Shown: positions 1 to 64,000 of the stretch, piece by piece
How the letters are laid out: each line of letters starts with the position of its first letter
How positions within the stretch are numbered: the stretch's first letter is position 1
Source of the DNA: Rhodococcus sp. HNM0563
GTDB taxonomy: Bacteria > Actinomycetota > Actinomycetes > Mycobacteriales > Mycobacteriaceae
Assembly: GCF_012726195.1 (NCBI RefSeq)
Contig: NZ_JAASAF010000003.1
Span: 1 to 64,000, forward strand
Length of the DNA stretch: 64,000 nucleotides
Direction: 5' to 3'
The notes under the pieces: model-generated
Told to the model about the DNA's origin: nothing
The model's database searches: none
The model's input: the letters and a program-made list of their open reading frames with translations, nothing else
Program-made: the position numbers and the translations under genes

Positions 1-407
1 GACGACGTGATGACCGCGGCAGGGTACGACGCGGCACACAAAGAGTTCGCGGACATGCCGATGGGGTCGTACACGTTTCTGGGGTGCTCGTACGAGGGAA
101 CCATCAGTGTGCCCGGTGCCTTAGCTCGATACGACTTGAATGTCATGGCCGGCAATGTCTCCCTCGACGAGGGTTGGAGAAGAACGGCCATGTGGCGGCG
201 GCAACCACAATCAATGGACGGTCCGCGCTAGTCGAGGTTGACCCGAACACACTTGACACGTGCAGATACGCGCTCCAAACCGATTTCGGAGTGGTCATCT
301 TCAGCAGGATTTATCAGAAGGACCACACCGGTCCAGTACCTCAAGACAAGTGGTGTTCAGGGTTCGAGAGCTTCATCACTTCTGTTGAACCCCTGTTGAA
401 GCGTTGA
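1..407 (+). pseudogene. DUF3558-type lipoprotein remnant (5' cut by window, frameshifted)
   Basis: Two overlapping frames together encode the C-terminal part of a DUF3558-like protein. Frame 1 (from base 1) reads the part with YTFLGCSYEG and frame 3 (to the TGA at 405-407) reads the part with TDFGVVIFSR and KWCSGFESF. Both align in order with the intact paralogue at 8740-9327 (YSFLGCRFKG, ADFGIVIFSR, EWCAGLEKA). The reading frame changes near 170-185, where the paralogue has W-D-K-N-G-H; one extra base here would explain it. The N-terminus and signal peptide lie outside the window. A sequencing error is possible, but the neighbouring partner gene is also damaged, so real decay is more likely. 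Confidence 0.7.
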
Positions 408-651
408 ACCGAGAATTGCGGACTATCTCGCCATCGGACACAACTTCGGCGACTTCGAGTCCGCCAAGCAACTCGCCGCCGGCTACGCCCGGAAAGGCGC
501 CGGCACACCCGAGTCCGCCCGCGAGCGCGTCGAGCAGTTCATCGACGCCCTCACCCAACTACGCGACGCATTCGCTTCAGGCGGCGAAGCGTTCCTCGGC
601 ACCGAATTCGACTGGGTACGACAGCTTCAGTCGATCGACGTCGACACGTAA
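406..651 (+). pseudogene. 5'-truncated copy of the DUF3558 partner protein
   Basis: Frame 1 from 406 to the TAA at 649-651 encodes a stretch (FESAKQLAAGYARK, GTPESARERVEQFI, FASGGEAFL, EFDWVRQLQ) almost identical to residues 38-108 of the intact 111-residue protein at 9365-9700. The first 35-40 codons and the start codon are missing. The remnant begins right after the stop of the DUF3558 remnant, so about 150 bases present in the intact locus have been deleted. No in-frame start codon with a ribosome site was found, so it is probably not translated. Confidence 0.7.
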
Positions 652-679
652 CCGACCCGCCCTTCCCGCGCGAAAGCCT

Positions 680-713
680 GCTTCCCACAGCAACAACTGC
701 TGCTGTGGGAAGC
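680..713. terminator. Bidirectional hairpin terminator
   Basis: A perfect 13-bp stem (GCTTCCCACAGCA pairing with TGCTGTGGGAAGC) closes an 8-base loop. It lies between the plus-strand remnant ending at 651 and the minus-strand SDR ending at 760, so it can serve both convergent units. Confidence 0.7.
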
Positions 714-759
714 CGGAACCGTCGCGGGAATCATGTTGTGCTGAGACCTATCCGGAAGA

Positions 760-1512
760 TCAGGTGTTACGACCACCGTTCACGCCGATGACCTGGCCCG
801 TGATGTAGCCGGCCCCCTCCGAACACAGAAATGAGCACGCCGCCGCGATGTCTTCGGGCTTGCCGGGTCGCCGGACGGGGGTTCGGTCGGCGTGTTCGTC
901 GACGCTGCCACCGAGCAGGCCATCACGTTCCGAGCCTCGTAGCATCGGGGTGTCCACGAAACCGGGCGGGATGGTGTTGACGGTGATGCCTTCCGGGCCC
1001 AGCTCCAATGCGAGCGATTTCGTGAAGCCGACGAGTCCGGCCTTCGACGCCACATAGTGCGTCATGAACTGCTGGCCGCCTTGGGCGCTGGACGACGAGA
1101 TGTTGACGATCCTCCCCCACCCGGCCTTCGTCATGTCGGGCACCACGGCCTGGCACGCGTAGAACGGGCCGGACAGATTGATCGCGAGGGTGCGTTCCCA
1201 CACTTCGTCGGTGATGTGTCCGAACTTCTTGAAGCCGGTGATACCTGCGTTGTTGACGAGAACCGATACCGACCCGAGGCTTTCCCCCACGCTTTCGACA
1301 GCCGCGTCCACCTGAGATCGGTCCGACACGTCGACGTCACCGAATGCTGCTGCAGTGTGGCCTTTCTCGAGAATTTCCTCCACAACCGTCTTGGCCGATG
1401 CGGCATTCAGGTCGAGGACAGCCACCGAAAAGCCATCCGCGGCGAGCCGGTGCGAGATGGCCCGGCCGATGCCGGAACCACCACCCGTCACGAGTGCAAC
1501 CTTGGTGGTCAT
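760..1512 (-). CDS. SDR family NAD(P)-dependent oxidoreductase (FabG-like)
   Basis: A classical short-chain dehydrogenase/reductase of 250 residues, the usual length. It would interconvert an alcohol and a ketone on a small or acyl substrate in the cytoplasm. The cofactor motif TGGGSGIG is at residues 9-16, NNAG at 87-90, the catalytic serine around 140, and Tyr153 with Lys157 (YVASK). The C-terminal GYITGQVIGVNGG is typical of FabG-like members. The start ATG overlaps the stop of the upstream dioxygenase ORF (ATGA), so the two are translationally coupled. The substrate cannot be told from sequence. The operon pairing suggests oxidation of the product of an alpha-ketoglutarate-dependent hydroxylase, but that partner looks broken here. 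Confidence 0.9.
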   Translation of the reverse strand: MTTKVALVTGGGSGIGRAISHRLAADGFSVAVLDLNAASAKTVVEEILEKGHTAAAFGDVDVSDRSQVDAAVESVGESLGSVSVLVNNAGITGFKKFGHITDEVWERTLAINLSGPFYACQAVVPDMTKAGWGRIVNISSSSAQGGQQFMTHYVASKAGLVGFTKSLALELGPEGITVNTIPPGFVDTPMLRGSERDGLLGGSVDEHADRTPVRRPGKPEDIAAACSFLCSEGAGYITGQVIGVNGGRNT

Positions 1513-2369
1513 TGCACGACCTCCTCACCGACGAGTGATGTGCGGAGCATCAGACGTGCCGACTGCTCTCCGTACGGGCAGGCGCGGTGCAGCATGCCGG
1601 TGTTGTCCCAGATGACGACGTCGCCCACCCGCCACTTGCGCCGGAGTGTGAAGCGATCCTGCGTCGACCACTCCAGAAGCCGCGTCAGCAGTTCTTTGCT
1701 TTCGTCCTCCGATCTGCCGACGACCCGCTCGGCGGTGGACCCGAGCACCATGGACTTCTTCCCGGACCCTCGGGTCCAGACCAGCGGGTGCTCACGCGAG
1801 GGATTGCGGTCCCACGCCGCCCGTTCCTTCGGATCGGGATCGGGGTACACGAGCAGCTGAGATGCCGCGAAGCTGTGCACGACGCGCACACCCTCGAGCT
1901 CCGCCTTGTCATCGCTCGGCAGTTCCTCGTATGCAGCGTAGGTGTTCGCGAATTCGGTGTCGCCGGTGTCGTCGTCGGACACCTGCCGCGCCATCAGAAC
2001 CGTCGCTTTGGCAGCAAAGGCGGGCCAGCAATCCGGAAGCTCGTCGAATCGAACCCGGACAACTGTATGGGTGGCGGCAGCCTCGAGGCAGGGCCCCTGA
2101 CCGGTCCGGTATTGGTCGACACCGATCTCGACCACGCGCGGGTCGGTGTACGCGGGAGTGGTCGCGGTGCCGTCCGCATCAACAAGCGTGATACCTGCCA
2201 TGTCAGCACCGGGAACCGTATCGACTGCCCACCGACACAGCTGCTCGAGAAACGCGGTGGTAGTGGGCTGTCCGGCGCCGAAGCGCCCTCGCAACTCATC
2301 CAGAGCTGTCGCGACGGCGTCGACTCTGGCGATCACATCGAGATCGTCAAGCGAGGAGTTCTGGGGCAT
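1509..2369 (-). CDS. Chimeric ORF: GAF domain (ANTAR-type regulator) fused to C-terminal half of a TauD/TfdA dioxygenase
   Basis: The 286-residue ORF starts at ATG 2369 and is open throughout, but its two halves come from unrelated families. Residues 1-120 look like the N-terminus and GAF domain of actinobacterial GAF-ANTAR regulators (LDDLDVIARVDAVATAL, GQGPCLEAA). Residues 122-286 are the C-terminal part of a TauD/TfdA-type Fe(II)/2-oxoglutarate dioxygenase (LMARQVSDDDTGDTEFANTY, HPLVWTR, DVVIWDN, MLHRA with His261, and Arg272/276). The N-terminal half of the dioxygenase fold, with the HxD iron ligands, is absent, and so is the RNA-binding ANTAR domain. The join falls at A-A-K-A, a plausible microhomology. 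Neither activity is expected. The stop overlaps the downstream SDR start. Confidence 0.75.
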   Translation of the reverse strand: MPQNSSLDDLDVIARVDAVATALDELRGRFGAGQPTTTAFLEQLCRWAVDTVPGADMAGITLVDADGTATTPAYTDPRVVEIGVDQYRTGQGPCLEAAATHTVVRVRFDELPDCWPAFAAKATVLMARQVSDDDTGDTEFANTYAAYEELPSDDKAELEGVRVVHSFAASQLLVYPDPDPKERAAWDRNPSREHPLVWTRGSGKKSMVLGSTAERVVGRSEDESKELLTRLLEWSTQDRFTLRRKWRVGDVVIWDNTGMLHRACPYGEQSARLMLRTSLVGEEVVQ

Positions 2370-2897
2370 CGGCGGGCTCTTTCTCGAGGGTGCATGCAGG
2401 CACACCTCACCTGCCGCGAAGGTGGCAGGTTTCTCTACCGCAGTAATCGAGCCGATCCTACCCATGTGGTCGGCTTCAGCTGATGCCGGGGCGCAGTGCT
2501 CGGGGTGGGGTCTCCAAGCACGATGAACACGTCTGCCGGGCAGTGGCACTCGCATCGTCGCCGGGTTGTGACCGCCGGCATTACACGAGAATCGTCACGG
2601 ACAACCGGACCGACCGCTCGATCCCGGTTGCCGGCGGCCGACCTGATGCTCACGGCCGCGCACGGACACGACCTGAACGACGACAGTCGGCACGTGCTCC
2701 GACGACGGGCTACGCGAGGGTCGCAGAAGATGATCCCGCCTCGGCCCCGCGTCCACGGCGGGCCCTCGGCCCCAACGAATCCGACGTGCAGCCGTCCGAG
2801 TAGCGCCGACCGACTCGGTGCGGTAGAAAGGTCTCACCATCTGGTGACATGCATCACATCCCGCACCGAATGGTTTGCGCTCTGGAAGGACGATCCG
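2370..2897. other. Intergenic stretch without a recognisable gene
   Basis: Several overlapping frames are open, but none gives a protein with a recognisable domain or a convincing ribosome site. A short inverted repeat (ACCTGCC at 2409-2415 and GGCAGGT at 2424-2430) lies 40-60 bases upstream of the GAF-chimera start and could be an operator. The rest may be remnant sequence left by the deletion that made the chimera. Confidence 0.4.
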
Positions 2898-3020
2898 ATG
2901 ACTCTCAACGTCGCCCTGTTGCTGCTCATTCTCCTGGGAGGACTCAGCTCCGTCGCCGTCATGCAGGTCGCGCTCCACCAACCCACCGACCGGTCCGGCC
3001 ACAGGCACGGCAGAATCTGA
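2898..3020 (+). CDS. Small single-pass membrane protein (40 aa), hypothetical
   Basis: ATG 2898 follows a strong ribosome site (GGAAGGA at 2884-2890, 7-base spacing). The 40-residue product has one hydrophobic segment (residues 3-24, rich in Leu, Val and Ala) and a short basic tail (DRSGHRHGRI). No family was recognised. The good ribosome site and the abrupt hydrophobic profile argue for a real gene, but the length is too short to be sure. No partner is adjacent. Confidence 0.4.
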   Translation: MTLNVALLLLILLGGLSSVAVMQVALHQPTDRSGHRHGRI

Positions 3021-3432
3021 TATCGAACTGCACCCGCTTTTTCCACGACGCCTGCACCCCCACCAGCCTGCCTCTGTGAAGTTGTCGAGCAGAGTAAAGT
3101 TGTCGAACAGAATCGACATGTTCACCTTCGTTTCGCGAGCCCTCGACGGTCGCTGCGGTACTCGGATTCGACGCGGTCGGCCAGTTCACGCGAGCACCAG
3201 CAACTGGAAAAACAGCTTCGGAGTGCCCTTCAGCGTGCTTCCGGAGGCGTCCGTGTAGGTACGTCCGGCGGGGTCGAGCAGCTTCCTCACAACATCCATC
3301 AGGACCTTCCCGATCGAAGCACTTTGATGTGCGGTACCCACTGACCGCTCCGAGAGCACCTCTACTGCGCCTGCTTCCGATATGTCCGGGTGAGCTACTG
3401 CCGATCGTCGCTGAACGCGCCGGCAGATACAG
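3021..3432. other. Intergenic stretch with a short direct repeat and a possible oxidoreductase scrap
   Basis: A 16-base imperfect direct repeat (AAGTTGTCGA[G/A]CAGA) occurs at 3079 and 3097 with an 18-bp period. On the minus strand, roughly 3186-3330, a frame encodes VEVLSERSVGTAHQSASIGK followed by TPKLFFQLLVLA. This faintly resembles the C-terminus of a quinone oxidoreductase or zinc-less alcohol dehydrogenase. It has no start of its own and runs out of phase into the WYL gene, so it is at best a remnant. Confidence 0.3.
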
Positions 3433-4371
3433 CTAAGAACGCACCCCTGCGGCAGTGAGTCTCTCCCCCAGCTCAGCACACCGTGCCGCGAGTTCCGGAG
3501 GCTCGAGGACGTCGAACTCGTGTCCCAACGTGAGCACGTGCCACAGAACGATATCGAGATTGTCTGCACCACTGATCAGTTCACAGGTGTCACGATCCCG
3601 AGGTTTCACCACCGCCGCAGACGCCGAGATCTGGCGGCGCACCGTCTCGGCCGGTGCACGGACCAGGAACCGCGCTTGCTGCCGATACACCCGACTCGCG
3701 ACACCTTCCTGCACGTAGGTCGCCGCGTCGGGTGCTGCGCGCGGACGGAACCGCCACGTCCGTAGCATCACCGTAGACATCCGGTCGACGCGGAAGCTAC
3801 GCCAGTCGTCGCGGTCGAGGTCGTATGCGAGCAGGTACCAGCGTCGATCGGAGGCGACGAGGCGGTAGGGCTCGATCCGTCGCGGCGTCGAGCGATAATC
3901 GAATCCGATCTCCACCTCGTCGCGGCAGGCCCGCGCGAGTGTCATGAGCGCCTCGGGGTCGACGGGGTCGCGACCTCCACCGAAGGACTCCACCGACACC
4001 GACAGGGCACGCACCTCGTGTCGCAAACGGGCAGGAAGCACCTGGTCGAGCTTGGTCAGGGCTCTGAGCGCCGCGTCGCCGCCACTCGCGATCGCGCCAC
4101 CCGCACCGGCGAGCAGAGCAACCGCGGTGACGATCGCTTCGTCGTCGTCGAGGAGTAACGGGGGCAGATCCTGACCGGGTCCGAGCTGGTAGCCGCCACC
4201 GATGCCCTTGCTGGCATGCACCGGGTATCCGAGGTTGCGCAGCCGCTCGACGTCGCGCCGGATGGTGCGGGGCGTGACGCCGAGCCGATCAGCGAGCTCG
4301 GGGCCGGTCCAGACCTGTCGCTGTTGCAGCAGACCGAGCAAGGTCAGTACCCGCTCGGTGGTGTCGTCCAT
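3433..4371 (-). CDS. YafY/DeoR-like transcriptional regulator with WYL domain
   Basis: A 312-residue regulator of the usual length. An N-terminal helix-turn-helix (residues 5-55; WTGPELADRLGVTPRTIRRD) would bind DNA. The WYL ligand-sensing domain lies around residues 140-205, with the signature RRWYLLAYD (WYL at 178-180), followed by a C-terminal extension. The gene is divergent from the DinB-RidA pair with only 62 bases between the starts, so it probably controls that pair as well as itself. The ligand is unknown. The start ATG fits the family N-terminus. Confidence 0.9.
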   Translation of the reverse strand: MDDTTERVLTLLGLLQQRQVWTGPELADRLGVTPRTIRRDVERLRNLGYPVHASKGIGGGYQLGPGQDLPPLLLDDDEAIVTAVALLAGAGGAIASGGDAALRALTKLDQVLPARLRHEVRALSVSVESFGGGRDPVDPEALMTLARACRDEVEIGFDYRSTPRRIEPYRLVASDRRWYLLAYDLDRDDWRSFRVDRMSTVMLRTWRFRPRAAPDAATYVQEGVASRVYRQQARFLVRAPAETVRRQISASAAVVKPRDRDTCELISGADNLDIVLWHVLTLGHEFDVLEPPELAARCAELGERLTAAGVRS

Positions 4372-4433
4372 AAGTTTCAGAGTGCCAGATGCAGCGGACC
4401 GATCCTGTCCTCTTGTGGTGCCACAGTATCTCC

Positions 4434-5012
4434 ATGGCTACCGAATTCGACTGGAACAATTCTCTGCTCGAGCAGTGGGAGTGGCACTGGAACAATCAGA
4501 TCCGCGCCCGACTCCAGGGTCTCACGGACGACGAGTACTTCTGGTCTCCAGTGCCGGACCCTTGGAATGTCCGGCCTCGGGGCGCCTCGACCGCGCCCCT
4601 GCAGGCCGGCGCAGGCGATTTCACCATCGACTTCGCCTTCCCGCAGCCGGACCCTGCACCGTTCACCACGATCGCGTGGCGGCTCGGACACGTGATCGTC
4701 GGTGTGCTGGCCGGACGCAACGCATCGCATTTCGGCGCACCTCCGGCGTCGTACGAGTCCTGGGAGTATGCGGGCACCGCACGAGAAGCGCTCGACCAAC
4801 TCGAAACCCAGCTCGACGTATGGGTGAAAGGCGTCCGCAGCCTCAGCTACACCGAACTGATCGCCCCGGTCGGCGACAAGGAGCCCTACCCCGAGCTCGC
4901 GGTGGCCGACCTCGTGCTGCACATCCACCGCGAACTGATCCACCACCTGTCCGAGGTCTCGCTCCTGCGCGACCTGTACGTACACACCCCGAGAGAAGGT
5001 AAGAAATCATGA
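4434..5012 (+). CDS. DinB/DfsB family metalloprotein
   Basis: A 192-residue DinB-superfamily four-helix protein. The metal-binding histidines are expected at His86 (AWRLGHVIVG) and in HIHRELIHH (His165/170/171), the usual spacing for this fold. In actinobacteria many members are thiol-dependent transferases or are uncharacterised, so no reaction can be assigned. The start at 4434 (MATEFDW) matches the family; upstream in-frame codons run into the promoter region shared with the WYL regulator. The stop overlaps the RidA start (ATGA), so the two form an operon. Confidence 0.85.
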   Translation: MATEFDWNNSLLEQWEWHWNNQIRARLQGLTDDEYFWSPVPDPWNVRPRGASTAPLQAGAGDFTIDFAFPQPDPAPFTTIAWRLGHVIVGVLAGRNASHFGAPPASYESWEYAGTAREALDQLETQLDVWVKGVRSLSYTELIAPVGDKEPYPELAVADLVLHIHRELIHHLSEVSLLRDLYVHTPREGKKS

Positions 5013-5392
5013 TCACACTGGTCGATCCCGACGAGCTCGCCTACAGCCCCGCTTTCGCTCAGGGGGTGATCGCACCGGCCGGCAAGACGGTCTATGTCGG
5101 TGGTCAGCTCGGCACCGACGGCTCCGGAGCCATGCTCGACGGCATCGAAGCGCAAACCGTGCAAGCTATGAAGAACGTCTTAGCTGTGCTGGCCGCTGCG
5201 GGGTCGGGCCCGGATCATGTGGTCAAGCTCGACATCTACATGGTCGACGGGGTAGATGCGCAGGTCGGATACGCGGCGTCGAGGTCGGTGTGGGGTGATC
5301 GACGTACGGCCATCACCGTCGTCACTACTGCGGGGCACGCCCGGCCTGGGGCGCTGGTCGAGATCGACGCGATCGCGGTGGTCCCCGAGTAG
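5009..5392 (+). CDS. RidA/YjgF/Rid family protein
   Basis: A 127-residue trimeric Rid-family protein of typical size. RidA hydrolyses reactive enamine/imine intermediates released by PLP enzymes. The C-terminal signature ARPGALVEIDAIAV contains Arg112 and Glu119, the equivalents of the catalytic arginine and the conserved acidic residue. It overlaps the DinB gene by 4 bases and is likely under the control of the divergent WYL regulator. It could be a RidA-like paralogue with a narrower substrate rather than the housekeeping enzyme. Confidence 0.9.
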   Translation: MITLVDPDELAYSPAFAQGVIAPAGKTVYVGGQLGTDGSGAMLDGIEAQTVQAMKNVLAVLAAAGSGPDHVVKLDIYMVDGVDAQVGYAASRSVWGDRRTAITVVTTAGHARPGALVEIDAIAVVPE

Positions 5393-5441
5393 ACCGCTCG
5401 GAGCGATAGTCTGCTGCCGACGCCGATTTCGGAGGAGCAGC

Positions 5442-7664
5442 ATGACAGATCTCGCCCGAACACTGTCCGAGTTGACGCTCGAGGAGAAAGCAGGCCTGAC
5501 CAGCGGGTTGAACTTCTGGTTCACGAAACCTGTTTCGCGGGTGGGTATTCCATCGATAATGCTGACCGATGGCCCCCACGGTGTCCGCAAACAGGTCGAG
5601 GGTGGCGATCACCTCGGTCTCGCCGACTCGGTGCCCGCCACCTGCTTTCCGCCTGCCGTTGCGATGGGATGCTCGTTCGACCCCGAACTGCTCGAACGGG
5701 TCGGTGCCGCGCTCGGTGTCGAGGCCCGTGCGTCGCAGGTGAGTGTGCTGCTCGGCCCCGGAATCAACATCAAACGGTCGCCGCTGTGTGGACGCAACTT
5801 CGAGTACCTGTCCGAGGATCCGTTGTTGTCGGGTGCGCTCGGCGCCGCACTCGTTCGCGGGATCCAATCACAGGGCGTCGGGGCGTCGCTGAAGCATTTC
5901 GCAGCCAACAATCAGGAAACCGACCGGATGCGGGTCTCCGCGGATATCGACCCGCGTCCGCTTCGGGAGATCTACCTGCGCGGGTTCCAGCGCGTGGTCG
6001 AAGACGCTCAACCGTGGACGGTGATGTGCTCGTACAACCGGATCAACGGCGTGTACGCGTCGCAGAACCGCTGGCTGCTCACCGAGGTTCTGCGAGGCGA
6101 GTGGAGTTTCGACGGCGTCGTCGTCAGCGACTGGGGTGCCGTATCCGACCGCGTCGCAGCGCTGGAGGCAGGCCTCGACCTGGAGATGCCGTCCACGGGT
6201 GGACGGACCGATCAGGAAATCGTCGACGCGGTGCGGGCGGGGGAACTCGACGAGTCCGTGGTCGATATTGCCGCGGGGCGGGTGACCGATCTCGTCGGAA
6301 CGGCGGCGATCGACCCCGACGCCGTATTCGATGCCGATGAACACCACGCGCTTGCCCGCCGGGTCGCCGCGGAGTGCGTGGTGCTGTTGAAGAACAACGA
6401 GGTCCTGCCGCTTGCGACCGAGACGAGGGTTGCCGTGATCGGCGAGCTGGCCCGTACCCCGCGGTATCAGGGTGCCGGGTCGTCACGGATCAACCCGACT
6501 CGCCTCGACAACGCGCTCGACGAGATCCAGGCGTTGGCCTCGGTGGATGTCGCGTTCGCTCCCGGCTATCTCGACGACGGCAAGACCACCGACGAGTTGC
6601 GCGCCGCCGCGACCGATGCGGCGCGTGCCTCCGACGTTGCCGTGGTGTTCGTCGGTGTACCCGCCGCGCTCGAATCCGAAGGTTTCGACCGCACCGATCT
6701 CGAACTGCCCTCGGAACAGACCGAGCTGCTCGACGCCGTGGCCGCGGCGAATCCGAACACCGTGGTCGTGCTGTCGAACGGCGGTGTCGTGCGCTTGTCC
6801 GGTTTCGCCGATCGCGTACCCGCGATCATCGAGGGCTGGCTGCTCGGGCAAGCCGGTGGCGGTGCGGTCGCCGACGTGCTGTATGGGCTGGCCGATCCTG
6901 CGGGCCGGCTCGCCGAGACTATTCCTGTGCGACTCGAGGACACACCGTCGTACACCGATTTTCCGGGCGAGCACGGGCACGTCCGCTACGGCGAAGGCCT
7001 GTTCGTCGGATACCGCGGTTTCGATGCCAGAGAAACCGACGTGTCGTTTCCCTTCGGACACGGTCTGTCGTATACGACATTCGAGTACTCCGACGCAACG
7101 GTGACCGTGGGTGACGACCTGACCGTGACCGTGACCGTCACCAACACCGGTGAGCGGCCGGGTTCCGACGTCGTCCAGGTGTACGTCGGGATGCCCGACT
7201 CCGCCGTAGCCCGCGCACCCCGTGAGTTGAAGGGATTCGCGAAGGTACGCCTCGATGCCGGAGAATCACGAAAGGTCGAGATACCTGTTCGCCGCACAGA
7301 CCTCGCGTACTGGGATACCCGCGTCGATGGGTGGGTGGTCGAAGGTGGCACCTACCGTGTCGACATCGGTGCTTCGAGTCGCGACATCCGAGCCACATGC
7401 ACCGTCGGCATCGACGGTGACGACGTTTCCGTCCCGTTGACCCTGGAGTCGTCGATCGGAGAGATTCTCTCCAACCCTGAGGCAGCAGCAGTTCTTTCGA
7501 GTATCTTTGCCGCATCCGACGGCCAGGCTCCGGCCCTCGACCCGGCGGTCCTCGAGATGGCGGCGTCGATGCCGCTCGGAAGAGTGCTGAGCTTCGGGAA
7601 CTTCGGTATCGGCGTCGAGGAGATCCAGCAGCAACTGGATGTCGTGAACGGACGGTCGAAATGA
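5442..7664 (+). CDS. Glycoside hydrolase family 3 beta-glycosidase
   Basis: A 740-residue GH3 enzyme, probably a beta-glucosidase acting on oligosaccharides or glycosides. The N-terminal barrel carries LTDGPHGVRK (42-50), KHFAANNQE (151-159) and the nucleophile loop VVVSDWGA with Asp230. The alpha/beta sandwich follows around 360-560 and an FnIII-like domain around 610-680 (TVTVTNTGERPGSDVVQVYV). There is no signal peptide, so the enzyme is intracellular. The start at 5442 has a ribosome site GGAGGAG at 5431-5437; the longer upstream frame overlaps RidA and is rejected. The stop overlaps the following nuclease gene by 4 bases. Confidence 0.93.
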   Translation: MTDLARTLSELTLEEKAGLTSGLNFWFTKPVSRVGIPSIMLTDGPHGVRKQVEGGDHLGLADSVPATCFPPAVAMGCSFDPELLERVGAALGVEARASQVSVLLGPGINIKRSPLCGRNFEYLSEDPLLSGALGAALVRGIQSQGVGASLKHFAANNQETDRMRVSADIDPRPLREIYLRGFQRVVEDAQPWTVMCSYNRINGVYASQNRWLLTEVLRGEWSFDGVVVSDWGAVSDRVAALEAGLDLEMPSTGGRTDQEIVDAVRAGELDESVVDIAAGRVTDLVGTAAIDPDAVFDADEHHALARRVAAECVVLLKNNEVLPLATETRVAVIGELARTPRYQGAGSSRINPTRLDNALDEIQALASVDVAFAPGYLDDGKTTDELRAAATDAARASDVAVVFVGVPAALESEGFDRTDLELPSEQTELLDAVAAANPNTVVVLSNGGVVRLSGFADRVPAIIEGWLLGQAGGGAVADVLYGLADPAGRLAETIPVRLEDTPSYTDFPGEHGHVRYGEGLFVGYRGFDARETDVSFPFGHGLSYTTFEYSDATVTVGDDLTVTVTVTNTGERPGSDVVQVYVGMPDSAVARAPRELKGFAKVRLDAGESRKVEIPVRRTDLAYWDTRVDGWVVEGGTYRVDIGASSRDIRATCTVGIDGDDVSVPLTLESSIGEILSNPEAAAVLSSIFAASDGQAPALDPAVLEMAASMPLGRVLSFGNFGIGVEEIQQQLDVVNGRSK

Positions 7665-8614
7665 CCATGCGCATCGCAACATTCAACATCAATGGGATTC
7701 GCGCGGCACAACGTCGCGGGTTCGAGAAATGGTTGCGGGAGCGAGACCCCGACGTGGTGGCGTTGCAGGAGCTCCGCGCCCCCGCATCGGCGATTCCGGA
7801 CGGCGTGTTCGGCGACCACCACATCACCTACGACGAGGGGACGCTGCCCGGTCGCAACGGCGTCGCAATCCTGACCCGCAAGGAACCGAGCGCGGTGCGC
7901 ACCTGGAGCGGCACAGCGCTCTTACGACATCCCGGCGACGACCACATCGAGACGGTCGACGTGGAACCCACTCCCGTTGCCCGAGGTCTGCGCGAGTTCG
8001 CCGACCAGGGAAGATACGTCGAGGTCGACCTCGCGGACGCACCCATCACGGTGGCGTCGCTGTATCTGCCGAAAGGCGGCCTGCCCGCCCACCTGCAGAA
8101 ACCCGGACGGATGCGGGAGGCACCGGACGGTGGCGCACGCTACGACCGCAAGATGCGCTTCCTCGACGCGTTCGCCCGTCAGCTCACGAGATCACGGCGC
8201 ACAGCCCGCGCGGCTGGTCGCGAGTTGCTGTTGATGGGCGACCTCAACATCGCGCACACCCGGTACGACGTCCGGAACTGGCGGCGCAGCAATCAAGCCG
8301 AGGGCTTCCTCCCGGAGGAACGCGAGTGGTTCGATTCGATCCTCTCTCCGCGCACCCTCGTCGATGTGGTGCGCAGGCACCATCCGGACGTCGACGGCCC
8401 GTATTCGTGGTGGTCGTGGCTCGGGCAGTCCTTCGCGAACGACGTCGGCTGGCGTATCGACTACCACCTCGCCACCCCCGCGCTCGCGCGTTCCGCAGTG
8501 TCCGCGGGCACCGATCGCGATCCGGCCCCCGATCGTCGGATCAGCGATCACGCACCTGTCGTCGTCGACTACGACCTTGCTGCTTTCCACGACACCGGAA
8601 GTAAGCAGCCCTGA
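7661..8614 (+). CDS. xthA: Exodeoxyribonuclease III / endonuclease-exonuclease-phosphatase family protein
   Basis: A 317-residue EEP-fold nuclease resembling exodeoxyribonuclease III, which cuts DNA at abasic sites and trims 3' ends. The metal and catalytic motifs are FNINGIRA (Asn11), LQELRA (Glu37), LLMGDLNIAHT and the C-terminal ISDHAPV Asp-His pair. It is somewhat longer than E. coli ExoIII because of an insert in the middle. The start (ATGA overlap with the GH3 stop) is followed by a second ATG at 7667, so either may be used. A very strong hairpin begins exactly at its stop codon. Confidence 0.88.
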   Translation: MTMRIATFNINGIRAAQRRGFEKWLRERDPDVVALQELRAPASAIPDGVFGDHHITYDEGTLPGRNGVAILTRKEPSAVRTWSGTALLRHPGDDHIETVDVEPTPVARGLREFADQGRYVEVDLADAPITVASLYLPKGGLPAHLQKPGRMREAPDGGARYDRKMRFLDAFARQLTRSRRTARAAGRELLLMGDLNIAHTRYDVRNWRRSNQAEGFLPEEREWFDSILSPRTLVDVVRRHHPDVDGPYSWWSWLGQSFANDVGWRIDYHLATPALARSAVSAGTDRDPAPDRRISDHAPVVVDYDLAAFHDTGSKQP

Positions 8615-8665
8615 TGTGAACCTCGCAGCCCTGGCAGTAAGCCAGCAGGGCTGCGAGGTTCACAT
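8614..8665 (+). terminator. Strong hairpin terminator after the nuclease gene
   Basis: Twenty bases starting at the last base of the stop codon (8614-8633) pair perfectly with 8646-8665 around a 12-base loop that itself contains CTGGC/GCCAG. No long T-run follows, as is common in high-GC actinobacteria. It separates the GH3-xthA unit from the DUF3558 gene downstream. Confidence 0.8.
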
Positions 8666-8739
8666 TTGCCCTGCTAGCTTCGGCGACCCCGTTCGATCTG
8701 CTAGCGTCTCCCCCGGTATTCAGCGGATCGGGGGGTCGC

Positions 8740-9327
8740 GTGGGCGGGTGGAAACGTGTCGCGGGGAGCATCGCTCTCATCGCAGCAACAACGGCATGCG
8801 GGACCGACGCACCACCCGAGGAGCAACCGAGCGCAGCCGAGACCATCACCTCGACGACACGCACGCCCCGCGTCGTCGACGAGTCCGGCCGGCCGGCGAT
8901 CACTTTCGACCCCTGCCTCGACATCCCCGACGACGTGCTCGTCGACGCCCGATACGACCCGAAGTCGAAGCACGCCACGCAACACCCGATGGAGTCCTAC
9001 AGCTTCCTCGGCTGCCGATTCAAAGGCACAACCTCCGACTCCGGCGACGATCGACTTAGCGTCCTGGCAGGAAACGTCACGCTGGAAGAGGAATGGGACA
9101 AGAACGGCCACATTTCCAGCCATACCAGCGTCAGCGGACGAGACGCCCTCCTCCAACTCGACCCACACAACAAAAACACTTGCGCGATCACCTTGCGTGC
9201 CGACTTCGGCATCGTGATCTTCAGCCGAACCCGCTTCCCCGATGACGCGCGCAAACTACCGCTCGACGAATGGTGCGCAGGTCTCGAAAAGGCCGTTGCC
9301 CTGTTCGAGCCCCATCTGGACCGCTGA
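8740..9327 (+). CDS. DUF3558-like lipoprotein
   Basis: A 195-residue secreted lipoprotein of a family common in mycobacteria and rhodococci; its role is unknown. The N-terminal signal segment ends in IAATTAC, so Cys20 is the probable lipidation site. A Thr/Ser/Pro-rich linker leads to the globular domain, with conserved FDPCLDIPDD, FLGCRF and EWCAGLE (cysteines likely disulphide-bonded). The start is GTG 8740. It is followed 37 bases later by a small helical protein, and the same pair exists as a decayed copy at 1-651, so the two genes travel together. Confidence 0.8.
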   Translation: MGGWKRVAGSIALIAATTACGTDAPPEEQPSAAETITSTTRTPRVVDESGRPAITFDPCLDIPDDVLVDARYDPKSKHATQHPMESYSFLGCRFKGTTSDSGDDRLSVLAGNVTLEEEWDKNGHISSHTSVSGRDALLQLDPHNKNTCAITLRADFGIVIFSRTRFPDDARKLPLDEWCAGLEKAVALFEPHLDR

Positions 9328-9364
9328 ACCGCCACACCGGAGCCAGTCGAGAAAGAGAGCCCAC

Positions 9365-9700
9365 ATGAGCGAGTTCGTCCGACTCGAACCACATGTCATC
9401 GAGGAGATCGTCGCGATCTGCCAGACGGCGCTCGACGCCCTGAAGGACGCGAAAATTATCGCGAACGAACTCACCCGTACACACGGCTTCGGGGAGTTCG
9501 AGTCGGCAAAACAACTCGCCGCCGGCTACGCCCGAAAGGCAGCCGGGACCCCAGAATCGGCCCAAGAACGGGTCGACCAATTCATCGAAGCCTTCACACA
9601 ACTGCAGGATGCCTTCGCCTCCGGCGGCGAAGCGTTCCTCGAGGCCGAGTTCGACTGGGTCCGCCGGCTTCAGGCGATCGATTCTGGTTCCGAGGTCTGA
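9365..9700 (+). CDS. Hypothetical helical protein, partner of the DUF3558 lipoprotein
   Basis: An all-helical, acidic 111-residue protein with no signal peptide. Conserved blocks shared with the decayed paralogue are FESAKQLAAGYARK, GTPESA, FASGGEAFL and EFDWVRRLQ. The size and helix-turn-helix profile recall small secretion-associated helical proteins (WXG100/EspC-like), but no WXG motif is present, so this is only a suggestion. The start ATG 9365 has a purine-rich site (GAGAAAGAGAG) upstream. Conserved linkage to the lipoprotein implies a joint function at the cell envelope. Confidence 0.65.
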   Translation: MSEFVRLEPHVIEEIVAICQTALDALKDAKIIANELTRTHGFGEFESAKQLAAGYARKAAGTPESAQERVDQFIEAFTQLQDAFASGGEAFLEAEFDWVRRLQAIDSGSEV

Positions 9701-9776
9701 CCGAACAGCATCGAGTCGATCACGCCCCGCGTGTCATCACCGGGGGCAATGACATTCTCGTGGCAGGCTGACCTGC

Positions 9777-10547
9777 ATGCATGCGTACGACGAAGGGTTC
9801 GAGCCCCCGACAGCCTGCGCCGACTGGTGCCGTCTTCGCATGTACGACCTGCAGGTCCTCGATGACGGCGTGACCGTCGATCTGAAGTGGTGGAACGACC
9901 ACCTCGAGGACGCCGGACACGACATTCGGCTGCGTGGACGCAATCTCGATGGGCGCGTCGTCACCAGTGGCAAGGCCGTCGTCCCCCGCAACGACCTGCG
10001 TCTGGGCAGTGAGCTCGTCCAGACCGATCACGACGGTCTGGGGCTGCTGTTCCTGTGCGCGGCCTGGCGCAGCGCGCACCCCCGCCGACGCTCGGCGCGC
10101 CGGTTCCCGAATGTCTTCGACGCCCACGCGCCGTCCGGACGCGACCCCCTCGGCAAGATCAAAGGCGTCCTCGATTACTGCGCGAAGACGAAGTCGCTGC
10201 CCGACAACTCCCGACTCACGTGGTTGGGATGGCCCGACACCCCCGGCGTGGGGGTTCCGCTGTTCGCAACATATCTGTGGGCCGTCGATGTCCATACCGA
10301 TGCCGGTCCCGCGCAGTTGCTCGATCAGCACGGTGTGTCGACACTTGTGCACGAGGGCTGGTTGGAGGATCCGGCGGTCGCCGATTTCACGTTGCGCCGA
10401 TATTTCCGCTACGTGGGGCTCCTCAGCGGGTGGGCCGAAAAGATCAGGACTCGGCCGGAGCTGGTGGAGATGTGGCTCGTCGAACGGTGGGATGCCCGCA
10501 TGGCCGAGGTGCGCGACGGCTCGCACGCGACCCCGCGCCTGTTCTGA
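9777..10547 (+). CDS. Hypothetical protein, 256 aa
   Basis: I do not recognise this family. The protein is soluble, without signal peptide or membrane segment. It contains LKWWNDHLEDAGHDIRLRGR near the start, a central region with WLGWPDTPGVGVPLFATYLWAVDV, and a C-terminal helical part rich in Trp and Arg (LVEMWLVERWDARMAEV). Codon use matches its neighbours. ATG 9777 is the first in-frame start; a second ATG at 9781 is out of frame. A plus-strand gene follows 91 bases downstream. Confidence 0.65.
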   Translation: MHAYDEGFEPPTACADWCRLRMYDLQVLDDGVTVDLKWWNDHLEDAGHDIRLRGRNLDGRVVTSGKAVVPRNDLRLGSELVQTDHDGLGLLFLCAAWRSAHPRRRSARRFPNVFDAHAPSGRDPLGKIKGVLDYCAKTKSLPDNSRLTWLGWPDTPGVGVPLFATYLWAVDVHTDAGPAQLLDQHGVSTLVHEGWLEDPAVADFTLRRYFRYVGLLSGWAEKIRTRPELVEMWLVERWDARMAEVRDGSHATPRLF

Positions 10548-10638
10548 AGTTGTCCACAGGCGCACATTTCATCCACAGATTCGGCCACAACGCGACTTTC
10601 GATGCCACACGCGGCTCGTCGAGCGGGAGTATCCGCTC

Positions 10639-11553
10639 ATGTACGAACCACGGGGACTCACCAGGAAATCACTCGCCGCGTCGGGTATGTCCGAGCACCA
10701 CATCAGTAAGGCGTTGCGCTCGGGCGAGCTCGCCGGCATCGCTCACGGACTGTATCTGTGGCGCAAGGACTTCGATGCGCTCGGACCGGTCGGACGTCAC
10801 CGCGTGCACGCGCGACACATCGCTTCCGGCCTGGACACCGACGAGGCGATCAGCCACATCTCGGCCGCGGTACTCCACGGCATCGACGTGTGGGACGTGC
10901 CGCTGCGCCGCGTCCACGTCTCGCGTCCTCCCAGCCGCAGTGGCCGTGTGACGTCCGGTCTGCACGCACACACCACGAACTGGGACGATGGAGAGATCAC
11001 GCAGGTGCTCGGCGTTCCGGTGACGTCGGTTGCTCGCACCGTCGTCGACCTCGCCCGGACTCTCCCCCGCGACCAGGCCATCGCCGTCGGAGATGCGGCT
11101 TTGCGTTCCGACCCGAGCGCAGCAACACAGATACCCCGTGTGCTCGAGGCATCCCGCTGTCGCTACGGGCTGGTGTCGGCGTCGTCGGTGTTGCAATTCC
11201 TCGACGGCCGTAGCGAGAGTGTCGGTGAGTCGCTGTCGAGGATCCGGATACTCGAGTACGGCCTGCCCGCCCCCGACCTCCAACGCGAACTCGTCACTGT
11301 CGACGGTCGACGTGTTCGGGTCGATTTCTACTGGGAAGACCTCGGGGTTGTCGGAGAGTTCGACGGCCACGAGAAGTTCACCGAGCCACAAGACCTCATC
11401 GACGAGAGGCGCTGGGAGGACGGGCTGCGCGACCTGGGTCTCGAGGTCGTCCGCTGGGATCCGGAGGAGCTGAAGAACTTCGAGGTGGTTGCGCGGCGGT
11501 TCGAGCGCGCAGTCGCGCGGCACCGGATGTGGGCACTCGATCGAGCGCACTGA
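10639..11553 (+). CDS. AbiEi-like N-terminal domain protein with DUF559-type nuclease-like C-terminus
   Basis: A 304-residue member of a large actinobacterial family. The N-terminus (GLTRKSLAASGMSEHHISKAL, GIAHGLY) is the winged-helix domain found in type IV antitoxins (AbiEi). The C-terminus (VRVDFYWEDLGVVGEFDG, K378-like Lys in HEKF, then LGLEVVRW) has the D-x(n)-E-x-K layout of PD-(D/E)XK/DUF559 (Vsr-like) domains. No toxin gene is adjacent, so it is not a complete AbiE system; such solitary proteins are usually annotated as hypothetical. It lies about 3 kb from the Wadjet operon, which may be coincidence. Confidence 0.7.
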   Translation: MYEPRGLTRKSLAASGMSEHHISKALRSGELAGIAHGLYLWRKDFDALGPVGRHRVHARHIASGLDTDEAISHISAAVLHGIDVWDVPLRRVHVSRPPSRSGRVTSGLHAHTTNWDDGEITQVLGVPVTSVARTVVDLARTLPRDQAIAVGDAALRSDPSAATQIPRVLEASRCRYGLVSASSVLQFLDGRSESVGESLSRIRILEYGLPAPDLQRELVTVDGRRVRVDFYWEDLGVVGEFDGHEKFTEPQDLIDERRWEDGLRDLGLEVVRWDPEELKNFEVVARRFERAVARHRMWALDRAH

Positions 11554-11596
11554 CGCCACCGTTTCGGCCTACAGTCGAGGGGGCGACGGGAACCCG

Positions 11597-13147
11597 ATGG
11601 ATACGAGAATGATTCGCACGCGGTGGTGGCCGTTCGCGGCGACCACGGTGCTGGTCGTGCTCCTGGCCTGGACGGGAGTGATCCCCACCTGGCCGGGTCT
11701 GGTGCACCTGGTGGCGTTGCCTCCTCTGGATATGTTCGCTGATCTGCGGGTGCTGCTCGTGGCCACCGATTCGTGGCCCCAGTTCCTCTTCCTGCTCACG
11801 GTTGTCGGTGCGTGCAGGATCGCGCTGCTGGCGTGGCTGATGGGCGGAATGCACCGCTGGCGTGTCGCGATGGCCTTCTATGCGATCGCGTTCGCACCGA
11901 CCGCCCTCGCTGCGTTCTCCGCCACTGCGTCGTACTCGGTGCTCTACTCGCGGATCTTCTGGCCTGCCGTCACCCTGATCGCGGCGATGGTCCTGATCGT
12001 CGGCCCGGTGCCGTGGCAGGGCGCCGACACCCTGCGGTCGTCGATGACCCTGGCATGGCGACGCGGACTGCGGGTCGAGGTGATGATTCCGTACGGCGCG
12101 GCGATCGTCCTGCTCGGAGCAGTCGCCGACACGTGGTCGGCGATCCCGCTGGTGCCTGTCTCTGCACTGGTCACAGGCATCGCGATACGCATGATGGAGC
12201 GTCCACCGGTTCGCCGGCCTCTCGTGGCGCTCGCGGCAACCGTCGCGGTGTTCGCGGCGTCGTGGACCGTCTTCGTCGCCACCCGCAGCTACGACACACC
12301 GGAGCCGGGTCCGAGGCAGGCCGGGTCGTTGCTGATTCTGTCGGGCATCAACTCGAAATCCGGGCGTGGTGCGATCCACGCGACGGACGTCCATCGGCTC
12401 GGATTCACCTGCGATCAGGTGTATTACTTCTCGTATGCCGGGCCGGGTGACGGACAACCGCAACGCGACGCGACGTGCCCGATCCGGACGGGCGCACCGT
12501 ATGAGCCGGACGACACCCAGGTGGCGTTCGCACAGCAGGTCGACCTGTTCGTCGAGCAGGCCGAACCGCTGCCACGACCCCTCGTCGTCGCAGCGCATTC
12601 GCATGCGGCGTGGGTGGTGTGGGATGCCGTCGCGGCTGGACGGGTCGAGGTGGATGGACTTCTGCTCGTGGGACCGTTTGCGAGTACACCGCTCGGCTAT
12701 CCGCCGCCGGGGTTGCGCGCGCCGAAAGCAGTACTCGGGGATCTGCTGCGCTGGGCCGCACCGATCACCGACCTCGTCGACTTCAACTTCGACCCGGACT
12801 CTCCTGCTGCCCGCGACCTGCTGGCGACGCCGGGGGCTGCAGAGTCGATCTTCGCGCAACAGATGGAAGCCCGTGCGTTGTCGTTGACGTCGACCACCGA
12901 CCTGCCGCTCATGCCTCACGGTTGGCACTTGGACGTCGAACGCGATGGGTGCCCTGCACGGGTCGCGCACCCGTACCTGCCGAAGTCGCCGCAGTTCGAG
13001 GACGCCGCAATCCGGTTCTTGAACCACCGGGCGCCCCCACCGTGCCCGGTCTGGCGCGACTGGGGTGCGGTGCTCGCGCACTCGTTCGGACCGCCGACCG
13101 CACCCCACGCCGACATGGCAAGCGAACCCGCTACGACGAGGCCGTGA
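11597..13147 (+). CDS. Membrane protein with C-terminal alpha/beta-hydrolase-like domain
   Basis: A 516-residue protein. Residues 10-230 contain about seven hydrophobic segments. A soluble C-terminal half (from about residue 240) begins with LLILSGINSKSG and includes VVAAHSHAAWVVWDAV, a degenerate nucleophile elbow (H-S-H in place of G-x-S-x-G), and a late His (MPHGWH). The fold is probably a lipase or thioesterase-like hydrolase exposed on one side of the membrane. The start at 11597 removes an upstream in-frame extension that overlaps the preceding gene. It converges with, and overlaps by 17 bases, the alcohol dehydrogenase on the other strand. The substrate is unknown. Confidence 0.7.
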   Translation: MDTRMIRTRWWPFAATTVLVVLLAWTGVIPTWPGLVHLVALPPLDMFADLRVLLVATDSWPQFLFLLTVVGACRIALLAWLMGGMHRWRVAMAFYAIAFAPTALAAFSATASYSVLYSRIFWPAVTLIAAMVLIVGPVPWQGADTLRSSMTLAWRRGLRVEVMIPYGAAIVLLGAVADTWSAIPLVPVSALVTGIAIRMMERPPVRRPLVALAATVAVFAASWTVFVATRSYDTPEPGPRQAGSLLILSGINSKSGRGAIHATDVHRLGFTCDQVYYFSYAGPGDGQPQRDATCPIRTGAPYEPDDTQVAFAQQVDLFVEQAEPLPRPLVVAAHSHAAWVVWDAVAAGRVEVDGLLLVGPFASTPLGYPPPGLRAPKAVLGDLLRWAAPITDLVDFNFDPDSPAARDLLATPGAAESIFAQQMEARALSLTSTTDLPLMPHGWHLDVERDGCPARVAHPYLPKSPQFEDAAIRFLNHRAPPPCPVWRDWGAVLAHSFGPPTAPHADMASEPATTRP

Positions 13148-14177
13148 GCAACACCTTGAGCGCACCGGTCTCACCGGCACGGGAGAACACGTCGTAGGCC
13201 TCCTCGAACTGATCCAGCACGAAGCGGTGCGTGATCATCGACGACGTGTCGAGCCTGCCACTGTCCACCAGACCGATCAGGGTCGGTGTCGAGTAAGTGT
13301 CGACAAGGCCCGTGGTGATGGTGAGGTTCTTGATCCAGATGTCCTCGAGATGCAGGGTCGCGGGCTTTCCGTGCACCCCGATGTTGGCGACGTGCCCACC
13401 GGGCCGCACCAGCGCGACCGCCTGCTCGAACGTGGCCGGGATCCCGACGGCTTCCATGGTGACATCGGCACCGAGACCTCCGGTGAGGTCGCGGACGATC
13501 GCGGCGACGTCGTCGCGACCGCTGTTGACGACGACGTCGGCGCCGAACGCCTTCGCCGCGTCGAGCCTGCTGTCGGCGAGGTCGACGGCGACAATGTGAC
13601 TGGGACTCATCAGCTTTGCCGCGAGGATCGCGGCGAGCCCGATGGGTCCGGCGCCGATGATGACGACGATGTCCGCCGGTTTCACCCGTCCGTTCAGCAC
13701 CCCGACCTCGTAGGAGGTCGGAAGGATGTCGGCGAGCATGAGCATCTGTTCGTCGCTCACCCCGTCGGGAACGCGGTGGGTGGAGTTGTCGGCGAACGGC
13801 ACGCGCACCTGCTCGGCCTGGGTGCCGTCGATGAGATGCCCGAGTATCCAGCCGCCACCGCCCAGGCACTGGCCGTAGCTGGTGTCGCGGCAGTAGCGGC
13901 AGCGTCCGCACGCGGTGACGCACGAGACCAGTACCCGGTCGCCGGGTGACAGGGTCTGCACGCCGGGGCCTACCTCGACGACCGTACCGACGGCTTCGTG
14001 GCCGAGGATGCGGCCGTCCGTCACCTCGGGGACGTCGCCACCGAGAATGTGCAGGTCGGTTCCGCAGATGGTGACAGCATCGACGCGCACGATCGCGTCG
14101 GTCGGGTCTTGGAGGTGTGGGTCGGGGACGTCTTCCCAGACTCGCTTGCCCGGTCCGTGGAACACCAGTGCCTTCAT
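13131..14177 (-). CDS. Zinc-dependent medium-chain alcohol dehydrogenase
   Basis: A 348-residue MDR-superfamily alcohol dehydrogenase. Cys38 in ICGTDLHILGG and the GHEAVG glutamate give the catalytic zinc site. The CVTACGRCRYCRDTSYGQC block carries the four structural zinc cysteines. IIGAGPIGLAA is the NAD(P) Rossmann motif. Overall it resembles sorbitol/threonine-type dehydrogenases or the actinobacterial FdhA-like group; the exact substrate is not determinable. The start ATG 14177 is preceded by GGAGG; the longer frame into the Wadjet promoter region is rejected. Confidence 0.9.
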   Translation of the reverse strand: MKALVFHGPGKRVWEDVPDPHLQDPTDAIVRVDAVTICGTDLHILGGDVPEVTDGRILGHEAVGTVVEVGPGVQTLSPGDRVLVSCVTACGRCRYCRDTSYGQCLGGGGWILGHLIDGTQAEQVRVPFADNSTHRVPDGVSDEQMLMLADILPTSYEVGVLNGRVKPADIVVIIGAGPIGLAAILAAKLMSPSHIVAVDLADSRLDAAKAFGADVVVNSGRDDVAAIVRDLTGGLGADVTMEAVGIPATFEQAVALVRPGGHVANIGVHGKPATLHLEDIWIKNLTITTGLVDTYSTPTLIGLVDSGRLDTSSMITHRFVLDQFEEAYDVFSRAGETGALKVLLTASS

Positions 14178-14331
14178 GTATCGGCCCTCCGCCGAGTAGG
14201 TCTCCGGTCCGCGGACAAGCGTTGCACGGAATCGACCGGCGCGATACCGCCGTTGGTCCCGAACCGTGCGATCCCACCCGCATGTGTCGGTGAGCTGTGC
14301 CAGCATGGGCGCGACCGCCGAGAGGAACCTT
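14178..14331. promoter_or_regulatory. Divergent promoter region between the alcohol dehydrogenase and the Wadjet operon
   Basis: These 154 bases separate two diverging starts and must hold both promoters. No clear -10/-35 pair or palindrome was picked out. The plus-strand part contains two earlier in-frame starts (14266 and ATG 14305), but AGAGGA at 14321-14326 points to the GTG at 14332 as the JetA start. Confidence 0.45.
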
Positions 14332-15804
14332 GTGGCCACAGCCGACCTACATCGACTCAATCGCCTGCAGCGTGAGCATGCGGCGTGGGCGCTGCTGCGT
14401 GCCGACAATGCGGCGCTGGTGCTGTCGCTGTTGGGTGCGCATTTCGATCACGGCACACGGCGACTCCCGGCGCCCGAACTGTTCGCGTTGCTCGACGCCG
14501 ACCTGCAGTCGATTCGCGACGAAGGATTCGACGTGCCCCGCACCGGGCAGGCCTACTGCGCCGACTGGGTGCGCGGCGGGTACCTGCTCCGCCGTGCGGA
14601 TACGGAGTCGCGGGAGGAAACCCTCGAGCCCAGCGAGTCGACGTTCGCCGCGCTCACGTTCGTGGCGGGCCTGACGAGTGCCACCAGTTCCGTCACCGAA
14701 TCCCGCCTCACCACACTTGCGGGCCAACTCCGCGATCTCGCCCGCGACTCCGATCCACGCAGCGAAACCCGGCTCGCGGCGTTGCGCGCCGAACGCGACG
14801 CGCTGGACCGTGAGATCGCGGCCGTCGAATCGGGGGACTTCTCGGTCCTCGACGAGACTCGGGCTGTCGAGCGGATTCGCGAGATTCTCGCGTTGGCCGG
14901 GGAGATCCCCGGCGATTTCGCCCGGGTTCGCGCTGAACTCGAGGCACTCAACCGCGAGCTCCGCGCTCGCATCCTCGACGACGACGGCGATCGCGGCAAC
15001 ACGCTCGGCGAGGTATTTCGCGGGGTCGACCTGATCGGCAGCTCCGACGCCGGCAGGAGCTTCACCAATTTCTACGACATGATCATCGACCCCGAACGGT
15101 CGTCGCAGATCGACGAGTGGATCGAGACGGTGCTTCAGCGGTCCTTCTCGTACGACCTCGATCCCGACCAGCGGCGCCGGTTCCGCGCGTTGCTCACCGA
15201 GATGGAGCGATCGGGCAGCGAGGTTCACGCGACCATGACGTCGCTGTCGCGGTCTCTGCGGCATTTCGTGCAGTCGCGGCACTACGAGGAGCACCGTCGT
15301 CTGCAGCGGCTCCTGCGGTCCGCTCAGCAGCAGGCAGTGAAAGCCGCGCCGCTGCGCAGACCGTACGACGTTCTCGATGTGGAACTGGTTCGGATCGGTA
15401 TGTCCATCGATTCCGTAGCGGCGCTGCACCTGCACAATCCCGCCGACGATCTCGTCACCGAACCGGTGCAGGCGAACGAGATCGGCGAAGTCGACCTCGC
15501 CGGCCTCCGGCGGATCGTCCGCGAATCAGAGATCGACATGGACGAACTCGCCGACAACATCACCTCCACGTTGCGTGTGCGAGGCAGCGCAACGATCGCC
15601 GACGTCCTTCGAGACCACCCCGCCACGCAGGGCCTCGCCAGCGCTGTCGGGCTACTCGTGCTCGCAGCCGAGCACGGACACCTCGTCGACGGCATCGAGG
15701 ACATCGGGTGGACAGCACCGGACGGTCGGCTCCGTGTCGCGATGGTCCGTCGGCGCCGCTACGACCCCACCGACCCAGTATTCTCCACCGAGGAATCCTC
15801 ATGA
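14332..15804 (+). CDS. jetA: Wadjet anti-plasmid system protein JetA (DUF3375, MksF-like kleisin)
   Basis: About 490 residues of the DUF3375 family, the kleisin-like (MksF) subunit of the Wadjet condensin that recognises and helps cleave closed circular plasmid DNA. The N-terminal LNRLQREHAAWALLRADNAALVLSLLGAHF and the central SFTNFYDMIIDPERSSQIDEW are typical of the family. A long helical middle (residues 140-260) is followed by a C-terminal winged-helix-like part. GTG 14332 with AGAGGA upstream is preferred; ATG 14305 would add 9 residues. The stop overlaps jetB (ATGA). It is the first gene of a four-gene operon in the order usual for type I Wadjet. Confidence 0.92.
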   Translation: MATADLHRLNRLQREHAAWALLRADNAALVLSLLGAHFDHGTRRLPAPELFALLDADLQSIRDEGFDVPRTGQAYCADWVRGGYLLRRADTESREETLEPSESTFAALTFVAGLTSATSSVTESRLTTLAGQLRDLARDSDPRSETRLAALRAERDALDREIAAVESGDFSVLDETRAVERIREILALAGEIPGDFARVRAELEALNRELRARILDDDGDRGNTLGEVFRGVDLIGSSDAGRSFTNFYDMIIDPERSSQIDEWIETVLQRSFSYDLDPDQRRRFRALLTEMERSGSEVHATMTSLSRSLRHFVQSRHYEEHRRLQRLLRSAQQQAVKAAPLRRPYDVLDVELVRIGMSIDSVAALHLHNPADDLVTEPVQANEIGEVDLAGLRRIVRESEIDMDELADNITSTLRVRGSATIADVLRDHPATQGLASAVGLLVLAAEHGHLVDGIEDIGWTAPDGRLRVAMVRRRRYDPTDPVFSTEESS

Positions 15805-16397
15805 CCGACACCGCAGGCCTGTACCCGGGCGACACCGGCGAGCTGGGCCTCGACACACGACGGGCACTCGTGCAGTTGCTGAAGGGGCCGTTGATCACCG
15901 CCGACAAGCATCCCGAAGTGTGGCGCACCGTCATCCGAGACGAAAAGGTGCTTCGCTCGCGCCTCGCCGACGTGTTCCTCGACCTCGTCGTCGACGAGGA
16001 CGAACTTCTCGCATTCACCCGGCCGGCGGACACCGGCGATCACAAGACGCCGAGGGTACTGCGCACCCAGCGCCTCACGTTCATGGACACCGTGATGATC
16101 CTCGCGTTGCGGCACCGGTTGCTGCGTGCGCAACCCGGCGAACGCGTCATCGTGGGCTTCGACGAGGTCGGCGAACAACTCGAGGTGTATCGGGCAGCGA
16201 CGAGCACCGATCCCGCGGGTTTCCGCAAACGCGTCAACTCGTCGTGGACCAAACTCAAGGAGTACTCGCTGCTGGTTCCCACGACCACCGAGGGCCGAAT
16301 GGAGGTCTCGCCGGTGCTGCGGCAATTGTTCGACGCCGACCAGGTCGCCGCAGTGGAGGCGGAGTTCGGTAGCATCCTCGAGGAGAACCCGAGGTGA
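15801..16397 (+). CDS. jetB: Wadjet anti-plasmid system protein JetB (DUF4194, MksE-like)
   Basis: A 198-residue DUF4194 protein, the KITE-type winged-helix subunit (MksE) that bridges JetA and the SMC-like JetC. Recognisable blocks are ALVQLLKGPLI, RLADVFLDLVVDEDELLAFTR, LRTQRLTFMDTVMILALRHRL and the C-terminal LKEYSLLVPTTTEGRMEVSPVLRQLF. The start overlaps the jetA stop (ATGA) and its stop overlaps the GTG of jetC (GTGA), which argues for coupled translation and fixed stoichiometry. Confidence 0.92.
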   Translation: MTDTAGLYPGDTGELGLDTRRALVQLLKGPLITADKHPEVWRTVIRDEKVLRSRLADVFLDLVVDEDELLAFTRPADTGDHKTPRVLRTQRLTFMDTVMILALRHRLLRAQPGERVIVGFDEVGEQLEVYRAATSTDPAGFRKRVNSSWTKLKEYSLLVPTTTEGRMEVSPVLRQLFDADQVAAVEAEFGSILEENPR

Positions 16398-19300
16398 GTA
16401 CGTCACCGATCCATCCGGCACAGTTCCGGCTCGCGCGCGTCCAGGTCGTCAACTGGGGAACCCTCCACGGATTCCACGATGTCCCCGTGGCACGCAAAGG
16501 TTTCCTCATCACAGGTGCGTCAGGGTCGGGAAAATCGACACTCATCGACGCGATCTCCACGGTGCTGATGCCCGGTGGCAGCGTCAGATTCAACGCAGCC
16601 GCACAGGAGTCGACGACCGGCGCGGGCCGCAACTTCGTCAGCTACATCCGCGGTGCATGGCGACGTGAGGCCGACGCCGACACCGACGCGCTCACGTCGT
16701 CCTACCTGCGGACGGGCGCAACATGGAGCGCCGTCGCCCTCACCTACCGCACCGGCGACGACACCTCGCCGGTCACCCTGATCAAACTCATGTATCTCAA
16801 ACGCGGCGCGAACACGAACAGCGACGTGTCGGTACTGCATCTGATCCTCGATGCCGACGTCCGCCTCACCGAGTTCGAACCGTTCGTCTCCCGCGGCATC
16901 GATACCCGAGCGATCCGCAAGAACTGGCCCGACGCCACCGTCAACCCGAGCTACTCGCCGTTCGCACGCGCTTTCCGCAACAAGCTCGGAATCTCGTCGG
17001 AAGCCGCGCAGCATCTGCTCCACCGCACGCTGTCGGCGAAGAGTCTGGGCAGCCTCGACCAGCTCCTGCGCGACTACATGCTCGACGAACCCGGCACGTT
17101 CGACATCGCGCGGCGCGCCACCGAACAGTTCCGCGATCTGAACGAGGCCCACCGCGTGGTAATCGACGCGCGACGCCAGGTGGAGACGCTCGATCCGCTC
17201 GTCGCCCTCGCCAACACCCGCACACTCGGTCTGCACACACAGCGCGACCTGCAGGACGAAGCCGATCACCTCGACGCCGTGCACACCGAGATGACCGTGC
17301 GACTGCTCACCGAACGCGTCGAGGAGGCGACCGCACAGACCTCGCTGCTCGAGGCCGCGGCCGACAAGACCGCCGACGAGGCGAAATGCGCCTCCGAACA
17401 CACCGTGGAGCTCAGGGCACGGCTCGAAGGCGCCGGAGACGGCCAACTCGCCACACTCCGGCTGCGACGCAACACCGCCGAGGAGACACGCGAGCGGATC
17501 TCTCGGCAACTCCGAACCCTCGAACAAGCGCTCACAGTGTGGGATGCGCAGACACCGACGACCGCCGCCGAATTCGCGCATCTCCGCGCCCAGATCGACA
17601 CCGAACTGCGCGACCTCGACGCCCGCGCCGGCGAGCGCCGCACGCAGCTGCATTCGGTCATCGCCGACGTCTCCGAACGTCAAGCGCTGCTACGCACGCT
17701 CGTCGCCGACCGAGAGACGCTCGCGAAGCGCCGGTCGAATCTCGACACCCAATTGCTCCGTGCTCGCGAACTGATCTGCGCTGCAGCAGGACTGACCGAA
17801 GATGCACTTCCGTTCGCAGGCGAGTCGATCGAGGTACTTCCGGAACACGCCGAATGGACCGGGGCGATCGAGCGAGTGCTCGGGGGGTTCGGCCGCACCC
17901 TCCTCGTGCCCGACGAGCTACATCCGCGGGTCGCGGCCGCGATCGACGCGCAGCATCTCGGCGCGCGACTGGTGTATCGGCGGGTGCGTCTCGGCGCGAC
18001 ACCGAAGGATGCGCCGAGTACGTCGAACGAGTCGCTCGTTCGCAAACTCGACGTGCAGGCCGGTTCGTTCACGACGTGGATCCGGCATCATCTGGCCGAC
18101 CGGTTCGACTACGCATGTGTCGACACCGCCGACGATCTGCGGCGAGTCACGCGCGGTGTCACCCGCGCGGGCCAGGTCAAACACGGTGGCGACCGGTTCG
18201 AGAAGGACGACCGGTTCCGGGTCGACGACCGGAGCCGCTGGGTGCTCGGTTTCGACAACGAGGCGAAGCTCGTGGCGTTGCGCGACCGCATCGTCGCCGT
18301 CGAATCGGAGGTCGGGGAGCTCGCGAGGCGCCGCGACCGGTTCGAGCACGACGACACGGTGATCCAGCAGCGCCGCCACGCGGCAGGCACGGTGCACGAT
18401 ACTGCGTGGGCAGACGTCGATATCGCCACCGCGGACGCGAGCCTCGCGACGATCGACGAACGTCTGCAGGAGTGGCTGCGCGGCAACACCGAGTATTCGG
18501 TCCTCACCGCTGCTCTCGAACGCGCCGAGACCGAGGCGCAGGGTGCGCAGGACGCTCAGGTGGCGGCTCGGTCTGCGCTCGAGTCACATCGGAACGAGCT
18601 CACCGCGCTCACCGCGCGGCTCGACGAGGTCCGCGCGGAAGTGGTCGTCGATGCACCCGCAGAAGTGGCCAGGCGCATTCGCGACCGTTTCCAGGCGGTG
18701 GCGCGCCGCGTCACCCACGACAACATCGACCGTGCCCTGCACACTGTGGGGAAGGCCATCGGAGACGAGCAGCGGCGTGCGGCCGGCGCGATCAGCGACG
18801 CCGAGCGGGACATCACCCGCATCCTCACCGCGTATCTCGCCGAATGGGAGGCGCGACGCGCCGAGATGCGCGCGGACGCCGAGTTCGTCGACGAGGCGCT
18901 GGCGGTGCTCTCGCGGCTGCGCACCGACGGTCTGCCCGCCTACGAGGACGAATTCTTCCGACTGCTCAGCGATCAGTCGCACCGCAACATCGGTGAGCTC
19001 ACGCGGGCGATCCAGCGTGCGCCGGGTGAGATCCGGTCGCGTATCGATCCGGTCAACGAATCACTGCGGCACTCGCCGTTCGACACCGATCGGATACTGC
19101 GGATCGATGTGAAGGACCGCCGGTCGGCCACCGCATCCGAGTTCCTCGCCGAACTCGTCTCGCTGATGAGCGGGTCGTGGAAGGAAGAAGACCGCACCGA
19201 CGCCGAGCGGCGTTTCGAACGGATGGCGGCTGTTCTCGAGCGTCTCGACTCCGGGGAGCCCGCGGACGTGCGGTGGAGACGCCTCGTGCTCGATACCCGC

Positions 19301-19705
19301 CTGCACGTCGGGTTCATCGGCGTCGAGGTCGATCTCGAGGGCAACGACACCAACTTCCACGATTCGAGTTCCGGACTATCGGGTGGTCAGGCACAGAAAC
19401 TCGTGTTCTTCTGTCTTGCAGCAGCATTGCGATACCAGTTGGCACCGGCCGATGCGGAACTCCCGCGGTACGGCACAGTGATCCTCGACGAGGCGTTCGA
19501 CCGCGCCGACCCCGCGTACACGCGCCGTGCACTGGACGTGTTCACGCAGTTCGGGTTTCACATGGTGCTCGCGACCCCACTGAAGTTGCTGCAGACGCTC
19601 GACGACTATGTGGACGGGGTTGCGGCCGTGAGTATCCGCGACAAGAAGTACTCGCAGTTGGCTCTGCTACCGATCCGTGACGGCGAGAGCGAGGATCCGA
19701 CGTGA
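16394..19705 (+). CDS. jetC: Wadjet anti-plasmid system SMC-like ATPase JetC (MksB-like)
   Basis: An SMC-family ATPase of 1103 residues that drives loop extrusion on plasmid DNA. The Walker A GASGSGKST is at residues 41-49. Two long coiled-coil stretches (about 250-450 and 640-860) flank a hinge region around 460-620. The ABC signature GLSGGQ lies near residue 995 and Walker B with the catalytic Glu (TVILDEAFDRAD) near 1028-1038. All ATPase elements are intact, so it should be active. GTG start, overlapping jetB; the stop overlaps jetD. Confidence 0.95.
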   Translation: MSTSPIHPAQFRLARVQVVNWGTLHGFHDVPVARKGFLITGASGSGKSTLIDAISTVLMPGGSVRFNAAAQESTTGAGRNFVSYIRGAWRREADADTDALTSSYLRTGATWSAVALTYRTGDDTSPVTLIKLMYLKRGANTNSDVSVLHLILDADVRLTEFEPFVSRGIDTRAIRKNWPDATVNPSYSPFARAFRNKLGISSEAAQHLLHRTLSAKSLGSLDQLLRDYMLDEPGTFDIARRATEQFRDLNEAHRVVIDARRQVETLDPLVALANTRTLGLHTQRDLQDEADHLDAVHTEMTVRLLTERVEEATAQTSLLEAAADKTADEAKCASEHTVELRARLEGAGDGQLATLRLRRNTAEETRERISRQLRTLEQALTVWDAQTPTTAAEFAHLRAQIDTELRDLDARAGERRTQLHSVIADVSERQALLRTLVADRETLAKRRSNLDTQLLRARELICAAAGLTEDALPFAGESIEVLPEHAEWTGAIERVLGGFGRTLLVPDELHPRVAAAIDAQHLGARLVYRRVRLGATPKDAPSTSNESLVRKLDVQAGSFTTWIRHHLADRFDYACVDTADDLRRVTRGVTRAGQVKHGGDRFEKDDRFRVDDRSRWVLGFDNEAKLVALRDRIVAVESEVGELARRRDRFEHDDTVIQQRRHAAGTVHDTAWADVDIATADASLATIDERLQEWLRGNTEYSVLTAALERAETEAQGAQDAQVAARSALESHRNELTALTARLDEVRAEVVVDAPAEVARRIRDRFQAVARRVTHDNIDRALHTVGKAIGDEQRRAAGAISDAERDITRILTAYLAEWEARRAEMRADAEFVDEALAVLSRLRTDGLPAYEDEFFRLLSDQSHRNIGELTRAIQRAPGEIRSRIDPVNESLRHSPFDTDRILRIDVKDRRSATASEFLAELVSLMSGSWKEEDRTDAERRFERMAAVLERLDSGEPADVRWRRLVLDTRLHVGFIGVEVDLEGNDTNFHDSSSGLSGGQAQKLVFFCLAAALRYQLAPADAELPRYGTVILDEAFDRADPAYTRRALDVFTQFGFHMVLATPLKLLQTLDDYVDGVAAVSIRDKKYSQLALLPIRDGESEDPT

Positions 19706-20832
19706 AAGCCGTGTCCTCCGCTGCGGTGGGCGACAAGGCCCGCACCGCTTACCGAAGCCGGCGAAGCCGCTGGATAAGCGACCCGGATGCCGCGTCCGTC
19801 GACACGGTGACGGTCGCGTTGCATCCACCGTCGGAGACGGCAGTCGCCGCCGACCCCGACGCGGCCGTGAGCTGGGTGCGCAGCTGGCATTCGTACGCTG
19901 GGTGCGGCTCCGTCTCCTGGGAAACTCGCAGGTGGCGCAGCTTCGGGACCCAGGACGTTCCGGTGCGCATCACATTGTCGGGCGCCGCCGAGATCGCCGC
20001 CGCCGCGGGACGCGCCGCCGAATGGCGGACGCTCATCGCCCGTCGCCAACGGCTGATCGACGAACTGGGTCCGGGCACTGCAGGACTGTCCGCGGCCGTA
20101 GCGTCCACTCACACCCGGTGGCTCGGCCTCGACGACGAGGATTTCGCGCGCCTCGTCGGGGTCGTCGGTTGGCTCGCCGCCCATCCGCGGTCGGGGCTGC
20201 TCGTACGTCAACTGCCGATACCGGGCGTCGATACGAAATGGGTGTCGCGGCATCGCGGCACGGTCGAGGCGCTGCTCGAGGGGGTGCGCGGCGATCGCGA
20301 CCTCGGAGTGCGGGCCTTGCCCCGGATGTGCGAGGTGGCAGTGTGCGACCGGTTGCTGCTGCCGTCGGCTCCCCGAATCTTCGCGACGTCCATCGACGAG
20401 TTGTCCTCCCTGCCCGTGAATCCTTCGACCACATTGGTGCTGGAGAACAAGGAAGGTCTGCACGCTCTGCCCCACCTGCCGTCTGCGGTAGCAGTGCACG
20501 GAGGCGGGTACTCGGTGCACGAACTGGCCACCGTGCCGTGGCTTGCGGCCTCGGACGTGGTGTATTGGGGTGATCTCGACACGCACGGCTTCGCGATACT
20601 CGATCGCTTCCGACAACATCTGCCGCACGTACGCAGTCTGCTGATGGATGTCGACACCGCGACACAGTGGCGTGATCTGACCGTTCCGGAGCCGACGCCG
20701 GCGGGGCACGTCCCGGAGCATCTCACCACCACCGAGCGAGCCGCGTTCGAGTTCGTGCGCGACGGACGACTCCGACTCGAGCAGGAGCGTATTCCCTGGC
20801 CGTACGTGGTCGAGCACCTTTCTGCCATCTGA
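19702..20832 (+). CDS. jetD: Wadjet anti-plasmid system nuclease JetD (DUF3322/DUF2220, MksG-like)
   Basis: A 376-residue JetD/MksG homologue. The N-terminal DUF3322 region (arm and DNA-binding part) is followed by a Toprim-like DUF2220 nuclease domain. The expected acidic metal ligands are seen in TLVLENKEGLHAL (about residue 245-253, Glu) and in VYWGDLDTHGFAIL (about 287-295, Asp-x-Asp). JetD cuts plasmid DNA once the JetABC condensin has reeled it in. GTG start overlapping the jetC stop; last gene of the operon, with only 10 bases before the convergent membrane gene. Confidence 0.93.
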   Translation: MKAVSSAAVGDKARTAYRSRRSRWISDPDAASVDTVTVALHPPSETAVAADPDAAVSWVRSWHSYAGCGSVSWETRRWRSFGTQDVPVRITLSGAAEIAAAAGRAAEWRTLIARRQRLIDELGPGTAGLSAAVASTHTRWLGLDDEDFARLVGVVGWLAAHPRSGLLVRQLPIPGVDTKWVSRHRGTVEALLEGVRGDRDLGVRALPRMCEVAVCDRLLLPSAPRIFATSIDELSSLPVNPSTTLVLENKEGLHALPHLPSAVAVHGGGYSVHELATVPWLAASDVVYWGDLDTHGFAILDRFRQHLPHVRSLLMDVDTATQWRDLTVPEPTPAGHVPEHLTTTERAAFEFVRDGRLRLEQERIPWPYVVEHLSAI

Positions 20833-20842
20833 CCTTTTCAGG

Positions 20843-21757
20843 TCACACGAAGCCGAACATCGGCGGAACCGCGACGACCACCAGCGTGGCCCACGCTCCG
20901 TACACGGGCAGATACTGCATCTGCCACCGTTCGACAGCACCGAATCCGCACCGCCCACGGATGAAGCGGATGCCCAGCCACGCCGCCCAGGACAGGTTGA
21001 CGAGCAGGACCAGATTCAATCCGAGTGCGACTACCTTGTTCGCGGTGAAGCCGAACTCCACGATGCGAGTGAGCATGGCGACGAGCATCAGGACGTTGAC
21101 GGCCAGCGCAGCCACCACGAGGACCATCTGAGCCACGTCGAACACATCGGGCTCCGTGTGGGGATCGCGGGCGGAGATGGCATACAGCAGTAGTCCCAGA
21201 ACGAGGACGAGGATCAGGTCCATCAGGATGAGCAGGTCCCGGTCGACGTCGAGAACGCTCCGAGACGAGCCGAACGCGACGACGAATGCTGCGAACAGCG
21301 CGAGCAGCATGAGGATCGTCAGCGGCGTGAAGACACGGGTGAGTACGGGCGCGATGTTCTCGATCACCGCTTGCTTCGCTTCGACGAGCCACGCCGCCAC
21401 CACCATCGCGCCCACCGGCGCGAACGGGAGGACCCATGCTTCGAAGAACCACTCGATGTCGATGTCCAGCGCCGCGAACGTTCCTGCGGTAAGGCCCATG
21501 AGCGCTCCCCCACCGAGCGCGAGCAGAACCATGTAGACGATCCATTCGCCGGTGAACCGGACGAAGTCCATGCGGCGGTGGTCCGAACGCCAATCGCCGC
21601 CGACGTATGCTGCACCGACCACGAGCCACAGAACGATCGGGGCGTGAATCGCCGCGATGATCTCGGTGGCTCCGCCAGTGTCGAACGGGTAGACGTTCAG
21701 CACCAGTGCGGCCAGCACGAACGGAGCTGCCAGTGCCGCGATACCCGGAAGGGTCAT
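20843..21757 (-). pseudogene. Membrane part of a permease-prefix protein, separated by a frameshift
   Basis: A 304-residue integral membrane protein with about eight hydrophobic helices, beginning at the ATG of MTLPGIAALAAPF. On the minus strand, an alternative frame just upstream reads AAFLVAYFAWKRS straight into this Met and aligns with the end of the preceding ORF (SILVL). The two ORFs were therefore once a single protein: a cytoplasmic permease-prefix domain followed by membrane helices. A single-base change near 21795 breaks the frame. The internal ATG may still allow some translation. Its role is unknown; such proteins usually sit beside a PadR regulator that controls them. Confidence 0.6.
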
Positions 21758-22425
21758 GCTCCGCTTCCACGCGAAGTACGCAACGAGGAACGCAGCACCA
21801 GAATGCTCAGGCTGCGCACGAGAACCTGTTCGGGAAGCCAGTCGGCCCCGGCCTTGACCACCGGACCAGCGGCAACGGCCAGAGCGAGAACCACACCGAG
21901 TTCACGCGGCCTGCGCCGGGCTCCGCCATCTGGATCGGCCGAGACCAGCACGAGCTGTTTCCACAGCCGGTCGGAGTGTTCTCGCGCGAATTCGCGGGAG
22001 ATGTCGTCGACGCTACCCATCCGCCCCACCGCGACGAGGAATGCTTCACTCGACGTGAGTCCCGCAGTCGACAGATCCGAAACCTGTTCACGCAGGTGCT
22101 CTTCCAGTTCATCCACATCGGACGGCGCGATCACCCGATGCCCCGAGACATACCCTCGCCACTGCGCGATCTGAGATTCGAGTTGTGTGTCGACGTCCAT
22201 CACGCCCATCCCTGCGCTGCCGGTGGACCAGGATGCCGAGATGCAGCCGGCGCGCTCGAGCCGGTGCAGCAGCGGATACAGCATTCCGTCGGTCCATTGC
22301 ATGCGACCGTCCGACAGTTCGTTGACACGTTTGATGATCGCGTAGCCGTAGGACTCGCCCTCGGCGAGAATCCCGAGCACCAAGGGCGTGGCCGACGCGG
22401 CCACGAGGTCCTTGTCGATGAACAT
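21754..22425 (-). CDS. Chimeric ORF: truncated PadR regulator fused to permease-prefix domain
   Basis: A 223-residue ORF. Residues 1-70 are the winged helix of a PadR regulator (GILAEGESYGYAIIKRV, WTDGMLYPLLHRLERAG). It stops just where PadR proteins normally continue with a basic RRRKYY segment and the dimerisation helices. From Met74-Met77 (MDVDTQLESQIAQWRGYV) it becomes a permease-prefix domain (DVDELEEHLREQV, EAFLVAVGRMGSVDDISREF), then enters the first membrane segments and ends by frameshift. The in-frame junction suggests deletion of the PadR C-terminus. Without its dimerisation region the PadR part is unlikely to work. Confidence 0.7.
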   Translation of the reverse strand: MFIDKDLVAASATPLVLGILAEGESYGYAIIKRVNELSDGRMQWTDGMLYPLLHRLERAGCISASWSTGSAGMGVMDVDTQLESQIAQWRGYVSGHRVIAPSDVDELEEHLREQVSDLSTAGLTSSEAFLVAVGRMGSVDDISREFAREHSDRLWKQLVLVSADPDGGARRRPRELGVVLALAVAAGPVVKAGADWLPEQVLVRSLSILVLRSSLRTSRGSGA

Positions 22426-22464
22426 GACCCTCCTATACCTGGCACTTCTAGGGGTGGAGGTGGC

Positions 22465-22496
22465 CCTAGCAGATCTAGGTACATAGGTCTGCTAGG
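22465..22496. promoter_or_regulatory. Palindromic operator upstream of the PadR gene
   Basis: CCTAGCAGA (22465-22473) and TCTGCTAGG (22488-22496) form 9-bp perfect arms around a 14-base centre that is itself partly symmetrical (TCTAGGTACATAGG). It lies 40-70 bases upstream of the PadR start at 22425 and fits a PadR autoregulatory site. Confidence 0.55.
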
Positions 22497-22510
22497 TATG
22501 TGGGTCCGGT

Positions 22511-23266
22511 TCAGCGCAGGCGTTCGCGACGCCCCACGGTGCTACGGAGCCCTTCGGCCGCTGCGCGCACAGCGGCGACGTGGGCCTCCGGAGTGAATCG
22601 GCCGGTCGGGCCGGTGACGCTGATCGCCGCAACCACTTCGTCGTCGATTCCGAACACCGGCGCCGCCACACACGTGATGCCCAGCGCCGATTCCTCCCGC
22701 TCGAATGCGACACCGGTTTCGACGACCCGTTCGAGTTGCATGCGCAGAATGCCGGGAGCGACGATCGTGTGCGGCGTGCGCCGGACCTTGGGCATCGTCA
22801 GTGCCTCGTGGACGAGTTCGGCGTCCGCATGGGCCAGCAACGCTTTACCGATTGCGGTGCAGTACCACGGATTTCGACCACCGGTCCGTGACGGCGACTT
22901 CGCCTGACGGTGGCCGCCCAGCTTCACCACGTAGACGACATCGAGTCCGTCGCGCACCCCCAGATGCACGGTTTCGTGAGTGCGCTCGTAGAGATCCTGC
23001 AGGAACGGCATCGCCATCTCGAGCAGGCTGCGCTCGACGGAGGCCCGCATCCCCAGTTCGAACAACCCCCCACTGAGGCGGTATCCGCCGTCGACCCGAT
23101 CGAGCAATCGGTTCGCGACCAGTTCCCCGGCGAGACGGTGCACGGTCGCCTTGTGGAGTTCGGTGCGCCGGACGATCTCGGCCAGCGGGAGAACATTGTC
23201 GTCGGGGCGGAAGGCACGGAGGATCGTCACCGCCTTGCCGAGCACGGTGTCCAGATTGGGCGTCAC
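22511..23266 (-). CDS. IclR family transcriptional regulator
   Basis: A regulator of about 251 residues. The N-terminal winged helix (LGKAVTILRAF, LPLAEIVRRTELHKATVHRLAGELV) is followed by the IclR effector domain (LHETVHLGVRDG-like segment, WYCTAIGKALLA, GITCVAAPVFG, AISVTGP). GTG 23266 gives the standard N-terminus; the longer frame with ATG 23338 would overlap the divergent operon start. It probably controls the hydratase-dehydrogenase-aldolase operon on the other strand, as MhpR/OhpR-type IclR proteins do, in response to an aromatic catabolite. The effector is not known. Confidence 0.88.
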   Translation of the reverse strand: MTPNLDTVLGKAVTILRAFRPDDNVLPLAEIVRRTELHKATVHRLAGELVANRLLDRVDGGYRLSGGLFELGMRASVERSLLEMAMPFLQDLYERTHETVHLGVRDGLDVVYVVKLGGHRQAKSPSRTGGRNPWYCTAIGKALLAHADAELVHEALTMPKVRRTPHTIVAPGILRMQLERVVETGVAFEREESALGITCVAAPVFGIDDEVVAAISVTGPTGRFTPEAHVAAVRAAAEGLRSTVGRRERLR

Positions 23267-23336
23267 GAGAAACAGCGTATCGCTCAGTGAGACGAACCAT
23301 TGTTGCCCGCGGCCTCGACGCAGGACAGTAGAGGTC

Positions 23337-24161
23337 ATGAGCAACCCCACGAACACCACCGCGGTCAGCGAGGCGGATATCGCCGCCGCAGCGGACCGCC
23401 TCGTGTCCGCTGCCGCGAGCGGCACCCCGACCGCCCCGATCCGCGACCTGATCGGCGAGAGCGATCTCGTCGCGGCCTACGCGGTACAGCAGCGTTTCAA
23501 CGACGGCCGCACGCAGGCCGGCGCCGTCGTCGTGGGCCGCAAGATCGGCCTGACGTCGAAGGCCGTGCAGGAACAGCTCGGGGTCGGCCAGCCCGACCTC
23601 GGTGTGCTGTTCGACAGCATGGCGTTCGACAACGGCGCCGACATTCCGATGGACCTGCTGATCCAGCCGAAGGTGGAGGGGGAGGTCGGGTTCGTGCTCG
23701 GCGCCGACCTGGTCGACGGCCCGCTCGACACCGCCCAGGTGCGGGGGGCCATCGAGTACGCCGTCGCCGCTCTCGAGATTTGCGACAGCCGGATCGCCAA
23801 CTGGGACATCAAGTTCGGCGACACCGTGGCCGACAACGCCTCCTCCGGCGTATACGTTCTCGGCACCGAGCGCCGCACCCTCGACGAGGTCGAACCCGTC
23901 GAGGTCACCATGTCGATGGAGATCGACGGCACCGAGGTCTCCACCGGAAACGGTGCCGCGTGCCTCGGCGACCCGATCCAAGCCGTGGTCTGGCTCGCAC
24001 AGACCGCCCGCGAACTCGGCCAGCCCCTGAAGGCCGGCCAGGTGATCCTCTCGGGTGCTCTCGGCCCGATGGCGTCCGTCTCCGCAGGCAGCACCGTCTC
24101 CGTCACCGTGTCCGGCCTGGGCACCGTGACAGCCCGTTTCGTGGAAGGAAAGCAAGCATGA
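23337..24161 (+). CDS. mhpD: 2-keto-4-pentenoate hydratase (2-hydroxypenta-2,4-dienoate hydratase)
   Basis: A 274-residue hydratase/decarboxylase-family enzyme that adds water to 2-hydroxypenta-2,4-dienoate, giving 4-hydroxy-2-oxovalerate in meta-cleavage pathways. Family motifs seen are [32 protein letters not shown] (metal-binding Glu pair) and ALEICDSRI. It is the first gene of an operon whose next two genes catalyse the following steps. ATG 23337 is chosen because the family N-terminus starts here; the upstream frame runs back through the IclR gene. It could belong to a phenylpropionate, steroid or biphenyl route. Confidence 0.9.
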
Positions 24162-25099
24162 GCAAGACCAAGGTTGCGATCATCGGATCGGGCAACATCG
24201 GCACCGATCTCATGATCAAGGTTCTGCGCACCTCCGAGGTTCTCGAAATGGGTGCCATGGTCGGCATCGACCCCGAGTCGGACGGCCTCGCCCGGGCAGC
24301 GCGCCTGAAGGTGCCCACCACCGCAGAAGGCGTCGAAGGCCTCGTGAACCTGCCGAACTTCGACGAGATCGAGATCGTGTTCGACGCGACCTCCGCGAAG
24401 GCGCACGTCGCGAACAACGAGCGTCTCGCACCGCTGGGTAAGCGTCTGATCGACCTCACGCCCGCCGCGATCGGCCCGTTCGTGGTTCCCGCCGTCAACG
24501 GCGACGAGCACCTCGACGCGCAGAACGTGAACATGGTGACGTGCGGCGGTCAGGCCACCATCCCGATGGTCGCGGCCGTGTCCCGCGTCGTGCCGGTCGC
24601 GTATGCCGAGATCGTCGCGTCGATCGCGTCGAAGTCGGCCGGCCCCGGTACCCGCGCGAACATCGACGAGTTCACCGAGACCACGTCGTCGGCAATCGAG
24701 ACGGTCGGCGGCGCCCGTCGCGGCAAGGCCATCATCATCCTGAACCCGGCCGAGCCGCCGCTGATCATGCGCGACACGGTGTTCTGCCTCGTCGACGCAC
24801 CGGATCCGGCCACCCACGACGAGATTCGTCAGTCGATCGAGAAGATGGTCGGCGACGTCGCGGCGTATGTGCCGGGCTACCGCCTCAAGCAGCAGGTGCA
24901 GATCACCGAGATCCCCGAGGACCAGCCGGTCGAGACGCTGCTCGTCGACGGCAACCGCCCGACCCACCAGGTCTCGATCTTCCTCGAGGTCGAGGGCGCT
25001 GCCCACTACCTGCCCGCCTACGCAGGCAACCTGGACATCATGACCTCCGCCGGACTCCAGATCGCTGAGCGGATCGCACAGAAGAAGGACAACGCCTGA
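24158..25099 (+). CDS. mhpF: Acetaldehyde dehydrogenase (acetylating)
   Basis: A 313-residue enzyme that oxidises acetaldehyde (or propanal) to acetyl-CoA (propanoyl-CoA) with NAD and CoA. The Rossmann motif GSGNIG is at residues 10-15 and the catalytic Cys129 lies in MVTCGGQAT. It normally works in complex with the aldolase encoded next, channelling the aldehyde. ATG overlaps the hydratase stop by 4 bases, with GGAAGGA upstream; its stop shares one base with the aldolase ATG. Confidence 0.95.
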
Positions 25100-26127
25100 T
25101 GAGCAACACCACCGTCTTCGTTCAGGACGTCACACTCCGCGACGGCATGCACGCAGTGCGTCACCGGATCACCCCCGCCGACGTCAAGCGCATCGTTTCC
25201 GCACTGGAGGACGCTGGCGTCGACGCCATCGAGGTCGCTCACGGCGACGGCCTCGCAGGCGGTTCCGTGAACTACGGCCCGGGCTCGAACACCGACTGGG
25301 AGTGGATCGAGGCCGCAGCCGAGGTGCTGCAGAACGCCCGCCTGACCACTCTGCTGCTGCCCGGTGTCGGTACCGTCCACGATCTGCAGCGCGCCTGGGA
25401 TCTCGGTGTCCGCTCGGTCCGCATCGCGACGCACTGCACGGAGGCCGACGTCTCCGCGCAGCACATCGCGACCGCCCGCGAGATCGGCATGGATGTCTCG
25501 GGCTTCCTGATGATGAGCCATATGGCCCCGGCCGAGGAGCTCGCCGAGCAGGCCAAGATGATGGAATCGTATGGCGCACACTGCGTCTACGTCACCGATT
25601 CCGGCGGACGCCTCACCCTCGGCGGTGTGCGCGACCGCGTCCGTGCCTACCGCGAGATCCTGAACGAGGGCACCGAGATCGGTATCCACGCCCACGAGAA
25701 TCTGTCGCTGTCGGTGGCGAACAGTGTCATCGCGGTGGAGGAGGGCGTCTACCGCGTCGATGCGTCGCTCGCCGGGCACGGCGCCGGTGCGGGCAACTGC
25801 CCGATCGAGGCGTTCATCGCGGTCGCAGACCTGTACGAGTGGAAGCACGGCTGCGACGTGTTCAAACTGCAGGACGCAGCCGACGACATCGTCCGTCCGC
25901 TGCAGGACCGCCCGGTGCGCGTCGACCGTGAAACCCTCACCCTCGGTTACGCCGGCGTGTACTCGAGCTTCCTGCGTCACGCGGAGGCGGCGTCGGCACG
26001 CTACGACATCGACGTGCGCACGCTGCTCCTCGAAGCGGGCAAGCGCAAGCTGGTCGGCGGTCAGGAAGACATGATCGTCGACATCGCGCTCAACCTCGTC
26101 GCCGAGCGCGAGGCCGCGTCCGCCTGA
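25099..26127 (+). CDS. mhpE: 4-hydroxy-2-oxovalerate aldolase
   Basis: A 342-residue DmpG/MhpE-type aldolase that splits 4-hydroxy-2-oxovalerate into pyruvate and acetaldehyde, the latter passing to the dehydrogenase encoded upstream. The HMGL-like TIM barrel begins with [14 protein letters not shown] (metal/substrate Arg-Asp) and contains [24 protein letters not shown] and [16 protein letters not shown]. The DmpG communication domain is at the C-terminus. A strong hairpin follows the stop. Confidence 0.95.
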
Positions 26128-26140
26128 CACTCAACACACT

Positions 26141-26182
26141 CGTGCGCGGTTCCGGTGATCCTGACCACCGGAACCGCGCACG
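26141..26182. terminator. Bidirectional terminator between the aldolase and the symporter gene
   Basis: A perfect 17-bp stem (26141-26157 with 26166-26182; left arm CGTGCGCGGTTCCGGTG) closes an 8-base loop. It lies in the 69-base gap between the convergent genes mhpE and the sodium:solute symporter. Confidence 0.85.
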
Positions 26183-26196
26183 AAGTTGTCTGCGGG

Positions 26197-27684
26197 CTAC
26201 ACCGACAGCGGGACCTTGACCGGCTCGGTCACGGGAACGGTCGGGTCCGGAGCCGGGTGCGGCATCCTGCGGCGCACCATCGCAACACCCACGTACACCA
26301 ACAGCGAGACGATCACGGCGAGGAACGTCGTCCACCCATCGACGTCGGCCGTCACGAGATCGTTCGGGATGTACAGCAGGGTGTTGTCGACGCCGTAGAT
26401 CGTGGGCGTGAGGACGAAGAACCCGACGCGCACCCCGATACCGGCGACCGCGGCGGCGGCGACGGCAACGCCGTCACCGCGCGTCCAGAACAGACCCAGG
26501 ATGAACGGCACCACCAGCGACGCAAGCAGCAGGTCGAAGGTGAGGGTGAGCAGAATGCCGGTCTGCGGGACCCGCAGTGCGACGATCGCACCGAGCGCCG
26601 CCATCGGGAGCATCGCCCAGCGAGTCGCCTTCATGACGTCCGACGACATCCCGGCGTGCTCACCACCGACCCGGAAGATGTTGCGCACCAGCACGGTCGC
26701 GGTGGACAGCAGGATTCCGCTGATCGTCGTCAGCGACGCGGTGACGAGACCCGACAGAACGAGGATCGACAGCCACTGCGGCGTGTACTGGCCGAGCAGC
26801 ACGTACAGGATCGGGGCGTCGGCGGCGCTGTCCCCCACGATGGAGACCGCGGCGAGTGCGACGAACGACAACGGGACGCACAGCAGCAGGATGCCCGTCG
26901 CTGCGGAGAAACACGCGCGTTGTGCGGCATGCGGGGACTTGGCGGAGAACACGCGCTGCATCAGGTCGATCGCGACGAGGTTGCCGAGTCCGAGCGCGAC
27001 GATCGTCGCCCAGTTGATCGCCGCGCCCTGCGCGGGGTCGGTGAGCTGACCCAGGTTTCCGATGCCGAGCCCCTCGGGGCTGGAGAACCCGGGTCCGGCC
27101 GCGACCCACAGGAGGAGCGAGATGATCCCGACCACCATGACGCCGAACTGCACCATGCCGGTGTAGACGCTGGCGAACATCCCACCGGCCATGGTGTAGG
27201 CGAGCACGAACGGGATGATCACCAGCACTGCCATCGTGTAGTTCAGGCCCAGGAAGTATTCGAGCAGGTAGCCCAGCGCGACCAGGTTGCCCGCGAGCAG
27301 GATCCCGAAGCTCACCACCGTAAGGACCGACGCGGTGATCTCGGTGCCTCGCCCGAACCGCTGCCCGAAGTATTCGGGAAGGGTCACCACTCCGGTAGCG
27401 CGTAGCTTCTTCGCGAAGAACAGGCCCACGAGGAGCACGCTCACTGCAATACCCAGTGGCATCGCAGCGCCGGCCCAGAAACCGAATGCGGCGGACAGGT
27501 CTGCGCTGCCGAGGGTCGCGTTGGAGTCGATGACCTGCGACATGAGCAGGACCGCGATGACGGGCGCGCCCAGTGAGCGGCCGGCCAAGAGGAAGTTCCC
27601 GGTATCTCCGCGAACTTTGCGAGTGGAATAGAAACCGGCCCCGAGCAGAACTACGAGGCACACGGCGACACCGGTGATGATCAT
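26197..27684 (-). CDS. Sodium:solute symporter family protein
   Basis: A 495-residue SSS-family permease with about 13 transmembrane helices. Typical blocks are FLLAGRSLGAPVIAVLLMSQVIDSNA-type TM1-2, ATGVVTLPEYFGQRFGR and the sodium-site region LVTASLTTISGILLSTATVLVRNI. It imports a small solute with Na+. It is the last gene of a minus-strand operon that begins with DUF1989 genes at 32958, so its solute is probably the substrate of that pathway (a urea, guanidine or amino-acid derivative; inference). The start ATG 27684 has a GGAG-like site; the upstream extension overlaps the oxygenase gene. Confidence 0.88.
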   Translation of the reverse strand: MIITGVAVCLVVLLGAGFYSTRKVRGDTGNFLLAGRSLGAPVIAVLLMSQVIDSNATLGSADLSAAFGFWAGAAMPLGIAVSVLLVGLFFAKKLRATGVVTLPEYFGQRFGRGTEITASVLTVVSFGILLAGNLVALGYLLEYFLGLNYTMAVLVIIPFVLAYTMAGGMFASVYTGMVQFGVMVVGIISLLLWVAAGPGFSSPEGLGIGNLGQLTDPAQGAAINWATIVALGLGNLVAIDLMQRVFSAKSPHAAQRACFSAATGILLLCVPLSFVALAAVSIVGDSAADAPILYVLLGQYTPQWLSILVLSGLVTASLTTISGILLSTATVLVRNIFRVGGEHAGMSSDVMKATRWAMLPMAALGAIVALRVPQTGILLTLTFDLLLASLVVPFILGLFWTRGDGVAVAAAAVAGIGVRVGFFVLTPTIYGVDNTLLYIPNDLVTADVDGWTTFLAVIVSLLVYVGVAMVRRRMPHPAPDPTVPVTEPVKVPLSV

Positions 27685-27703
27685 GACAGCTCCATCGAGA
27701 GGG

Positions 27704-28732
27704 TCAGACGGCAGGAGCGCTGCGTTGGGCTTCGCGTCCGAGCGAGTAGAGAGGGCGTGCATTGTCAGGAAGAGCGATCTCACCATCAGCGAGACGGCGA
27801 CGGAGATAGACGAAACTCTGGGCGGTCTGCGCGAACAGGTGCTCGCCCGCTCTTACACCGTCGTACAGCGGACCGTCTCCACCGACGAATCGATCCAGGG
27901 GTTCGACCCACGTGTCGTAGTCGACATTGAAGAAGAGCGGGAACGAGTAACGCTCTTCGGCTACCTTACGCACCCGATGTGACGTCGCTGTAAATATCCC
28001 GTTGGTCCAAATCTCCAGTAGGTCACCGATGTTCAGTACGAATGCGTCGTCGCGGTACGGAACGTCGATCCAGGTGCCCTCGGCGTTGACGACCTGGAGT
28101 CCCGGCGCCGTGGGCAACAGGAGCGTAAACACCTCGTAGTCGGTGTGGGCACCGATACCCGGCCGGTCGTCGGCACTCGGGTCGTGCGGATAGTGGATCA
28201 TCCTCAGCTGTGCGGGTGGGGTGGTGACATATCGATCGAAGAGATCCGCCGGCTCACCCAAAGTTTCGGCGAAGGCGCGCAGGATGACTCGGCCGAGACC
28301 GAAGATCGCGTCGTAGTAGGCGGTGACGGGGCCGGCGAAGTTGTCGAGCGCGGGCCACTGGTTGGGTCCGAGCAACGGATTGCCCGCAAGATAATCCGGG
28401 TCGTCGGCCGGGAGATCGATCGAGAGGTCGTAGGCCTCTTTGTGGTCGGGGGTGGCTCCCGCGAACACCTCCTCCCCTGCCGGGACATATCCACGATGAT
28501 TGGTGGAATTGCCGATGTACACGGACATTTTCGTGTCGTCCGGTTCTGCGAAGAATCGCTCGGCTGCGCCCTTCAGCTCGTCGATCAGGGTGCGATCGAT
28601 TCCGTGACCGATGATCTGAGCGAAGCCCACCTCGCGGGCTGCTCGGCCGAGTTCGTCGACGACGGCGTCGCGTTCCTCCGCGCCGACGATGAGAGCGGTG
28701 ACGTCGATGACCGGAATACTGGTGAAGGTCAC
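27704..28732 (-). CDS. Isopenicillin-N-synthase-like Fe(II)/2-oxoglutarate oxygenase
   Basis: A 342-residue oxygenase of the IPNS/2-ODD family. The DIOX_N-like N-terminus (IPVIDVTALIVG, VGFAQIIGHGID) is followed by the 2OG-FeII_Oxy core. The iron ligands are His196, Asp198 (GAHTDYE) and His252 (TSHRV), and Arg261-x-Ser263 (RYSFPLFF) binds 2-oxoglutarate. All catalytic residues are present. GTG 28732 with AGGAG upstream overlaps the stop of the preceding gene by 4 bases, so it is coupled. Some relatives hydroxylate guanidino amino acids and release guanidine; the DUF1989 and carboxyltransferase neighbours make such a reaction plausible, but this is inference. Confidence 0.88.
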   Translation of the reverse strand: MTFTSIPVIDVTALIVGAEERDAVVDELGRAAREVGFAQIIGHGIDRTLIDELKGAAERFFAEPDDTKMSVYIGNSTNHRGYVPAGEEVFAGATPDHKEAYDLSIDLPADDPDYLAGNPLLGPNQWPALDNFAGPVTAYYDAIFGLGRVILRAFAETLGEPADLFDRYVTTPPAQLRMIHYPHDPSADDRPGIGAHTDYEVFTLLLPTAPGLQVVNAEGTWIDVPYRDDAFVLNIGDLLEIWTNGIFTATSHRVRKVAEERYSFPLFFNVDYDTWVEPLDRFVGGDGPLYDGVRAGEHLFAQTAQSFVYLRRRLADGEIALPDNARPLYSLGREAQRSAPAV

Positions 28733-29487
28733 GGGATTCTCCTGGAGTCGGGGTCGAGTCGCTGCCAGTTCCGCACGACGGGATTCCCGTCGAGGTCGTG
28801 GTCGCGAGTGCCGACCCGGTCGCCGAACACCGGATTCAGGTGTGCACCGACCCGATACGGGAGGCTGGAGGCGGTGATGATCCACTGCTCGTCGCGCACA
28901 ACGCCGAGCGCGATCTCACAGTCCAAGAGCTCTTGTACCGCGCGCAGACCGGCGGCTCCGCGGATCTGCTCGAGCAAGGGACCGTCGAGCACGCGGGTAC
29001 GGCCCCGGGCGAATGCGAAGTCACCGCCCACGCGCACGAGGACTCCGGGTGCACCGGTGTCGAGGTCCTCGAGCAGGTACTCGTCGATGTCCTGTGAGGT
29101 GGCCGCGATCCGCCAGTGTTCGATGTAGTCCTCGAACATGCCTTGCTCGACGAGGGTGCCGTGGTCGAGCGCATTCAGAGCGCCGGCGTCCGGTGTCGGG
29201 CCTGCCGGGTGCAGCGCGACCGTGCGGCCCCATTCGACGTGGTCGCCGTTGTCGAACAGTGGGCCGGCGAATCCGTCCTGCTCGGCCAGCACGAGGAGGT
29301 CGCCGACACCCAGGGCACGAAGCGCGGGTGCGTCGATCTTCGGTAGCGCAGCGGGCTGTCGAAGATCGCAGTACAATGCGCGTCCTTGCAGCCAGGTGAC
29401 GCGAGTCGTCGTGTCGTCCGGATGCTCCGGTCTGCTCAGCAGGGTGCGCTCGAAACGGGTTCCCGAGAGCGACGTAGCGACTGTCAC
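28729..29487 (-). CDS. Uncharacterised protein of the DUF1989/carboxyltransferase operon (252 aa)
   Basis: I do not recognise a named family. The 252-residue soluble protein has an N-terminal segment [16 protein letters not shown], a beta-rich middle ([26 protein letters not shown]) and a C-terminal part ([32 protein letters not shown]). There is no signal peptide, Walker or metal motif. It lies between the carboxyltransferase (4-base overlap at GTG 29487) and the oxygenase (4-base overlap at its stop), so it is fixed inside the operon and very likely acts in the same pathway, perhaps as an auxiliary or small enzyme. Confidence 0.75.
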
Positions 29488-31454
29488 GCGCCGCCTTCCT
29501 TCCACCGTGCACGCTCCTGCGCGAACGCCACGGACTGGATTCGCCGGAAGGCGTCGATCGATTCGGTGTTGTCCACCAGGAACTTCCGGTGTTCGGCGAG
29601 AGAGAATGTGCCGGCGGTGATCTCCACTCCCCCACCGCGACCCGCGGCGAGGTCGGCGCGCAGGTCGAGCAATTCTTCGGGATCGACGGGGTACCAGGAG
29701 ATCCGGTCGAAGAAGCGTAGAAGCCACGGTGTGCCGTCCTCGAACGGACCGGCCTGTTGTGGATGCCGGTGGTTCCACACCTGCGTGGTGCGTCCGACGA
29801 ACTGGTAGCCGCCCGGGCCTTCCATTCCGTAGATGCACAGATATGCACCACCGATCCCGACCGCATTCTCCGGAGTCCAGGTGCGTGCGGGGTTGTACTT
29901 CGTGGTGACAAGTCGGTGCCGCGGGTCGAGCGGCGTCGCGACAGGTGCGCCGAGGTAGACGTCGCCGAGCCCGAGCACCATGTACTCGGCGGCGAAGACG
30001 GTGTCGAACACGTCGGCGACGGAGTCGAGGCCATTCATTCGGCGGATGAACTCGATGTTCCACGGGCACCACGGCGCATCGGAACGCACCCCGTGCATGT
30101 AGCGCTGAATGGCTTCACGCGTCGCGGGATCGTCCCACGACAGCGGCAGCCGCACATGCCTGCTGGGAACCTCGAGTTCATCGCTGTCGCCGAGAGTGTC
30201 CTCGACGTCCGCGAGGTGCCCGAGCAAGGCCTTGACGGGCAGCAGGTCGGGGTCGACCTTGACCTGCAGAGACCGGATGCCCGGGGTGAGTTCGAGCAGG
30301 CCGCGGGGGCGATCGGCGTCGAGTCGCTGGTGCAGTGCGTGGACGCGGGCGCGCAGACCGAGGTCGAGGGCCATGTCGCCGTATTCGACGAGCACGTTGT
30401 CGTCGCCGCTGCGCCGGTAGGTGACGGCGGTGTGGCCGTCGCGACGGGCGAGCACGCCATCGTCGCCATCTCCGCCGTTGGAGGTGACCAGCGACAACCC
30501 TGCGCGACGCGCGGTTCCGAGTGCACGGCGGGATGCGACGTGCTCCGCCCGCACCGGCACGAACCGGATCGTGTTGCCGGGGGCGAGCTGACCCAGCTTC
30601 CAACGGTCGGCGGACGCCACGGTCACCGGGCAAACGAAGCCGCCGAGGCTCGGGCCGTCGGGTCCGAGGAGGATCGGGGTGTCGCCGGTGAAGTCCAGTG
30701 CGCCGACAGAGTAGGCGTTGTCGTGGATGTTCGAGGGGTGCAGTCCGGCCTCGCCGCCGTCGGTGCGGGCCCATTCCGGTACCGGGCCGACGAGCCGGAC
30801 GCCGGTGCGGTCGGAGTTGAAGTGCACCTCGTAGTCGGTGGCGTAGAGGGTGTCGATGTCGGCGCGGGTGAAGAACTCGGGTGCGCCGTGCGGGCCCTCG
30901 GTGACGGCGATCCGCCAGTGCGTCGTGAGGGCGGGGATGTGCTCGGAGGGCACTGCAGCGCTCCGTCCCGACGGAATGTCGCCGACGACCAGCACGTCTC
31001 CGTCGCGGAGTGCGCGCCCCTCGTGACCACCGAATGTCCCGAGAGTGAAGGTGGCTGTGCTGCCCAGGAATTCAGGGACATCGAGGCCGCCGGCCACCAG
31101 TACGTACACACGCAGGCCTGGCCCCTCGATCGTTCCGACGTCGAGCAGTCCGCCCGCCGGGACCGTGACGGGCCGCCACTGCGGCACGATCTCACCGTCG
31201 ATGCGCACCGTGACCGGGGCGCCCGTCACGCACACCACAGCGTCCTCGGTGAATCGCAGGGCCGGACCGACCATTGCGGATTCGAGGCCGGATACGCCCT
31301 CGTCGTTTCCGAGAGCGATGTTGCCGAGGCGGAACGACAAGTCGTCCATCGGACCGGACGGCGGCACACCGATCTGCCAGTAGCCGGCGCGACCCGGGTA
31401 GTCCTGGACGGTGGTGAGCATTCCCGGGCGTTCGACGGTGATCTTCGTGGTCAT
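29484..31454 (-). CDS. 5-oxoprolinase/urea amidolyase family carboxyltransferase (AHS2-AHS1 fusion)
   Basis: A 656-residue protein matching only the carboxyltransferase part of urea carboxylase. An AHS2 (KipA-like) domain covers about residues 1-310 ([37 protein letters not shown]) and an AHS1 (KipI-like) domain about 350-620. That second domain includes [40 protein letters not shown] and [19 protein letters not shown], which resemble urea/guanidine carboxylase more than 5-oxoprolinase subunits. The biotin carboxylase and biotinyl domains are absent from the protein and from the window. It may act with a carboxylase encoded elsewhere, or have a biotin-independent role. Its stop overlaps the next gene. 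Confidence 0.88.
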
Positions 31455-31461
31455 GGCGAAC

Positions 31462-32112
31462 TCACACCTCCTGTGTGCGTGTGACGATCATCCGCACGGG
31501 TGTGGGATCGAAACCGTTGCACGGGTTGTTGATCTGCGGGCAGTTGGAGACGAGCACCAACACGTCGCGGTCGGCCCGGATGGCGAGACGCTTGCCGGGT
31601 GCGGAGAGCCCGTCGACGATGCCGAGGGTGCCGTCGGCCTCGACGGGCACGTTCATGAAGAAGTTGATGTTGGAGACCAGATCCCGCTTGCCGAGGCCCC
31701 ACTCGGCACCTTCGATCAGGAAGTTCTCGACACAGGCGTGCTGGTGTTTGGTGTGGTGTCCGTAGCGGAGGGTGTTGGATTCCTGCGAGCAGGCACCGCC
31801 GACGGTGTCGTGGTTGCCGACCTCGTCGCCGACCAACGTCATGAGAGGTTCGCCCTCGGCGTCGCGGAGTACCGATCCGGTGGTGAGGAACAGGTTACCC
31901 TGCCCCGCAACAGTTGCGGGCGCGCTGTACCGCGAGGTGGTGTCGTGGGCGTCGTAGATGAGGGTGTCGACGGCCTGGTTTCCATGGAGGTCGACGATGG
32001 TCAGCACGTCACCTGCGGCAACGACCGTCGACCACGGACCACGGAGTGCGACGGTGTCGTCGAGCACGACGGTTCCGGGGACGAGTGCAGCAGTATCGAG
32101 GGTTGCGGTCAT
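31462..32112 (-). CDS. DUF1989 family protein (urea carboxylase-associated, UAAP/CgdB-like)
   Basis: A 216-residue DUF1989 protein. Conserved elements are the [10 protein letters not shown] strand, the metal/catalytic block [18 protein letters not shown] (His101, Cys108), HACVENFL and [10 protein letters not shown]. In urea/guanidine carboxylase operons the paired DUF1989 proteins form carboxyguanidine deiminase (CgdA/CgdB), so a deiminase role is plausible. It is second in the operon, 3 bases after the other DUF1989 gene and 7 bases before the carboxyltransferase. Confidence 0.85.
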
Positions 32113-32115
32113 GGG

Positions 32116-32958
32116 TCAGTTCTCCATTCCGGATTCAGCAGCGGCCCAGGCGTCTTCGGTGTTGAGCACCGCGCGGTGGTACTCGGGTTCGGTGGTATCG
32201 ACCGACTCGAGTTCGCCGGGTGCGCGCCATGCGGTCACTTCGAGTGGGGTCGTGACGAACTCAGGGTGGGGATCGAGAGGGTGCGCGGTGTTGGCGATGA
32301 GCGCGATGACCGGGAGGTGGACGAGCAGATCCACATACACGCCGGCGCCGGCGGTTCCGGTGCTGGTGAGCGCACCGTCATCCTCGACGCGGATGCCGTG
32401 GAAGAACGACAGCGACGGCGGGAGGTCGCGGGGCTGCAGATCGTGCTTGGCGGCGGCGACCTTGAACAGTTCACGTCCCGCAGGGGACGACGAATGCAGC
32501 GCACCGGCGCCGTATCGCGCGGTGTTTCCTGCCGCGTGGCTCGTGCCGCACAGAGCGTCGTGGTGGCCCGAGGTGTCGGCGACGACGGTCGCGAGTACGC
32601 GTCCTTGATCCGAGAGCAGCGGATGCCCGGTGCCGAGGTAGGCCTGCCACGGCACCTTGACGGTGTCGGCGACGTTGAGCCTCTCGTGGGGTGCGTCGGC
32701 GCGGAAGAGCAGTAGATGAGCACACGCGGCGCCCTCGAGATCCCGCAGACGCAGCCGGGTGCCGCGGGCAAGTACCTTGCTCGTGTAGCGGCCGCCGGGC
32801 ACGGTCTCGGCCCAGGTCATCGATACACGGCGCCCGTTGGGCGGGGTAGGCCACGCAGACGCAGGCACGACCGGCATGCCGTCGGAGACGGTTCCGGCCT
32901 GGGCACGTGCATGGGTTCGGGCGGCGTGCGTCGTGGCTGTCGCGAGGGTCTCGGTCAT
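32116..32958 (-). CDS. DUF1989 family protein (urea carboxylase-associated, CgdA-like)
   Basis: A longer DUF1989 paralogue of 280 residues and the first gene of the operon. The conserved block DTSGHHDALCGTSHAAGNTARYG matches that of the second copy, and LSFFHGIRVEDDGAL and VYVDLLVHLPVIALIANTAHP follow. The two different DUF1989 subunits suggest a heteromer as in carboxyguanidine deiminase. ATG 32958 is preferred (GGAG-type site upstream, family N-terminus); the longer frame crosses the palindromic operator at 32982-33004. Confidence 0.85.
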   Translation of the reverse strand: MTETLATATTHAARTHARAQAGTVSDGMPVVPASAWPTPPNGRRVSMTWAETVPGGRYTSKVLARGTRLRLRDLEGAACAHLLLFRADAPHERLNVADTVKVPWQAYLGTGHPLLSDQGRVLATVVADTSGHHDALCGTSHAAGNTARYGAGALHSSSPAGRELFKVAAAKHDLQPRDLPPSLSFFHGIRVEDDGALTSTGTAGAGVYVDLLVHLPVIALIANTAHPLDPHPEFVTTPLEVTAWRAPGELESVDTTEPEYHRAVLNTEDAWAAAESGMEN

Positions 32959-32981
32959 GGCGCTCCGATTCGTGGCGGCGG

Positions 32982-33004
32982 GAAACTGTCGGTTGACAGT
33001 TTTC
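32982..33004. promoter_or_regulatory. Palindromic operator between the DUF1989 operon and tetR
   Basis: GAAACTGTC (32982-32990) and GACAGTTTTC (32995-33004) form an inverted repeat with a 4-base spacer. It sits 24-46 bases upstream of the first DUF1989 start, in the 174-base divergent region, and contains TTGACA on the plus strand (32993-32998). A TetR dimer binding here could control both directions. Confidence 0.6.
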
Positions 33005-33132
33005 AAGGCCCGCATCTTCGGAGGATGTCCCCGGCGTAACGAGTATGTGGCCGATGTTTCGGCTGGATGACGCAATGTTCACACTCTGATCCGGTTGGGT
33101 GGCACAGTAACTCGCTGTGCCATGGTGTTGAT

Positions 33133-33825
33133 GTGACCAGAGCAGGGCCGGGCCGACCCCGACTGACGAACCCCAGACGTCCCGGCAACACTGCCCGCGC
33201 GGAAATCCTCGACGCCGCCGCAGAACTGTTCAGTACGCGAGGTTTCGCAACCACCACGACGCGACAGATCGCCGATGCCGTCGGAATGAGGCAGGCCTCG
33301 CTCTACAACCATTTCGCGACGAAGAACGACATCCTCGCCACGCTCCTCGATGCCACGATTGCTCCGACCGTCGAGTTCGACGAGAGCCTCGACGACTCCA
33401 CGCCGGCCGCAGTGCTGTTGTGCGCACTCGCATGGTTCGACGCCGCGCAGCTGTGCGCTGGACGGTGGAATCTCGGCGCGCTGTACATGCTTCCGGAGGT
33501 CCGCAGCGAATCGTTCGAGACCTTCCGGCAGAGCCGTCTACGACTTGCACGTCGCTATCGCGACCTCGCCGTCGAGGTGCTGGGCGGAGGAGCTGACGCT
33601 GCCTGCGATCCACGCGTCGAGCTACCGTTCCGGCTCGTGGAGTCGATCATCGACATCCGCGCCGACCGGCAGGTCGACACGGCGATCGACGCGCAGCTTC
33701 CCGAAACTCTGGCGACCGCCGCACTGACCGTGCTCGGGCAGCCCACTGAGGACGTGATGGATCAGGCGTGGGCGCTCATGATCGGCGGCGATTCCGACTC
33801 GTTCGGCACGTGGGGCGTCCGGTAA
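33133..33825 (+). CDS. TetR family transcriptional regulator
   Basis: A 230-residue TetR regulator. The N-terminal DNA-binding domain is clear (ARAEILDAAAELFSTRGFATTTTRQIADAVGMRQASLYNHFATKNDIL), followed by a helical ligand domain. GTG 33133 (VTRAGPGRPRL) is chosen; an upstream in-frame start at 33067 would run through the promoter. The gene is divergent from the DUF1989-oxygenase-symporter operon, and a palindrome lies between them, so it is the likely regulator of that operon. Its stop is 5 bases from the convergent ctaD stop. Confidence 0.9.
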   Translation: MTRAGPGRPRLTNPRRPGNTARAEILDAAAELFSTRGFATTTTRQIADAVGMRQASLYNHFATKNDILATLLDATIAPTVEFDESLDDSTPAAVLLCALAWFDAAQLCAGRWNLGALYMLPEVRSESFETFRQSRLRLARRYRDLAVEVLGGGADAACDPRVELPFRLVESIIDIRADRQVDTAIDAQLPETLATAALTVLGQPTEDVMDQAWALMIGGDSDSFGTWGVR

Positions 33826-33829
33826 TAAC

Positions 33830-35584
33830 TCAATGCCGGTCGTACGAGGCGTCGGGCGGTGTGCGATCGGCGCCCTCGAGCACCGCCACGTTGTGTTTGT
33901 GCGAACCCGGACCGACATGGGACTCCGCCCGCATCCGATCCGACATGTGCGGGTAGTGCAGTTCGAACGCCGGGCGTTCCGACCGGATACGCGGTAGTTC
34001 CGTGAAGTTGTGGCGCGGCGGCGGGCACGTCGTGGCCCATTCGAGTGAATTGCCGTAACCCCACGGGTCGTCGACGGTGACGACCTGCCCGTAGCGGTAG
34101 CTCTTGAACACGTTCCACACGAACGGCAGCGTCGACGCACCGAGGACGAATGCGCCGATTGTGGAGATCGTGTTGAGTGTCGTGAACCCGTCGGACGGTA
34201 GGTAATCGGCGTACCTGCGGGGCATGCCCTCGTTACCGAGCCAGTGCTGCACCAGGAAGGTGGTGTGGAAGCCGATGAACGTCAGCCAGAAGTGCCACTT
34301 ACCGAGCCGCTCGTCCATCATCCGGCCCGTCATCTTCGGGAACCAGAAGTAGATACCGGCATACGTCGCGAACACGATGGTGCCGAACAGCACGTAGTGG
34401 AAGTGCGCCACCACGAAGTAGGTGTCGTGGACGTGGAAATCGAGCGGTGGGCTTGCAAGGATGACGCCGGTCAGGCCTCCGAACAGGAACGTGATGAGGA
34501 AGCCCACGGAGAACAACATGGGAGTCTCGAAGGTGACCTGACCTTTCCACATCGTGCCGATCCAGTTGAAGAACTTCACGCCGGTGGGGATCGCGATCAG
34601 GAACGTCATGAACGAGAAGAACGGCAGCAGCACCGCGCCGGTCGCGTACATGTGGTGGGCCCACACCGCAGACGACAGCGCGGCGATCGCGATCGTCGCA
34701 TAGACCAGGCCCGAGTATCCGAAGACCGGTTTACGGCTGAAGACCGGGAAGATCTCCGAGACGATCCCGAAGAACGGAATGGCGACGACATACACCTCGG
34801 GATGCCCGAAGAACCAGAACAGGTGCTGGTAGAGCAGCACACCGCCGGTCGCGGGGTCGTAGACGTGCGCGCCGAGGATGCGGTCGGCCAATGCCCCCAT
34901 GAATGCGGCCGCGAGCAGCGGGAACACCAACAGCACCAGGATCATGGTGATGAAGATGTTCCAGGTGAAGATAGGCATCCGGAACATCGTCATGCCGGGG
35001 GCCCGCATACAGACGACGGTGGTGATCATGTTGACACCACCGAGGATCGTGCCGAGACCTGCGATCACAAGACCGGCGAACCACAGATTTGCACCGATCC
35101 CGGGTGCATGGATCGCATTGGCGAGCGGCATATAGGAGGTCCAGCCGAAGTCGGCACCTCCACCCGGTGTGATCAGGCTGGACAGGACAATCAGTCCGCC
35201 GAACAGGAACAGCCAGTAACTGAACGCATTCAGCCGCGGGAAAGCAACGTCGGGAGCCCCGATCTGCAGCGGAAGTATGTAGTTGGCGAAGCCGAACACG
35301 ATGGGCGTCGCGTAGAGCAGCAACATCACGCCGCCGTGCATGGTGAAAAGCTGGTTGTACTGCTCGTTCGACAGGAACTGCATGCCCGGCAACGCGAGCT
35401 CGGTGCGCATCAGCATCGCCATCAGCCCACCCGCCATGAAGAAGGTGAACGCCGTGACGATGTACATGATCCCGAGCGTTTTCGGGTCGGTCGTCGTGAT
35501 GAGTTTGTAGAGCACCGCCCCCTTGCGGGCGCGGCGCTCGGGATATGGCCTTACTGCTCGAGCCTCCACCACCACCGGATTCAT
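33830..35584 (-). CDS. ctaD: Cytochrome c oxidase subunit I
   Basis: A 584-residue aa3-type oxidase subunit I with 12 transmembrane helices. The haem and copper ligands are visible: [13 protein letters not shown] (low-spin haem His), [18 protein letters not shown] (CuB His with the cross-linking Tyr), AHHMYATG (CuB His pair) and [11 protein letters not shown] (haem a3 and a histidines). It reduces O2 at the membrane and pumps protons. No other oxidase subunit is adjacent, so this looks like a stand-alone second copy, as often seen in rhodococci. The start at ATG 35584 ([22 protein letters not shown]) fits the actinobacterial family. Confidence 0.95.
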
Positions 35585-35769
35585 GGACGAACCTCCGAGA
35601 CGACCGCGGCGCCGACGTGCGGCATTTCCCCGGCACCCGCCCTCGGCACGCCTGGTTCTCCGGGACAGGCCGGTAGCCACGAGCGTAGACCTCGCTGCCG
35701 GAACTGGGGTGGGAATGATGGTTGGTGGTCGACATTTCGATACACCAACCATCCTCTCGGGCAACGACG

Positions 35770-36681
35770 TCAGGCGTGCTCGAATCCCGGGAGGCGCGAC
35801 GGCGTCTCGACCACCGAGTACTCCGACGCGTCCCACTGCACTACGCGACTCCCGGTTCCGTCGACCCCCACCGGCAAGTCGCCCGCGAGCGTGATGCGGT
35901 GCAGGCGACGGGTGTGATCGCCGAAGTCGGCGATTCCGTAGTGCTGCGTGGCACGGTTGTCCCAGATCGCGACATCGCCCGGAGACCAGGCCCAGCGGAA
36001 GGTGTTCTCGAGTTTCGTAACTCGTGCTTGCAAGAGCTGCAGGAGTGCGGCCGTCTCGGATGACTTCAACCCCACGAACTCCTTGACGAAGTGTCCGAGG
36101 AGCAACGAGCGTTCCCCGGTCTGCGGGTGGACACGGACGACGGGATGGATCGTCTCGTAGGTGTTGCGCCGGAACTCCTCCTGATACCGGCTGCGCTCAT
36201 CGACAGGTGTCGAACTTCCGGCGTCGAATTTCTCCGCATAGTCGTACAGGTTTGTGTGCAGTGCCCACAGATTGTCGACCAGCGACCTGAGAGCGTCAGG
36301 AAGCTGTTCGTAGGCGGCGGTCGTCGACGCCCACGTCGTTGCACCTCCGTACGGCGGGATGGTGACAGCTCTCAGGATCGAGGCCTTCGGGATTCGATCG
36401 ACGAAGCTGACGTCGGTATGCCAACTGTTCGCGGCGCCTTCGATGGGGAGCAGGCGCGTCCCCTTCGAATGGACCGTCGGGTGCGACTGCGTCTGTGTGC
36501 CGAGGAGTCCCGCGAATGCCCACTGGGACTCGTCGTCGAGATGTTGCTGCTCCTGGAAGACGATCGTTTTGTTCGCGGCCAGTGCGTACCGGATGGCCTC
36601 GACCGTTTCCGGCGACAGGGCGCCGGAAAGTTTCACGCCATCGATCCGGGCGCCGATGTGCTCTCCGAGCTTGGTGACCAC
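35770..36681 (-). CDS. TauD/TfdA family Fe(II)/2-oxoglutarate dioxygenase, 5' end at a transposon boundary
   Basis: A 303-residue dioxygenase. The iron ligands are His88/Asp90 (WHTDVSF) and His247 (QHYGIADF), with Arg259/262 (RRLHRIT) for 2-oxoglutarate. Members hydroxylate taurine, alkyl sulfates or aryloxyacids; the substrate is unknown here. The first possible start (GTG 36681) lies only 15 bases from the Tn7-like left end at 36696. The same frame reads on through sense codons to that junction. The native start and promoter have therefore probably been cut off by the insertion, removing a few residues. Confidence 0.85.
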
Positions 36682-36695
36682 GATGCCGCCCGCGC

Positions 36696-36780
36696 TGTAG
36701 GTTCTCGGATTCGGTGTCAGTTTCTCAATTTCATGTCAGTCGCCTGTCAGCGGCGTGTCGGTTTCTCAAATTCGTGTCAG
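36696..36780 (+). repeat. Left end of a Tn7-like element with three TnsB-type repeats
   Basis: The sequence starts TGTAGG, consistent with the TGT terminus of Tn7-type elements. Three related direct repeats of 21 bases begin at 36700, 36719 and 36760, with consensus GTTTCTCAAATTCGTGTCAG (the first has TTCTCGGATTCG). They resemble the TnsB-binding sites of Tn7-like ends and lie directly upstream of the tnsA-like gene. The matching inverted set was not found in the window. Confidence 0.75.
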
Positions 36781-36798
36781 TAGCGGGACCCTGAAAAA

Positions 36799-37521
36799 GT
36801 GCCCCGGACCAGCGAGGTTGAGGTCAGGTACGTGCAGGAATCAGGTGATCCTGTCGCGACGACCCTCGCTGCGGCAGATCCCTATCGGATGATCCTGGGC
36901 CTGCCGGTACGGAAAGTCCGCAGTCACCCCCATCAGCGCCACTATTCCGGGATGTTCTGGTCGGCCACCAACCGTGGCCACGTCCTCTACGAGAGCCGAC
37001 TCGAACTGGACCGGTTGTGGCTGGCGGACTACGCACCGGAAGTGGTGCGGATCGCCGCACAGCCGATGTGGCTGTGCGGCCCGGACGGGAAGACCATGCG
37101 TCGGCATGCGCCCGATCTGCTGCTCCAACGCACAGACGGCGGATTCACGGTCGTCGACGTCAAACCCGCCGAGTTCGCCCGTCGCGACGCAGTTGCGCAG
37201 GTGTTCGCCTGGACCGAACGACTGTGTTCGAGTCGGGGCTGGTCGTATGAAGTGTGGACCGGTGCAAACCCAGTAGTGCTGGCGAACCTCCGAATCCTCG
37301 GGGGCGCTCGTCGTAGCGAGTGGATCGACCCCGCGGTGATGAGGGCACTCGACAGCGTCGCAGTGCCCGGGATGACCCTCGACGACCTCGCCGCATCGGT
37401 GAACAGGCCCGGCTCGCGAATCGCGGTGCTGGCGAAGCTGTGGTCCGGTCTGTGGTCGGTGGACCTGACGGTGCCGCTGTCCGGACAGTCGCAGGTGTCC
37501 GGTGTAAGGAGCACGCCGTGA
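36799..37521 (+). CDS. TnsA-like heteromeric transposase endonuclease subunit
   Basis: A 240-residue TnsA-type endonuclease that cuts the 5' ends of the transposon while TnsB cuts the 3' ends. The nuclease core residues are visible: Glu65 (LYESRLELDRLW), Asp106 (RRHAPDLLL) and Asp120-x-Lys122 (VVDVKP). The C-terminal helical part (from about 165) would contact TnsC. GTG start at 36799, 19 bases after the third end repeat; GTGA overlap with tnsB. Confidence 0.85.
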   Translation: MPRTSEVEVRYVQESGDPVATTLAAADPYRMILGLPVRKVRSHPHQRHYSGMFWSATNRGHVLYESRLELDRLWLADYAPEVVRIAAQPMWLCGPDGKTMRRHAPDLLLQRTDGGFTVVDVKPAEFARRDAVAQVFAWTERLCSSRGWSYEVWTGANPVVLANLRILGGARRSEWIDPAVMRALDSVAVPGMTLDDLAASVNRPGSRIAVLAKLWSGLWSVDLTVPLSGQSQVSGVRSTP

Positions 37522-39572
37522 CCAACATCGTCGAACTACGTGCAGGAATCAAGGTCTGGCTCGACGGCTGCTCATGGGAAGTCGTGGCGCTGCAGGGACA
37601 CGATGTCACCCTCCGGTCCGGAGAGCGGATGCAGCGTGTCGCGGTCACCGAGATCGCGGCACGGGGAACAGCGATCTCACCGCCGGACGACACCGCCTCC
37701 GCTGACCCTGCTGCCGTAGTGCTCTCCTCGCTGACCGCAACCCAGATTCAGGAACTGGAAACACGAGCCGAACACGTCCGCGGCATCCTGACCGAGGTTG
37801 CGACCTCCGGCGCCGAACTCGAATCGGTGTTGGCCACCAGAGCGGCGGAACTTCACGTCTCTGTGCGCACCCTGTACCGCTGGATCGCCGGATACCGCGC
37901 GGCAGGAGTTGCCGGACTCACGGACAGTCGGATCCGTAGCCGCTACGCCACCAGTGTCGATCACCGGTGGGACGCAGCATGTGTGCGGGTGCTCGATAGG
38001 TACGTCACCGTCTCGACCCCGACGATCGGCGCGGTCATCGATGCCGTTGCCAAGGACCTGGAAGCAGAATTCGGGCCGGGCATGGTGCCGTTGCCCTCCC
38101 TGAGCACGGCATACCGGCGGGTGAAGACCTTGTCGAAGGGGCGGCACGCGTTCGGTAGCGCGAAAGGCCGGCGGTCGGTGGCGGACCGGCCCCGCGGTGT
38201 CCTCGGCCGACTGCGCGCGACCCGTCCGGGGGAGTACGTGGTGCTCGATACCACCGCGCTGGATGTGTTCGCGATGGAACCGGTCACCATGCGCTGGGTT
38301 GGGGTGGAGTTGACCGTGGCGATGGACCTGTTCACCCGCTGCATCCTCGGACTGCGCCTGACACCGCTATCGACGCGGTCCCAGGACGTGGCGAATGTGC
38401 TGTACCAGTGCATCACTCCCGCCCGCGACACCGACCCGACTGCGGATCAACTCTGGCCGTATCACGGGGTGCCGCGAAACCTGCTCGTCGGCACCGAGTC
38501 CCCGGACGGGATCTCCCAGCGACGCGTCGGGGATCTACCGGCATGTCTGCCCGAGGCGATCGTCGTCGATCACGGCAAGCAGTACCTGTCCTCTCATGTG
38601 ATCGGAGTCTGCGCCCGACTGGGTATCACCGTTCAGCCGGCGATCCCGCACAAGCCCACCGACAAACCCACCGTCGAACGCTTCTTCCGCACCCTGCGCG
38701 AATCACTGCTACAGCACCTGCCCGCCTACAAGGGCCCGGACGTGTACTCACGGGGCAAAGACGTCGAAGACGCCGCGTTCTACTACGCCAGCGAACTCGA
38801 GCAGATCATCCGGGAATGGGTGGGCCGGGTCTATCACCACACCCGACATGACGGGCTGTGCGTGCCGGAACTGCCGCGGGTGGGGTTTTCGCCGAGCGAG
38901 ATGTTCGAGATCGGGGTCGCCAAATCGGGTGGTCTGCTGTTGCCGGCGAATCCGGATCTGGCGTATGAGTTCCTCGATGTGCGTTGGCGTACGATCCAGC
39001 ACTACGGCGTCGAGGTCGACGGACTGCGTTACGACGGATCCGGGCTCACCTTGTATCGCACCACCCGTTCGCCGTATGGCGGTGTGCACGCCGGCAAGTG
39101 GCCGATCTTCGTCGACAATCACGACATCCGGCACGCCTGGTTCCAGGACCCGGACAGCCACCGTTGGCATCAGTTGGTGTGGGAGCACGGCGCTTGCCTG
39201 AACCAGCCGTTCAGCAGGGACGCCGCCGACTACGCCAAACGCATCGCCGTGCGCGAGCATCGCCACTTCGATCCCGCCGCCGCGGTACGGGATCTGCTGC
39301 TCGCGTGGAGCCGAGACGACGTCGCGACACGCCGCGACCGCGCCCTGGCCCGCCGACTCAGTGCCCACCGCCCGCATCCGGAAACCGAAGGACAGCAGTC
39401 CGGTATCGACGACGAACGCGACACTGCGTCCGTGCCGGGCGTCGCCGAGCTGCTCGACGAACTCGCCACCAGTCGAACTCAACGGTTGGAGGTGGTCGAC
39501 GACGTCGACGTATTCGACCGGTACTACGCGGAGCATCCCGACGAAGACGTGTTCGAGGTGTTCGACGAATGA
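37518..39572 (+). CDS. TnsB-like DDE transposase (Mu/IS481-type integrase core)
   Basis: A 684-residue transposase. N-terminal helix-turn-helix domains (LHVSVRTLYRWIAGYRAAGV, residues about 110-200) bind the end repeats. The rve catalytic core carries Asp244 (VLDTTALDV), Asp351 (VVDHGKQYLS) and Glu387 (PTVERFFRTL), a complete DDE triad. A Mu-type C-terminal barrel and an acidic tail (DDVDVFDRYYAEHPDEDVFEVFDE-like) follow; the tail is likely the TnsC contact. GTG start overlapping tnsA, ATGA overlap with tnsC. Confidence 0.92.
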   Translation: MTNIVELRAGIKVWLDGCSWEVVALQGHDVTLRSGERMQRVAVTEIAARGTAISPPDDTASADPAAVVLSSLTATQIQELETRAEHVRGILTEVATSGAELESVLATRAAELHVSVRTLYRWIAGYRAAGVAGLTDSRIRSRYATSVDHRWDAACVRVLDRYVTVSTPTIGAVIDAVAKDLEAEFGPGMVPLPSLSTAYRRVKTLSKGRHAFGSAKGRRSVADRPRGVLGRLRATRPGEYVVLDTTALDVFAMEPVTMRWVGVELTVAMDLFTRCILGLRLTPLSTRSQDVANVLYQCITPARDTDPTADQLWPYHGVPRNLLVGTESPDGISQRRVGDLPACLPEAIVVDHGKQYLSSHVIGVCARLGITVQPAIPHKPTDKPTVERFFRTLRESLLQHLPAYKGPDVYSRGKDVEDAAFYYASELEQIIREWVGRVYHHTRHDGLCVPELPRVGFSPSEMFEIGVAKSGGLLLPANPDLAYEFLDVRWRTIQHYGVEVDGLRYDGSGLTLYRTTRSPYGGVHAGKWPIFVDNHDIRHAWFQDPDSHRWHQLVWEHGACLNQPFSRDAADYAKRIAVREHRHFDPAAAVRDLLLAWSRDDVATRRDRALARRLSAHRPHPETEGQQSGIDDERDTASVPGVAELLDELATSRTQRLEVVDDVDVFDRYYAEHPDEDVFEVFDE

Positions 39573-40633
39573 ACCCCTGGGCCACCTGGCTGGCAACGTA
39601 TGGCACTGTCCGCTACCAGCTCTCCCGCAAACAGGGCTGGCACGCCTTCGTCACCGCCCCACCGCGTGAACCGTTCGAGGTCCTCTCCCGCACCGCGATG
39701 TCCCGACTGTCGCAGGAGGAGCTCGAGGACTACAACGAAGCCCGGATGGTGTGGAACGCGAACCTGCCGACGATCAAGACCAGCCAACTCGCCGCCGCCT
39801 ACGGGATCTGCGATCAGGTGATGGCCTCGGCGTATCGGGACGGCGACAAGCTGCGCGGCTCGGTGGTCATCGACGCCGAACCCGGCCTCGGCAAGACCAC
39901 CATCGCCACCCGCTATGCCCGCGACGTCCACCGGCGAGTTCTGCGCCGCGACGGACCCCTCACCGTGGAGGGGCATCAACGGTGGCCGGTGGCGTTCATC
40001 CCGCTCAGCGCCGGGGTCACCCTCAAAGGCCTCAATCAGCAGATCCTGCGGTTCTACGGCCATCCGGCCGTGGACCGTGCCTCCACCTCGAAACTCGGGG
40101 CCTTGGCGGTGGACTGTGTCACCTCCTGCGGTACCCGGTTGATCGTGCTCGACGATCTGCACTTCGTCGACTTCCGGCACCGCAACGGCCTGGAGGTATC
40201 GAACCATCTCAAGGGTTTGGCCAACGACATGGCCGCTACCTTCATTTACGTCGGGGTGAATCTGACCGCCAAACGCTTCTTCGACGAAGGCCTGCTCGGC
40301 GAGCACACCGTCTACGCCCAGACCAGCCGCCGCGCCACCCGCTGCCCGGTTGCCCCGTTCAGCATCGACACCGACACCGGGATGCGCGGCTGGCTCGCGC
40401 TGCTGCGCACCGCCGAAGAACACCTCACCCTCGCCGGCAGCCATGACGGGATGCTGTGCGAGCATGCTCGGCTGCTGCACCGCCGCACCCAGGGGCGGAT
40501 CGCGTCGTTGACGAATCTGCTCGACCGGATCTCGTATCTCGCGATCGTCACCGGCGTCGAAGCCGTCACTGCTGAGTTGATTACGACCGCGACCGTCGAC
40601 AATGCCAGCGAATCCGCCGCCCGCACCGGCTGA
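39569..40633 (+). CDS. TnsC-like AAA+ ATPase
   Basis: A 354-residue AAA+ regulator linking the target selector TniQ to the transposase. Walker A is AEPGLGKTT (about residues 103-111) and Walker B is LIVLDDLHF (191-199), both intact. YVGVNLTAKRFFDEG contains a sensor-1-like Asn. The N-terminal extension of about 90 residues is typical of TnsC/TniB relatives and would engage TnsB. ATG overlaps the tnsB stop. Confidence 0.9.
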   Translation: MNPWATWLATYGTVRYQLSRKQGWHAFVTAPPREPFEVLSRTAMSRLSQEELEDYNEARMVWNANLPTIKTSQLAAAYGICDQVMASAYRDGDKLRGSVVIDAEPGLGKTTIATRYARDVHRRVLRRDGPLTVEGHQRWPVAFIPLSAGVTLKGLNQQILRFYGHPAVDRASTSKLGALAVDCVTSCGTRLIVLDDLHFVDFRHRNGLEVSNHLKGLANDMAATFIYVGVNLTAKRFFDEGLLGEHTVYAQTSRRATRCPVAPFSIDTDTGMRGWLALLRTAEEHLTLAGSHDGMLCEHARLLHRRTQGRIASLTNLLDRISYLAIVTGVEAVTAELITTATVDNASESAARTG

Positions 40634-40679
40634 TACCGGCTGGTCCCGCCCTGGCCGGCTCAGTGGTTGGGGAACCACT

Positions 40680-41546
40680 ATGGCCACGATAAGAGTCGAC
40701 CGGTGGCCGATCACCGTGCAACTACATCCCGCCGAGTATCTGCCGGGCTGGCTGATGCGCGTCGGCTGTCGCTACCAACTGACCCCGATCCAGATTTTGC
40801 GCGAGCTCCGTGTGCCGCGGAGCCCGACCGGATATCACCTCGTTCTCGAGCACCTGAGCCTGCACGCTCGGTGGATCGCCGCTCACCTCGGTGTCCCTGC
40901 CGGTGACCTGCGCGCCGCCCTGTGGGGCCGGCCGATCGATGCCGCCGCGGCACGGTACCTGGTGCACCACCGCCACATTCGGCCCGACCGGGGAGGATCG
41001 CGTTTCTGTGCCCGATGCCTGGCCGAACCCGATCCGTGGTGGCATGCAGGCTGGGCCAATCCGCTGCTGCCGCTCTGTGTACGCCACCAGGTGTATCTGC
41101 AGTCGACATGCGAAGGCTGCGGTCAGGTGCCGTGGACAGGAACGGCGTGGATGAGCGCTCTGGCCCCGCCGTGGCAGTGCCCGCAGCGCCATGCTCGCGA
41201 ACCGCAACGCCCGGGGCGTGTGAGACCGTTCTGCCGATACGACCTGCGTGACGCTGCTGTCCTCGCTGCACCGGCGAAGCTGTGTCATGCCCAGCAGAAT
41301 CTGATCGAGTTCGCTGCCCTCGCCGACCTTCAGCCGAGCCGACAGTTGCGCTACGGCACCACCGACATGCCCATCACCGAGGTGCTCGACGAGCTGTGCC
41401 GTCGATTCGTCGACACGATCGGCTCTCCCGTGCGAGGACCTGGCGACCGGCCTGGACAGTCTGAGCAAGGCGATCCTCCCGCGAGGCAGAACTGGCATGC
41501 GACCCGTTGGCCGTTCCAGGCTGGGAGCCAGCCGGCCAGTCTGTGA
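40680..41546 (+). CDS. TniQ family target-selection protein
   Basis: A 288-residue TniQ protein. The N-terminal LHPAEYLPGWLMRVGCRYQL and zinc-finger cysteines/histidines (FCARCLAEPDPWWHAGW, LPLCVRHQVYLQSTCEGCGQ) match TniQ/TnsD. The C-terminal part is shorter than full TnsD, so the target is probably not a long attachment site like that of glmS. ATG 40680 is preferred; ATG 40602 would overlap tnsC. It has Cys- and Trp-rich composition like other TniQ proteins. Confidence 0.85.
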   Translation: MATIRVDRWPITVQLHPAEYLPGWLMRVGCRYQLTPIQILRELRVPRSPTGYHLVLEHLSLHARWIAAHLGVPAGDLRAALWGRPIDAAAARYLVHHRHIRPDRGGSRFCARCLAEPDPWWHAGWANPLLPLCVRHQVYLQSTCEGCGQVPWTGTAWMSALAPPWQCPQRHAREPQRPGRVRPFCRYDLRDAAVLAAPAKLCHAQQNLIEFAALADLQPSRQLRYGTTDMPITEVLDELCRRFVDTIGSPVRGPGDRPGQSEQGDPPARQNWHATRWPFQAGSQPASL

Positions 41547-41694
41547 ACGTCCCTTGAGTCGTGACGAGCCGGTCCGAGAATCCGCCAGCCGTCATCATTC
41601 GCGACCGTTGTCGGAGTCCGCACTGGCGGAGTAGAACGCGCGTTGTCCCGCTCCCTCCGCTTGATTAATCATGTTTCCTCAATATCATCGTTTT
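41547..41694. other. Junction between the tns module and the metal-resistance genes
   Basis: No gene is visible. On the minus strand the segment near 41570 reads TTCTCGGA followed by CCGGCTCGTCA, a partial match to the first TnsB repeat in the opposite orientation. It could be a degenerate internal end, but it is a single weak copy with no terminal ACA. A 10-base palindrome TGATTAATCA (41662-41671) lies upstream of cmtR. Confidence 0.35.
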
Positions 41695-41704
41695 ATGACG
41701 ATGA
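41685..41704. promoter_or_regulatory. Operator of the CmtR-type regulator, overlapping its start
   Basis: TCATCG (41685-41690) and CGATGA (41699-41704) form an inverted repeat with an 8-base spacer that covers the start codon at 41695. ArsR/SmtB proteins bind such AT-richer repeats at their own promoter, so this fits autorepression. Confidence 0.5.
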
Positions 41705-42060
41705 ATGAGCGAGCGACGACCTGCTTCGGTGAAAGTCTCGACTCTGCAGCAGCGTTGTTCCACAGTCTCTCCGACGGCACCCGCCTGGCCATCGTGCGCC
41801 GCCTCGCCGCCGGGGAATCCCGAGTAGCGGACCTGGTCGGCGAGCTGGGATTGGCGCAATCGACAGTGTCGGCGCACGTGGCATGCCTGCGGGACTGCGG
41901 CCTGGTGCAAGGCCGCCCGCAGGGCCGGCAGGTGTTCTACTCGCTGACCCGACCGGAATTGCTCGACCTGCTCGCCTCGGCCGAAACCCTGCTCGCCGCC
42001 ACCGGCAACGCCGTCGCGCTGTGCCCCAACTACGGCAGCGACACCGGAGAAAAGCCATGA
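41695..42060 (+). CDS. cmtR: ArsR/SmtB family metalloregulator, CmtR-like (Cd/Pb sensor)
   Basis: A 121-residue winged-helix repressor. Cys64 and Cys68 in the recognition helix (HVACLRDCGLV) and Cys110 near the C-terminus (ALCPNYG) reproduce the Cys57/Cys61/Cys102 Cd(II)/Pb(II) site of mycobacterial CmtR. Metal binding should release it from DNA. It overlaps the P-type ATPase gene by 4 bases (ATGA) and probably represses it. ATG 41695 or 41701 may be used. Confidence 0.9.
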   Translation: MTMNERATTCFGESLDSAAALFHSLSDGTRLAIVRRLAAGESRVADLVGELGLAQSTVSAHVACLRDCGLVQGRPQGRQVFYSLTRPELLDLLASAETLLAATGNAVALCPNYGSDTGEKP

Positions 42061-44021
42061 GTGACGCGTGCGGCTGCGGCCCCGACGAACCCCGCCCCGA
42101 GGGCGAGGACGACCACGAGCCCGACAAGTGGTGGCAGGTCACCGAGATCCGAGCCGCCGCCATCGCGGGCCTCCTGCTGATCGCAGCCCTGACCGTCCAC
42201 GTGACCGGTGGGCCCGATGCTCTCGGAACGGGCCTCGAAGCGGTGGCGCTGATCGTCGCCGGCTACACCTTCGTCCCCGCCACATTGATGCGTCTGGCCC
42301 GCGGCAAGATCGGGGTCGGCACCTTGATGACGATCGCCGCAGTCGGCGCCGTGTTGCTCGGCGAGGTCGGCGAAGCCGCGATGCTCGCCTTCCTGTTCGC
42401 CATCAGCGAGGGTCTCGAAGAGTACGCGGTCGCCCGCACCCGCCGCGGCCTGCGCGCCCTGCTGAATCTGGTCCCGGACACCGCCACCGTCCTGCGCGGT
42501 GGCCGCGAACAGACCGTTCCCCCAGCGGAGTTGGTGCTCGGGGAGATCATGATCGTCAAACCCGGGGAGCGGCTCGCCACCGACGGCACCATCCGCACCG
42601 GGCGCACCGCCCTGGACACCTCCGCAATCACGGGGGAATCGGTCCCGGTCGAGGCCGGACCGGGCGCCGAGGTGTTCGCCGGCTCGATCAACGGCACCGG
42701 AGTGCTCGAGGTCGAGGTCACCGCCCGGGCGGAGGACAACTCGCTGGCCAAGATCGTGAAGATCGTCGAGGCCGAGCAGTCCCGCAAGGGCGAGGCCCAA
42801 CGTCTGGCCGACAAGATCGCCACACCCCTGGTCCCGGGGGTGATGGTCGCCGCGGCGCTGATTGCCGCGATCGGCAGCGTGTTCGGTGATCCGCTGGTGT
42901 GGATCGAACGCGCCCTGGTGGTGCTGGTTGCCGCGTCCCCGTGTGCGCTGGCCATCGCGATCCCGGTGACCGTGGTCGCCGCGATCGGCGCCGCCTCCAA
43001 GCTCGGTGTCCTGGTCAAGGGCGGGGCCGCCCTCGAAGCGTTGGGCCGTATCCGCACCGTCGCGCTGGACAAGACCGGCACCCTGACCCGCAACCGACCC
43101 GAGGTCATCGACGTCGCCACCACCGGCGACGCCACCCGCGCCGACGTCATGAACGTCGCCGCCGCACTCGAGGCCCGCAGCGAACACCCCCTCGCCACAG
43201 CGATCCTCGCCGCCGTCGACGACTACACACCAGCCGAGGACGTCGATGCGGTCCCCGGCGCCGGACTGACCGGACACCTCGACGGCACCCCCGCCCGTCT
43301 GGGCCGGCCGGGGTGGATCGACCCCGGCCCCCTCGCCGCCGATATCGAGCGGATGCAGCACGCCGGAGCCACCGCGGTGCTCATCGAACGCGGCGGCACC
43401 CTGATCGGGGCGATCTCGGTGCGCGACGAACTGCGCCCCGAGGCCCGCGACGTGGTTGCTGGGCTACGCCGCGACGGTTACACCGTGGCGATGCTCACCG
43501 GCGACAACGAGCGCACCGCACGCGCGTTGGCCGCCGACGTCGGTATCGACGAGGTGCACGCGGACCTGCGTCCGGAGGACAAGGCCCGCATCGTGCACAC
43601 CCTCCGCAAGACGCGGCCGACGGCGATGGTCGGCGACGGTGTCAACGACGCCCCCGCCTTGGCGACCGCCGATCTGGGGATCGCGATGGGCGCGATGGGC
43701 ACCGACGTGGCCATCGAGACCGCCGACGTCGCTTTGATGGGTGAGGACCTGCGGCACCTGCCGCAAGCCCTGCAGCATGCCCGGCGGTCACGGACGATCA
43801 TGTTGCAGAACGTCGGCCTCTCGCTGGCGATCATCACCGTCCTGATGCCGCTGGCGCTGTTCGGGGTACTCGGCCTGGCGGCGGTTGTCCTGGTTCACGA
43901 GGTCGCCGAGATCATCGTGATCGCCAACGGGGTCCGCGCCGGACGCGCTCGCCCCCTGACAATCTCCGGATCGGCGGCACCTGCGTCGAATCCTGGGGTA
44001 CGAGAATCCTTTTCTTCCTGA
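42057..44021 (+). CDS. Heavy-metal P1B-type ATPase (CtpG/CadA-like)
   Basis: A 654-residue metal-exporting ATPase. A short N-terminus with CGCG and an acidic/His segment replaces the HMA domain. The actuator TGES loop (AITGESVPV), an SPC membrane motif (ASPCALAIAIP, about residue 294) instead of CPC, the phosphorylation site DKTGTLT (about 338), the HP motif (SEHPLA) and GDGVNDAP are all present. The C-terminal membrane segment has HEVAEIIVIANG. The coupled CmtR gene points to Cd, Pb or Zn export, though SPC is also found in Co/Zn pumps. Confidence 0.92.
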   Translation: MSDACGCGPDEPRPEGEDDHEPDKWWQVTEIRAAAIAGLLLIAALTVHVTGGPDALGTGLEAVALIVAGYTFVPATLMRLARGKIGVGTLMTIAAVGAVLLGEVGEAAMLAFLFAISEGLEEYAVARTRRGLRALLNLVPDTATVLRGGREQTVPPAELVLGEIMIVKPGERLATDGTIRTGRTALDTSAITGESVPVEAGPGAEVFAGSINGTGVLEVEVTARAEDNSLAKIVKIVEAEQSRKGEAQRLADKIATPLVPGVMVAAALIAAIGSVFGDPLVWIERALVVLVAASPCALAIAIPVTVVAAIGAASKLGVLVKGGAALEALGRIRTVALDKTGTLTRNRPEVIDVATTGDATRADVMNVAAALEARSEHPLATAILAAVDDYTPAEDVDAVPGAGLTGHLDGTPARLGRPGWIDPGPLAADIERMQHAGATAVLIERGGTLIGAISVRDELRPEARDVVAGLRRDGYTVAMLTGDNERTARALAADVGIDEVHADLRPEDKARIVHTLRKTRPTAMVGDGVNDAPALATADLGIAMGAMGTDVAIETADVALMGEDLRHLPQALQHARRSRTIMLQNVGLSLAIITVLMPLALFGVLGLAAVVLVHEVAEIIVIANGVRAGRARPLTISGSAAPASNPGVRESFSS

Positions 44022-44031
44022 AGGGCCTTCC

Positions 44032-44379
44032 ATGAGTCCAATGCCTGCAACTGTCCGAGCCTGGTATGCCGCGGAGATGACCGCCGCTCGACACACTCAC
44101 ACTGCAGCCGAGCGGTGGACCCATCTCGAACGCGCGCACATCCTGTCGCAGCCCTACCCGTGGCCGCACACTCGCAATCACCTCGCCATGCTCGGTCTCG
44201 CGGTGCGTCAACGCGACCGTCGCGAAGCCCTTGGGCAGATCATCCGGATCATGGTTGCTGCCCCCGGTTCCGCGCTCGGGGGTTACCCCGAAGGCAACAC
44301 CGGCCGCGTCGCTGCAGGGTTGATGACCCCCATGCCGATTCCCGCCGATCTGACCGACGTCCTCACTGGCACAGCGTGA
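44032..44379 (+). CDS. DUF3703 family protein
   Basis: A 115-residue soluble protein with the DUF3703 pattern (AERWTHLERAHILSQPYPWPHTRNHLAML, VAAPGSALGGYPEGNTGRV). The family is found almost only in heavy-metal resistance clusters next to P-type ATPases; its function is unknown. It starts 10 bases after the ATPase and is likely the last gene of the cmtR operon. It converges on arsA. Confidence 0.85.
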   Translation: MSPMPATVRAWYAAEMTAARHTHTAAERWTHLERAHILSQPYPWPHTRNHLAMLGLAVRQRDRREALGQIIRIMVAAPGSALGGYPEGNTGRVAAGLMTPMPIPADLTDVLTGTA

Positions 44380-44449
44380 TCCGAATCGTGGCTTCAGGCA
44401 TGTCTCACACGAACGACATGAGTGGACGACCCGGCCCGGTGCTGGCGGA

Positions 44450-46246
44450 TCAACGCACCGGTGCCGGATGCCGTTCGGCCAGCTGTCCCAACGCGGTGAT
44501 TCCGACCGGTTCGCTGACGGCCAGCGGAATCACCGCGCACCGATTGGCGAGTTCGTCCCGGACCGTGTCGATCTGCTCGAGTTCGGCAACCGCTCGCTGC
44601 CGCAGCAGCGGCGCGGTGGGCGCCGCCGCGGCCAGGGAATTGTTGACCACCCACCCCCACGGCTCGATACCAGCGCGCCGCAGATCATCCTGCAAACCGG
44701 CCGCCTCGAGCACCGGGGTGGTCTCGGCAAGAGTGACCAGCACAATCTTGGTCTGCGCCGGGTCCTGCAGCCGCATCAGCGGGGTGATGAAGCGCCCGCC
44801 ATCGCCCATCTGCCGGGCGATCTCCCGGTGATACGAGCCGGTCGCATCGAGCAACAGCAGAGTATGCCCGGTCGGGGCGGTATCGACGACGACGAACTTG
44901 CGGCGTGATTCGTGGATGACCTTCGAAAAGGCCTGGAACACCGCGACTTCCTCGGTGCACGGGGACTGCAGATCTTCGGCGAGGGTGGCGCGGCCGGCGT
45001 CGTCGAGTTCGGCGCCCTTGGTGGCCAGGACCCGGTTGCGGTAGGTCTCGCTCGCCTCGTGCGGATCGATGCGGGAGACCTCGAGGTGATCGAGTTCCCC
45101 GGCGAGAGTGTCGGTCAGATGTGCGGCGGGGTCGGTGGTGGTCAGGTGCACGTCATGACCACGGCGGGCCAGCGCCACCGCGATCGCGGCGGCAATGGTG
45201 GTCTTGCCGACTCCACCTTTGCCCATGCACATCACCAGCCCGTGGCCATCAGCCTCGATCGCATCGACCAGATCCGCCAGTGAAGCATCGGCGACCGCGG
45301 CGACACCCGGTTCGGTGTCGTCGACACTCACAGCGGTGGTGGTGGTGGTGTCGAACAGGGTGCTCAAAGCATCGAGACCGACCATGTTGACCGGCTTGAG
45401 CTCCACCAGATCGGTGGGCAGCGCGACGATCGCGGCGCCGCGACCCGCCAATGCTGCCTGCTCACGCTGGTACACGGCGGTAGCCAGCGGGTCGGTGTCA
45501 TCGGCCGGGTCGGGCAGCACGCCGTTGACGACCACATGCTGTCTCGTCATGCCGATCGCGGCGAGTTCGCTGTGGGTGCGGGCGATCTCGGCCAGAGCGG
45601 CACGGTTCGCGCGTGCCACGAGCACCAGGCGGGTACGGCCGGGATCCGACAACGCCTCGACCGCGCCGGCGTACATGGCTTTCTGCTTGTCGAGCCCGGC
45701 CAGCGGACCGAGGCAGGACGCGTCGCCCTTGCCGTGGTCGAGGAATTCGGTCCAGTTACCGGGCAGTTGCAGCAGCCGGATGGTATGGCCGGTGGGGGCG
45801 GTGTCGAACAGCACGTGATCGAACCCGGCGACCCGGTCGTCGGGATCGGTGAGCAGAGAAGTGAATTCGTCGAACGACGCGACTTCGGTGGTGCACGAGC
45901 CGGACAACTGCTCGGTGATCGACGCGATCTCCGCTGCGGGCAACAACCCGCGGACGGGACCGACGATGCGTTCGCGGTAGGCGGCGGCGGCCTCCTCGGG
46001 GTCGATCTCGAGCGCGCAGAGCCCCGCCGCCGCGGGGACCTCGGTGATCGTGTTGCCGATGCTCAGACCGAAGACCTGCCCGACATTGGAGGCGGGGTCG
46101 GTCGAGACGAGCAGCACCTTCTTTCCGGCCCGGGCCAGGCGCACCGCTGACGCGCACGCGATGGAGGTCTTACCGACCCCACCTTTACCGGTGAAGAACA
46201 CGAACCGGGGCGGGTCGGTCAGAAACGTCGGGTCGGCGGCAGCCAT
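44450..46246 (-). CDS. arsA: Arsenical pump-driving ATPase ArsA (two nucleotide-binding halves)
   Basis: A 598-residue two-domain ArsA that hydrolyses ATP to energise arsenite efflux. The deviant Walker motifs GKGGVGKT occur at residues 20-27 and near 340. Signal-transduction DTAPTGHT occurs in both halves (FDTAPTGHTIRLL, VDTAPTGHTLLLL), with cysteines of the metalloid site around SCTTEV and SPCTEE. It is third in the minus-strand arsC-arsD-arsA operon and would pair with the ACR3 permease on the other strand, since no ArsB is present. Confidence 0.95.
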   Translation of the reverse strand: MAAADPTFLTDPPRFVFFTGKGGVGKTSIACASAVRLARAGKKVLLVSTDPASNVGQVFGLSIGNTITEVPAAAGLCALEIDPEEAAAAYRERIVGPVRGLLPAAEIASITEQLSGSCTTEVASFDEFTSLLTDPDDRVAGFDHVLFDTAPTGHTIRLLQLPGNWTEFLDHGKGDASCLGPLAGLDKQKAMYAGAVEALSDPGRTRLVLVARANRAALAEIARTHSELAAIGMTRQHVVVNGVLPDPADDTDPLATAVYQREQAALAGRGAAIVALPTDLVELKPVNMVGLDALSTLFDTTTTTAVSVDDTEPGVAAVADASLADLVDAIEADGHGLVMCMGKGGVGKTTIAAAIAVALARRGHDVHLTTTDPAAHLTDTLAGELDHLEVSRIDPHEASETYRNRVLATKGAELDDAGRATLAEDLQSPCTEEVAVFQAFSKVIHESRRKFVVVDTAPTGHTLLLLDATGSYHREIARQMGDGGRFITPLMRLQDPAQTKIVLVTLAETTPVLEAAGLQDDLRRAGIEPWGWVVNNSLAAAAPTAPLLRQRAVAELEQIDTVRDELANRCAVIPLAVSEPVGITALGQLAERHPAPVR

Positions 46247-46303
46247 GAAAGCAGGTACTCCTCGTCGGATGGGTATCGGCGGGCGGGGTGCGGATCTACA
46301 TGG

Positions 46304-46696
46304 TCAGCAGCAGGTGGACTCGCCCGGGGTGCAGCAGGAGTCGCTGTCGTCCGCGAGCCCGAGCATGGTCACCCCGGACGGCGGCGCGGGTACCTCGAGG
46401 CCGGCCCAGGTGGCGAGCTCGGTGCGGGTCGGGTAGCGCCCGGTAGCGACGGTGACGTCGTCGACGAGCACGAGCGGCAGCCCGTCCGATCCGGCGAGTT
46501 CGAGGAATTTCTTGACGGTCTCGTTGTGGGCGAACGCGAGCGGGTCGTTGGCCAGGTTGTGGCGGGTGATGGCGGCGCCCTGCTCGGTCAGCGCGGCCAT
46601 GTCGGCGGTGAAGGTGACCAGGTTCTGGTCGAGGTCCTCGCCGCACACGCCGGTGTTGCAGCACAGGGCCGGTTCGAAGACTGCGATGGTGCTCAT
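46304..46696 (-). CDS. arsD: Arsenite metallochaperone ArsD
   Basis: A 130-residue ArsD that hands As(III) to ArsA and can act as a weak repressor. The essential Cys12, Cys13 and Cys18 (ALCCNTGVCG) are present, as are vicinal pairs at 121-122 and 129-130 (SCCTPGESTCC) at the end. It lies between arsC and arsA; ATG 46696 gives the family N-terminus MSTIAVFEPALCC. Confidence 0.95.
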   Translation of the reverse strand: MSTIAVFEPALCCNTGVCGEDLDQNLVTFTADMAALTEQGAAITRHNLANDPLAFAHNETVKKFLELAGSDGLPLVLVDDVTVATGRYPTRTELATWAGLEVPAPPSGVTMLGLADDSDSCCTPGESTCC

Positions 46697-46754
46697 AGGT
46701 ATCAGGTATTCCTTCAGTGCTCGAGGGCGAACAGAGTTTCCGGGACGAACTCGG

Positions 46755-47177
46755 TTATCGGGCGTCGGCGTCGGAAAGCAGCCGGGTAGCGAGCTCCTCG
46801 ACGCGGACAGCGATGTCATCGCGCACCAGGCGCATCCGCTCGATGCCGTCGATGCCGCGCTCGGACGGCTCATCGGTGTCCCAGTTCTCGACGACCACCC
46901 CGGCGGGCGCATCGACGTGGGCTTCGCCGCCGAGGGTGACCACCAGGTCGACTTCGGTGAGGAGTTGCGGATCGATCGGCTTGGGGCGCTCACCGTCGAT
47001 GGAGGCGCCTACCTCGTGGAGGACCTGCACCGACAGAGCATTAAGGGACGCCCCTGGGGCGGTACCGGCCGAATGGACGGTGACGCGGTCGCCGGCTGTC
47101 TTGCGCATCAACGCTGCGGCCATCTGGGATTTTCCGCCGTTCTTCACACACACGAACAGCACCGAAGCAGTGGGCAC
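46755..47177 (-). CDS. arsC: LMW-phosphatase-like arsenate reductase, single-Cys type
   Basis: A 140-residue protein of the low-molecular-weight phosphatase/arsenate reductase fold. The P-loop is CVKNGGKS: Cys10 is the nucleophile, but the usual Arg of C-x5-R is Lys16. The resolving cysteines found in the other two ArsC copies (MGCGDxC) are missing (here TLGGEAH). This matches the monomeric ArsC1'-like group of corynebacteria rather than the mycothiol-transferase type. It is the first gene of arsC-arsD-arsA, divergent from arsR. Confidence 0.85.
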   Translation of the reverse strand: MPTASVLFVCVKNGGKSQMAAALMRKTAGDRVTVHSAGTAPGASLNALSVQVLHEVGASIDGERPKPIDPQLLTEVDLVVTLGGEAHVDAPAGVVVENWDTDEPSERGIDGIERMRLVRDDIAVRVEELATRLLSDADAR

Positions 47178-47206
47178 GTGGAGGTCCCTTCCCGTTTGAC
47201 GACTGG

Positions 47207-47222
47207 ATTGATAACAGTCAAT
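47207..47222. promoter_or_regulatory. Putative ArsR operator in the divergent ars promoter
   Basis: ATTGA (47207-47211) and TCAAT (47218-47222) form an inverted repeat with a 6-base spacer, in the 53 bases between the divergent arsC and arsR starts. It is the only AT-rich symmetrical element there and fits a shared ArsR site. Confidence 0.5.
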
Positions 47223-47230
47223 ATAGACGC

Positions 47231-47644
47231 ATGTCGAATCAGCTGTCGAGTGAGGCCGAACCGTGCTGCCCGCCGCTCGCCCGTGAGCCCCTGACCTCGG
47301 ATTGGGCCACCGACCTGGCCCGCATGTTCAAGGCCCTCGGTGATCCGGTGCGGCTGCGCATGCTCAGCATGATCGCCAGCCACCAGGGCGGGGAGAGCTG
47401 TGTGTGCGACATCAGCCCCGCGTTCGACCTGTCGCAACCGACCATCTCGCACCACCTCAAGGTGCTGCGCGAAGCCGGACTTCTCGACTGTGAGCGCCGC
47501 GGCACCTGGGTGTACTACCGGGTGATCCCCGCCGCCCTCGAGCAACTGTCCGCGGTGCTCGCCACCGAATCCGGGGTCCTGCCCGGATCGGCCTGCACCT
47601 GCACCTGCGCCCCGACTGAAGCCCTTCAGGAGATCGTCTCGTGA
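47231..47644 (+). CDS. arsR: Arsenic-responsive repressor ArsR, corynebacterial type
   Basis: A 137-residue ArsR. The As(III) site of the Corynebacterium-type protein is recognisable: Cys12-Cys13 in the N-terminal arm (EPCCPPL) and Cys57/Cys59 (ESCVCDI). The helix-turn-helix is FDLSQPTISHHLKVLREAGLL. The Cys-rich tail (ACTCTCAP) may bind extra metalloid. It should repress both ars operons and overlaps acr3 by 4 bases. Confidence 0.93.
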   Translation: MSNQLSSEAEPCCPPLAREPLTSDWATDLARMFKALGDPVRLRMLSMIASHQGGESCVCDISPAFDLSQPTISHHLKVLREAGLLDCERRGTWVYYRVIPAALEQLSAVLATESGVLPGSACTCTCAPTEALQEIVS

Positions 47645-48717
47645 CCACCACTGAACACCGGTCCGTCGCCGGCAAGATGTCGGTCCTCGACCGGTTCCTG
47701 GCCGTGTGGATCGGCATCGCCATGGTCGCCGGTCTGCTGCTCGGCCGCCTCATTCCCGGGCTCGGGGACGCGTTGAGCGTCATCGAGATCGACAACATCT
47801 CTCTGCCGATCGCGCTCGGTCTGTTGATCATGATGTACCCGGTGCTTGCGAAGGTGCGCTACGACCGCCTCGACACCGTCACGGGCGATCGCAAGCTGTT
47901 GATCTCCTCGCTCATTCTCAACTGGGTGCTCGGCCCGGCGCTGATGTTCGCCCTCGCCTGGCTGCTGCTGCCCGACCTGCCCGAGTACCGCACCGGCCTG
48001 ATCATCGTCGGCCTGGCTCGCTGCATCGCGATGGTCATCATCTGGAACGACCTCGCCTGCGGCGACCGCGAAGCCGCCGCAGTACTGGTTGCGATCAACT
48101 CGGTTTTCCAGGTGATCATGTTCGCTGTGCTCGGCTGGTTCTACCTGTCGATCCTGCCCGGCTGGCTCGGGCTCGAACAGACCACCCTCGATGTCTCCCC
48201 GTGGCAGATCGCCAAATCGGTGCTGATCTTCCTCGGTATCCCCCTCGTCGCCGGCTTCTTGACCCGCCATTTCGGTGAAAAAGCCAAGGGACGTGAGTGG
48301 TACGAGGACACGTTCTTGCCGAAGATCGGCCCGTGGGCGCTCTACGGGCTGCTGTTCACGATCGTGATCCTGTTCGCCCTGCAGGGCGAGCAGATCACCT
48401 CGCAGCCGTGGGACGTGGTGCGGATCGCGTTGCCGCTGCTCGCGTACTTCATCCTCATGTGGGGTGGTGGGTTCCTGTTCGGTGCGGCAGTGGGGCTCGG
48501 TTACGAGCGCACCACGACGCTGGCGTTCACCGCCGCCGGAAACAACTTCGAGCTCGCCATCGCGGTGGCGATCGGCACCTTCGGTGTCACCTCCGGCCAG
48601 GCTTTGGCCGGGGTGGTGGGTCCGCTCATCGAGGTGCCCGTCCTGGTTGCTCTGATCTACGTCTCGCTCGCCCTGCGTAAGCGTTTCACCAGTTCTCCCG
48701 CCCCCACTGTGTCGTAA
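47641..48717 (+). CDS. acr3: Arsenite efflux permease ACR3
   Basis: A 358-residue ACR3-family arsenite/H+ antiporter with ten transmembrane helices. Cys128 in LARCIAMVIIWNDLACGD corresponds to the essential Cys129 of the corynebacterial protein, and GNNFELAIAVAIGTFG contains the conserved Glu of TM9. With ArsA encoded nearby it may run as an ATP-driven pump. GTG start overlapping arsR (GTGA). Confidence 0.95.
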   Translation: MTTTEHRSVAGKMSVLDRFLAVWIGIAMVAGLLLGRLIPGLGDALSVIEIDNISLPIALGLLIMMYPVLAKVRYDRLDTVTGDRKLLISSLILNWVLGPALMFALAWLLLPDLPEYRTGLIIVGLARCIAMVIIWNDLACGDREAAAVLVAINSVFQVIMFAVLGWFYLSILPGWLGLEQTTLDVSPWQIAKSVLIFLGIPLVAGFLTRHFGEKAKGREWYEDTFLPKIGPWALYGLLFTIVILFALQGEQITSQPWDVVRIALPLLAYFILMWGGGFLFGAAVGLGYERTTTLAFTAAGNNFELAIAVAIGTFGVTSGQALAGVVGPLIEVPVLVALIYVSLALRKRFTSSPAPTVS

Positions 48718-48736
48718 GGATCGGCCACGTCAGGAG

Positions 48737-49393
48737 ATGTCGATGTCCCAGCACGCTGCTCAGCCAGAATTACTGATGCCTCAGGCGGTGCTGCACCGCA
48801 GTGCCGAACATCTCGCCGAGAAGTACGCCGGGGTGTTCTCGGCGCAGACCGTCGAGCGGATGGTCTTCGAGTCGTATGCGGCGCTGCGGCGCACCGCCAA
48901 GATCCATACCCATTTGCCCTCGCTGGCCACCCGCTTCGCGGGCGAACGCCTCACTGCTCTGGCGCAGGCCGAGGGCGCTATACCGAAGGATGTGCCGGAG
49001 GTGCTGTTCGTGTGCGTGCGTAACAGCGGACGTTCGCAGATGGCCGCGGCACTGCTGGCTCATCACGGCGCGGGACGGGTGCACGTGCGCTCCGCCGGAT
49101 CGGCTCCTGCAGCGGCGATTCATCCTGTCGTGGTCGAGGCGATGGCCGAGATCGGGCTCGATCTCGGCGGCGAATATCCCAAACCCCTGACCGACGATGT
49201 GGTGGCAGCCGCCGATGTGGTGATCACCATGGGGTGCGGTGATGCGTGCGCGGTGTATCCGGGTAAGCGCTACCTCGATTGGTCGTTGATCGATCCGGAC
49301 GACGAGTCGCTGGGCACGGTGCGCGCCGTCCGCGACGATATCGACACTCGCGTGCGGGCTTTGCTGGCCGAACTCGACACCGTTTCTGCCTGA
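48737..49393 (+). CDS. arsC: Arsenate reductase with N-terminal helical domain (arsenate-mycothiol transferase type)
   Basis: A 218-residue protein: a three-helix domain (about 15-75, HLAEKYAGVFSAQTVERMV) precedes the LMW-phosphatase-like domain. Its P-loop is CVRNSGRS (Cys93, Arg99), with MGCGDACAVYPG later. In mycothiol-producing actinobacteria such enzymes form an arsenate-mycothiol adduct that mycoredoxin reduces. It follows acr3 by 19 bases in the arsR operon. Confidence 0.9.
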   Translation: MSMSQHAAQPELLMPQAVLHRSAEHLAEKYAGVFSAQTVERMVFESYAALRRTAKIHTHLPSLATRFAGERLTALAQAEGAIPKDVPEVLFVCVRNSGRSQMAAALLAHHGAGRVHVRSAGSAPAAAIHPVVVEAMAEIGLDLGGEYPKPLTDDVVAAADVVITMGCGDACAVYPGKRYLDWSLIDPDDESLGTVRAVRDDIDTRVRALLAELDTVSA

Positions 49394-49420
49394 ATTCTCT
49401 TCGAAAGGACGTCTGTTTTC

Positions 49421-49855
49421 ATGACAACTGATTCCTCGACCGATCGCACACCCTCGGTGTTGTTCGTGTGTGTGCACAACGCGGGCCGTTCCCAGATGGC
49501 CGCGGGATTCCTCACTGCGCTGGCCGGCGACCGGGTCGAGGTCCGTTCCGCGGGCTCCGCTCCGGCCGAGCAGGTCAACCCGGCCGCGGTCGCGGCGATG
49601 GCCGAAGTCGGTATCGACATCTCCGCGCAGAACCCGAAGATCCTCACCATCGACGCGGTGCAGGCCTCCGATGTGGTGATCACCATGGGGTGCGGCGACA
49701 CGTGCCCGGTGTTTCCGGGCACGTCGTATCGGGATTGGGTGCTCGAGGATCCGGCCGGGCAAGAGGTGGAGGCGGTGCGTCCGATCCGCGACGAGATCAA
49801 AGCCAAGGTCGAGGCGCTGATCGCCGAGCTCGTTCCAGACGGCGCCCAAGCCTGA
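49421..49855 (+). CDS. arsC: Arsenate reductase (LMW phosphatase fold, arsenate-mycothiol transferase type)
   Basis: A 144-residue ArsC. The P-loop CVHNAGRS (Cys17, Arg23) and MGCGDTCPVFPG are intact, giving the cysteines needed for mycothiol- or thioredoxin-linked turnover. It lacks the helical domain of the preceding paralogue and shares about half its residues with it. The ribosome site is GAAAGGA. Last gene of the arsR-acr3-arsC-arsC operon. Confidence 0.92.
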   Translation: MTTDSSTDRTPSVLFVCVHNAGRSQMAAGFLTALAGDRVEVRSAGSAPAEQVNPAAVAAMAEVGIDISAQNPKILTIDAVQASDVVITMGCGDTCPVFPGTSYRDWVLEDPAGQEVEAVRPIRDEIKAKVEALIAELVPDGAQA

Positions 49856-49900
49856 CAGGGGTGGGCGCCGATGACAACAAACATGACGGAGGCGTTCAGT

Positions 49901-49915
49901 CCCTCGAGTCGAGGG
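49901..49915. terminator. Short hairpin between arsC and the histidine kinase gene
   Basis: CCCTCGA and TCGAGGG flank a single base, giving a small GC-rich hairpin in the 132-base gap between convergent genes. It is weak and could be incidental. Confidence 0.3.
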
Positions 49916-49987
49916 TCCGCGCTCGAAGGTCGTGAGTCCACGGATTGAGATGTGCCGGATACGGCAACACCGAAGCAGGCTCCGAGG

Positions 49988-51145
49988 TCAGACTGCAATG
50001 ACGGGCAGTTCGATCGTAAAGCGTGCCCCACGGCCCGGCCCGTCACTGTGTGCTCGGATGCGCCCGTGGTGGGCTTCGACGAGGGCACGGGTGATGGTCA
50101 GGCCGATACCGCTGCCGCCGTGTCGGCGATCACGGGCTGTATCGGCGCGGTAGAACCGGTCGAAGAGGTGGTCGAGGTGCTCGGGAGCAATGCCCTCGCC
50201 GGTGTCGGCCACCGTGATCTCCACCCGATCGCGGTTCGCTCGTCTGCTGGTGACCGTGACCGTGCCGCCACAGGCGGTGTGGCGCAGGGCATTGTCGAGC
50301 AGATTGCCCAGGACCTGGCCGAGCCGGTCGGGGTCGACCGATACGACCAGGGAGTCGTCGAGACGGCTGTGCAATTCGACGCCTGTGTTCTCGTACCGTT
50401 CGCGCACCGCATCGACCGCGGCGGTGACCAAGACGCCGGTGGTGGTGGGCACCGGCCGGATGCGGGTGAGATGTTCTTCGGCGCGCGAGACCGCGGTGAT
50501 GTCCTGGGCGAGACGCCCCAGCCGGTGGGTGGCATCGCGCAAAACTTGTCGGGTGTCGTCGTCGAGGGTGCGGACGCCGTCGTCGAGGGCTTCGAGATAA
50601 GAGTCGAGGGTCGCAATCGGGGTGCGCATCTCGTGGCCGAGGTCGGTGAGCATCCGGCGGCGGGTACTTTCGGTGGCGTCGAGACGGCGGGCGAGTTCGT
50701 TAACGGTGACGGCGAGCTCGTCGAATTCGCGGCCGAGACCGGGGCTGGACACGCGAGTGTCGTACCGGCCGCCTGCGATCCGGGCGGTCGAGGTGGTCAC
50801 CGCGGTCAACGAGCGTTGAACACGGCGGGTGATGTACCAGCTCACCGCCAATGCCAGCAGCACCGCGACCGCGACCGCCAGACCCCATGCAAGGACGATC
50901 GACCAGGCGAACGCCTCTTCGACGTGCGCGGCCTGACTCGAGTTGTGGTCGATGCCGGCCTGGCCGAGGTGGTCATGGAAGATCCCGGGCGCGAGGGCGG
51001 AGGCGACGAGCCAGGCGCTGGCGGCGCAGCCGACCACCACCACGGTCAAGGCGAGGAACAGCCGGGTGCCGAAACTCGATCCCGCCAGTGCCTGCTGGGG
51101 CGATGCAGCTGAACCTCGTCTGCGGTGGGGGCGCCGGGCCGTCAT
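49988..51145 (-). CDS. Two-component sensor histidine kinase
   Basis: A 385-residue membrane kinase. Two transmembrane segments (about 28-52 and 82-103) flank a short extracytoplasmic loop with several His (HDHLGQAGIDHNSSQAAH), which may sense metal. A HAMP domain follows (105-160), then the HisKA domain with His171 (DLGHEMRTP) and the HATPase with NLLDNALRH, DTGEGIAP and GGSGIGL. The start ATG 51145 overlaps the stop of the regulator gene. The downstream copper genes suggest a CopS/CssS-like role (inference). Confidence 0.9.
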   Translation of the reverse strand: MTARRPHRRRGSAASPQQALAGSSFGTRLFLALTVVVVGCAASAWLVASALAPGIFHDHLGQAGIDHNSSQAAHVEEAFAWSIVLAWGLAVAVAVLLALAVSWYITRRVQRSLTAVTTSTARIAGGRYDTRVSSPGLGREFDELAVTVNELARRLDATESTRRRMLTDLGHEMRTPIATLDSYLEALDDGVRTLDDDTRQVLRDATHRLGRLAQDITAVSRAEEHLTRIRPVPTTTGVLVTAAVDAVRERYENTGVELHSRLDDSLVVSVDPDRLGQVLGNLLDNALRHTACGGTVTVTSRRANRDRVEITVADTGEGIAPEHLDHLFDRFYRADTARDRRHGGSGIGLTITRALVEAHHGRIRAHSDGPGRGARFTIELPVIAV

Positions 51146-51933
51146 TGTCCGGCGCCCATCTTGTAGCCGACCCCACGCACGGTGCGCACATAGCGGCCGC
51201 GGACAGCATCGTCGCCGAGTTTGCGGCGCAGATGACCGACGTGCACATCGACCAGATGCGCGTCGCCGGTCCAGCTCGGTCCCCACACCGCCTCGATCAG
51301 CTGAGCCCGGGTGAGCACCACGCCGGGATCGCGGGCCAGCGCGGCCAGGACGTCGAACTCGGTGCGGGTCAAGGCCACCGGCCTCCCGGCGACGGTGACT
51401 TCCCGGCCGTCGACATCGAGGGCCAGGTCCCCGGCGCGGCGGATCAGGCCGGTGGCGGCGGTCTCGGCCGGTCTGGGTGCGGCGACGTGGGCGCGGGGAC
51501 GGCGCAGCATGGCCTGGATGCGGGCCATCAATTCGCGGGGGCTGAACGGTTTGCTCATGTAGTCATCTGCGCCGACGGACAGCCCGATGAGGGTGTCGAT
51601 CTCTTCGGTGCGGGCGGTGAGCATCACGACATAGGCGTCGGAGAACGTCCGCAGTTGCCGGCACACCTCGACCCCGTCCAGATGGGGCAGGCCGAGATCG
51701 AGGACCACGACGTCGGGGTCGACCTGTCGGGCGAGGGTGACGGCGTCGGCGCCGTCACCGGTGATCGCGGTCTCGAACCCGTCGCGTTCGAGATACGAGC
51801 CGATCAGGTTCGCCAACGGTGCCTCGTCCTCGACGACCATCGCCCGCAACCCGGTCGACGGGCGCGGCGGCGCCGCAGAGTCGCTGGTCGCGGTGGGGGT
51901 GCGAGCGGAGGAGTCCATGGCGTCCATCTTCAC
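51142..51933 (-). CDS. OmpR/PhoB-type response regulator
   Basis: A 263-residue regulator. The receiver domain (30-145) has the acidic pair in VVEDE, the phospho-acceptor Asp79 (VVVLDLGLPHLDG) and the SKPFSPREL lysine. The winged-helix DNA-binding domain follows (175-260; LTRTEFDVLAALARDPG, VDVHVGHLRRKLG, VRGVGYKM). A disordered Ser/Pro/Ala N-terminus precedes the receiver; ATG 51933 or 51918 could be the start. It is divergent from the copper operon by about 120 bases and probably activates it. Confidence 0.92.
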   Translation of the reverse strand: MKMDAMDSSARTPTATSDSAAPPRPSTGLRAMVVEDEAPLANLIGSYLERDGFETAITGDGADAVTLARQVDPDVVVLDLGLPHLDGVEVCRQLRTFSDAYVVMLTARTEEIDTLIGLSVGADDYMSKPFSPRELMARIQAMLRRPRAHVAAPRPAETAATGLIRRAGDLALDVDGREVTVAGRPVALTRTEFDVLAALARDPGVVLTRAQLIEAVWGPSWTGDAHLVDVHVGHLRRKLGDDAVRGRYVRTVRGVGYKMGAGQ

Positions 51934-52054
51934 CAGCGGACACCGCTGTCGACGAGGCGGTGTGGCTTCTTGAGCAAATCTTCATACGACCTCCACAGGA
52001 ATCCACGGGTAGGCACACCAGGCTGGAAGCACGAACCGGTGAAAGGAGGCGACC

Positions 52055-52342
52055 ATGATGGGCTGGGCAGGTGAGCTGACCTGGACCGGATGGATCGTCA
52101 TGGCCGTGTGCATGTTCGCGTTCTGGGCGGTGGTGATCTATCTGATGGCCATGATGTTCCGCACCGACCGTGCGAACGGACCCGGCCGCACCAGCCAGGA
52201 GTCCGATCCGCTTCGGCTGCTCGAGACGCGTTTCGCCCGCGGTGACATCGACTCCGATGAATTCGTGGCCCGTCGGCAGGTGCTGATGCACCCCGGCGAC
52301 ACCACGAAGGTCGAGCACCGGCAGGGGCATGTTCATGGCTGA
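52055..52342 (+). CDS. SHOCT domain-containing small membrane protein
   Basis: A 95-residue protein with one membrane helix (residues 12-35, WIVMAVCMFAFWAVVIYLMAMM) and a C-terminal SHOCT motif (LRLLETRFARGDIDSDEFVARRQVL), a short oligomerisation module. It often precedes copper oxidase genes in actinobacteria; the function is unknown. A near-perfect ribosome site AAAGGAGG lies upstream. It overlaps the multicopper oxidase by 14 bases. Confidence 0.85.
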   Translation: MMGWAGELTWTGWIVMAVCMFAFWAVVIYLMAMMFRTDRANGPGRTSQESDPLRLLETRFARGDIDSDEFVARRQVLMHPGDTTKVEHRQGHVHG

Positions 52343-53852
52343 GCTGGTCCGTCGATCCTTCCTTCTCGGATCAATACTTGCCGGGGCCGGAGTCCTGATG
52401 GCCTGTTCCGGGTCGGGCTCACCGACCGGTGCCCCCGTGCAGGCCTCGTCGACTGCGGTGCGCCGTCTCGAACAGCAACGCCGCATCCCGGGTCAGCAGG
52501 TGGTCTCGGCGCGGTTGACGCCGCGTCCGGTCGAGGTGGACCTTGGCGGGCGCATCGTGTCGACCTGGGGGTACGACGAGCAGCTACCGGGGCCGCTGCT
52601 GCGAGCCCGCGCCGGGGATCTGCTGCGGGTGGAGGTGGACAACCAGCTGCCGGCGGAGACGAGTGTGCACTGGCACGGGCTGGCGTTGAGCAACGACATG
52701 GACGGTGTGCCCGGGCTGACCCAGGATCCGATCGTGGCCGGCGGCCGGTTCGCCTACGAGTTCACGGTCCCGGATCCGGGCACGTACTTCTACCACTCGC
52801 ATTCGGGATTGCAGCTCGATCGCGGCCTGTACGGGCCGTTGGTCATCGACGATCCGAACGAGCCCGGCGACTACGACCACGAGTGGATCGTGGTGCTCGA
52901 CGACTGGCTCGACGGCACCGGCCGCACCCCCGACGACGTGGCCCGCGACCTCGGCATCGGCGCCGCCACCGGTGCCAGTGGCGACGGCGGGATGGGCGGA
53001 ATGGACCACGGCGCCATGGACATGGACGGAATGGACACGGGTGAGGAGACCATGCTCTCCCCGCTGCTCGGCGGCGCCGGAGACGTGAGCTACCCGCATT
53101 TCCTGGTCGGCGGGCGCGTCCCCGAGGACCCGATCGTGTTCACCGCGACACCCGGACAGCGGGCGCGGATCCGGTTCGTCAACGCCGGCGCCGACACTGC
53201 GTTCCGCGTCGCCCTCGGTGGGCACCGGATGACCGTCACCCACACCGACGGCTTCCCGGTCGTGCCGCAGGACACCGATGCGCTGCTGATCGGGATGGGC
53301 GAGCGTGTCGATGTGCTCGTCACTCTCGGCGACGGCGTGTTCCCGTTGTTCGCGCAGGCGGAAGGCAAGACCGGGCACGGGCAGGCCCTGGTGCGCACCG
53401 CCGTCGGCGAGTTGCCCGCACAGTCGCGACCCGGCGAGCTGGACCGGCAGGTACTACTGGGCACCGATCTGGCGCCTCGGGAGTATGTGCGTCTGGCCGA
53501 GAGGGAGCACGATGTGTATCACAGCGTGGATATGGGCGGGACCATGTCGCCGTACCGGTGGACTCTTAATGGCCGCGCTCATCCCGATATCCCACCGCTG
53601 AACGTGGCCGAAGGGCAGCGGGTGCGGATGCGGATGCGGAACATGTCGGACATGTTCCATCCGATGCATCTGCACGGACACACCTTCGCGCTCACCGACA
53701 CCGGCCTGCGCAAGGACACTGTCACGATCGGGCCGATGCGCACCGTGGAGATCGAATTCGACACCGACAACCCGGGCCAGTGGGCGCTGCACTGCCACAA
53801 CGCGTATCACCAGGAAGCCGGGATGATGACCACCGTGTCCTACCTGGCCTGA
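52329..53852 (+). CDS. Multicopper oxidase, Tat-exported lipoprotein
   Basis: A 507-residue laccase-like oxidase that probably oxidises Cu(I) at the cell surface. The N-terminus has a twin-arginine motif (VRRSFLLGS) and a lipobox (LMAC). All copper ligands are seen: HWHG and HSH (type 3/2), HPMHLHGH, and HCHNAYHQEAGM with the type 1 Cys and Met. A Met/His-rich insert (GGMGGMDHGAMDMDGMDTGEE-like, about residues 218-238) may collect copper. ATG 52329 or 52335 is possible. It is the second gene of the copper operon. Confidence 0.93.
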   Translation: MFMAELVRRSFLLGSILAGAGVLMACSGSGSPTGAPVQASSTAVRRLEQQRRIPGQQVVSARLTPRPVEVDLGGRIVSTWGYDEQLPGPLLRARAGDLLRVEVDNQLPAETSVHWHGLALSNDMDGVPGLTQDPIVAGGRFAYEFTVPDPGTYFYHSHSGLQLDRGLYGPLVIDDPNEPGDYDHEWIVVLDDWLDGTGRTPDDVARDLGIGAATGASGDGGMGGMDHGAMDMDGMDTGEETMLSPLLGGAGDVSYPHFLVGGRVPEDPIVFTATPGQRARIRFVNAGADTAFRVALGGHRMTVTHTDGFPVVPQDTDALLIGMGERVDVLVTLGDGVFPLFAQAEGKTGHGQALVRTAVGELPAQSRPGELDRQVLLGTDLAPREYVRLAEREHDVYHSVDMGGTMSPYRWTLNGRAHPDIPPLNVAEGQRVRMRMRNMSDMFHPMHLHGHTFALTDTGLRKDTVTIGPMRTVEIEFDTDNPGQWALHCHNAYHQEAGMMTTVSYLA

Positions 53853-53929
53853 TCCCCGCATGCGGACCGGCCGTGTCCGGACTTCGGTGCCATGGCGGTC
53901 TGTGACCGTTCGAGAAAGGACCACATCCC

Positions 53930-54592
53930 ATGAACAACAAGAAGTTTCTCGCCGTCGGCGCCACCGCCCTGGCGGTGGTGTTCGCCGCGGCTGCGTGCAG
54001 CGACACCGGGACCGGCACCACCGTCGCGACCTCGCCGGCCACGACCTCGGCCACCGCCACCTCGGCAGCCGACGAGGCCGCGGCGCACAACGACGCCGAC
54101 GTGATGTTCGCGCAGATGATGTTGCCGCACCACAGTCAGGCGATCGAGATGAGCGACATGCTGCTGGCCAAGCAGGACATTCCCGCGGACGTGACCGCCC
54201 TGGCCGAGCAGATCAAGGCCGCTCAAGGCCCGGAGATCGAGCAGCTCGAGTCCTGGCTCGAGCAGTGGGGTGAGCCCACCGCGATGCCCGAGACAGGCCA
54301 CGACATGCCCGGCATGGACGAGGGCATGGACGGTATGGAGGGGATGGAGGGGATGGAGATGGAAGGGATGATGAGCGAGGAGGACATGCAGGCGCTGTCC
54401 GAGGCACAGGGCGCCGACGCCGCTCGCCTGTTCCTCGAGCAGATGATCGCCCACCACGAAGGCGCAGTCGACATGGCGCAGACCGAGATCGAGGACGGAC
54501 AGTTCCCCGACGCGGTAGAGATGGCCCGCACCATCGGCGACACGCAGCAGCAGGAGATCGAGACCATGCGGCAGCTGCTGACCACCCTGTAA
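53930..54592 (+). CDS. DUF305 family lipoprotein (copper-associated)
   Basis: A 220-residue lipoprotein with signal sequence and lipobox (FAAAAC). Two DUF305 repeats carry the metal-binding motifs MMLPHHSQAIEM and MIAHHEGAVDM, with a Met-rich segment (MDGMEGMEGMEMEGMM) between them. Proteins of this family bind copper in the envelope. It lies between the multicopper oxidase and CopB genes. Confidence 0.9.
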   Translation: MNNKKFLAVGATALAVVFAAAACSDTGTGTTVATSPATTSATATSAADEAAAHNDADVMFAQMMLPHHSQAIEMSDMLLAKQDIPADVTALAEQIKAAQGPEIEQLESWLEQWGEPTAMPETGHDMPGMDEGMDGMEGMEGMEMEGMMSEEDMQALSEAQGADAARLFLEQMIAHHEGAVDMAQTEIEDGQFPDAVEMARTIGDTQQQEIETMRQLLTTL

Positions 54593-54644
54593 CCGGGCGC
54601 CGCCCGGTTCCTCTCGGCCCGTTCGCCATCCCAGGAGGCTTTCG

Positions 54645-56837
54645 ATGTCGCACCCGCAGCACGGACACCCCCACCCGGACCCGTCGCCCGCCGGACACAA
54701 TGACGGCGCCGAGGTCCAGAGCCCGCCACCCGACGAGCATGATGCGCACGCCGGGCACGGCGAGCACCTCGCCCACGTCGGTCACGACACCCACCCTGAG
54801 CACGACGCTCATGGCGGCCATGGTGGGCACGATCGGCATGCCGGGCACGGGGCACACGGGGAGATGTTCCGCCGCCGGTTCTGGGTGTCACTGGTGCTGG
54901 CGATACCGGTGGTGTTCTTCAGCCACATGGTCGCCGACCTGCTCGGCTACACCATGCCCGACTTCCCCGGCGCCATGTGGATTCCCCCGGTACTGGGCAC
55001 GGTGATCTTCGTCTACGGCGGCACCCCGTTCCTCACCGGCGGCTGGGCCGAACTACGCTCTCGCCGGCCCGGGATGATGCTGCTGATCGCCATGGCGATC
55101 ACCGTTGCGTTCCTCGCGTCCTGGGTCACCACCTTGGGTCTCGGCGGGTTCGACCTGGACTTCTGGTGGGAACTCGCGCTGCTGATCGTGATCATGCTGC
55201 TCGGGCACTGGCTCGAGATGCGCGCTCTCGGCTCGGCGTCGGGCGCCCTCGACGCGCTCGCGGCGATGCTGCCGGACACCGCAGAGAAGATCACCGATAC
55301 CGGCACCGCCGACGTTCCCTTGTCGGAACTGGCGCTCGGGGATCTGGTACTCGTGCGGGCCGGGGCGCGGGTGCCCGCCGACGGCACCGTCACCGACGGC
55401 CGTGCCGAGGTCGACGAATCGATGATCACCGGCGAATCCAAGGCCGTCACCCGGCAGGTAGGCGACACCGTGGTCGCCGGCACCGTCGCGACCGACAGCG
55501 CCCTGCGGGTGCAGATCACCGCCGTCGGCGAGAACACGGCCCTGGCCGGTATCCAACGGATGGTCGCCGACGCCCAGGCCTCCTCGTCCCGTGCCCAGGC
55601 GCTGGCGGACAAAGCCGCAGCGTTCCTGTTCTACTTCGCCACCGTCGCCGGCATCCTCACCTTCACGATCTGGACACTGCTCGTCGGCAACGTCGACGAA
55701 GCGGTGGTCCGCACCGTCACTGTGCTCGTCATCGCCTGCCCCCACGCACTCGGGTTGGCGATCCCGCTGGTGATCGCGATCTCCACCGAACGCGCCGCCA
55801 GATCCGGGGTGCTGGTCAAAGACCGGCTCGCGCTCGAACGCATGCGCACCGTCGACGTGGTCCTGTTCGACAAGACCGGCACCCTGACCCAGGGCCGGCA
55901 CCAGGTCACCGGCATCGCCACCGCCCACCAAGTCACCGACGAGCATCTGCTGGCGCTGGCGGCGGCGGCCGAAGCCGACAGCGAGCACCCCGTCGCCCGG
56001 GCCATTGTCGCCGCCGCCGACGATCGGGTGCCGGCCAGTAAGCGGATCGTCGCCACCGATTTCCGGTCGCTGCCCGGCCGCGGGGTGCGCGCGCTCGTCG
56101 ACGGCGCCGAAATCACTGTCGGCGGCCCGGCGATGCTGGCCGATCTGCGGTTGTCGGTGCCCACCGACGTCACCGCCGTGACCCAGCAGTGGGTAGCGCG
56201 CGGGGCGTCGGTGCTGCACATCGCCGAAGGCGACCGCGTCCTCGGGGCCGTGGCGCTCGAGGACGCCGTGCGCGAGGAATCCCGTCAGGCCATCGACGCC
56301 CTGCACGCCCGCGGGGTGAAGGTCGCGATGATCACCGGCGATGCGCGGCAGGTCGCCGACGCGGTAGCCGCCGACCTCGGGATCGACGAGGTCTTCGCCG
56401 AGGTACTACCCGAACACAAGGACGCCAAGGTCACCGAGCTGCAGAATCGTGGGCACACGGTCGCGATGGTCGGCGACGGTGTCAACGACGCCCCGGCTCT
56501 GGCCCGGGCTGATGTCGGTGTCGCGATCGGCGCCGGCACCGACGTCGCCATCGAATCCGCCGGGGTCGTGCTGGCGGCGAACGATCCGCGGGCGGTGCTG
56601 TCGATCATCGCGCTCTCGCACGCCAGCTACCGCAAGATGTGGCAGAACCTGGTGTGGGCCACCGGCTACAACATCATCGCCGTGCCACTCGCCGCGGGTG
56701 TGCTCGCATTCGCCGGCGTCGCGATCTCCCCGGCGGTCGCCGCGATCCTCATGTCCGTCTCGACCATCGTCGTGGCGCTCAACGCCCAGCTGTTGCGGCG
56801 CCTCGACCTCGACCCCACCCGCCTGGCTCACACCTGA
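54645..56837 (+). CDS. copB: Copper-translocating P-type ATPase CopB
   Basis: A 730-residue P1B-3 ATPase. The first 72 residues are extremely His-rich (repeated H-x-G/H-D-x-H) and replace HMA domains. The membrane motif is CPH (IACPHALGLAIP, about residue 365), typical of CopB-type Cu(I)/Cu(II) or Ag exporters. MITGES, DKTGTLTQ (about 408), the SEHPVA HP motif and GDGVNDAP are intact. It exports copper from the cytoplasm, where the oxidase and DUF305 protein then handle it. Confidence 0.93.
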   Translation: MSHPQHGHPHPDPSPAGHNDGAEVQSPPPDEHDAHAGHGEHLAHVGHDTHPEHDAHGGHGGHDRHAGHGAHGEMFRRRFWVSLVLAIPVVFFSHMVADLLGYTMPDFPGAMWIPPVLGTVIFVYGGTPFLTGGWAELRSRRPGMMLLIAMAITVAFLASWVTTLGLGGFDLDFWWELALLIVIMLLGHWLEMRALGSASGALDALAAMLPDTAEKITDTGTADVPLSELALGDLVLVRAGARVPADGTVTDGRAEVDESMITGESKAVTRQVGDTVVAGTVATDSALRVQITAVGENTALAGIQRMVADAQASSSRAQALADKAAAFLFYFATVAGILTFTIWTLLVGNVDEAVVRTVTVLVIACPHALGLAIPLVIAISTERAARSGVLVKDRLALERMRTVDVVLFDKTGTLTQGRHQVTGIATAHQVTDEHLLALAAAAEADSEHPVARAIVAAADDRVPASKRIVATDFRSLPGRGVRALVDGAEITVGGPAMLADLRLSVPTDVTAVTQQWVARGASVLHIAEGDRVLGAVALEDAVREESRQAIDALHARGVKVAMITGDARQVADAVAADLGIDEVFAEVLPEHKDAKVTELQNRGHTVAMVGDGVNDAPALARADVGVAIGAGTDVAIESAGVVLAANDPRAVLSIIALSHASYRKMWQNLVWATGYNIIAVPLAAGVLAFAGVAISPAVAAILMSVSTIVVALNAQLLRRLDLDPTRLAHT

Positions 56838-56876
56838 GCCGGCACCCGATCGATCCGAAACGAGTTTCTGCTTCTC

Positions 56877-57716
56877 ATGTCGAGTTTTCCCCCGCGCCGG
56901 TGGGCGCGTGTCCTGGTGCCTGTTGCTGCGGTGGCTGTGCTCGCCGCTTGTGCGACCGGTGAACAATCCACCACGACCACCGAGTCGGGGGTCGCATCGG
57001 AGGTGCCTGGCACAGCGTTGGAACCGGCCCTGGATCATCTGCACGGTCTGCACCTCGATTCCGGCGGTGTGGTGCTGGCCGGTACCCACACCGGTCTCGT
57101 CGAGATCGCCGACAGCGGGCGCACCACCCGCGTCGGCGTATCCGACGACGACTTCATGGGACTGACCGGCGCTCCGGGAACTGACCGTCTCTTCGCGTCC
57201 GGGCATCCGGGACCGTCGAGTTCGGCGCCGAATCCGTTGGGGCTGATCGACAGCACCGATGGCGGCCGCACCTGGACGCCGACATCCTTGAGCAGCGAGG
57301 TGGATTTTCACGCTCTTGCTACGGACGGTGCGCTGTTGGTCGGCTTCGATGGCGTGACCGGATTGCTGATCTCCACCGACGGTGGCAGCAGCTGGACCGC
57401 GGGCGCTCCGGTGGCTGCGGCCGCGCTCGCCGTCACCGACGCCGGGGTGTGGGCGACCACCACCGCCGGACTCCAGCACAGCACCGACGCCGGACTCACC
57501 TTCACCGTGGTGCCCGACGCCCCACCGCTGGCGTTGCTGTCCGCCGCGCAGGACGGCTCAGTGTGGGGTATCGACACCGCCGGCACCGCGTGGCGCAGCC
57601 GCACCGGCCAGGCCTGGGAGCAGCACGCGGTGGTCGGGCCGGTCGAGGCAGTGCTCGCCGTCGACTTCGACACCGCCTACGCCGCGACCGCCCAGATGCT
57701 CTATCCGCTGAACTGA
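56877..57716 (+). CDS. Asp-box (BNR) repeat lipoprotein, glycosylhydrolase-like, copper-cluster associated
   Basis: A 279-residue lipoprotein (signal with lipobox VLAAC). The body is a beta-propeller with Asp-box repeats (STDGGRTWTP, STDGGSSWTA, STDAGLTFTV) spaced at about 40 residues. Such proteins, often named F510_1955-type glycosylhydrolases, recur at the end of copper-resistance operons; no enzymatic activity is known. It starts 40 bases after copB. A hairpin follows. Confidence 0.8.
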   Translation: MSSFPPRRWARVLVPVAAVAVLAACATGEQSTTTTESGVASEVPGTALEPALDHLHGLHLDSGGVVLAGTHTGLVEIADSGRTTRVGVSDDDFMGLTGAPGTDRLFASGHPGPSSSAPNPLGLIDSTDGGRTWTPTSLSSEVDFHALATDGALLVGFDGVTGLLISTDGGSSWTAGAPVAAAALAVTDAGVWATTTAGLQHSTDAGLTFTVVPDAPPLALLSAAQDGSVWGIDTAGTAWRSRTGQAWEQHAVVGPVEAVLAVDFDTAYAATAQMLYPLN

Positions 57717-57769
57717 CCCCGGAGGAGCACTGGTCCGGATCCTGCGGAACTGCAGAGGAATCCAGTGGT

Positions 57770-57791
57770 GACCACGCTGTCCAGCGTGGTC
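57770..57791 (+). terminator. Hairpin after the copper operon
   Basis: GACCACGCTG (57770-57779) and CAGCGTGGTC (57782-57791) are perfectly complementary 10-base arms separated by two bases, which would fold with a small loop 54 bases after the stop of the last copper gene. Confidence 0.55.
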
Positions 57792-57861
57792 CTCTCCGAT
57801 TCCGATGTGTCAGGCAGCGATCGGCAGCAACTGCGGCCCCGAGACTGCGCCCAGAGTGGAC

Positions 57862-58020
57862 TCAATTCCTTTTCCGTTCAGTAAGCGATCGCGTGGCGGG
57901 TGTGCGGGATCGGACGCGCCGAGTGGGCTGCCCGTGACAAACGGGTACGGGGTATAGCAAGCCCAAGGGCAAAGTGGTGGCCGGGACACCGGTGTGTTCG
58001 GCGAACTGGGAGATCAGCAT
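57862..58020 (-). pseudogene. Truncated MerR family regulator
   Basis: ATG 58020 is preceded by GAGGAG at 8-base spacing and encodes MLISQFAEHTGVPATTL, the exact beginning of a MerR-family DNA-binding domain. After residue 17, where LRFYE-type sequence is expected, the frame turns into unrelated codons and stops at 57862. The 3' part of the gene has been deleted or replaced, so no functional regulator is made. The promoter and operator survive. Confidence 0.75.
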
Positions 58021-58042
58021 CGTGCTCACTCCTCGACGGTAA

Positions 58043-58064
58043 ACCTTCGAGTCGACTCGAAGGT
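58043..58064 (-). promoter_or_regulatory. MerR-type promoter palindrome
   Basis: A perfect 22-bp palindrome (each arm ACCTTCGAGTC) lies 23 bases upstream of the merR remnant start. On the minus strand it begins inside TTGACC, a -35-like element, and is followed by TACCGT about 20 bases on. The overlong spacer filled by a dyad is the hallmark of MerR-controlled promoters. Confidence 0.75.
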
Positions 58065-58080
58065 CAAGCCGATGCCAGGT

Positions 58081-58392
58081 CTACCGGTGTTCGGCGTGCC
58101 GCAGCACGGTGATCAGATCGGCGGTGCTCGGAGCACCGTCGAGCCCGTCGGCGGTGCGGTAGACGCGGCAGGTCAACCCGACGCCCTCGGTGAGGCCGAA
58201 CGGATCGGTCCCGTCGATGCGGATGGTCGGGGATCCGGGGAAGGCGACGCGTTCGGCGGCCTCCGGGGTCTCGATACGGCGCAGCCGGATCGGGGTACCG
58301 GCGTTGCCGGTCGCTGCCAGGGCCTCGGCGAGGCGGCCTCGCGCCTCCTCCCAGTTCGGGCAGCCGTCGAAGTACAGCAGTTCGATGTCCAT
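58081..58392 (-). CDS. Thioredoxin-fold protein with CPNW motif, metal-cluster type
   Basis: A 103-residue protein starting MDIELLYFDGCPNWEEA. This N-terminus is a family found beside mercury and arsenic genes; the single Cys in CPNW replaces the CxxC of true thioredoxins. SPTIRIDGTDPF is the cis-Pro region. It may carry a metal or thiol intermediate; function unproven. It follows the ArsR-GNAT gene by 17 bases on the minus strand and precedes the merR remnant. Confidence 0.8.
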   Translation of the reverse strand: MDIELLYFDGCPNWEEARGRLAEALAATGNAGTPIRLRRIETPEAAERVAFPGSPTIRIDGTDPFGLTEGVGLTCRVYRTADGLDGAPSTADLITVLRHAEHR

Positions 58393-58409
58393 CGTCACCC
58401 GCGTCGCTC

Positions 58410-59297
58410 TCACTCGTGCGCGGCGGCGGGAACTGTCTCGGAGCGGCGTTCGAGCAACACGGTGTCGCGCCAGATGCCGTCGAGCCGGCCGATGCGTTCG
58501 CGCACCCCCACGGTGCGGAAACCCGCCGAATGATGCAGCGCCAGGCTGGCCCGGTTCTCCGGGAAAATCGAGGTCTGCAGCGTCCACAATCCGCCCTGAT
58601 CGGCGGCGATGACCTGAGTACGCAACAGCGCCTTGCCGACGCCGCGCCCGCGCATCCCGTCGCCGACATACACCGAGTTCTCGGCCACCCCGCGGTAGCA
58701 CTCGCGGTTCGACACCGGGCTCAACGCTGCCCAGCCGACCACCTGACCGTCGATCTCGGCGACCCAGCGATGCTCGGGCAACCACTGGCTCTCGAGGTGG
58801 TCGCGGCTGGGGACCTCGGTGGTGAACGTCGCGGCGCCGGTGGCGATGCCGTCGGCGTAGATGCGGCGCACCGCCTCCCAATCCCGGTCGTCGAGCGGGC
58901 GCACTGCCACGTCGGCGGGGACGTCCTCGGGGCAGCACGGGCGGGCGGTGAGCACCCCCATGACCGCGTCGGCAGCACTGGGCAGGTCGCTGCAGCAGCT
59001 CGGGTTGATCCGCACCACGGTGCTGGTGCCCTGTTTGCCGGTGGTGACGAAGCCGACGTCGGCGAGTTTGCGGACGTGATGGGAGATGGTGGGCTGGCCG
59101 ATCCCGAGCCTGTCGGCGAGCTCGCCGACGGTGATGCCGGACGGATGGGCGGCGACGTGGTGCAGCAGCCGCACCCGCGTGGGTTCGGCCAGGCAGGCGA
59201 ACCATCCGGCGTAGGTGGCCGCGTCCTGCGGGCTCAGGGCGTCGAGGTCCACCTCCGCGCCGGGGGTCACCGTGATCGGTAGGCCGAGTGCTGTCAT
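58410..59297 (-). CDS. Fusion of ArsR regulator and GNAT acetyltransferase
   Basis: A 295-residue bifunctional protein. Residues 15-105 are an ArsR winged helix (WFACLAEPTRVRLLHHV, IGQPTISHHVRKLADVGFV). They are followed by two vicinal Cys pairs (SCCSDL, RPCC) that could bind As(III). Residues 130-285 are a GNAT domain with acetyl-CoA loop RGRGVGKALL, resembling phosphinothricin/arsinothricin (ArsN-type) acetyltransferases. It would sense arsenic, repress the divergent flavoprotein operon, and detoxify an organoarsenical. ATG 59297 is the conserved start. Confidence 0.88.
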   Translation of the reverse strand: MTALGLPITVTPGAEVDLDALSPQDAATYAGWFACLAEPTRVRLLHHVAAHPSGITVGELADRLGIGQPTISHHVRKLADVGFVTTGKQGTSTVVRINPSCCSDLPSAADAVMGVLTARPCCPEDVPADVAVRPLDDRDWEAVRRIYADGIATGAATFTTEVPSRDHLESQWLPEHRWVAEIDGQVVGWAALSPVSNRECYRGVAENSVYVGDGMRGRGVGKALLRTQVIAADQGGLWTLQTSIFPENRASLALHHSAGFRTVGVRERIGRLDGIWRDTVLLERRSETVPAAAHE

Positions 59298-59308
59298 ACC
59301 CCCACTAT

Positions 59309-59384
59309 ATCGATCAGCATCGATGGTTGCATACATCGACGACCATCGATACTCTGACAGCAGCTTAGATCGATACCCATCGAT
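59309..59384. promoter_or_regulatory. Three ArsR operators in the divergent arsenic promoter
   Basis: Three copies of ATCGA[T/C]-N4-ATCGAT occur at 59309-59324, 59335-59350 and 59369-59384, between the ArsR-GNAT start (59297) and the flavoprotein start (59398). Each is an inverted repeat of identical geometry, 26 and 34 bases apart, which is strong evidence for cooperative control by the fused repressor. Confidence 0.8.
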
Positions 59385-59397
59385 GAAAGGATCTGTC

Positions 59398-60738
59398 ATG
59401 AGCGAGTTGCCCATCGTCGTCGTCGGAGCCGGACCGATCGGCCTGGCCGCCGCCGCCCACCTGCGCGAACGCGGCCTCGAACCGCTGGTACTCGAACGCG
59501 GCGACGTCGTCGGAGCCGCCATCACGCAATGGCACAGCGTCCGCACCTTCTCCCGCTGGGCCGAACTGATCGACCCCGCCGCCCGCCGCCTCCTCGACAC
59601 CACCGGCTGGAAGGCCCCCGACGACGACGCCTACCCCACCGGCCAGGACTGGACCGGGCAGTACCTGAGCCCGCTGGCCACCGCCCTCGGCGACGCGGTC
59701 CGCCTCGATCACGAGGTCGTCGGCATCGCCCGCCGCGGCCGCGACCGCATCGTCGACGCCGGCCGCGACACCGAACCACTGTCGGTGCACATCCGCCACC
59801 GCGACGGCACCGACACCCGCCTGCTCGCCCGCGCCGTCATCGATGCCTCCGGCACCTGGAGCACTCCCAACCCCCTCGGCGGCGAAGGCCTGCCCGCCCT
59901 CGGTGAACGCGCCGCAGCCGAGACCATCACCTACCGCGTCCCCGACCTGGGCGACGATGCGGTGCGCACCCGCTACGCCGGCCGCCACACCGTCATCGCC
60001 GGCAGCGGCCACTCGGCACTCAACGCAATCGTGGCGCTGGCCGAGCTCGCCCGCACCGCCTCCGGCACCCGCCTGACCTGGGCGGTGCGCCGCGGCGAGG
60101 TCGGCGCCGCGTTCGGCGGCGGCCAGGACGACCAACTGCCTGCCCGCGGCGCCCTGGGACTGCGCGCGAAAAAGGCCGTCGACGACGGGCTGCTCACCGT
60201 GGTCACCGGGTTCCGCACCGCCGCCGTCGAACCCGCCACCGACGGTCAGGTCGCGGTGGTCTCCGATACCGGAGCCCGCCTCGAGGCGGTGGACGAGATC
60301 ATCGCCTCCACCGGCTTCCGGCCGGACCTGTCGTGGCTCTCGGAAATCCGTCTCGACCTCGACCCGGTGCTGCAGGCCCCGACCGCGCTCGCCCCGCTGA
60401 TCGACCCGAACGTGCACTCGTGCGGGACCGTCTACCCGCACGGCGTCGCCGAGCTCACCCACCCCGAACCCGGCTTCTATGTGGTCGGGATGAAGAGCTA
60501 CGGTCGGGCCCCGACGTTCCTGGCGATGACCGGCTACGAGCAGGTCCGCAGCATCGCCGCCGCCCTCGCCGGTGATCATGATGCCGCCGCCCGCGTCGAG
60601 CTGACCCTGCCCGAGACCGGAGTGTGCGGCGGCGCCGGAGTGTTCGACGACCCCGCCGCCGACACCGCCGACGCGGGTGGGTGCTGCGGCCCCGCGGAGC
60701 CGGCGTTGGTCACCCTCTCCGCCCGCGCCGGCGGATAA
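59398..60738 (+). CDS. FAD/NAD(P)-binding flavoprotein of the arsenic cluster
   Basis: A 446-residue flavoprotein. An FAD Rossmann motif GAGPIGLAAAAHL lies at residues 10-22 and a second nucleotide-binding GSGHSALNAI around 200. The C-terminal extension is Cys-rich (ETGVCGGAGVF, GGCCGPAEP), unusual for flavin monooxygenases and suited to binding As(III) or an organoarsenical. The exact reaction is unknown; ArsO-like monooxygenation is likely. AAAGGA lies upstream of ATG 59398 and three ArsR sites precede it. Confidence 0.82.
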   Translation: MSELPIVVVGAGPIGLAAAAHLRERGLEPLVLERGDVVGAAITQWHSVRTFSRWAELIDPAARRLLDTTGWKAPDDDAYPTGQDWTGQYLSPLATALGDAVRLDHEVVGIARRGRDRIVDAGRDTEPLSVHIRHRDGTDTRLLARAVIDASGTWSTPNPLGGEGLPALGERAAAETITYRVPDLGDDAVRTRYAGRHTVIAGSGHSALNAIVALAELARTASGTRLTWAVRRGEVGAAFGGGQDDQLPARGALGLRAKKAVDDGLLTVVTGFRTAAVEPATDGQVAVVSDTGARLEAVDEIIASTGFRPDLSWLSEIRLDLDPVLQAPTALAPLIDPNVHSCGTVYPHGVAELTHPEPGFYVVGMKSYGRAPTFLAMTGYEQVRSIAAALAGDHDAAARVELTLPETGVCGGAGVFDDPAADTADAGGCCGPAEPALVTLSARAGG

Positions 60739-60743
60739 CGCCG

Positions 60744-61979
60744 GTGACCGACACCTCGATCCGCCCGCAGCCCGGTGCCCTCACCGGGGCCGGGCTGCGG
60801 CGGGTGCTGGCGGTGCTGTGCCTGACCGAGATCACCAGCTGGGGCATCCTGTACTACGCGTTCCCGGTCCTGTCGGTCTCGATCTCTACCGAGACCGGCT
60901 GGTCGCCCACGGCGATCACCGCGGCGTTCTCGCTCGGTCAGCTCGCCACCGCGCTCGCGGGTATCCCGGTCGGGCGCATCCTCGACCGGGTCGGACCGCG
61001 CACGATCATGACCGCCGGCTCGGTCCTCGCCGTCCCCGCGCTGGTCCTGATCGCGCTCGCCCCCACGCTGCCGGTGTTCTACGCCGGGTGGCTGCTGGCC
61101 GGCACCGCGATGGGCGCGGTGCTCTACCCACCGGCGTTCGCGGCGCTGACCCGCTGGTACGGCGACCGCTCCGTCCACGCCCTGATGATCCTGACCCTCG
61201 CCGCGGGGTTGGCCAGCACCATCTTCGCCCCGTTGACCTCGGTCGTGGATCAGCAGTCGGACTGGCGCACCACCTACCTGGTTCTGGCGGTGATCCTCGC
61301 CGCGATCACCATCCCCGGGCATTGGTGGGGACTATGCGGATCCTGGCCCGCCGCGACCCCGCCGGCGAACGGCGCGGACCTAGGGCACCGGGAGATCGCC
61401 CGCAGCCCCGCGTTCCTCGCGCTGGTGGGCGCGTTGGCTCTCGGTGCGTTCACCGCCTTCGCCGGGGTCTTCAATCTGGTGCCGTTGCTGCTCGAACAGG
61501 GCTTCTCCCCGTCGGTGGCGGCGGTGACGCTCGGGCTCGGCGGCGCCGGACAGGTCCTCGGCCGCCTCGGCTATCTGACCCTGGTCGCCCGTACCAGCGT
61601 CCGCAGCCGCATCGTGGTGATCCTGGCCGGGACTGCGGCAACCACCGCGCTGCTCGGGGCGGTGACCACGGCCGCGGCGTTGATCGGCGCGGCGATCGGC
61701 GCGGGACTGGTGCGCGGATTGTTCACCTTGATCCAGGCCACCGCCATCACCGACCGGTGGGGCTCGACCCACTACGGGCGGCTCGGGGGGCTGATGTCCG
61801 CCCCGATCGTCCTGGTCATGGCGTTGGCGCCGTGGGCGGGAACCGCCCTGGCCGGCGCGACCGGCAGCTACGCCACCGCTTACCTCGTCCTCGCAGTCGT
61901 TGCCGTGATCGCCGCGCTCCTCGCGGTCGCGTCCGTGCCGCGGCTGACCCCCACCGACACCCTCGAAGGAACACCATGA
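60744..61979 (+). CDS. MFS transporter of the arsenic cluster
   Basis: A 411-residue major facilitator with 12 transmembrane helices. The DRVGPR loop between TM2 and TM3 (GRILDRVGPRTIM) is the MFS signature. Located between two flavoprotein genes, it probably exports their product, as ArsJ or ArsP-type carriers do, but it is not clearly either family. GTG 60744, 6 bases after the preceding stop; ATGA overlap with the next gene. Confidence 0.85.
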   Translation: MTDTSIRPQPGALTGAGLRRVLAVLCLTEITSWGILYYAFPVLSVSISTETGWSPTAITAAFSLGQLATALAGIPVGRILDRVGPRTIMTAGSVLAVPALVLIALAPTLPVFYAGWLLAGTAMGAVLYPPAFAALTRWYGDRSVHALMILTLAAGLASTIFAPLTSVVDQQSDWRTTYLVLAVILAAITIPGHWWGLCGSWPAATPPANGADLGHREIARSPAFLALVGALALGAFTAFAGVFNLVPLLLEQGFSPSVAAVTLGLGGAGQVLGRLGYLTLVARTSVRSRIVVILAGTAATTALLGAVTTAAALIGAAIGAGLVRGLFTLIQATAITDRWGSTHYGRLGGLMSAPIVLVMALAPWAGTALAGATGSYATAYLVLAVVAVIAALLAVASVPRLTPTDTLEGTP

Positions 61980-63052
61980 CCGACTATGACGCTCTCGTCG
62001 TCGGCGGCGGCCAGTCCGGCCTCGCCGCCGCCCACGCCCTGTCTGCTCGAGGCCTGCGCACCGGACTGCTCGAAGCCGGCGACGAGCCGGTCGGGGCCTG
62101 GCCGCACTACTACGACAGCCTGACCCTGTTCTCCCCGGCGAAATACAGCGCCCTGCCCGGCCTGGCGTTTCCCGGCGATCCGGACCGCTATCCGCGGCGC
62201 GACGAGGTGATCGACTATCTGCGCCGCTACGCCGCCGGACTCGACGTCGACATTGTGACCGGCTCCCGCGTCGAGACCGTCACCTGCGAGCGGGGCGTCT
62301 ACACCGCCCACACCGCTGTCGGCGGCAGTGTCACCGCGCCGATTCTGATCGCGGCCACCGGCTATCTCGGGTCCCCGAATATCCCACCGCTGCCGGGGCT
62401 GGACACGTTCGGCGGCACGGTGCTGCACACCGGCGACTACCGCGACCCCGCTGCACTCACGGGCCAGAACGTGGTGGTGGTCGGTGCCGGTAACTCGGCG
62501 GTGCAGATCGCCACCGAACTCGCCGAGGTCGCTACTGTGACTCTGGCCAGCCGCCGACCGCCGAAGTTCCTGCCGCAGCGGATCTTCGGCCGTGATGTGC
62601 ACTTCTGGCTCACGGTCACCGGAGTCGACCGCGCCCCCTTGGGGCCGTGGCTGCCTGCGTCGCCGACCCAGCAGGTCCTCGATACCGGCCGCTACCGGCG
62701 TGCCCTGGCCAGCGGCAACCCGCAGCCGCGGCCGCTGTTCACCGGCCTCGACGACCGCCGGGTGTTCTGGCCCGACGGCGCCGCCACCACCGCCGACACC
62801 GTGCTGTTGGGTACCGGTTATCGCCCGCACCTGCCCTATCTGACCGGTCTCGGCGCTCTCGACGAGACGGGCCGGCCCCGGCACCGGCAGGGTCTCTCCA
62901 CCACTCATCTGGGGCTGGGGTATGTCGGTCTCGAATGGCAGCGCAGCCTGTCGTCGGCGTCGTTGCGCGGGGTCGGCCGCGACGCCGGCCGGGTCGCCGA
63001 TCGTGTGGTCGCCGCCGCCCGGTCCCGCCGCGCACTGCCTATCCGTCCCTGA
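61976..63052 (+). CDS. arsO: ArsO-family flavin-containing monooxygenase
   Basis: A 358-residue single-domain flavoprotein. FAD motif VVGGGQSGLAAAHAL (8-22), the FMO-like block HYYDSLTLFSPAKYSALPG, NADPH motif VVGAGNSAVQIATEL (about 163-177) and the C-terminal LLGTGYRPHLPYL are typical of ArsO-family proteins in arsenic operons. It would oxidise an arsenic compound with NAD(P)H and O2; the substrate is not established for the family. It overlaps the MFS gene, so all three are one operon. Confidence 0.85.
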   Translation: MTDYDALVVGGGQSGLAAAHALSARGLRTGLLEAGDEPVGAWPHYYDSLTLFSPAKYSALPGLAFPGDPDRYPRRDEVIDYLRRYAAGLDVDIVTGSRVETVTCERGVYTAHTAVGGSVTAPILIAATGYLGSPNIPPLPGLDTFGGTVLHTGDYRDPAALTGQNVVVVGAGNSAVQIATELAEVATVTLASRRPPKFLPQRIFGRDVHFWLTVTGVDRAPLGPWLPASPTQQVLDTGRYRRALASGNPQPRPLFTGLDDRRVFWPDGAATTADTVLLGTGYRPHLPYLTGLGALDETGRPRHRQGLSTTHLGLGYVGLEWQRSLSSASLRGVGRDAGRVADRVVAAARSRRALPIRP

Positions 63053-63279
63053 CCGGCGCTGCGTCCATAGATGTTCACGGAAACGGTGACACCATGGACG
63101 GCACACCGCCCGTCCCCTCGGGGGCGGGTTTACCTATCTCTCGTGCGATCCGTCGCCGATTCGAGACGGTGGGCGGCATGTCTGCCGCCGCATGCCCGCA
63201 TCCGCGTTTACCATCTGTCTCAATGAGAACCCGCGTCGTCGAACGGGTTCCGGCCGACACGACCGCGGGAGCGGCGCTG

Positions 63280-63462
63280 ATGGACATGGACGAACAGTTG
63301 CACCAGCTGGCGTGGCAACTCCAGCACAACGGACACGACTGGAGTGAAGTCGCCGCCGAGCTCGGCTGCGACGAAACCGTCGCCCGGGCCATGGCCGACC
63401 GATACCTCGCCGACTCCGAGACTCGAGCACAGAAGGACCAATTCTCGCTGTTCGATCTCTGA
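63280..63462 (+). CDS. Small helix-turn-helix-like hypothetical protein
   Basis: A 60-residue protein (ATG 63280 with GGGAGC upstream; ATG 63223 would add 19 residues). The segment LHQLAWQLQHNGHDWSEVAAELGCDETVARAMADRYL resembles a sigma-region-4-like helix-turn-helix seen in short actinobacterial proteins, ending in QFSLFDL. Function unknown. No promoter-linked partner; the arsO stop is 170-230 bases upstream. Confidence 0.6.
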   Translation: MDMDEQLHQLAWQLQHNGHDWSEVAAELGCDETVARAMADRYLADSETRAQKDQFSLFDL

Positions 63463-63705
63463 GCGGCGCACGTCATCCCGCGCTGCTGCTGTTACGCCAG
63501 CCGTCCGGCGGTCACGACACGGCGATCCGCGCCGCGCCACTGCGGCAGGTACGTCCGACGTGGCATCCGAGGGTCGACGGGGGCGCTATATCGATTCGCG
63601 ACATGAGACTGAATTCGGCCGGCAGTTGTGGAGGCCGCCCGGGAGGGGGAAGTCTGGTATCGACGGCCATCGAGTGCCGTCGGCTCCCTGGACAGGTGGT
63701 GGATC

Positions 63706-64000
63706 ATGGGCCATTCCGAGCGGGTGGACAGGGCCGCTATCGCCGGCGAGCTCGAACGCACCCGTGTGCATCTGCACCGGCTCCTCGCCGACGCTTCCGA
63801 CACCTCGTTGCGGAGTCGATCGGCGGGGACGCGGTGGACCAACGAGCAACTGTTGTTCCACATGGTCTTCGGGTACATGGTGGTGGCGGCGCTGCTGCCC
63901 TTGGTGCGGATGGTCAGCCGGCTGCCCGCCGGAGTGGAGCGTCGATTCGCCCAGGTCCTCGATGCCGGTACGCGGCCTTTTGACGTGGTGAATTACTACG
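63706..64000 (+). CDS. DinB-superfamily protein, 3' end beyond the window
   Basis: ATG 63706 (AGGTGG upstream) opens a frame that runs without a stop to the window end. The 98 visible residues, including VDRAAIAGELERTRVHLHRLL, RWTNEQLLFHMVFGYMVV and VLDAGTRPFDVVNYY, match the N-terminal half of DinB-like proteins, in which the LLFHMVFGY histidine is a metal ligand. It lies downstream of the arsenic block and may already be outside the resistance island. Confidence 0.7.
   Translation, partial: MGHSERVDRAAIAGELERTRVHLHRLLADASDTSLRSRSAGTRWTNEQLLFHMVFGYMVVAALLPLVRMVSRLPAGVERRFAQVLDAGTRPFDVVNYY

Follow-up and report, generated by a model that had tools for sequence, protein, structure and literature searches.

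Genes at the locus

The window, a 64,000-nucleotide stretch of a Rhodococcus sp. HNM0563 contig analysed as a whole, carries six intact minus-strand open reading frames at 26197-32958 (Table 1). The gaps between them are 3, 7, -4, -4 and 19 bp, in keeping with a single transcription unit. Pfam and NCBIfam profiles assign the families DUF1989 (twice), CT_A_B with CT_C_D, DIOX_N with 2OG-FeII_Oxy, and SSF; the MgdL-like protein has no match in either collection at E 0.001. The gene content given in the original prediction thus stands: a DUF1989 pair, a protein with only the carboxyltransferase (CT) part, an unknown protein, a 2OG oxygenase and a symporter. Compared with two relatives, the six genes show dN/dS of 0.07 to 0.40, the highest being the MgdL-like gene (0.24 and 0.40). 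Below, G numbers denote genomes, L numbers loci, and C numbers contigs of the window genome.

Table 1. Features of the operon and its control region
Feature	Position	Strand	Evidence
DUF1989 protein, UAAP1 / CgdA-type (carboxyguanidine deiminase subunit, predicted)	32116..32958	-	PF09347; TIGR03425; ATG 32958
DUF1989 protein, UAAP2 / CgdB-type (carboxyguanidine deiminase subunit, predicted)	31462..32112	-	PF09347; TIGR03424
CT-only guanidine carboxylase-type protein, 656 aa	29484..31454	-	PF02626 + PF02682; TIGR02712; Asp254; clade; dN/dS
MgdL-like N-(hydroxymethyl)guanidine lyase candidate	28729..29487	-	HRI1/lipocalin-like barrel; D41-x-R43
MgdH-like 2OG/Fe(II) oxygenase, methylguanidine hydroxylase candidate	27704..28732	-	PF14226 + PF03171; conserved residues; adjoins MgdL-like
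SSF sodium:solute symporter, candidate (methyl)guanidine importer	26197..27684	-	PF00474; gene neighbourhoods
Divergent AmtR-type TetR regulator	33067..33825	+	Solved relatives; true start possibly further in
Perfect dyad AAACTGTC-N4-GACAGTTT, candidate AmtR operator	32983..33002	.	Rhodococcus loci; 64-kb scan

The DUF1989 pair, allophanate hydrolase and transporter

The two adjacent DUF1989 genes are the only ones in the window genome. The UAAP1-type protein scores 298.9 bits against TIGR03425 (cut-off 205.95) and the UAAP2-type 327.3 bits against TIGR03424 (cut-off 284.7); by these profiles the pair is of the carboxyguanidine deiminase type (CgdAB). As had been predicted, neither biotin carboxylase (BC) nor allophanate hydrolase was found in the operon. 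The absence of the hydrolase does not extend to the genome: on C12 a full urea carboxylase and an allophanate hydrolase, the only ones of the genome over family cut-offs, lie side by side with a UrtA-type gene. In a search of 15 genomes, one of which (G296) is not CT-only, a hydrolase over cut-off was present in 13 of the 14 CT-only genomes, and 10 of these 13 have it away from CT. The hydrolase gene of G440 and G460 occupies the site where the window genome has its urea carboxylase neighbour and that carboxylase gene is absent; in G317 it lies beside a urea carboxylase remnant. G007, with CgdAB and CT, gave no hydrolase match, which counts against the pathway proposed below. SSF homologues adjoin CgdAB/CT in 14/46 rows, and also occur in loci without the MgdH/MgdL-like pair (e.g. 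L089, L100, L102, L110, L113).

An MgdH/MgdL-like pair

The "unknown" protein resembles MgdL and the 2OG oxygenase MgdH, two proteins of Vreelandella boliviensis that together demethylate methylguanidine, published in October 2025 (PMC12508155); the likeness to that pair (A0A265DXP8 / A0A265DXW6) is drawn from the published description. The MgdL-like protein is predicted to fold as an HRI1/lipocalin-like beta-barrel. Its D41 and R43 are invariant in 27/27 rows, and D.R.P in 121/121. All 121 rows of the MgdH-like protein have H196, D198, H252 and R261, which we take to be the metal and 2OG ligands. The conserved Asp-x-Arg of V. boliviensis MgdL is D49 and R51 (PMC12508155), to which the equally spaced D41 and R43 are probably equivalent.

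Across a set of 12 distinct loci, the MgdH-like gene adjoins the MgdL-like gene in 10; five further weak matches (G007, G034, G095, G203, G321) lie outside this set. MgdH, MgdL and CgdAB occur together with CT or a fused carboxylase in five of the 12 (the window, L049, L051, L053, L090), and one more contig (L050) begins inside CT. Full-length fused carboxylases are found among the loci with both pairs in G297 and G392. Three of the 12 loci are partial, and four (L052, L055-L057) have the pair without CgdAB within the fetched stretch; these four count against the best explanation, the MgdL matches of L055-L057 being partial, at 31-35% identity only. No Vreelandella or Halomonas was found by name among the matches listed in protein and plasmid searches.

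A carboxyltransferase without its biotin half

The CT protein aligns to the urea carboxylase profile TIGR02712 only at positions 447-1109 of 1201 (966.6 bits), which leaves it without BC and BCCP. Profile searches found neither domain in the protein or the operon, domain profiles show CT length only with no extra ATP-binding domain, and no BC was found in the fetched CT-only loci. The CT domain, spanning 650 residues, and the Asp/Asn specificity site are shared with urea/guanidine carboxylase (TIGR02712; 3va7), which, unlike the CT protein, also has BC and BCCP. Guanidine carboxylases carry Asp and urea carboxylases Asn at this site (PMC12186494, excerpt). In the window protein it is Asp254 (codon GAC, 30695-30693), aligned to Asn in 3va7. 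The residue is Asp in 45/46 CgdAB-linked rows and Asn in 12/12 rows without CgdAB (the survey's row sets of 34 and 12 represent 33 and 11 distinct loci, L049 and L088 are apparently one record, and L051 is contained in L107). The dN/dS values of 0.07 and 0.10 indicate purifying selection on the CT gene.

In the tree, the window protein falls in a clade of proteins without BC and BCCP (L051 was left out of the tree, and L124, from G425, of the clade statement). Fused biotin enzymes make up the rows closest to this clade, with a join at 90/94 that does not reach the starred level. With both L051 and L124 left out, 215 columns do not vary among 23 fused rows, and 166 of them are invariant also in 33 CT-only rows. 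Of the 49 columns not shared, about ten (e.g. 127, 154, 405, 636, 640, 644) show relaxation in many of the CT-only rows, which counts against the best explanation.

CT-only proteins were found in 88/151 family genomes, sorted by identity and open-frame length among the matches listed, with at most eight candidates per genome scored. A fused urea/guanidine carboxylase was not found among the matches listed in 65 of the 88, and the other 23 also have a fused urea-like enzyme. The CT-only class includes G254 and G417, whose matches are broken or partial, and leaves out G425, which is about 50% identical; G431 was counted urea-like by identity despite its Asp and CgdAB. The missing BC is a feature common to a clade of relatives and no local accident. 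The carboxylase is the new part of the system: a guanidine-type CT lacking BC and BCCP across a clade. Among open-licence PMC full texts, no title was recognised as dealing with a urea/guanidine carboxylase that lacks BC.

Candidate sources of the carboxyl group

The original prediction called for a search for a BC gene elsewhere in the genome, and the full urea carboxylase on C12 and further BC matches outside the operon were found. Candidate partners were sorted into alpha-subunit and carrier classes by tblastn against G000 genes; the labels AccA1, AccA2, AccA3, TB7.3, pyruvate carboxylase and carbamoyl-phosphate synthase are our assumption from neighbourhood, frame length and general knowledge. 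Each candidate for a dedicated partner is missing from some CT-only genome. The strong BC matches in G401 are only an AccA2-type alpha-subunit and frames of pyruvate-carboxylase and carbamoyl-phosphate-synthase size (all 17 candidates scored), and the AccA3 type is absent. The AccA2 type (C53) is matched at E 1e-170 in 129/151 genomes (seven candidates per genome scored); among the genomes listed without a match are the CT-only G440, G450, G021, G254, G474 and G483; for G440 this agrees with the scoring of all its candidates. A small carrier is matched at E 1e-12 in 129/151 genomes, some matches being alpha-subunit carrier domains, which makes the true number lower; no TB7.3-like carrier was found in G401, G420, G191, G238, G451 and G461. 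G396 has no frame of pyruvate carboxylase size, and the 65 genomes without a fused enzyme among the matches listed dismiss full urea carboxylase as an obligate donor. No BC family was found near CT-only genes among ORF clusters in at least six loci (46 rows), nor by tblastn with BC. Since no BC class common to G401, G440 and G396 was found, one conserved partner is unlikely, and the lack of a common BC-BCCP class weakens a simple trans partner.

The CTs of acyl-CoA carboxylases belong to another family than the guanidine-type CT. As in the arrangement proposed here, the mycobacterial enzymes have separate CT subunits and a BC-BCCP alpha-subunit, AccA3, that is common to several (PMC4347857, PMC11001197, excerpts), namely to three complexes (PMC11001197, excerpt). 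Unlike here, the partners that those excerpts mention do not include a guanidine CT (PMC4347857, PMC11001197). In M. smegmatis pull-downs, AccA1 was recovered with its own AccD1 and AccA2 with its own AccD2 (PMC4347857, excerpt). Given this pairing and the difference in CT family, docking of an alpha-subunit to the guanidine-type CT remains putative. Either lineage-variable acyl-CoA carboxylase alpha-subunits serve the CT in trans, or the CT is biotin-independent.

Probable AmtR-type control

The best solved relatives of the divergent TetR protein are 5e57 (AmtR), 5dxz/5dy1/5dy0, 5mqq and 6gy3 (AmtR). The perfect AmtR-like dyad precedes the first operon gene, whose ATG lies just downstream. 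Compared with the AmtR box tttCTATN6AtAGat/aA (PMC2723105, excerpt), the candidate operator has CTGT and ACAG at AmtR-box spacing, one base of each core half-site differing. The dyad aligns, with a changed spacer, in 4/4 Rhodococcus loci, and L088 has one arm with one mismatch (a scan without shuffle control); at up to 3 mismatches there is one site in the 64 kb where 0.04 are expected. Judged from the AmtR-like repressor and candidate operator, regulation is probably AmtR-type. An Rfam scan of the window found no family at gathering score and hence no known guanidine riboswitch, so control by one was rejected; the absence also counts against the best explanation.

In M. smegmatis, the AmtR regulon msmeg_2184-2189 resembles the window: it has an AmtR-type TetR, and a "urea carboxylase" and an amidase lie next to two "unknown reading frames"; the set co-occurs in ten actinobacterial genomes (PMC4222082, excerpt). 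It was read as urea or amino acid metabolism; the effector was not found, urea and amino acids being without effect (PMC4222082, excerpt). We infer that msmeg_2184-2189 is a guanidine pathway. No title among open-licence PMC full texts was recognised as naming guanidine as an AmtR effector.

Proposed pathway

We consider it fairly probable that this is an AmtR-controlled operon drawing nitrogen from methylguanidine and guanidine, with the CT fed by carboxybiotin in trans. The SSF symporter would import (methyl)guanidine, the MgdH-like oxygenase would hydroxylate the methyl group of methylguanidine, and the MgdL-like protein, as an N-(hydroxymethyl)guanidine lyase, would complete a demethylation yielding guanidine. 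The CT protein would carboxylate guanidine using carboxybiotin from an acyl-CoA carboxylase alpha-subunit (BC-BCCP) in trans, the donor differing among lineages. The DUF1989 pair would deiminate carboxyguanidine to allophanate, which the C12-encoded hydrolase would split, so that the guanidine nitrogen ends as ammonia.

The nearest known operon, that of V. boliviensis, likewise has CgdAB, a guanidine-carboxylase CT, a 2OG dioxygenase and an Asp-x-Arg barrel protein (PMC12508155). Unlike in the V. boliviensis operon, the carboxylase in the window lacks BC/BCCP, and a different contig carries the allophanate hydrolase gene. The importer is SSF in the window and ABC in V. boliviensis; an AmtR-type repressor with a candidate site stands in place of two guanidine riboswitches (PMC12508155). 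The route in the original prediction, by which a guanidino compound is imported, hydroxylated by a 2OG enzyme and deiminated, is retained; its possible novelty is not, the demethylation route being already published for V. boliviensis (PMC12508155).

Alternative explanations

Several alternatives concern single steps; they are compatible with the best explanation and their probabilities do not add to one. The CT-only protein might carboxylate guanidine without biotin, directly from an activated carboxyl such as carboxyphosphate, along the lines of PxpB/PxpC. We regard this as unlikely. PxpB/PxpC, biotin-free relatives with CT_A_B/CT_C_D domains, are part of ATP-dependent 5-oxoprolinases, and the CT-only genomes checked share no BC class or stand-alone BCCP, given G440 without the AccA2 type, G396 without a pyruvate-carboxylase-size frame and six genomes without a small carrier. 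Against it, the nearest tree rows are fused biotin enzymes (below the starred level), the CT-only clade retains most residues that are invariant in them, and the protein has no added ATP-binding domain. Slightly less likely again is a wider version, in which guanidine, ATP and bicarbonate (or some other source of the carboxyl) suffice for the lone CT of a large actinobacterial clade to form carboxyguanidine without BC or carrier, and the AmtR-type repressor senses (methyl)guanidine. That the CT is instead itself a 5-oxoprolinase-type enzyme, which the original prediction had named as the case against it, is highly improbable: the domains are common to PxpC/PxpB, but the protein scores 124.3 against PxpC (cut-off 500) and 37.4 against PxpB (cut-off 145.55), far from its urea carboxylase score. 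This identity was rejected on these scores and on a separate Pxp-like set on C33 (PxpA-like over cut-off; PxpB 134.7 and PxpC 213.1 under theirs, though less far under than the window CT); the operon has no PxpA, and the CT has the guanidine-type Asp and the CgdAB linkage.

In the window strain, the CT could borrow BC and BCCP from the C12 urea carboxylase, which is complete and accompanied by the hydrolase and UrtA-type genes. Fused urea-like enzymes listed in 23 CT-only genomes fit such borrowing; their absence among the matches in the other 65 means that it is no general answer, and we think it improbable. Equally doubtful is a different N-alkylguanidine or guanidino compound (dimethylguanidine, creatine-like, arginine-like), and not methylguanidine, as the natural substrate of the oxygenase and barrel protein. 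Some 2OG oxygenases are known to free guanidine from arginine or homoarginine (PMC12508155), and four loci have the pair without CgdAB, but a dedicated lyase fits a hemiaminal that is stable, as N-(hydroxymethyl)guanidine is. Methylguanidine demethylation with the MgdL-like partner is more likely for this oxygenase than the release of guanidine from a guanidino amino acid that was first suggested.

Significance

The demethylation route has been known since 2025 in halophilic proteobacteria; a same-looking pair occurs in Rhodococcus and other actinobacteria, apparently under different control. In many of these bacteria the CgdAB-linked carboxylase is a guanidine-type CT minus the biotin half, and the source of its carboxyl group is a testable question. 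Sharing of an acyl-CoA carboxylase alpha-subunit would mean that one carboxybiotin pool feeds both nitrogen scavenging and lipid synthesis; if none is shared, the CT would be a new kind of carboxylase. (Methyl)guanidine also becomes a candidate effector for mycobacterial AmtR.

Operon and gene products

The six minus-strand genes lie head to tail, all intact, with gaps of 3, 7, -4, -4 and 19 bp, and the families named in the original prediction (a DUF1989 pair, a carboxyltransferase-only protein, an oxygenase and a symporter among them) are borne out by Pfam and NCBIfam. The carboxyltransferase-only (CT) protein aligns with the urea carboxylase model (1201 positions) from position 447 to 1109 and nowhere else. 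The DUF1989 pair is very likely CgdAB and the CT protein guanidine-type; methylguanidine is probably demethylated by the MgdL/MgdH-like pair, and the SSF symporter may well import guanidine or methylguanidine.

The CgdB-type protein also matches a trimethylamine N-oxide demethylase domain. A single 865-aa open frame at L103, a locus of G410, joins an MgdL-like stretch to an amino acid permease domain, possibly a fusion or a misread start. Close to the operon lies a possible Tn7-like element: a TnsA-like N-terminal domain scores 25.5 bits vs a cut-off of 26.5, and a protein there has an HTH match along with weak ones to an integrase core. Next come genes for a P-type ATPase and an ArsA-type protein.

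Coordinates of features in the window and related loci
Feature	Record	Position	Strand
Operon	window	26197-32958	-
CT gene	window	29484-31454	-
CgdB-type DUF1989 gene	window	31462-32112	-
Dyad AAACTGTC-N4-GACAGTTT, between TetR gene and operon	window	32983-33002	
TetR gene	window	33067-33825	+
Putative Tn7-like element	window	36799-39572	
Biotin carrier-like gene	G000:C1	234019-234231	
MgdL-permease frame	L103 (G410)	14223-16820	
Divergent CT-only locus	L124 (G425)	223-3547	
BC- and CT-like matches	L125 (G313)	6417-9522	
Urea carboxylase remnant	L227 (G317)	8249-8952	

CT-only proteins

When matches in 151 genomes sampled from the family were sorted by identity and open-frame length, CT-only proteins were found in 88, fused guanidine-type carboxylases in 12 and fused urea-like ones in 31; by this sorting no fused carboxylase was found in 65 of the 88. 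Contexts were compared for 46 CgdAB-linked rows (34 CT-only and 12 fused; 33 and 11 distinct) and for 12 fused rows without CgdAB. Position 254 of the window protein is Asp in 45 of the 46 and Asn in all 12, as at the aligned position of the structure 3va7; PMC12186494 gives Asp as the mark of guanidine carboxylase and Asn as that of urea carboxylase. The remaining row, L124, has Met.

A 57-row tree, rooted by midpoint only, places 33 CT-only rows in a single clade (98/98) whose neighbours are fused guanidine-type enzymes, the join (90/94) falling below the starred level. L124 stands apart on a long branch, so CT-only proteins call for two changes on this tree if L124 is placed correctly. The 23 fused rows share 215 invariant columns, and 166 of these stay invariant throughout the 33 CT-only rows; the other 49 mostly deviate in one or a few rows, but about ten are widely relaxed. 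Because most of these columns are kept and dN/dS of the CT gene is 0.07 and 0.10, the protein is very likely a working CT and no remnant.

The divergent L124 protein (49% identity), which possibly acts on another substrate, is accompanied by two DUF1989 matches and a permease-like frame. At L123 (G254) the CT gene matches in pieces only, possibly a broken gene or a sequencing error. L125 has a BC-like match, then CT_C_D-like and CT_A_B-like matches, the reverse of the window CT order.

Possible sources of carboxybiotin and proposed fate of the product

Biotin carboxylase (BC) is absent from the CT-only loci fetched. With classes assigned by neighbourhood and frame length, the strong matches in G401 (one contig, 99% complete) are confined to a lone alpha-subunit of the AccA2 type, a frame the size of a pyruvate carboxylase and another the size of a carbamoyl-phosphate synthase. 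In G440, also a single contig, the alpha-subunits are of the AccA3 and AccA1 types, and there are three larger frames and no AccA2-type match; G396 has all three AccA types and no pyruvate-carboxylase-size frame. The best separate biotin carrier (BCCP) match to the urea carboxylase model in the window genome is a stand-alone 71-aa protein, which we take to be TB7.3-like; no small carrier of this kind turned up in six CT-only genomes, G401 among them. Since no class is common to G401, G440 and G396 and the carrier was not found in those six, it is unlikely that one conserved partner serves all CT-only proteins, which leaves sharing that varies by lineage or a biotin-free reaction. A biotin-free reaction is improbable, and supply in strain HNM0563 from the full urea carboxylase on contig C12 slightly more so. 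Acyl-CoA carboxylase alpha-subunits have about an even chance of being the source. Mycobacterial AccA3 is common to several complexes (PMC11001197), but AccA1 and AccA2 each have their own CT (PMC4347857).

The one allophanate hydrolase of the window genome over the family cut-off lies beside that C12 enzyme and a UrtA-type gene. A hydrolase is near the CT gene in 19 of the 34 CT-only rows, and one over cut-off is present in 13 of 14 CT-only genomes searched (away from the CT gene in 10 of the 13), none being found in G007. Among six hydrolase loci inspected from these genomes, those of G440 and G460 have a C12-like neighbourhood lacking the urea carboxylase gene, and that of G317 has an intact hydrolase beside a urea carboxylase remnant made up of about 168 BC residues and a BCCP stretch, with no CT match. 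This pattern fits retention of the hydrolase for the guanidine route.

Probable AmtR-type control

The divergent TetR gene ahead of the operon has AmtR-type proteins as its closest solved relatives. With as many as 3 mismatches allowed, the dyad is the single match in the 64-kb window (0.04 expected); its arms are kept and its spacer bases vary in four Rhodococcus loci (an L088 arm has one mismatch). Compared with the C. glutamicum AmtR box, given as tttCTATN6AtAGat/aA in PMC2723105, it has CTGT and ACAG at equal spacing. When up to 4 mismatches were allowed, a scan of the 46 rows, run with no shuffle control, gave at least one match in 33 and none in 13; many matches adjoin a TetR or CgdA gene and some lie far off. 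AmtR-type control of the operon is quite likely. According to PMC4222082, an AmtR-linked operon in ten actinobacteria encodes a permease, two unknown frames, a 'urea carboxylase' and an amidase, and M. smegmatis AmtR is not released by urea or amino acids. If those are guanidine operons, guanidine or methylguanidine would be an obvious candidate AmtR effector.
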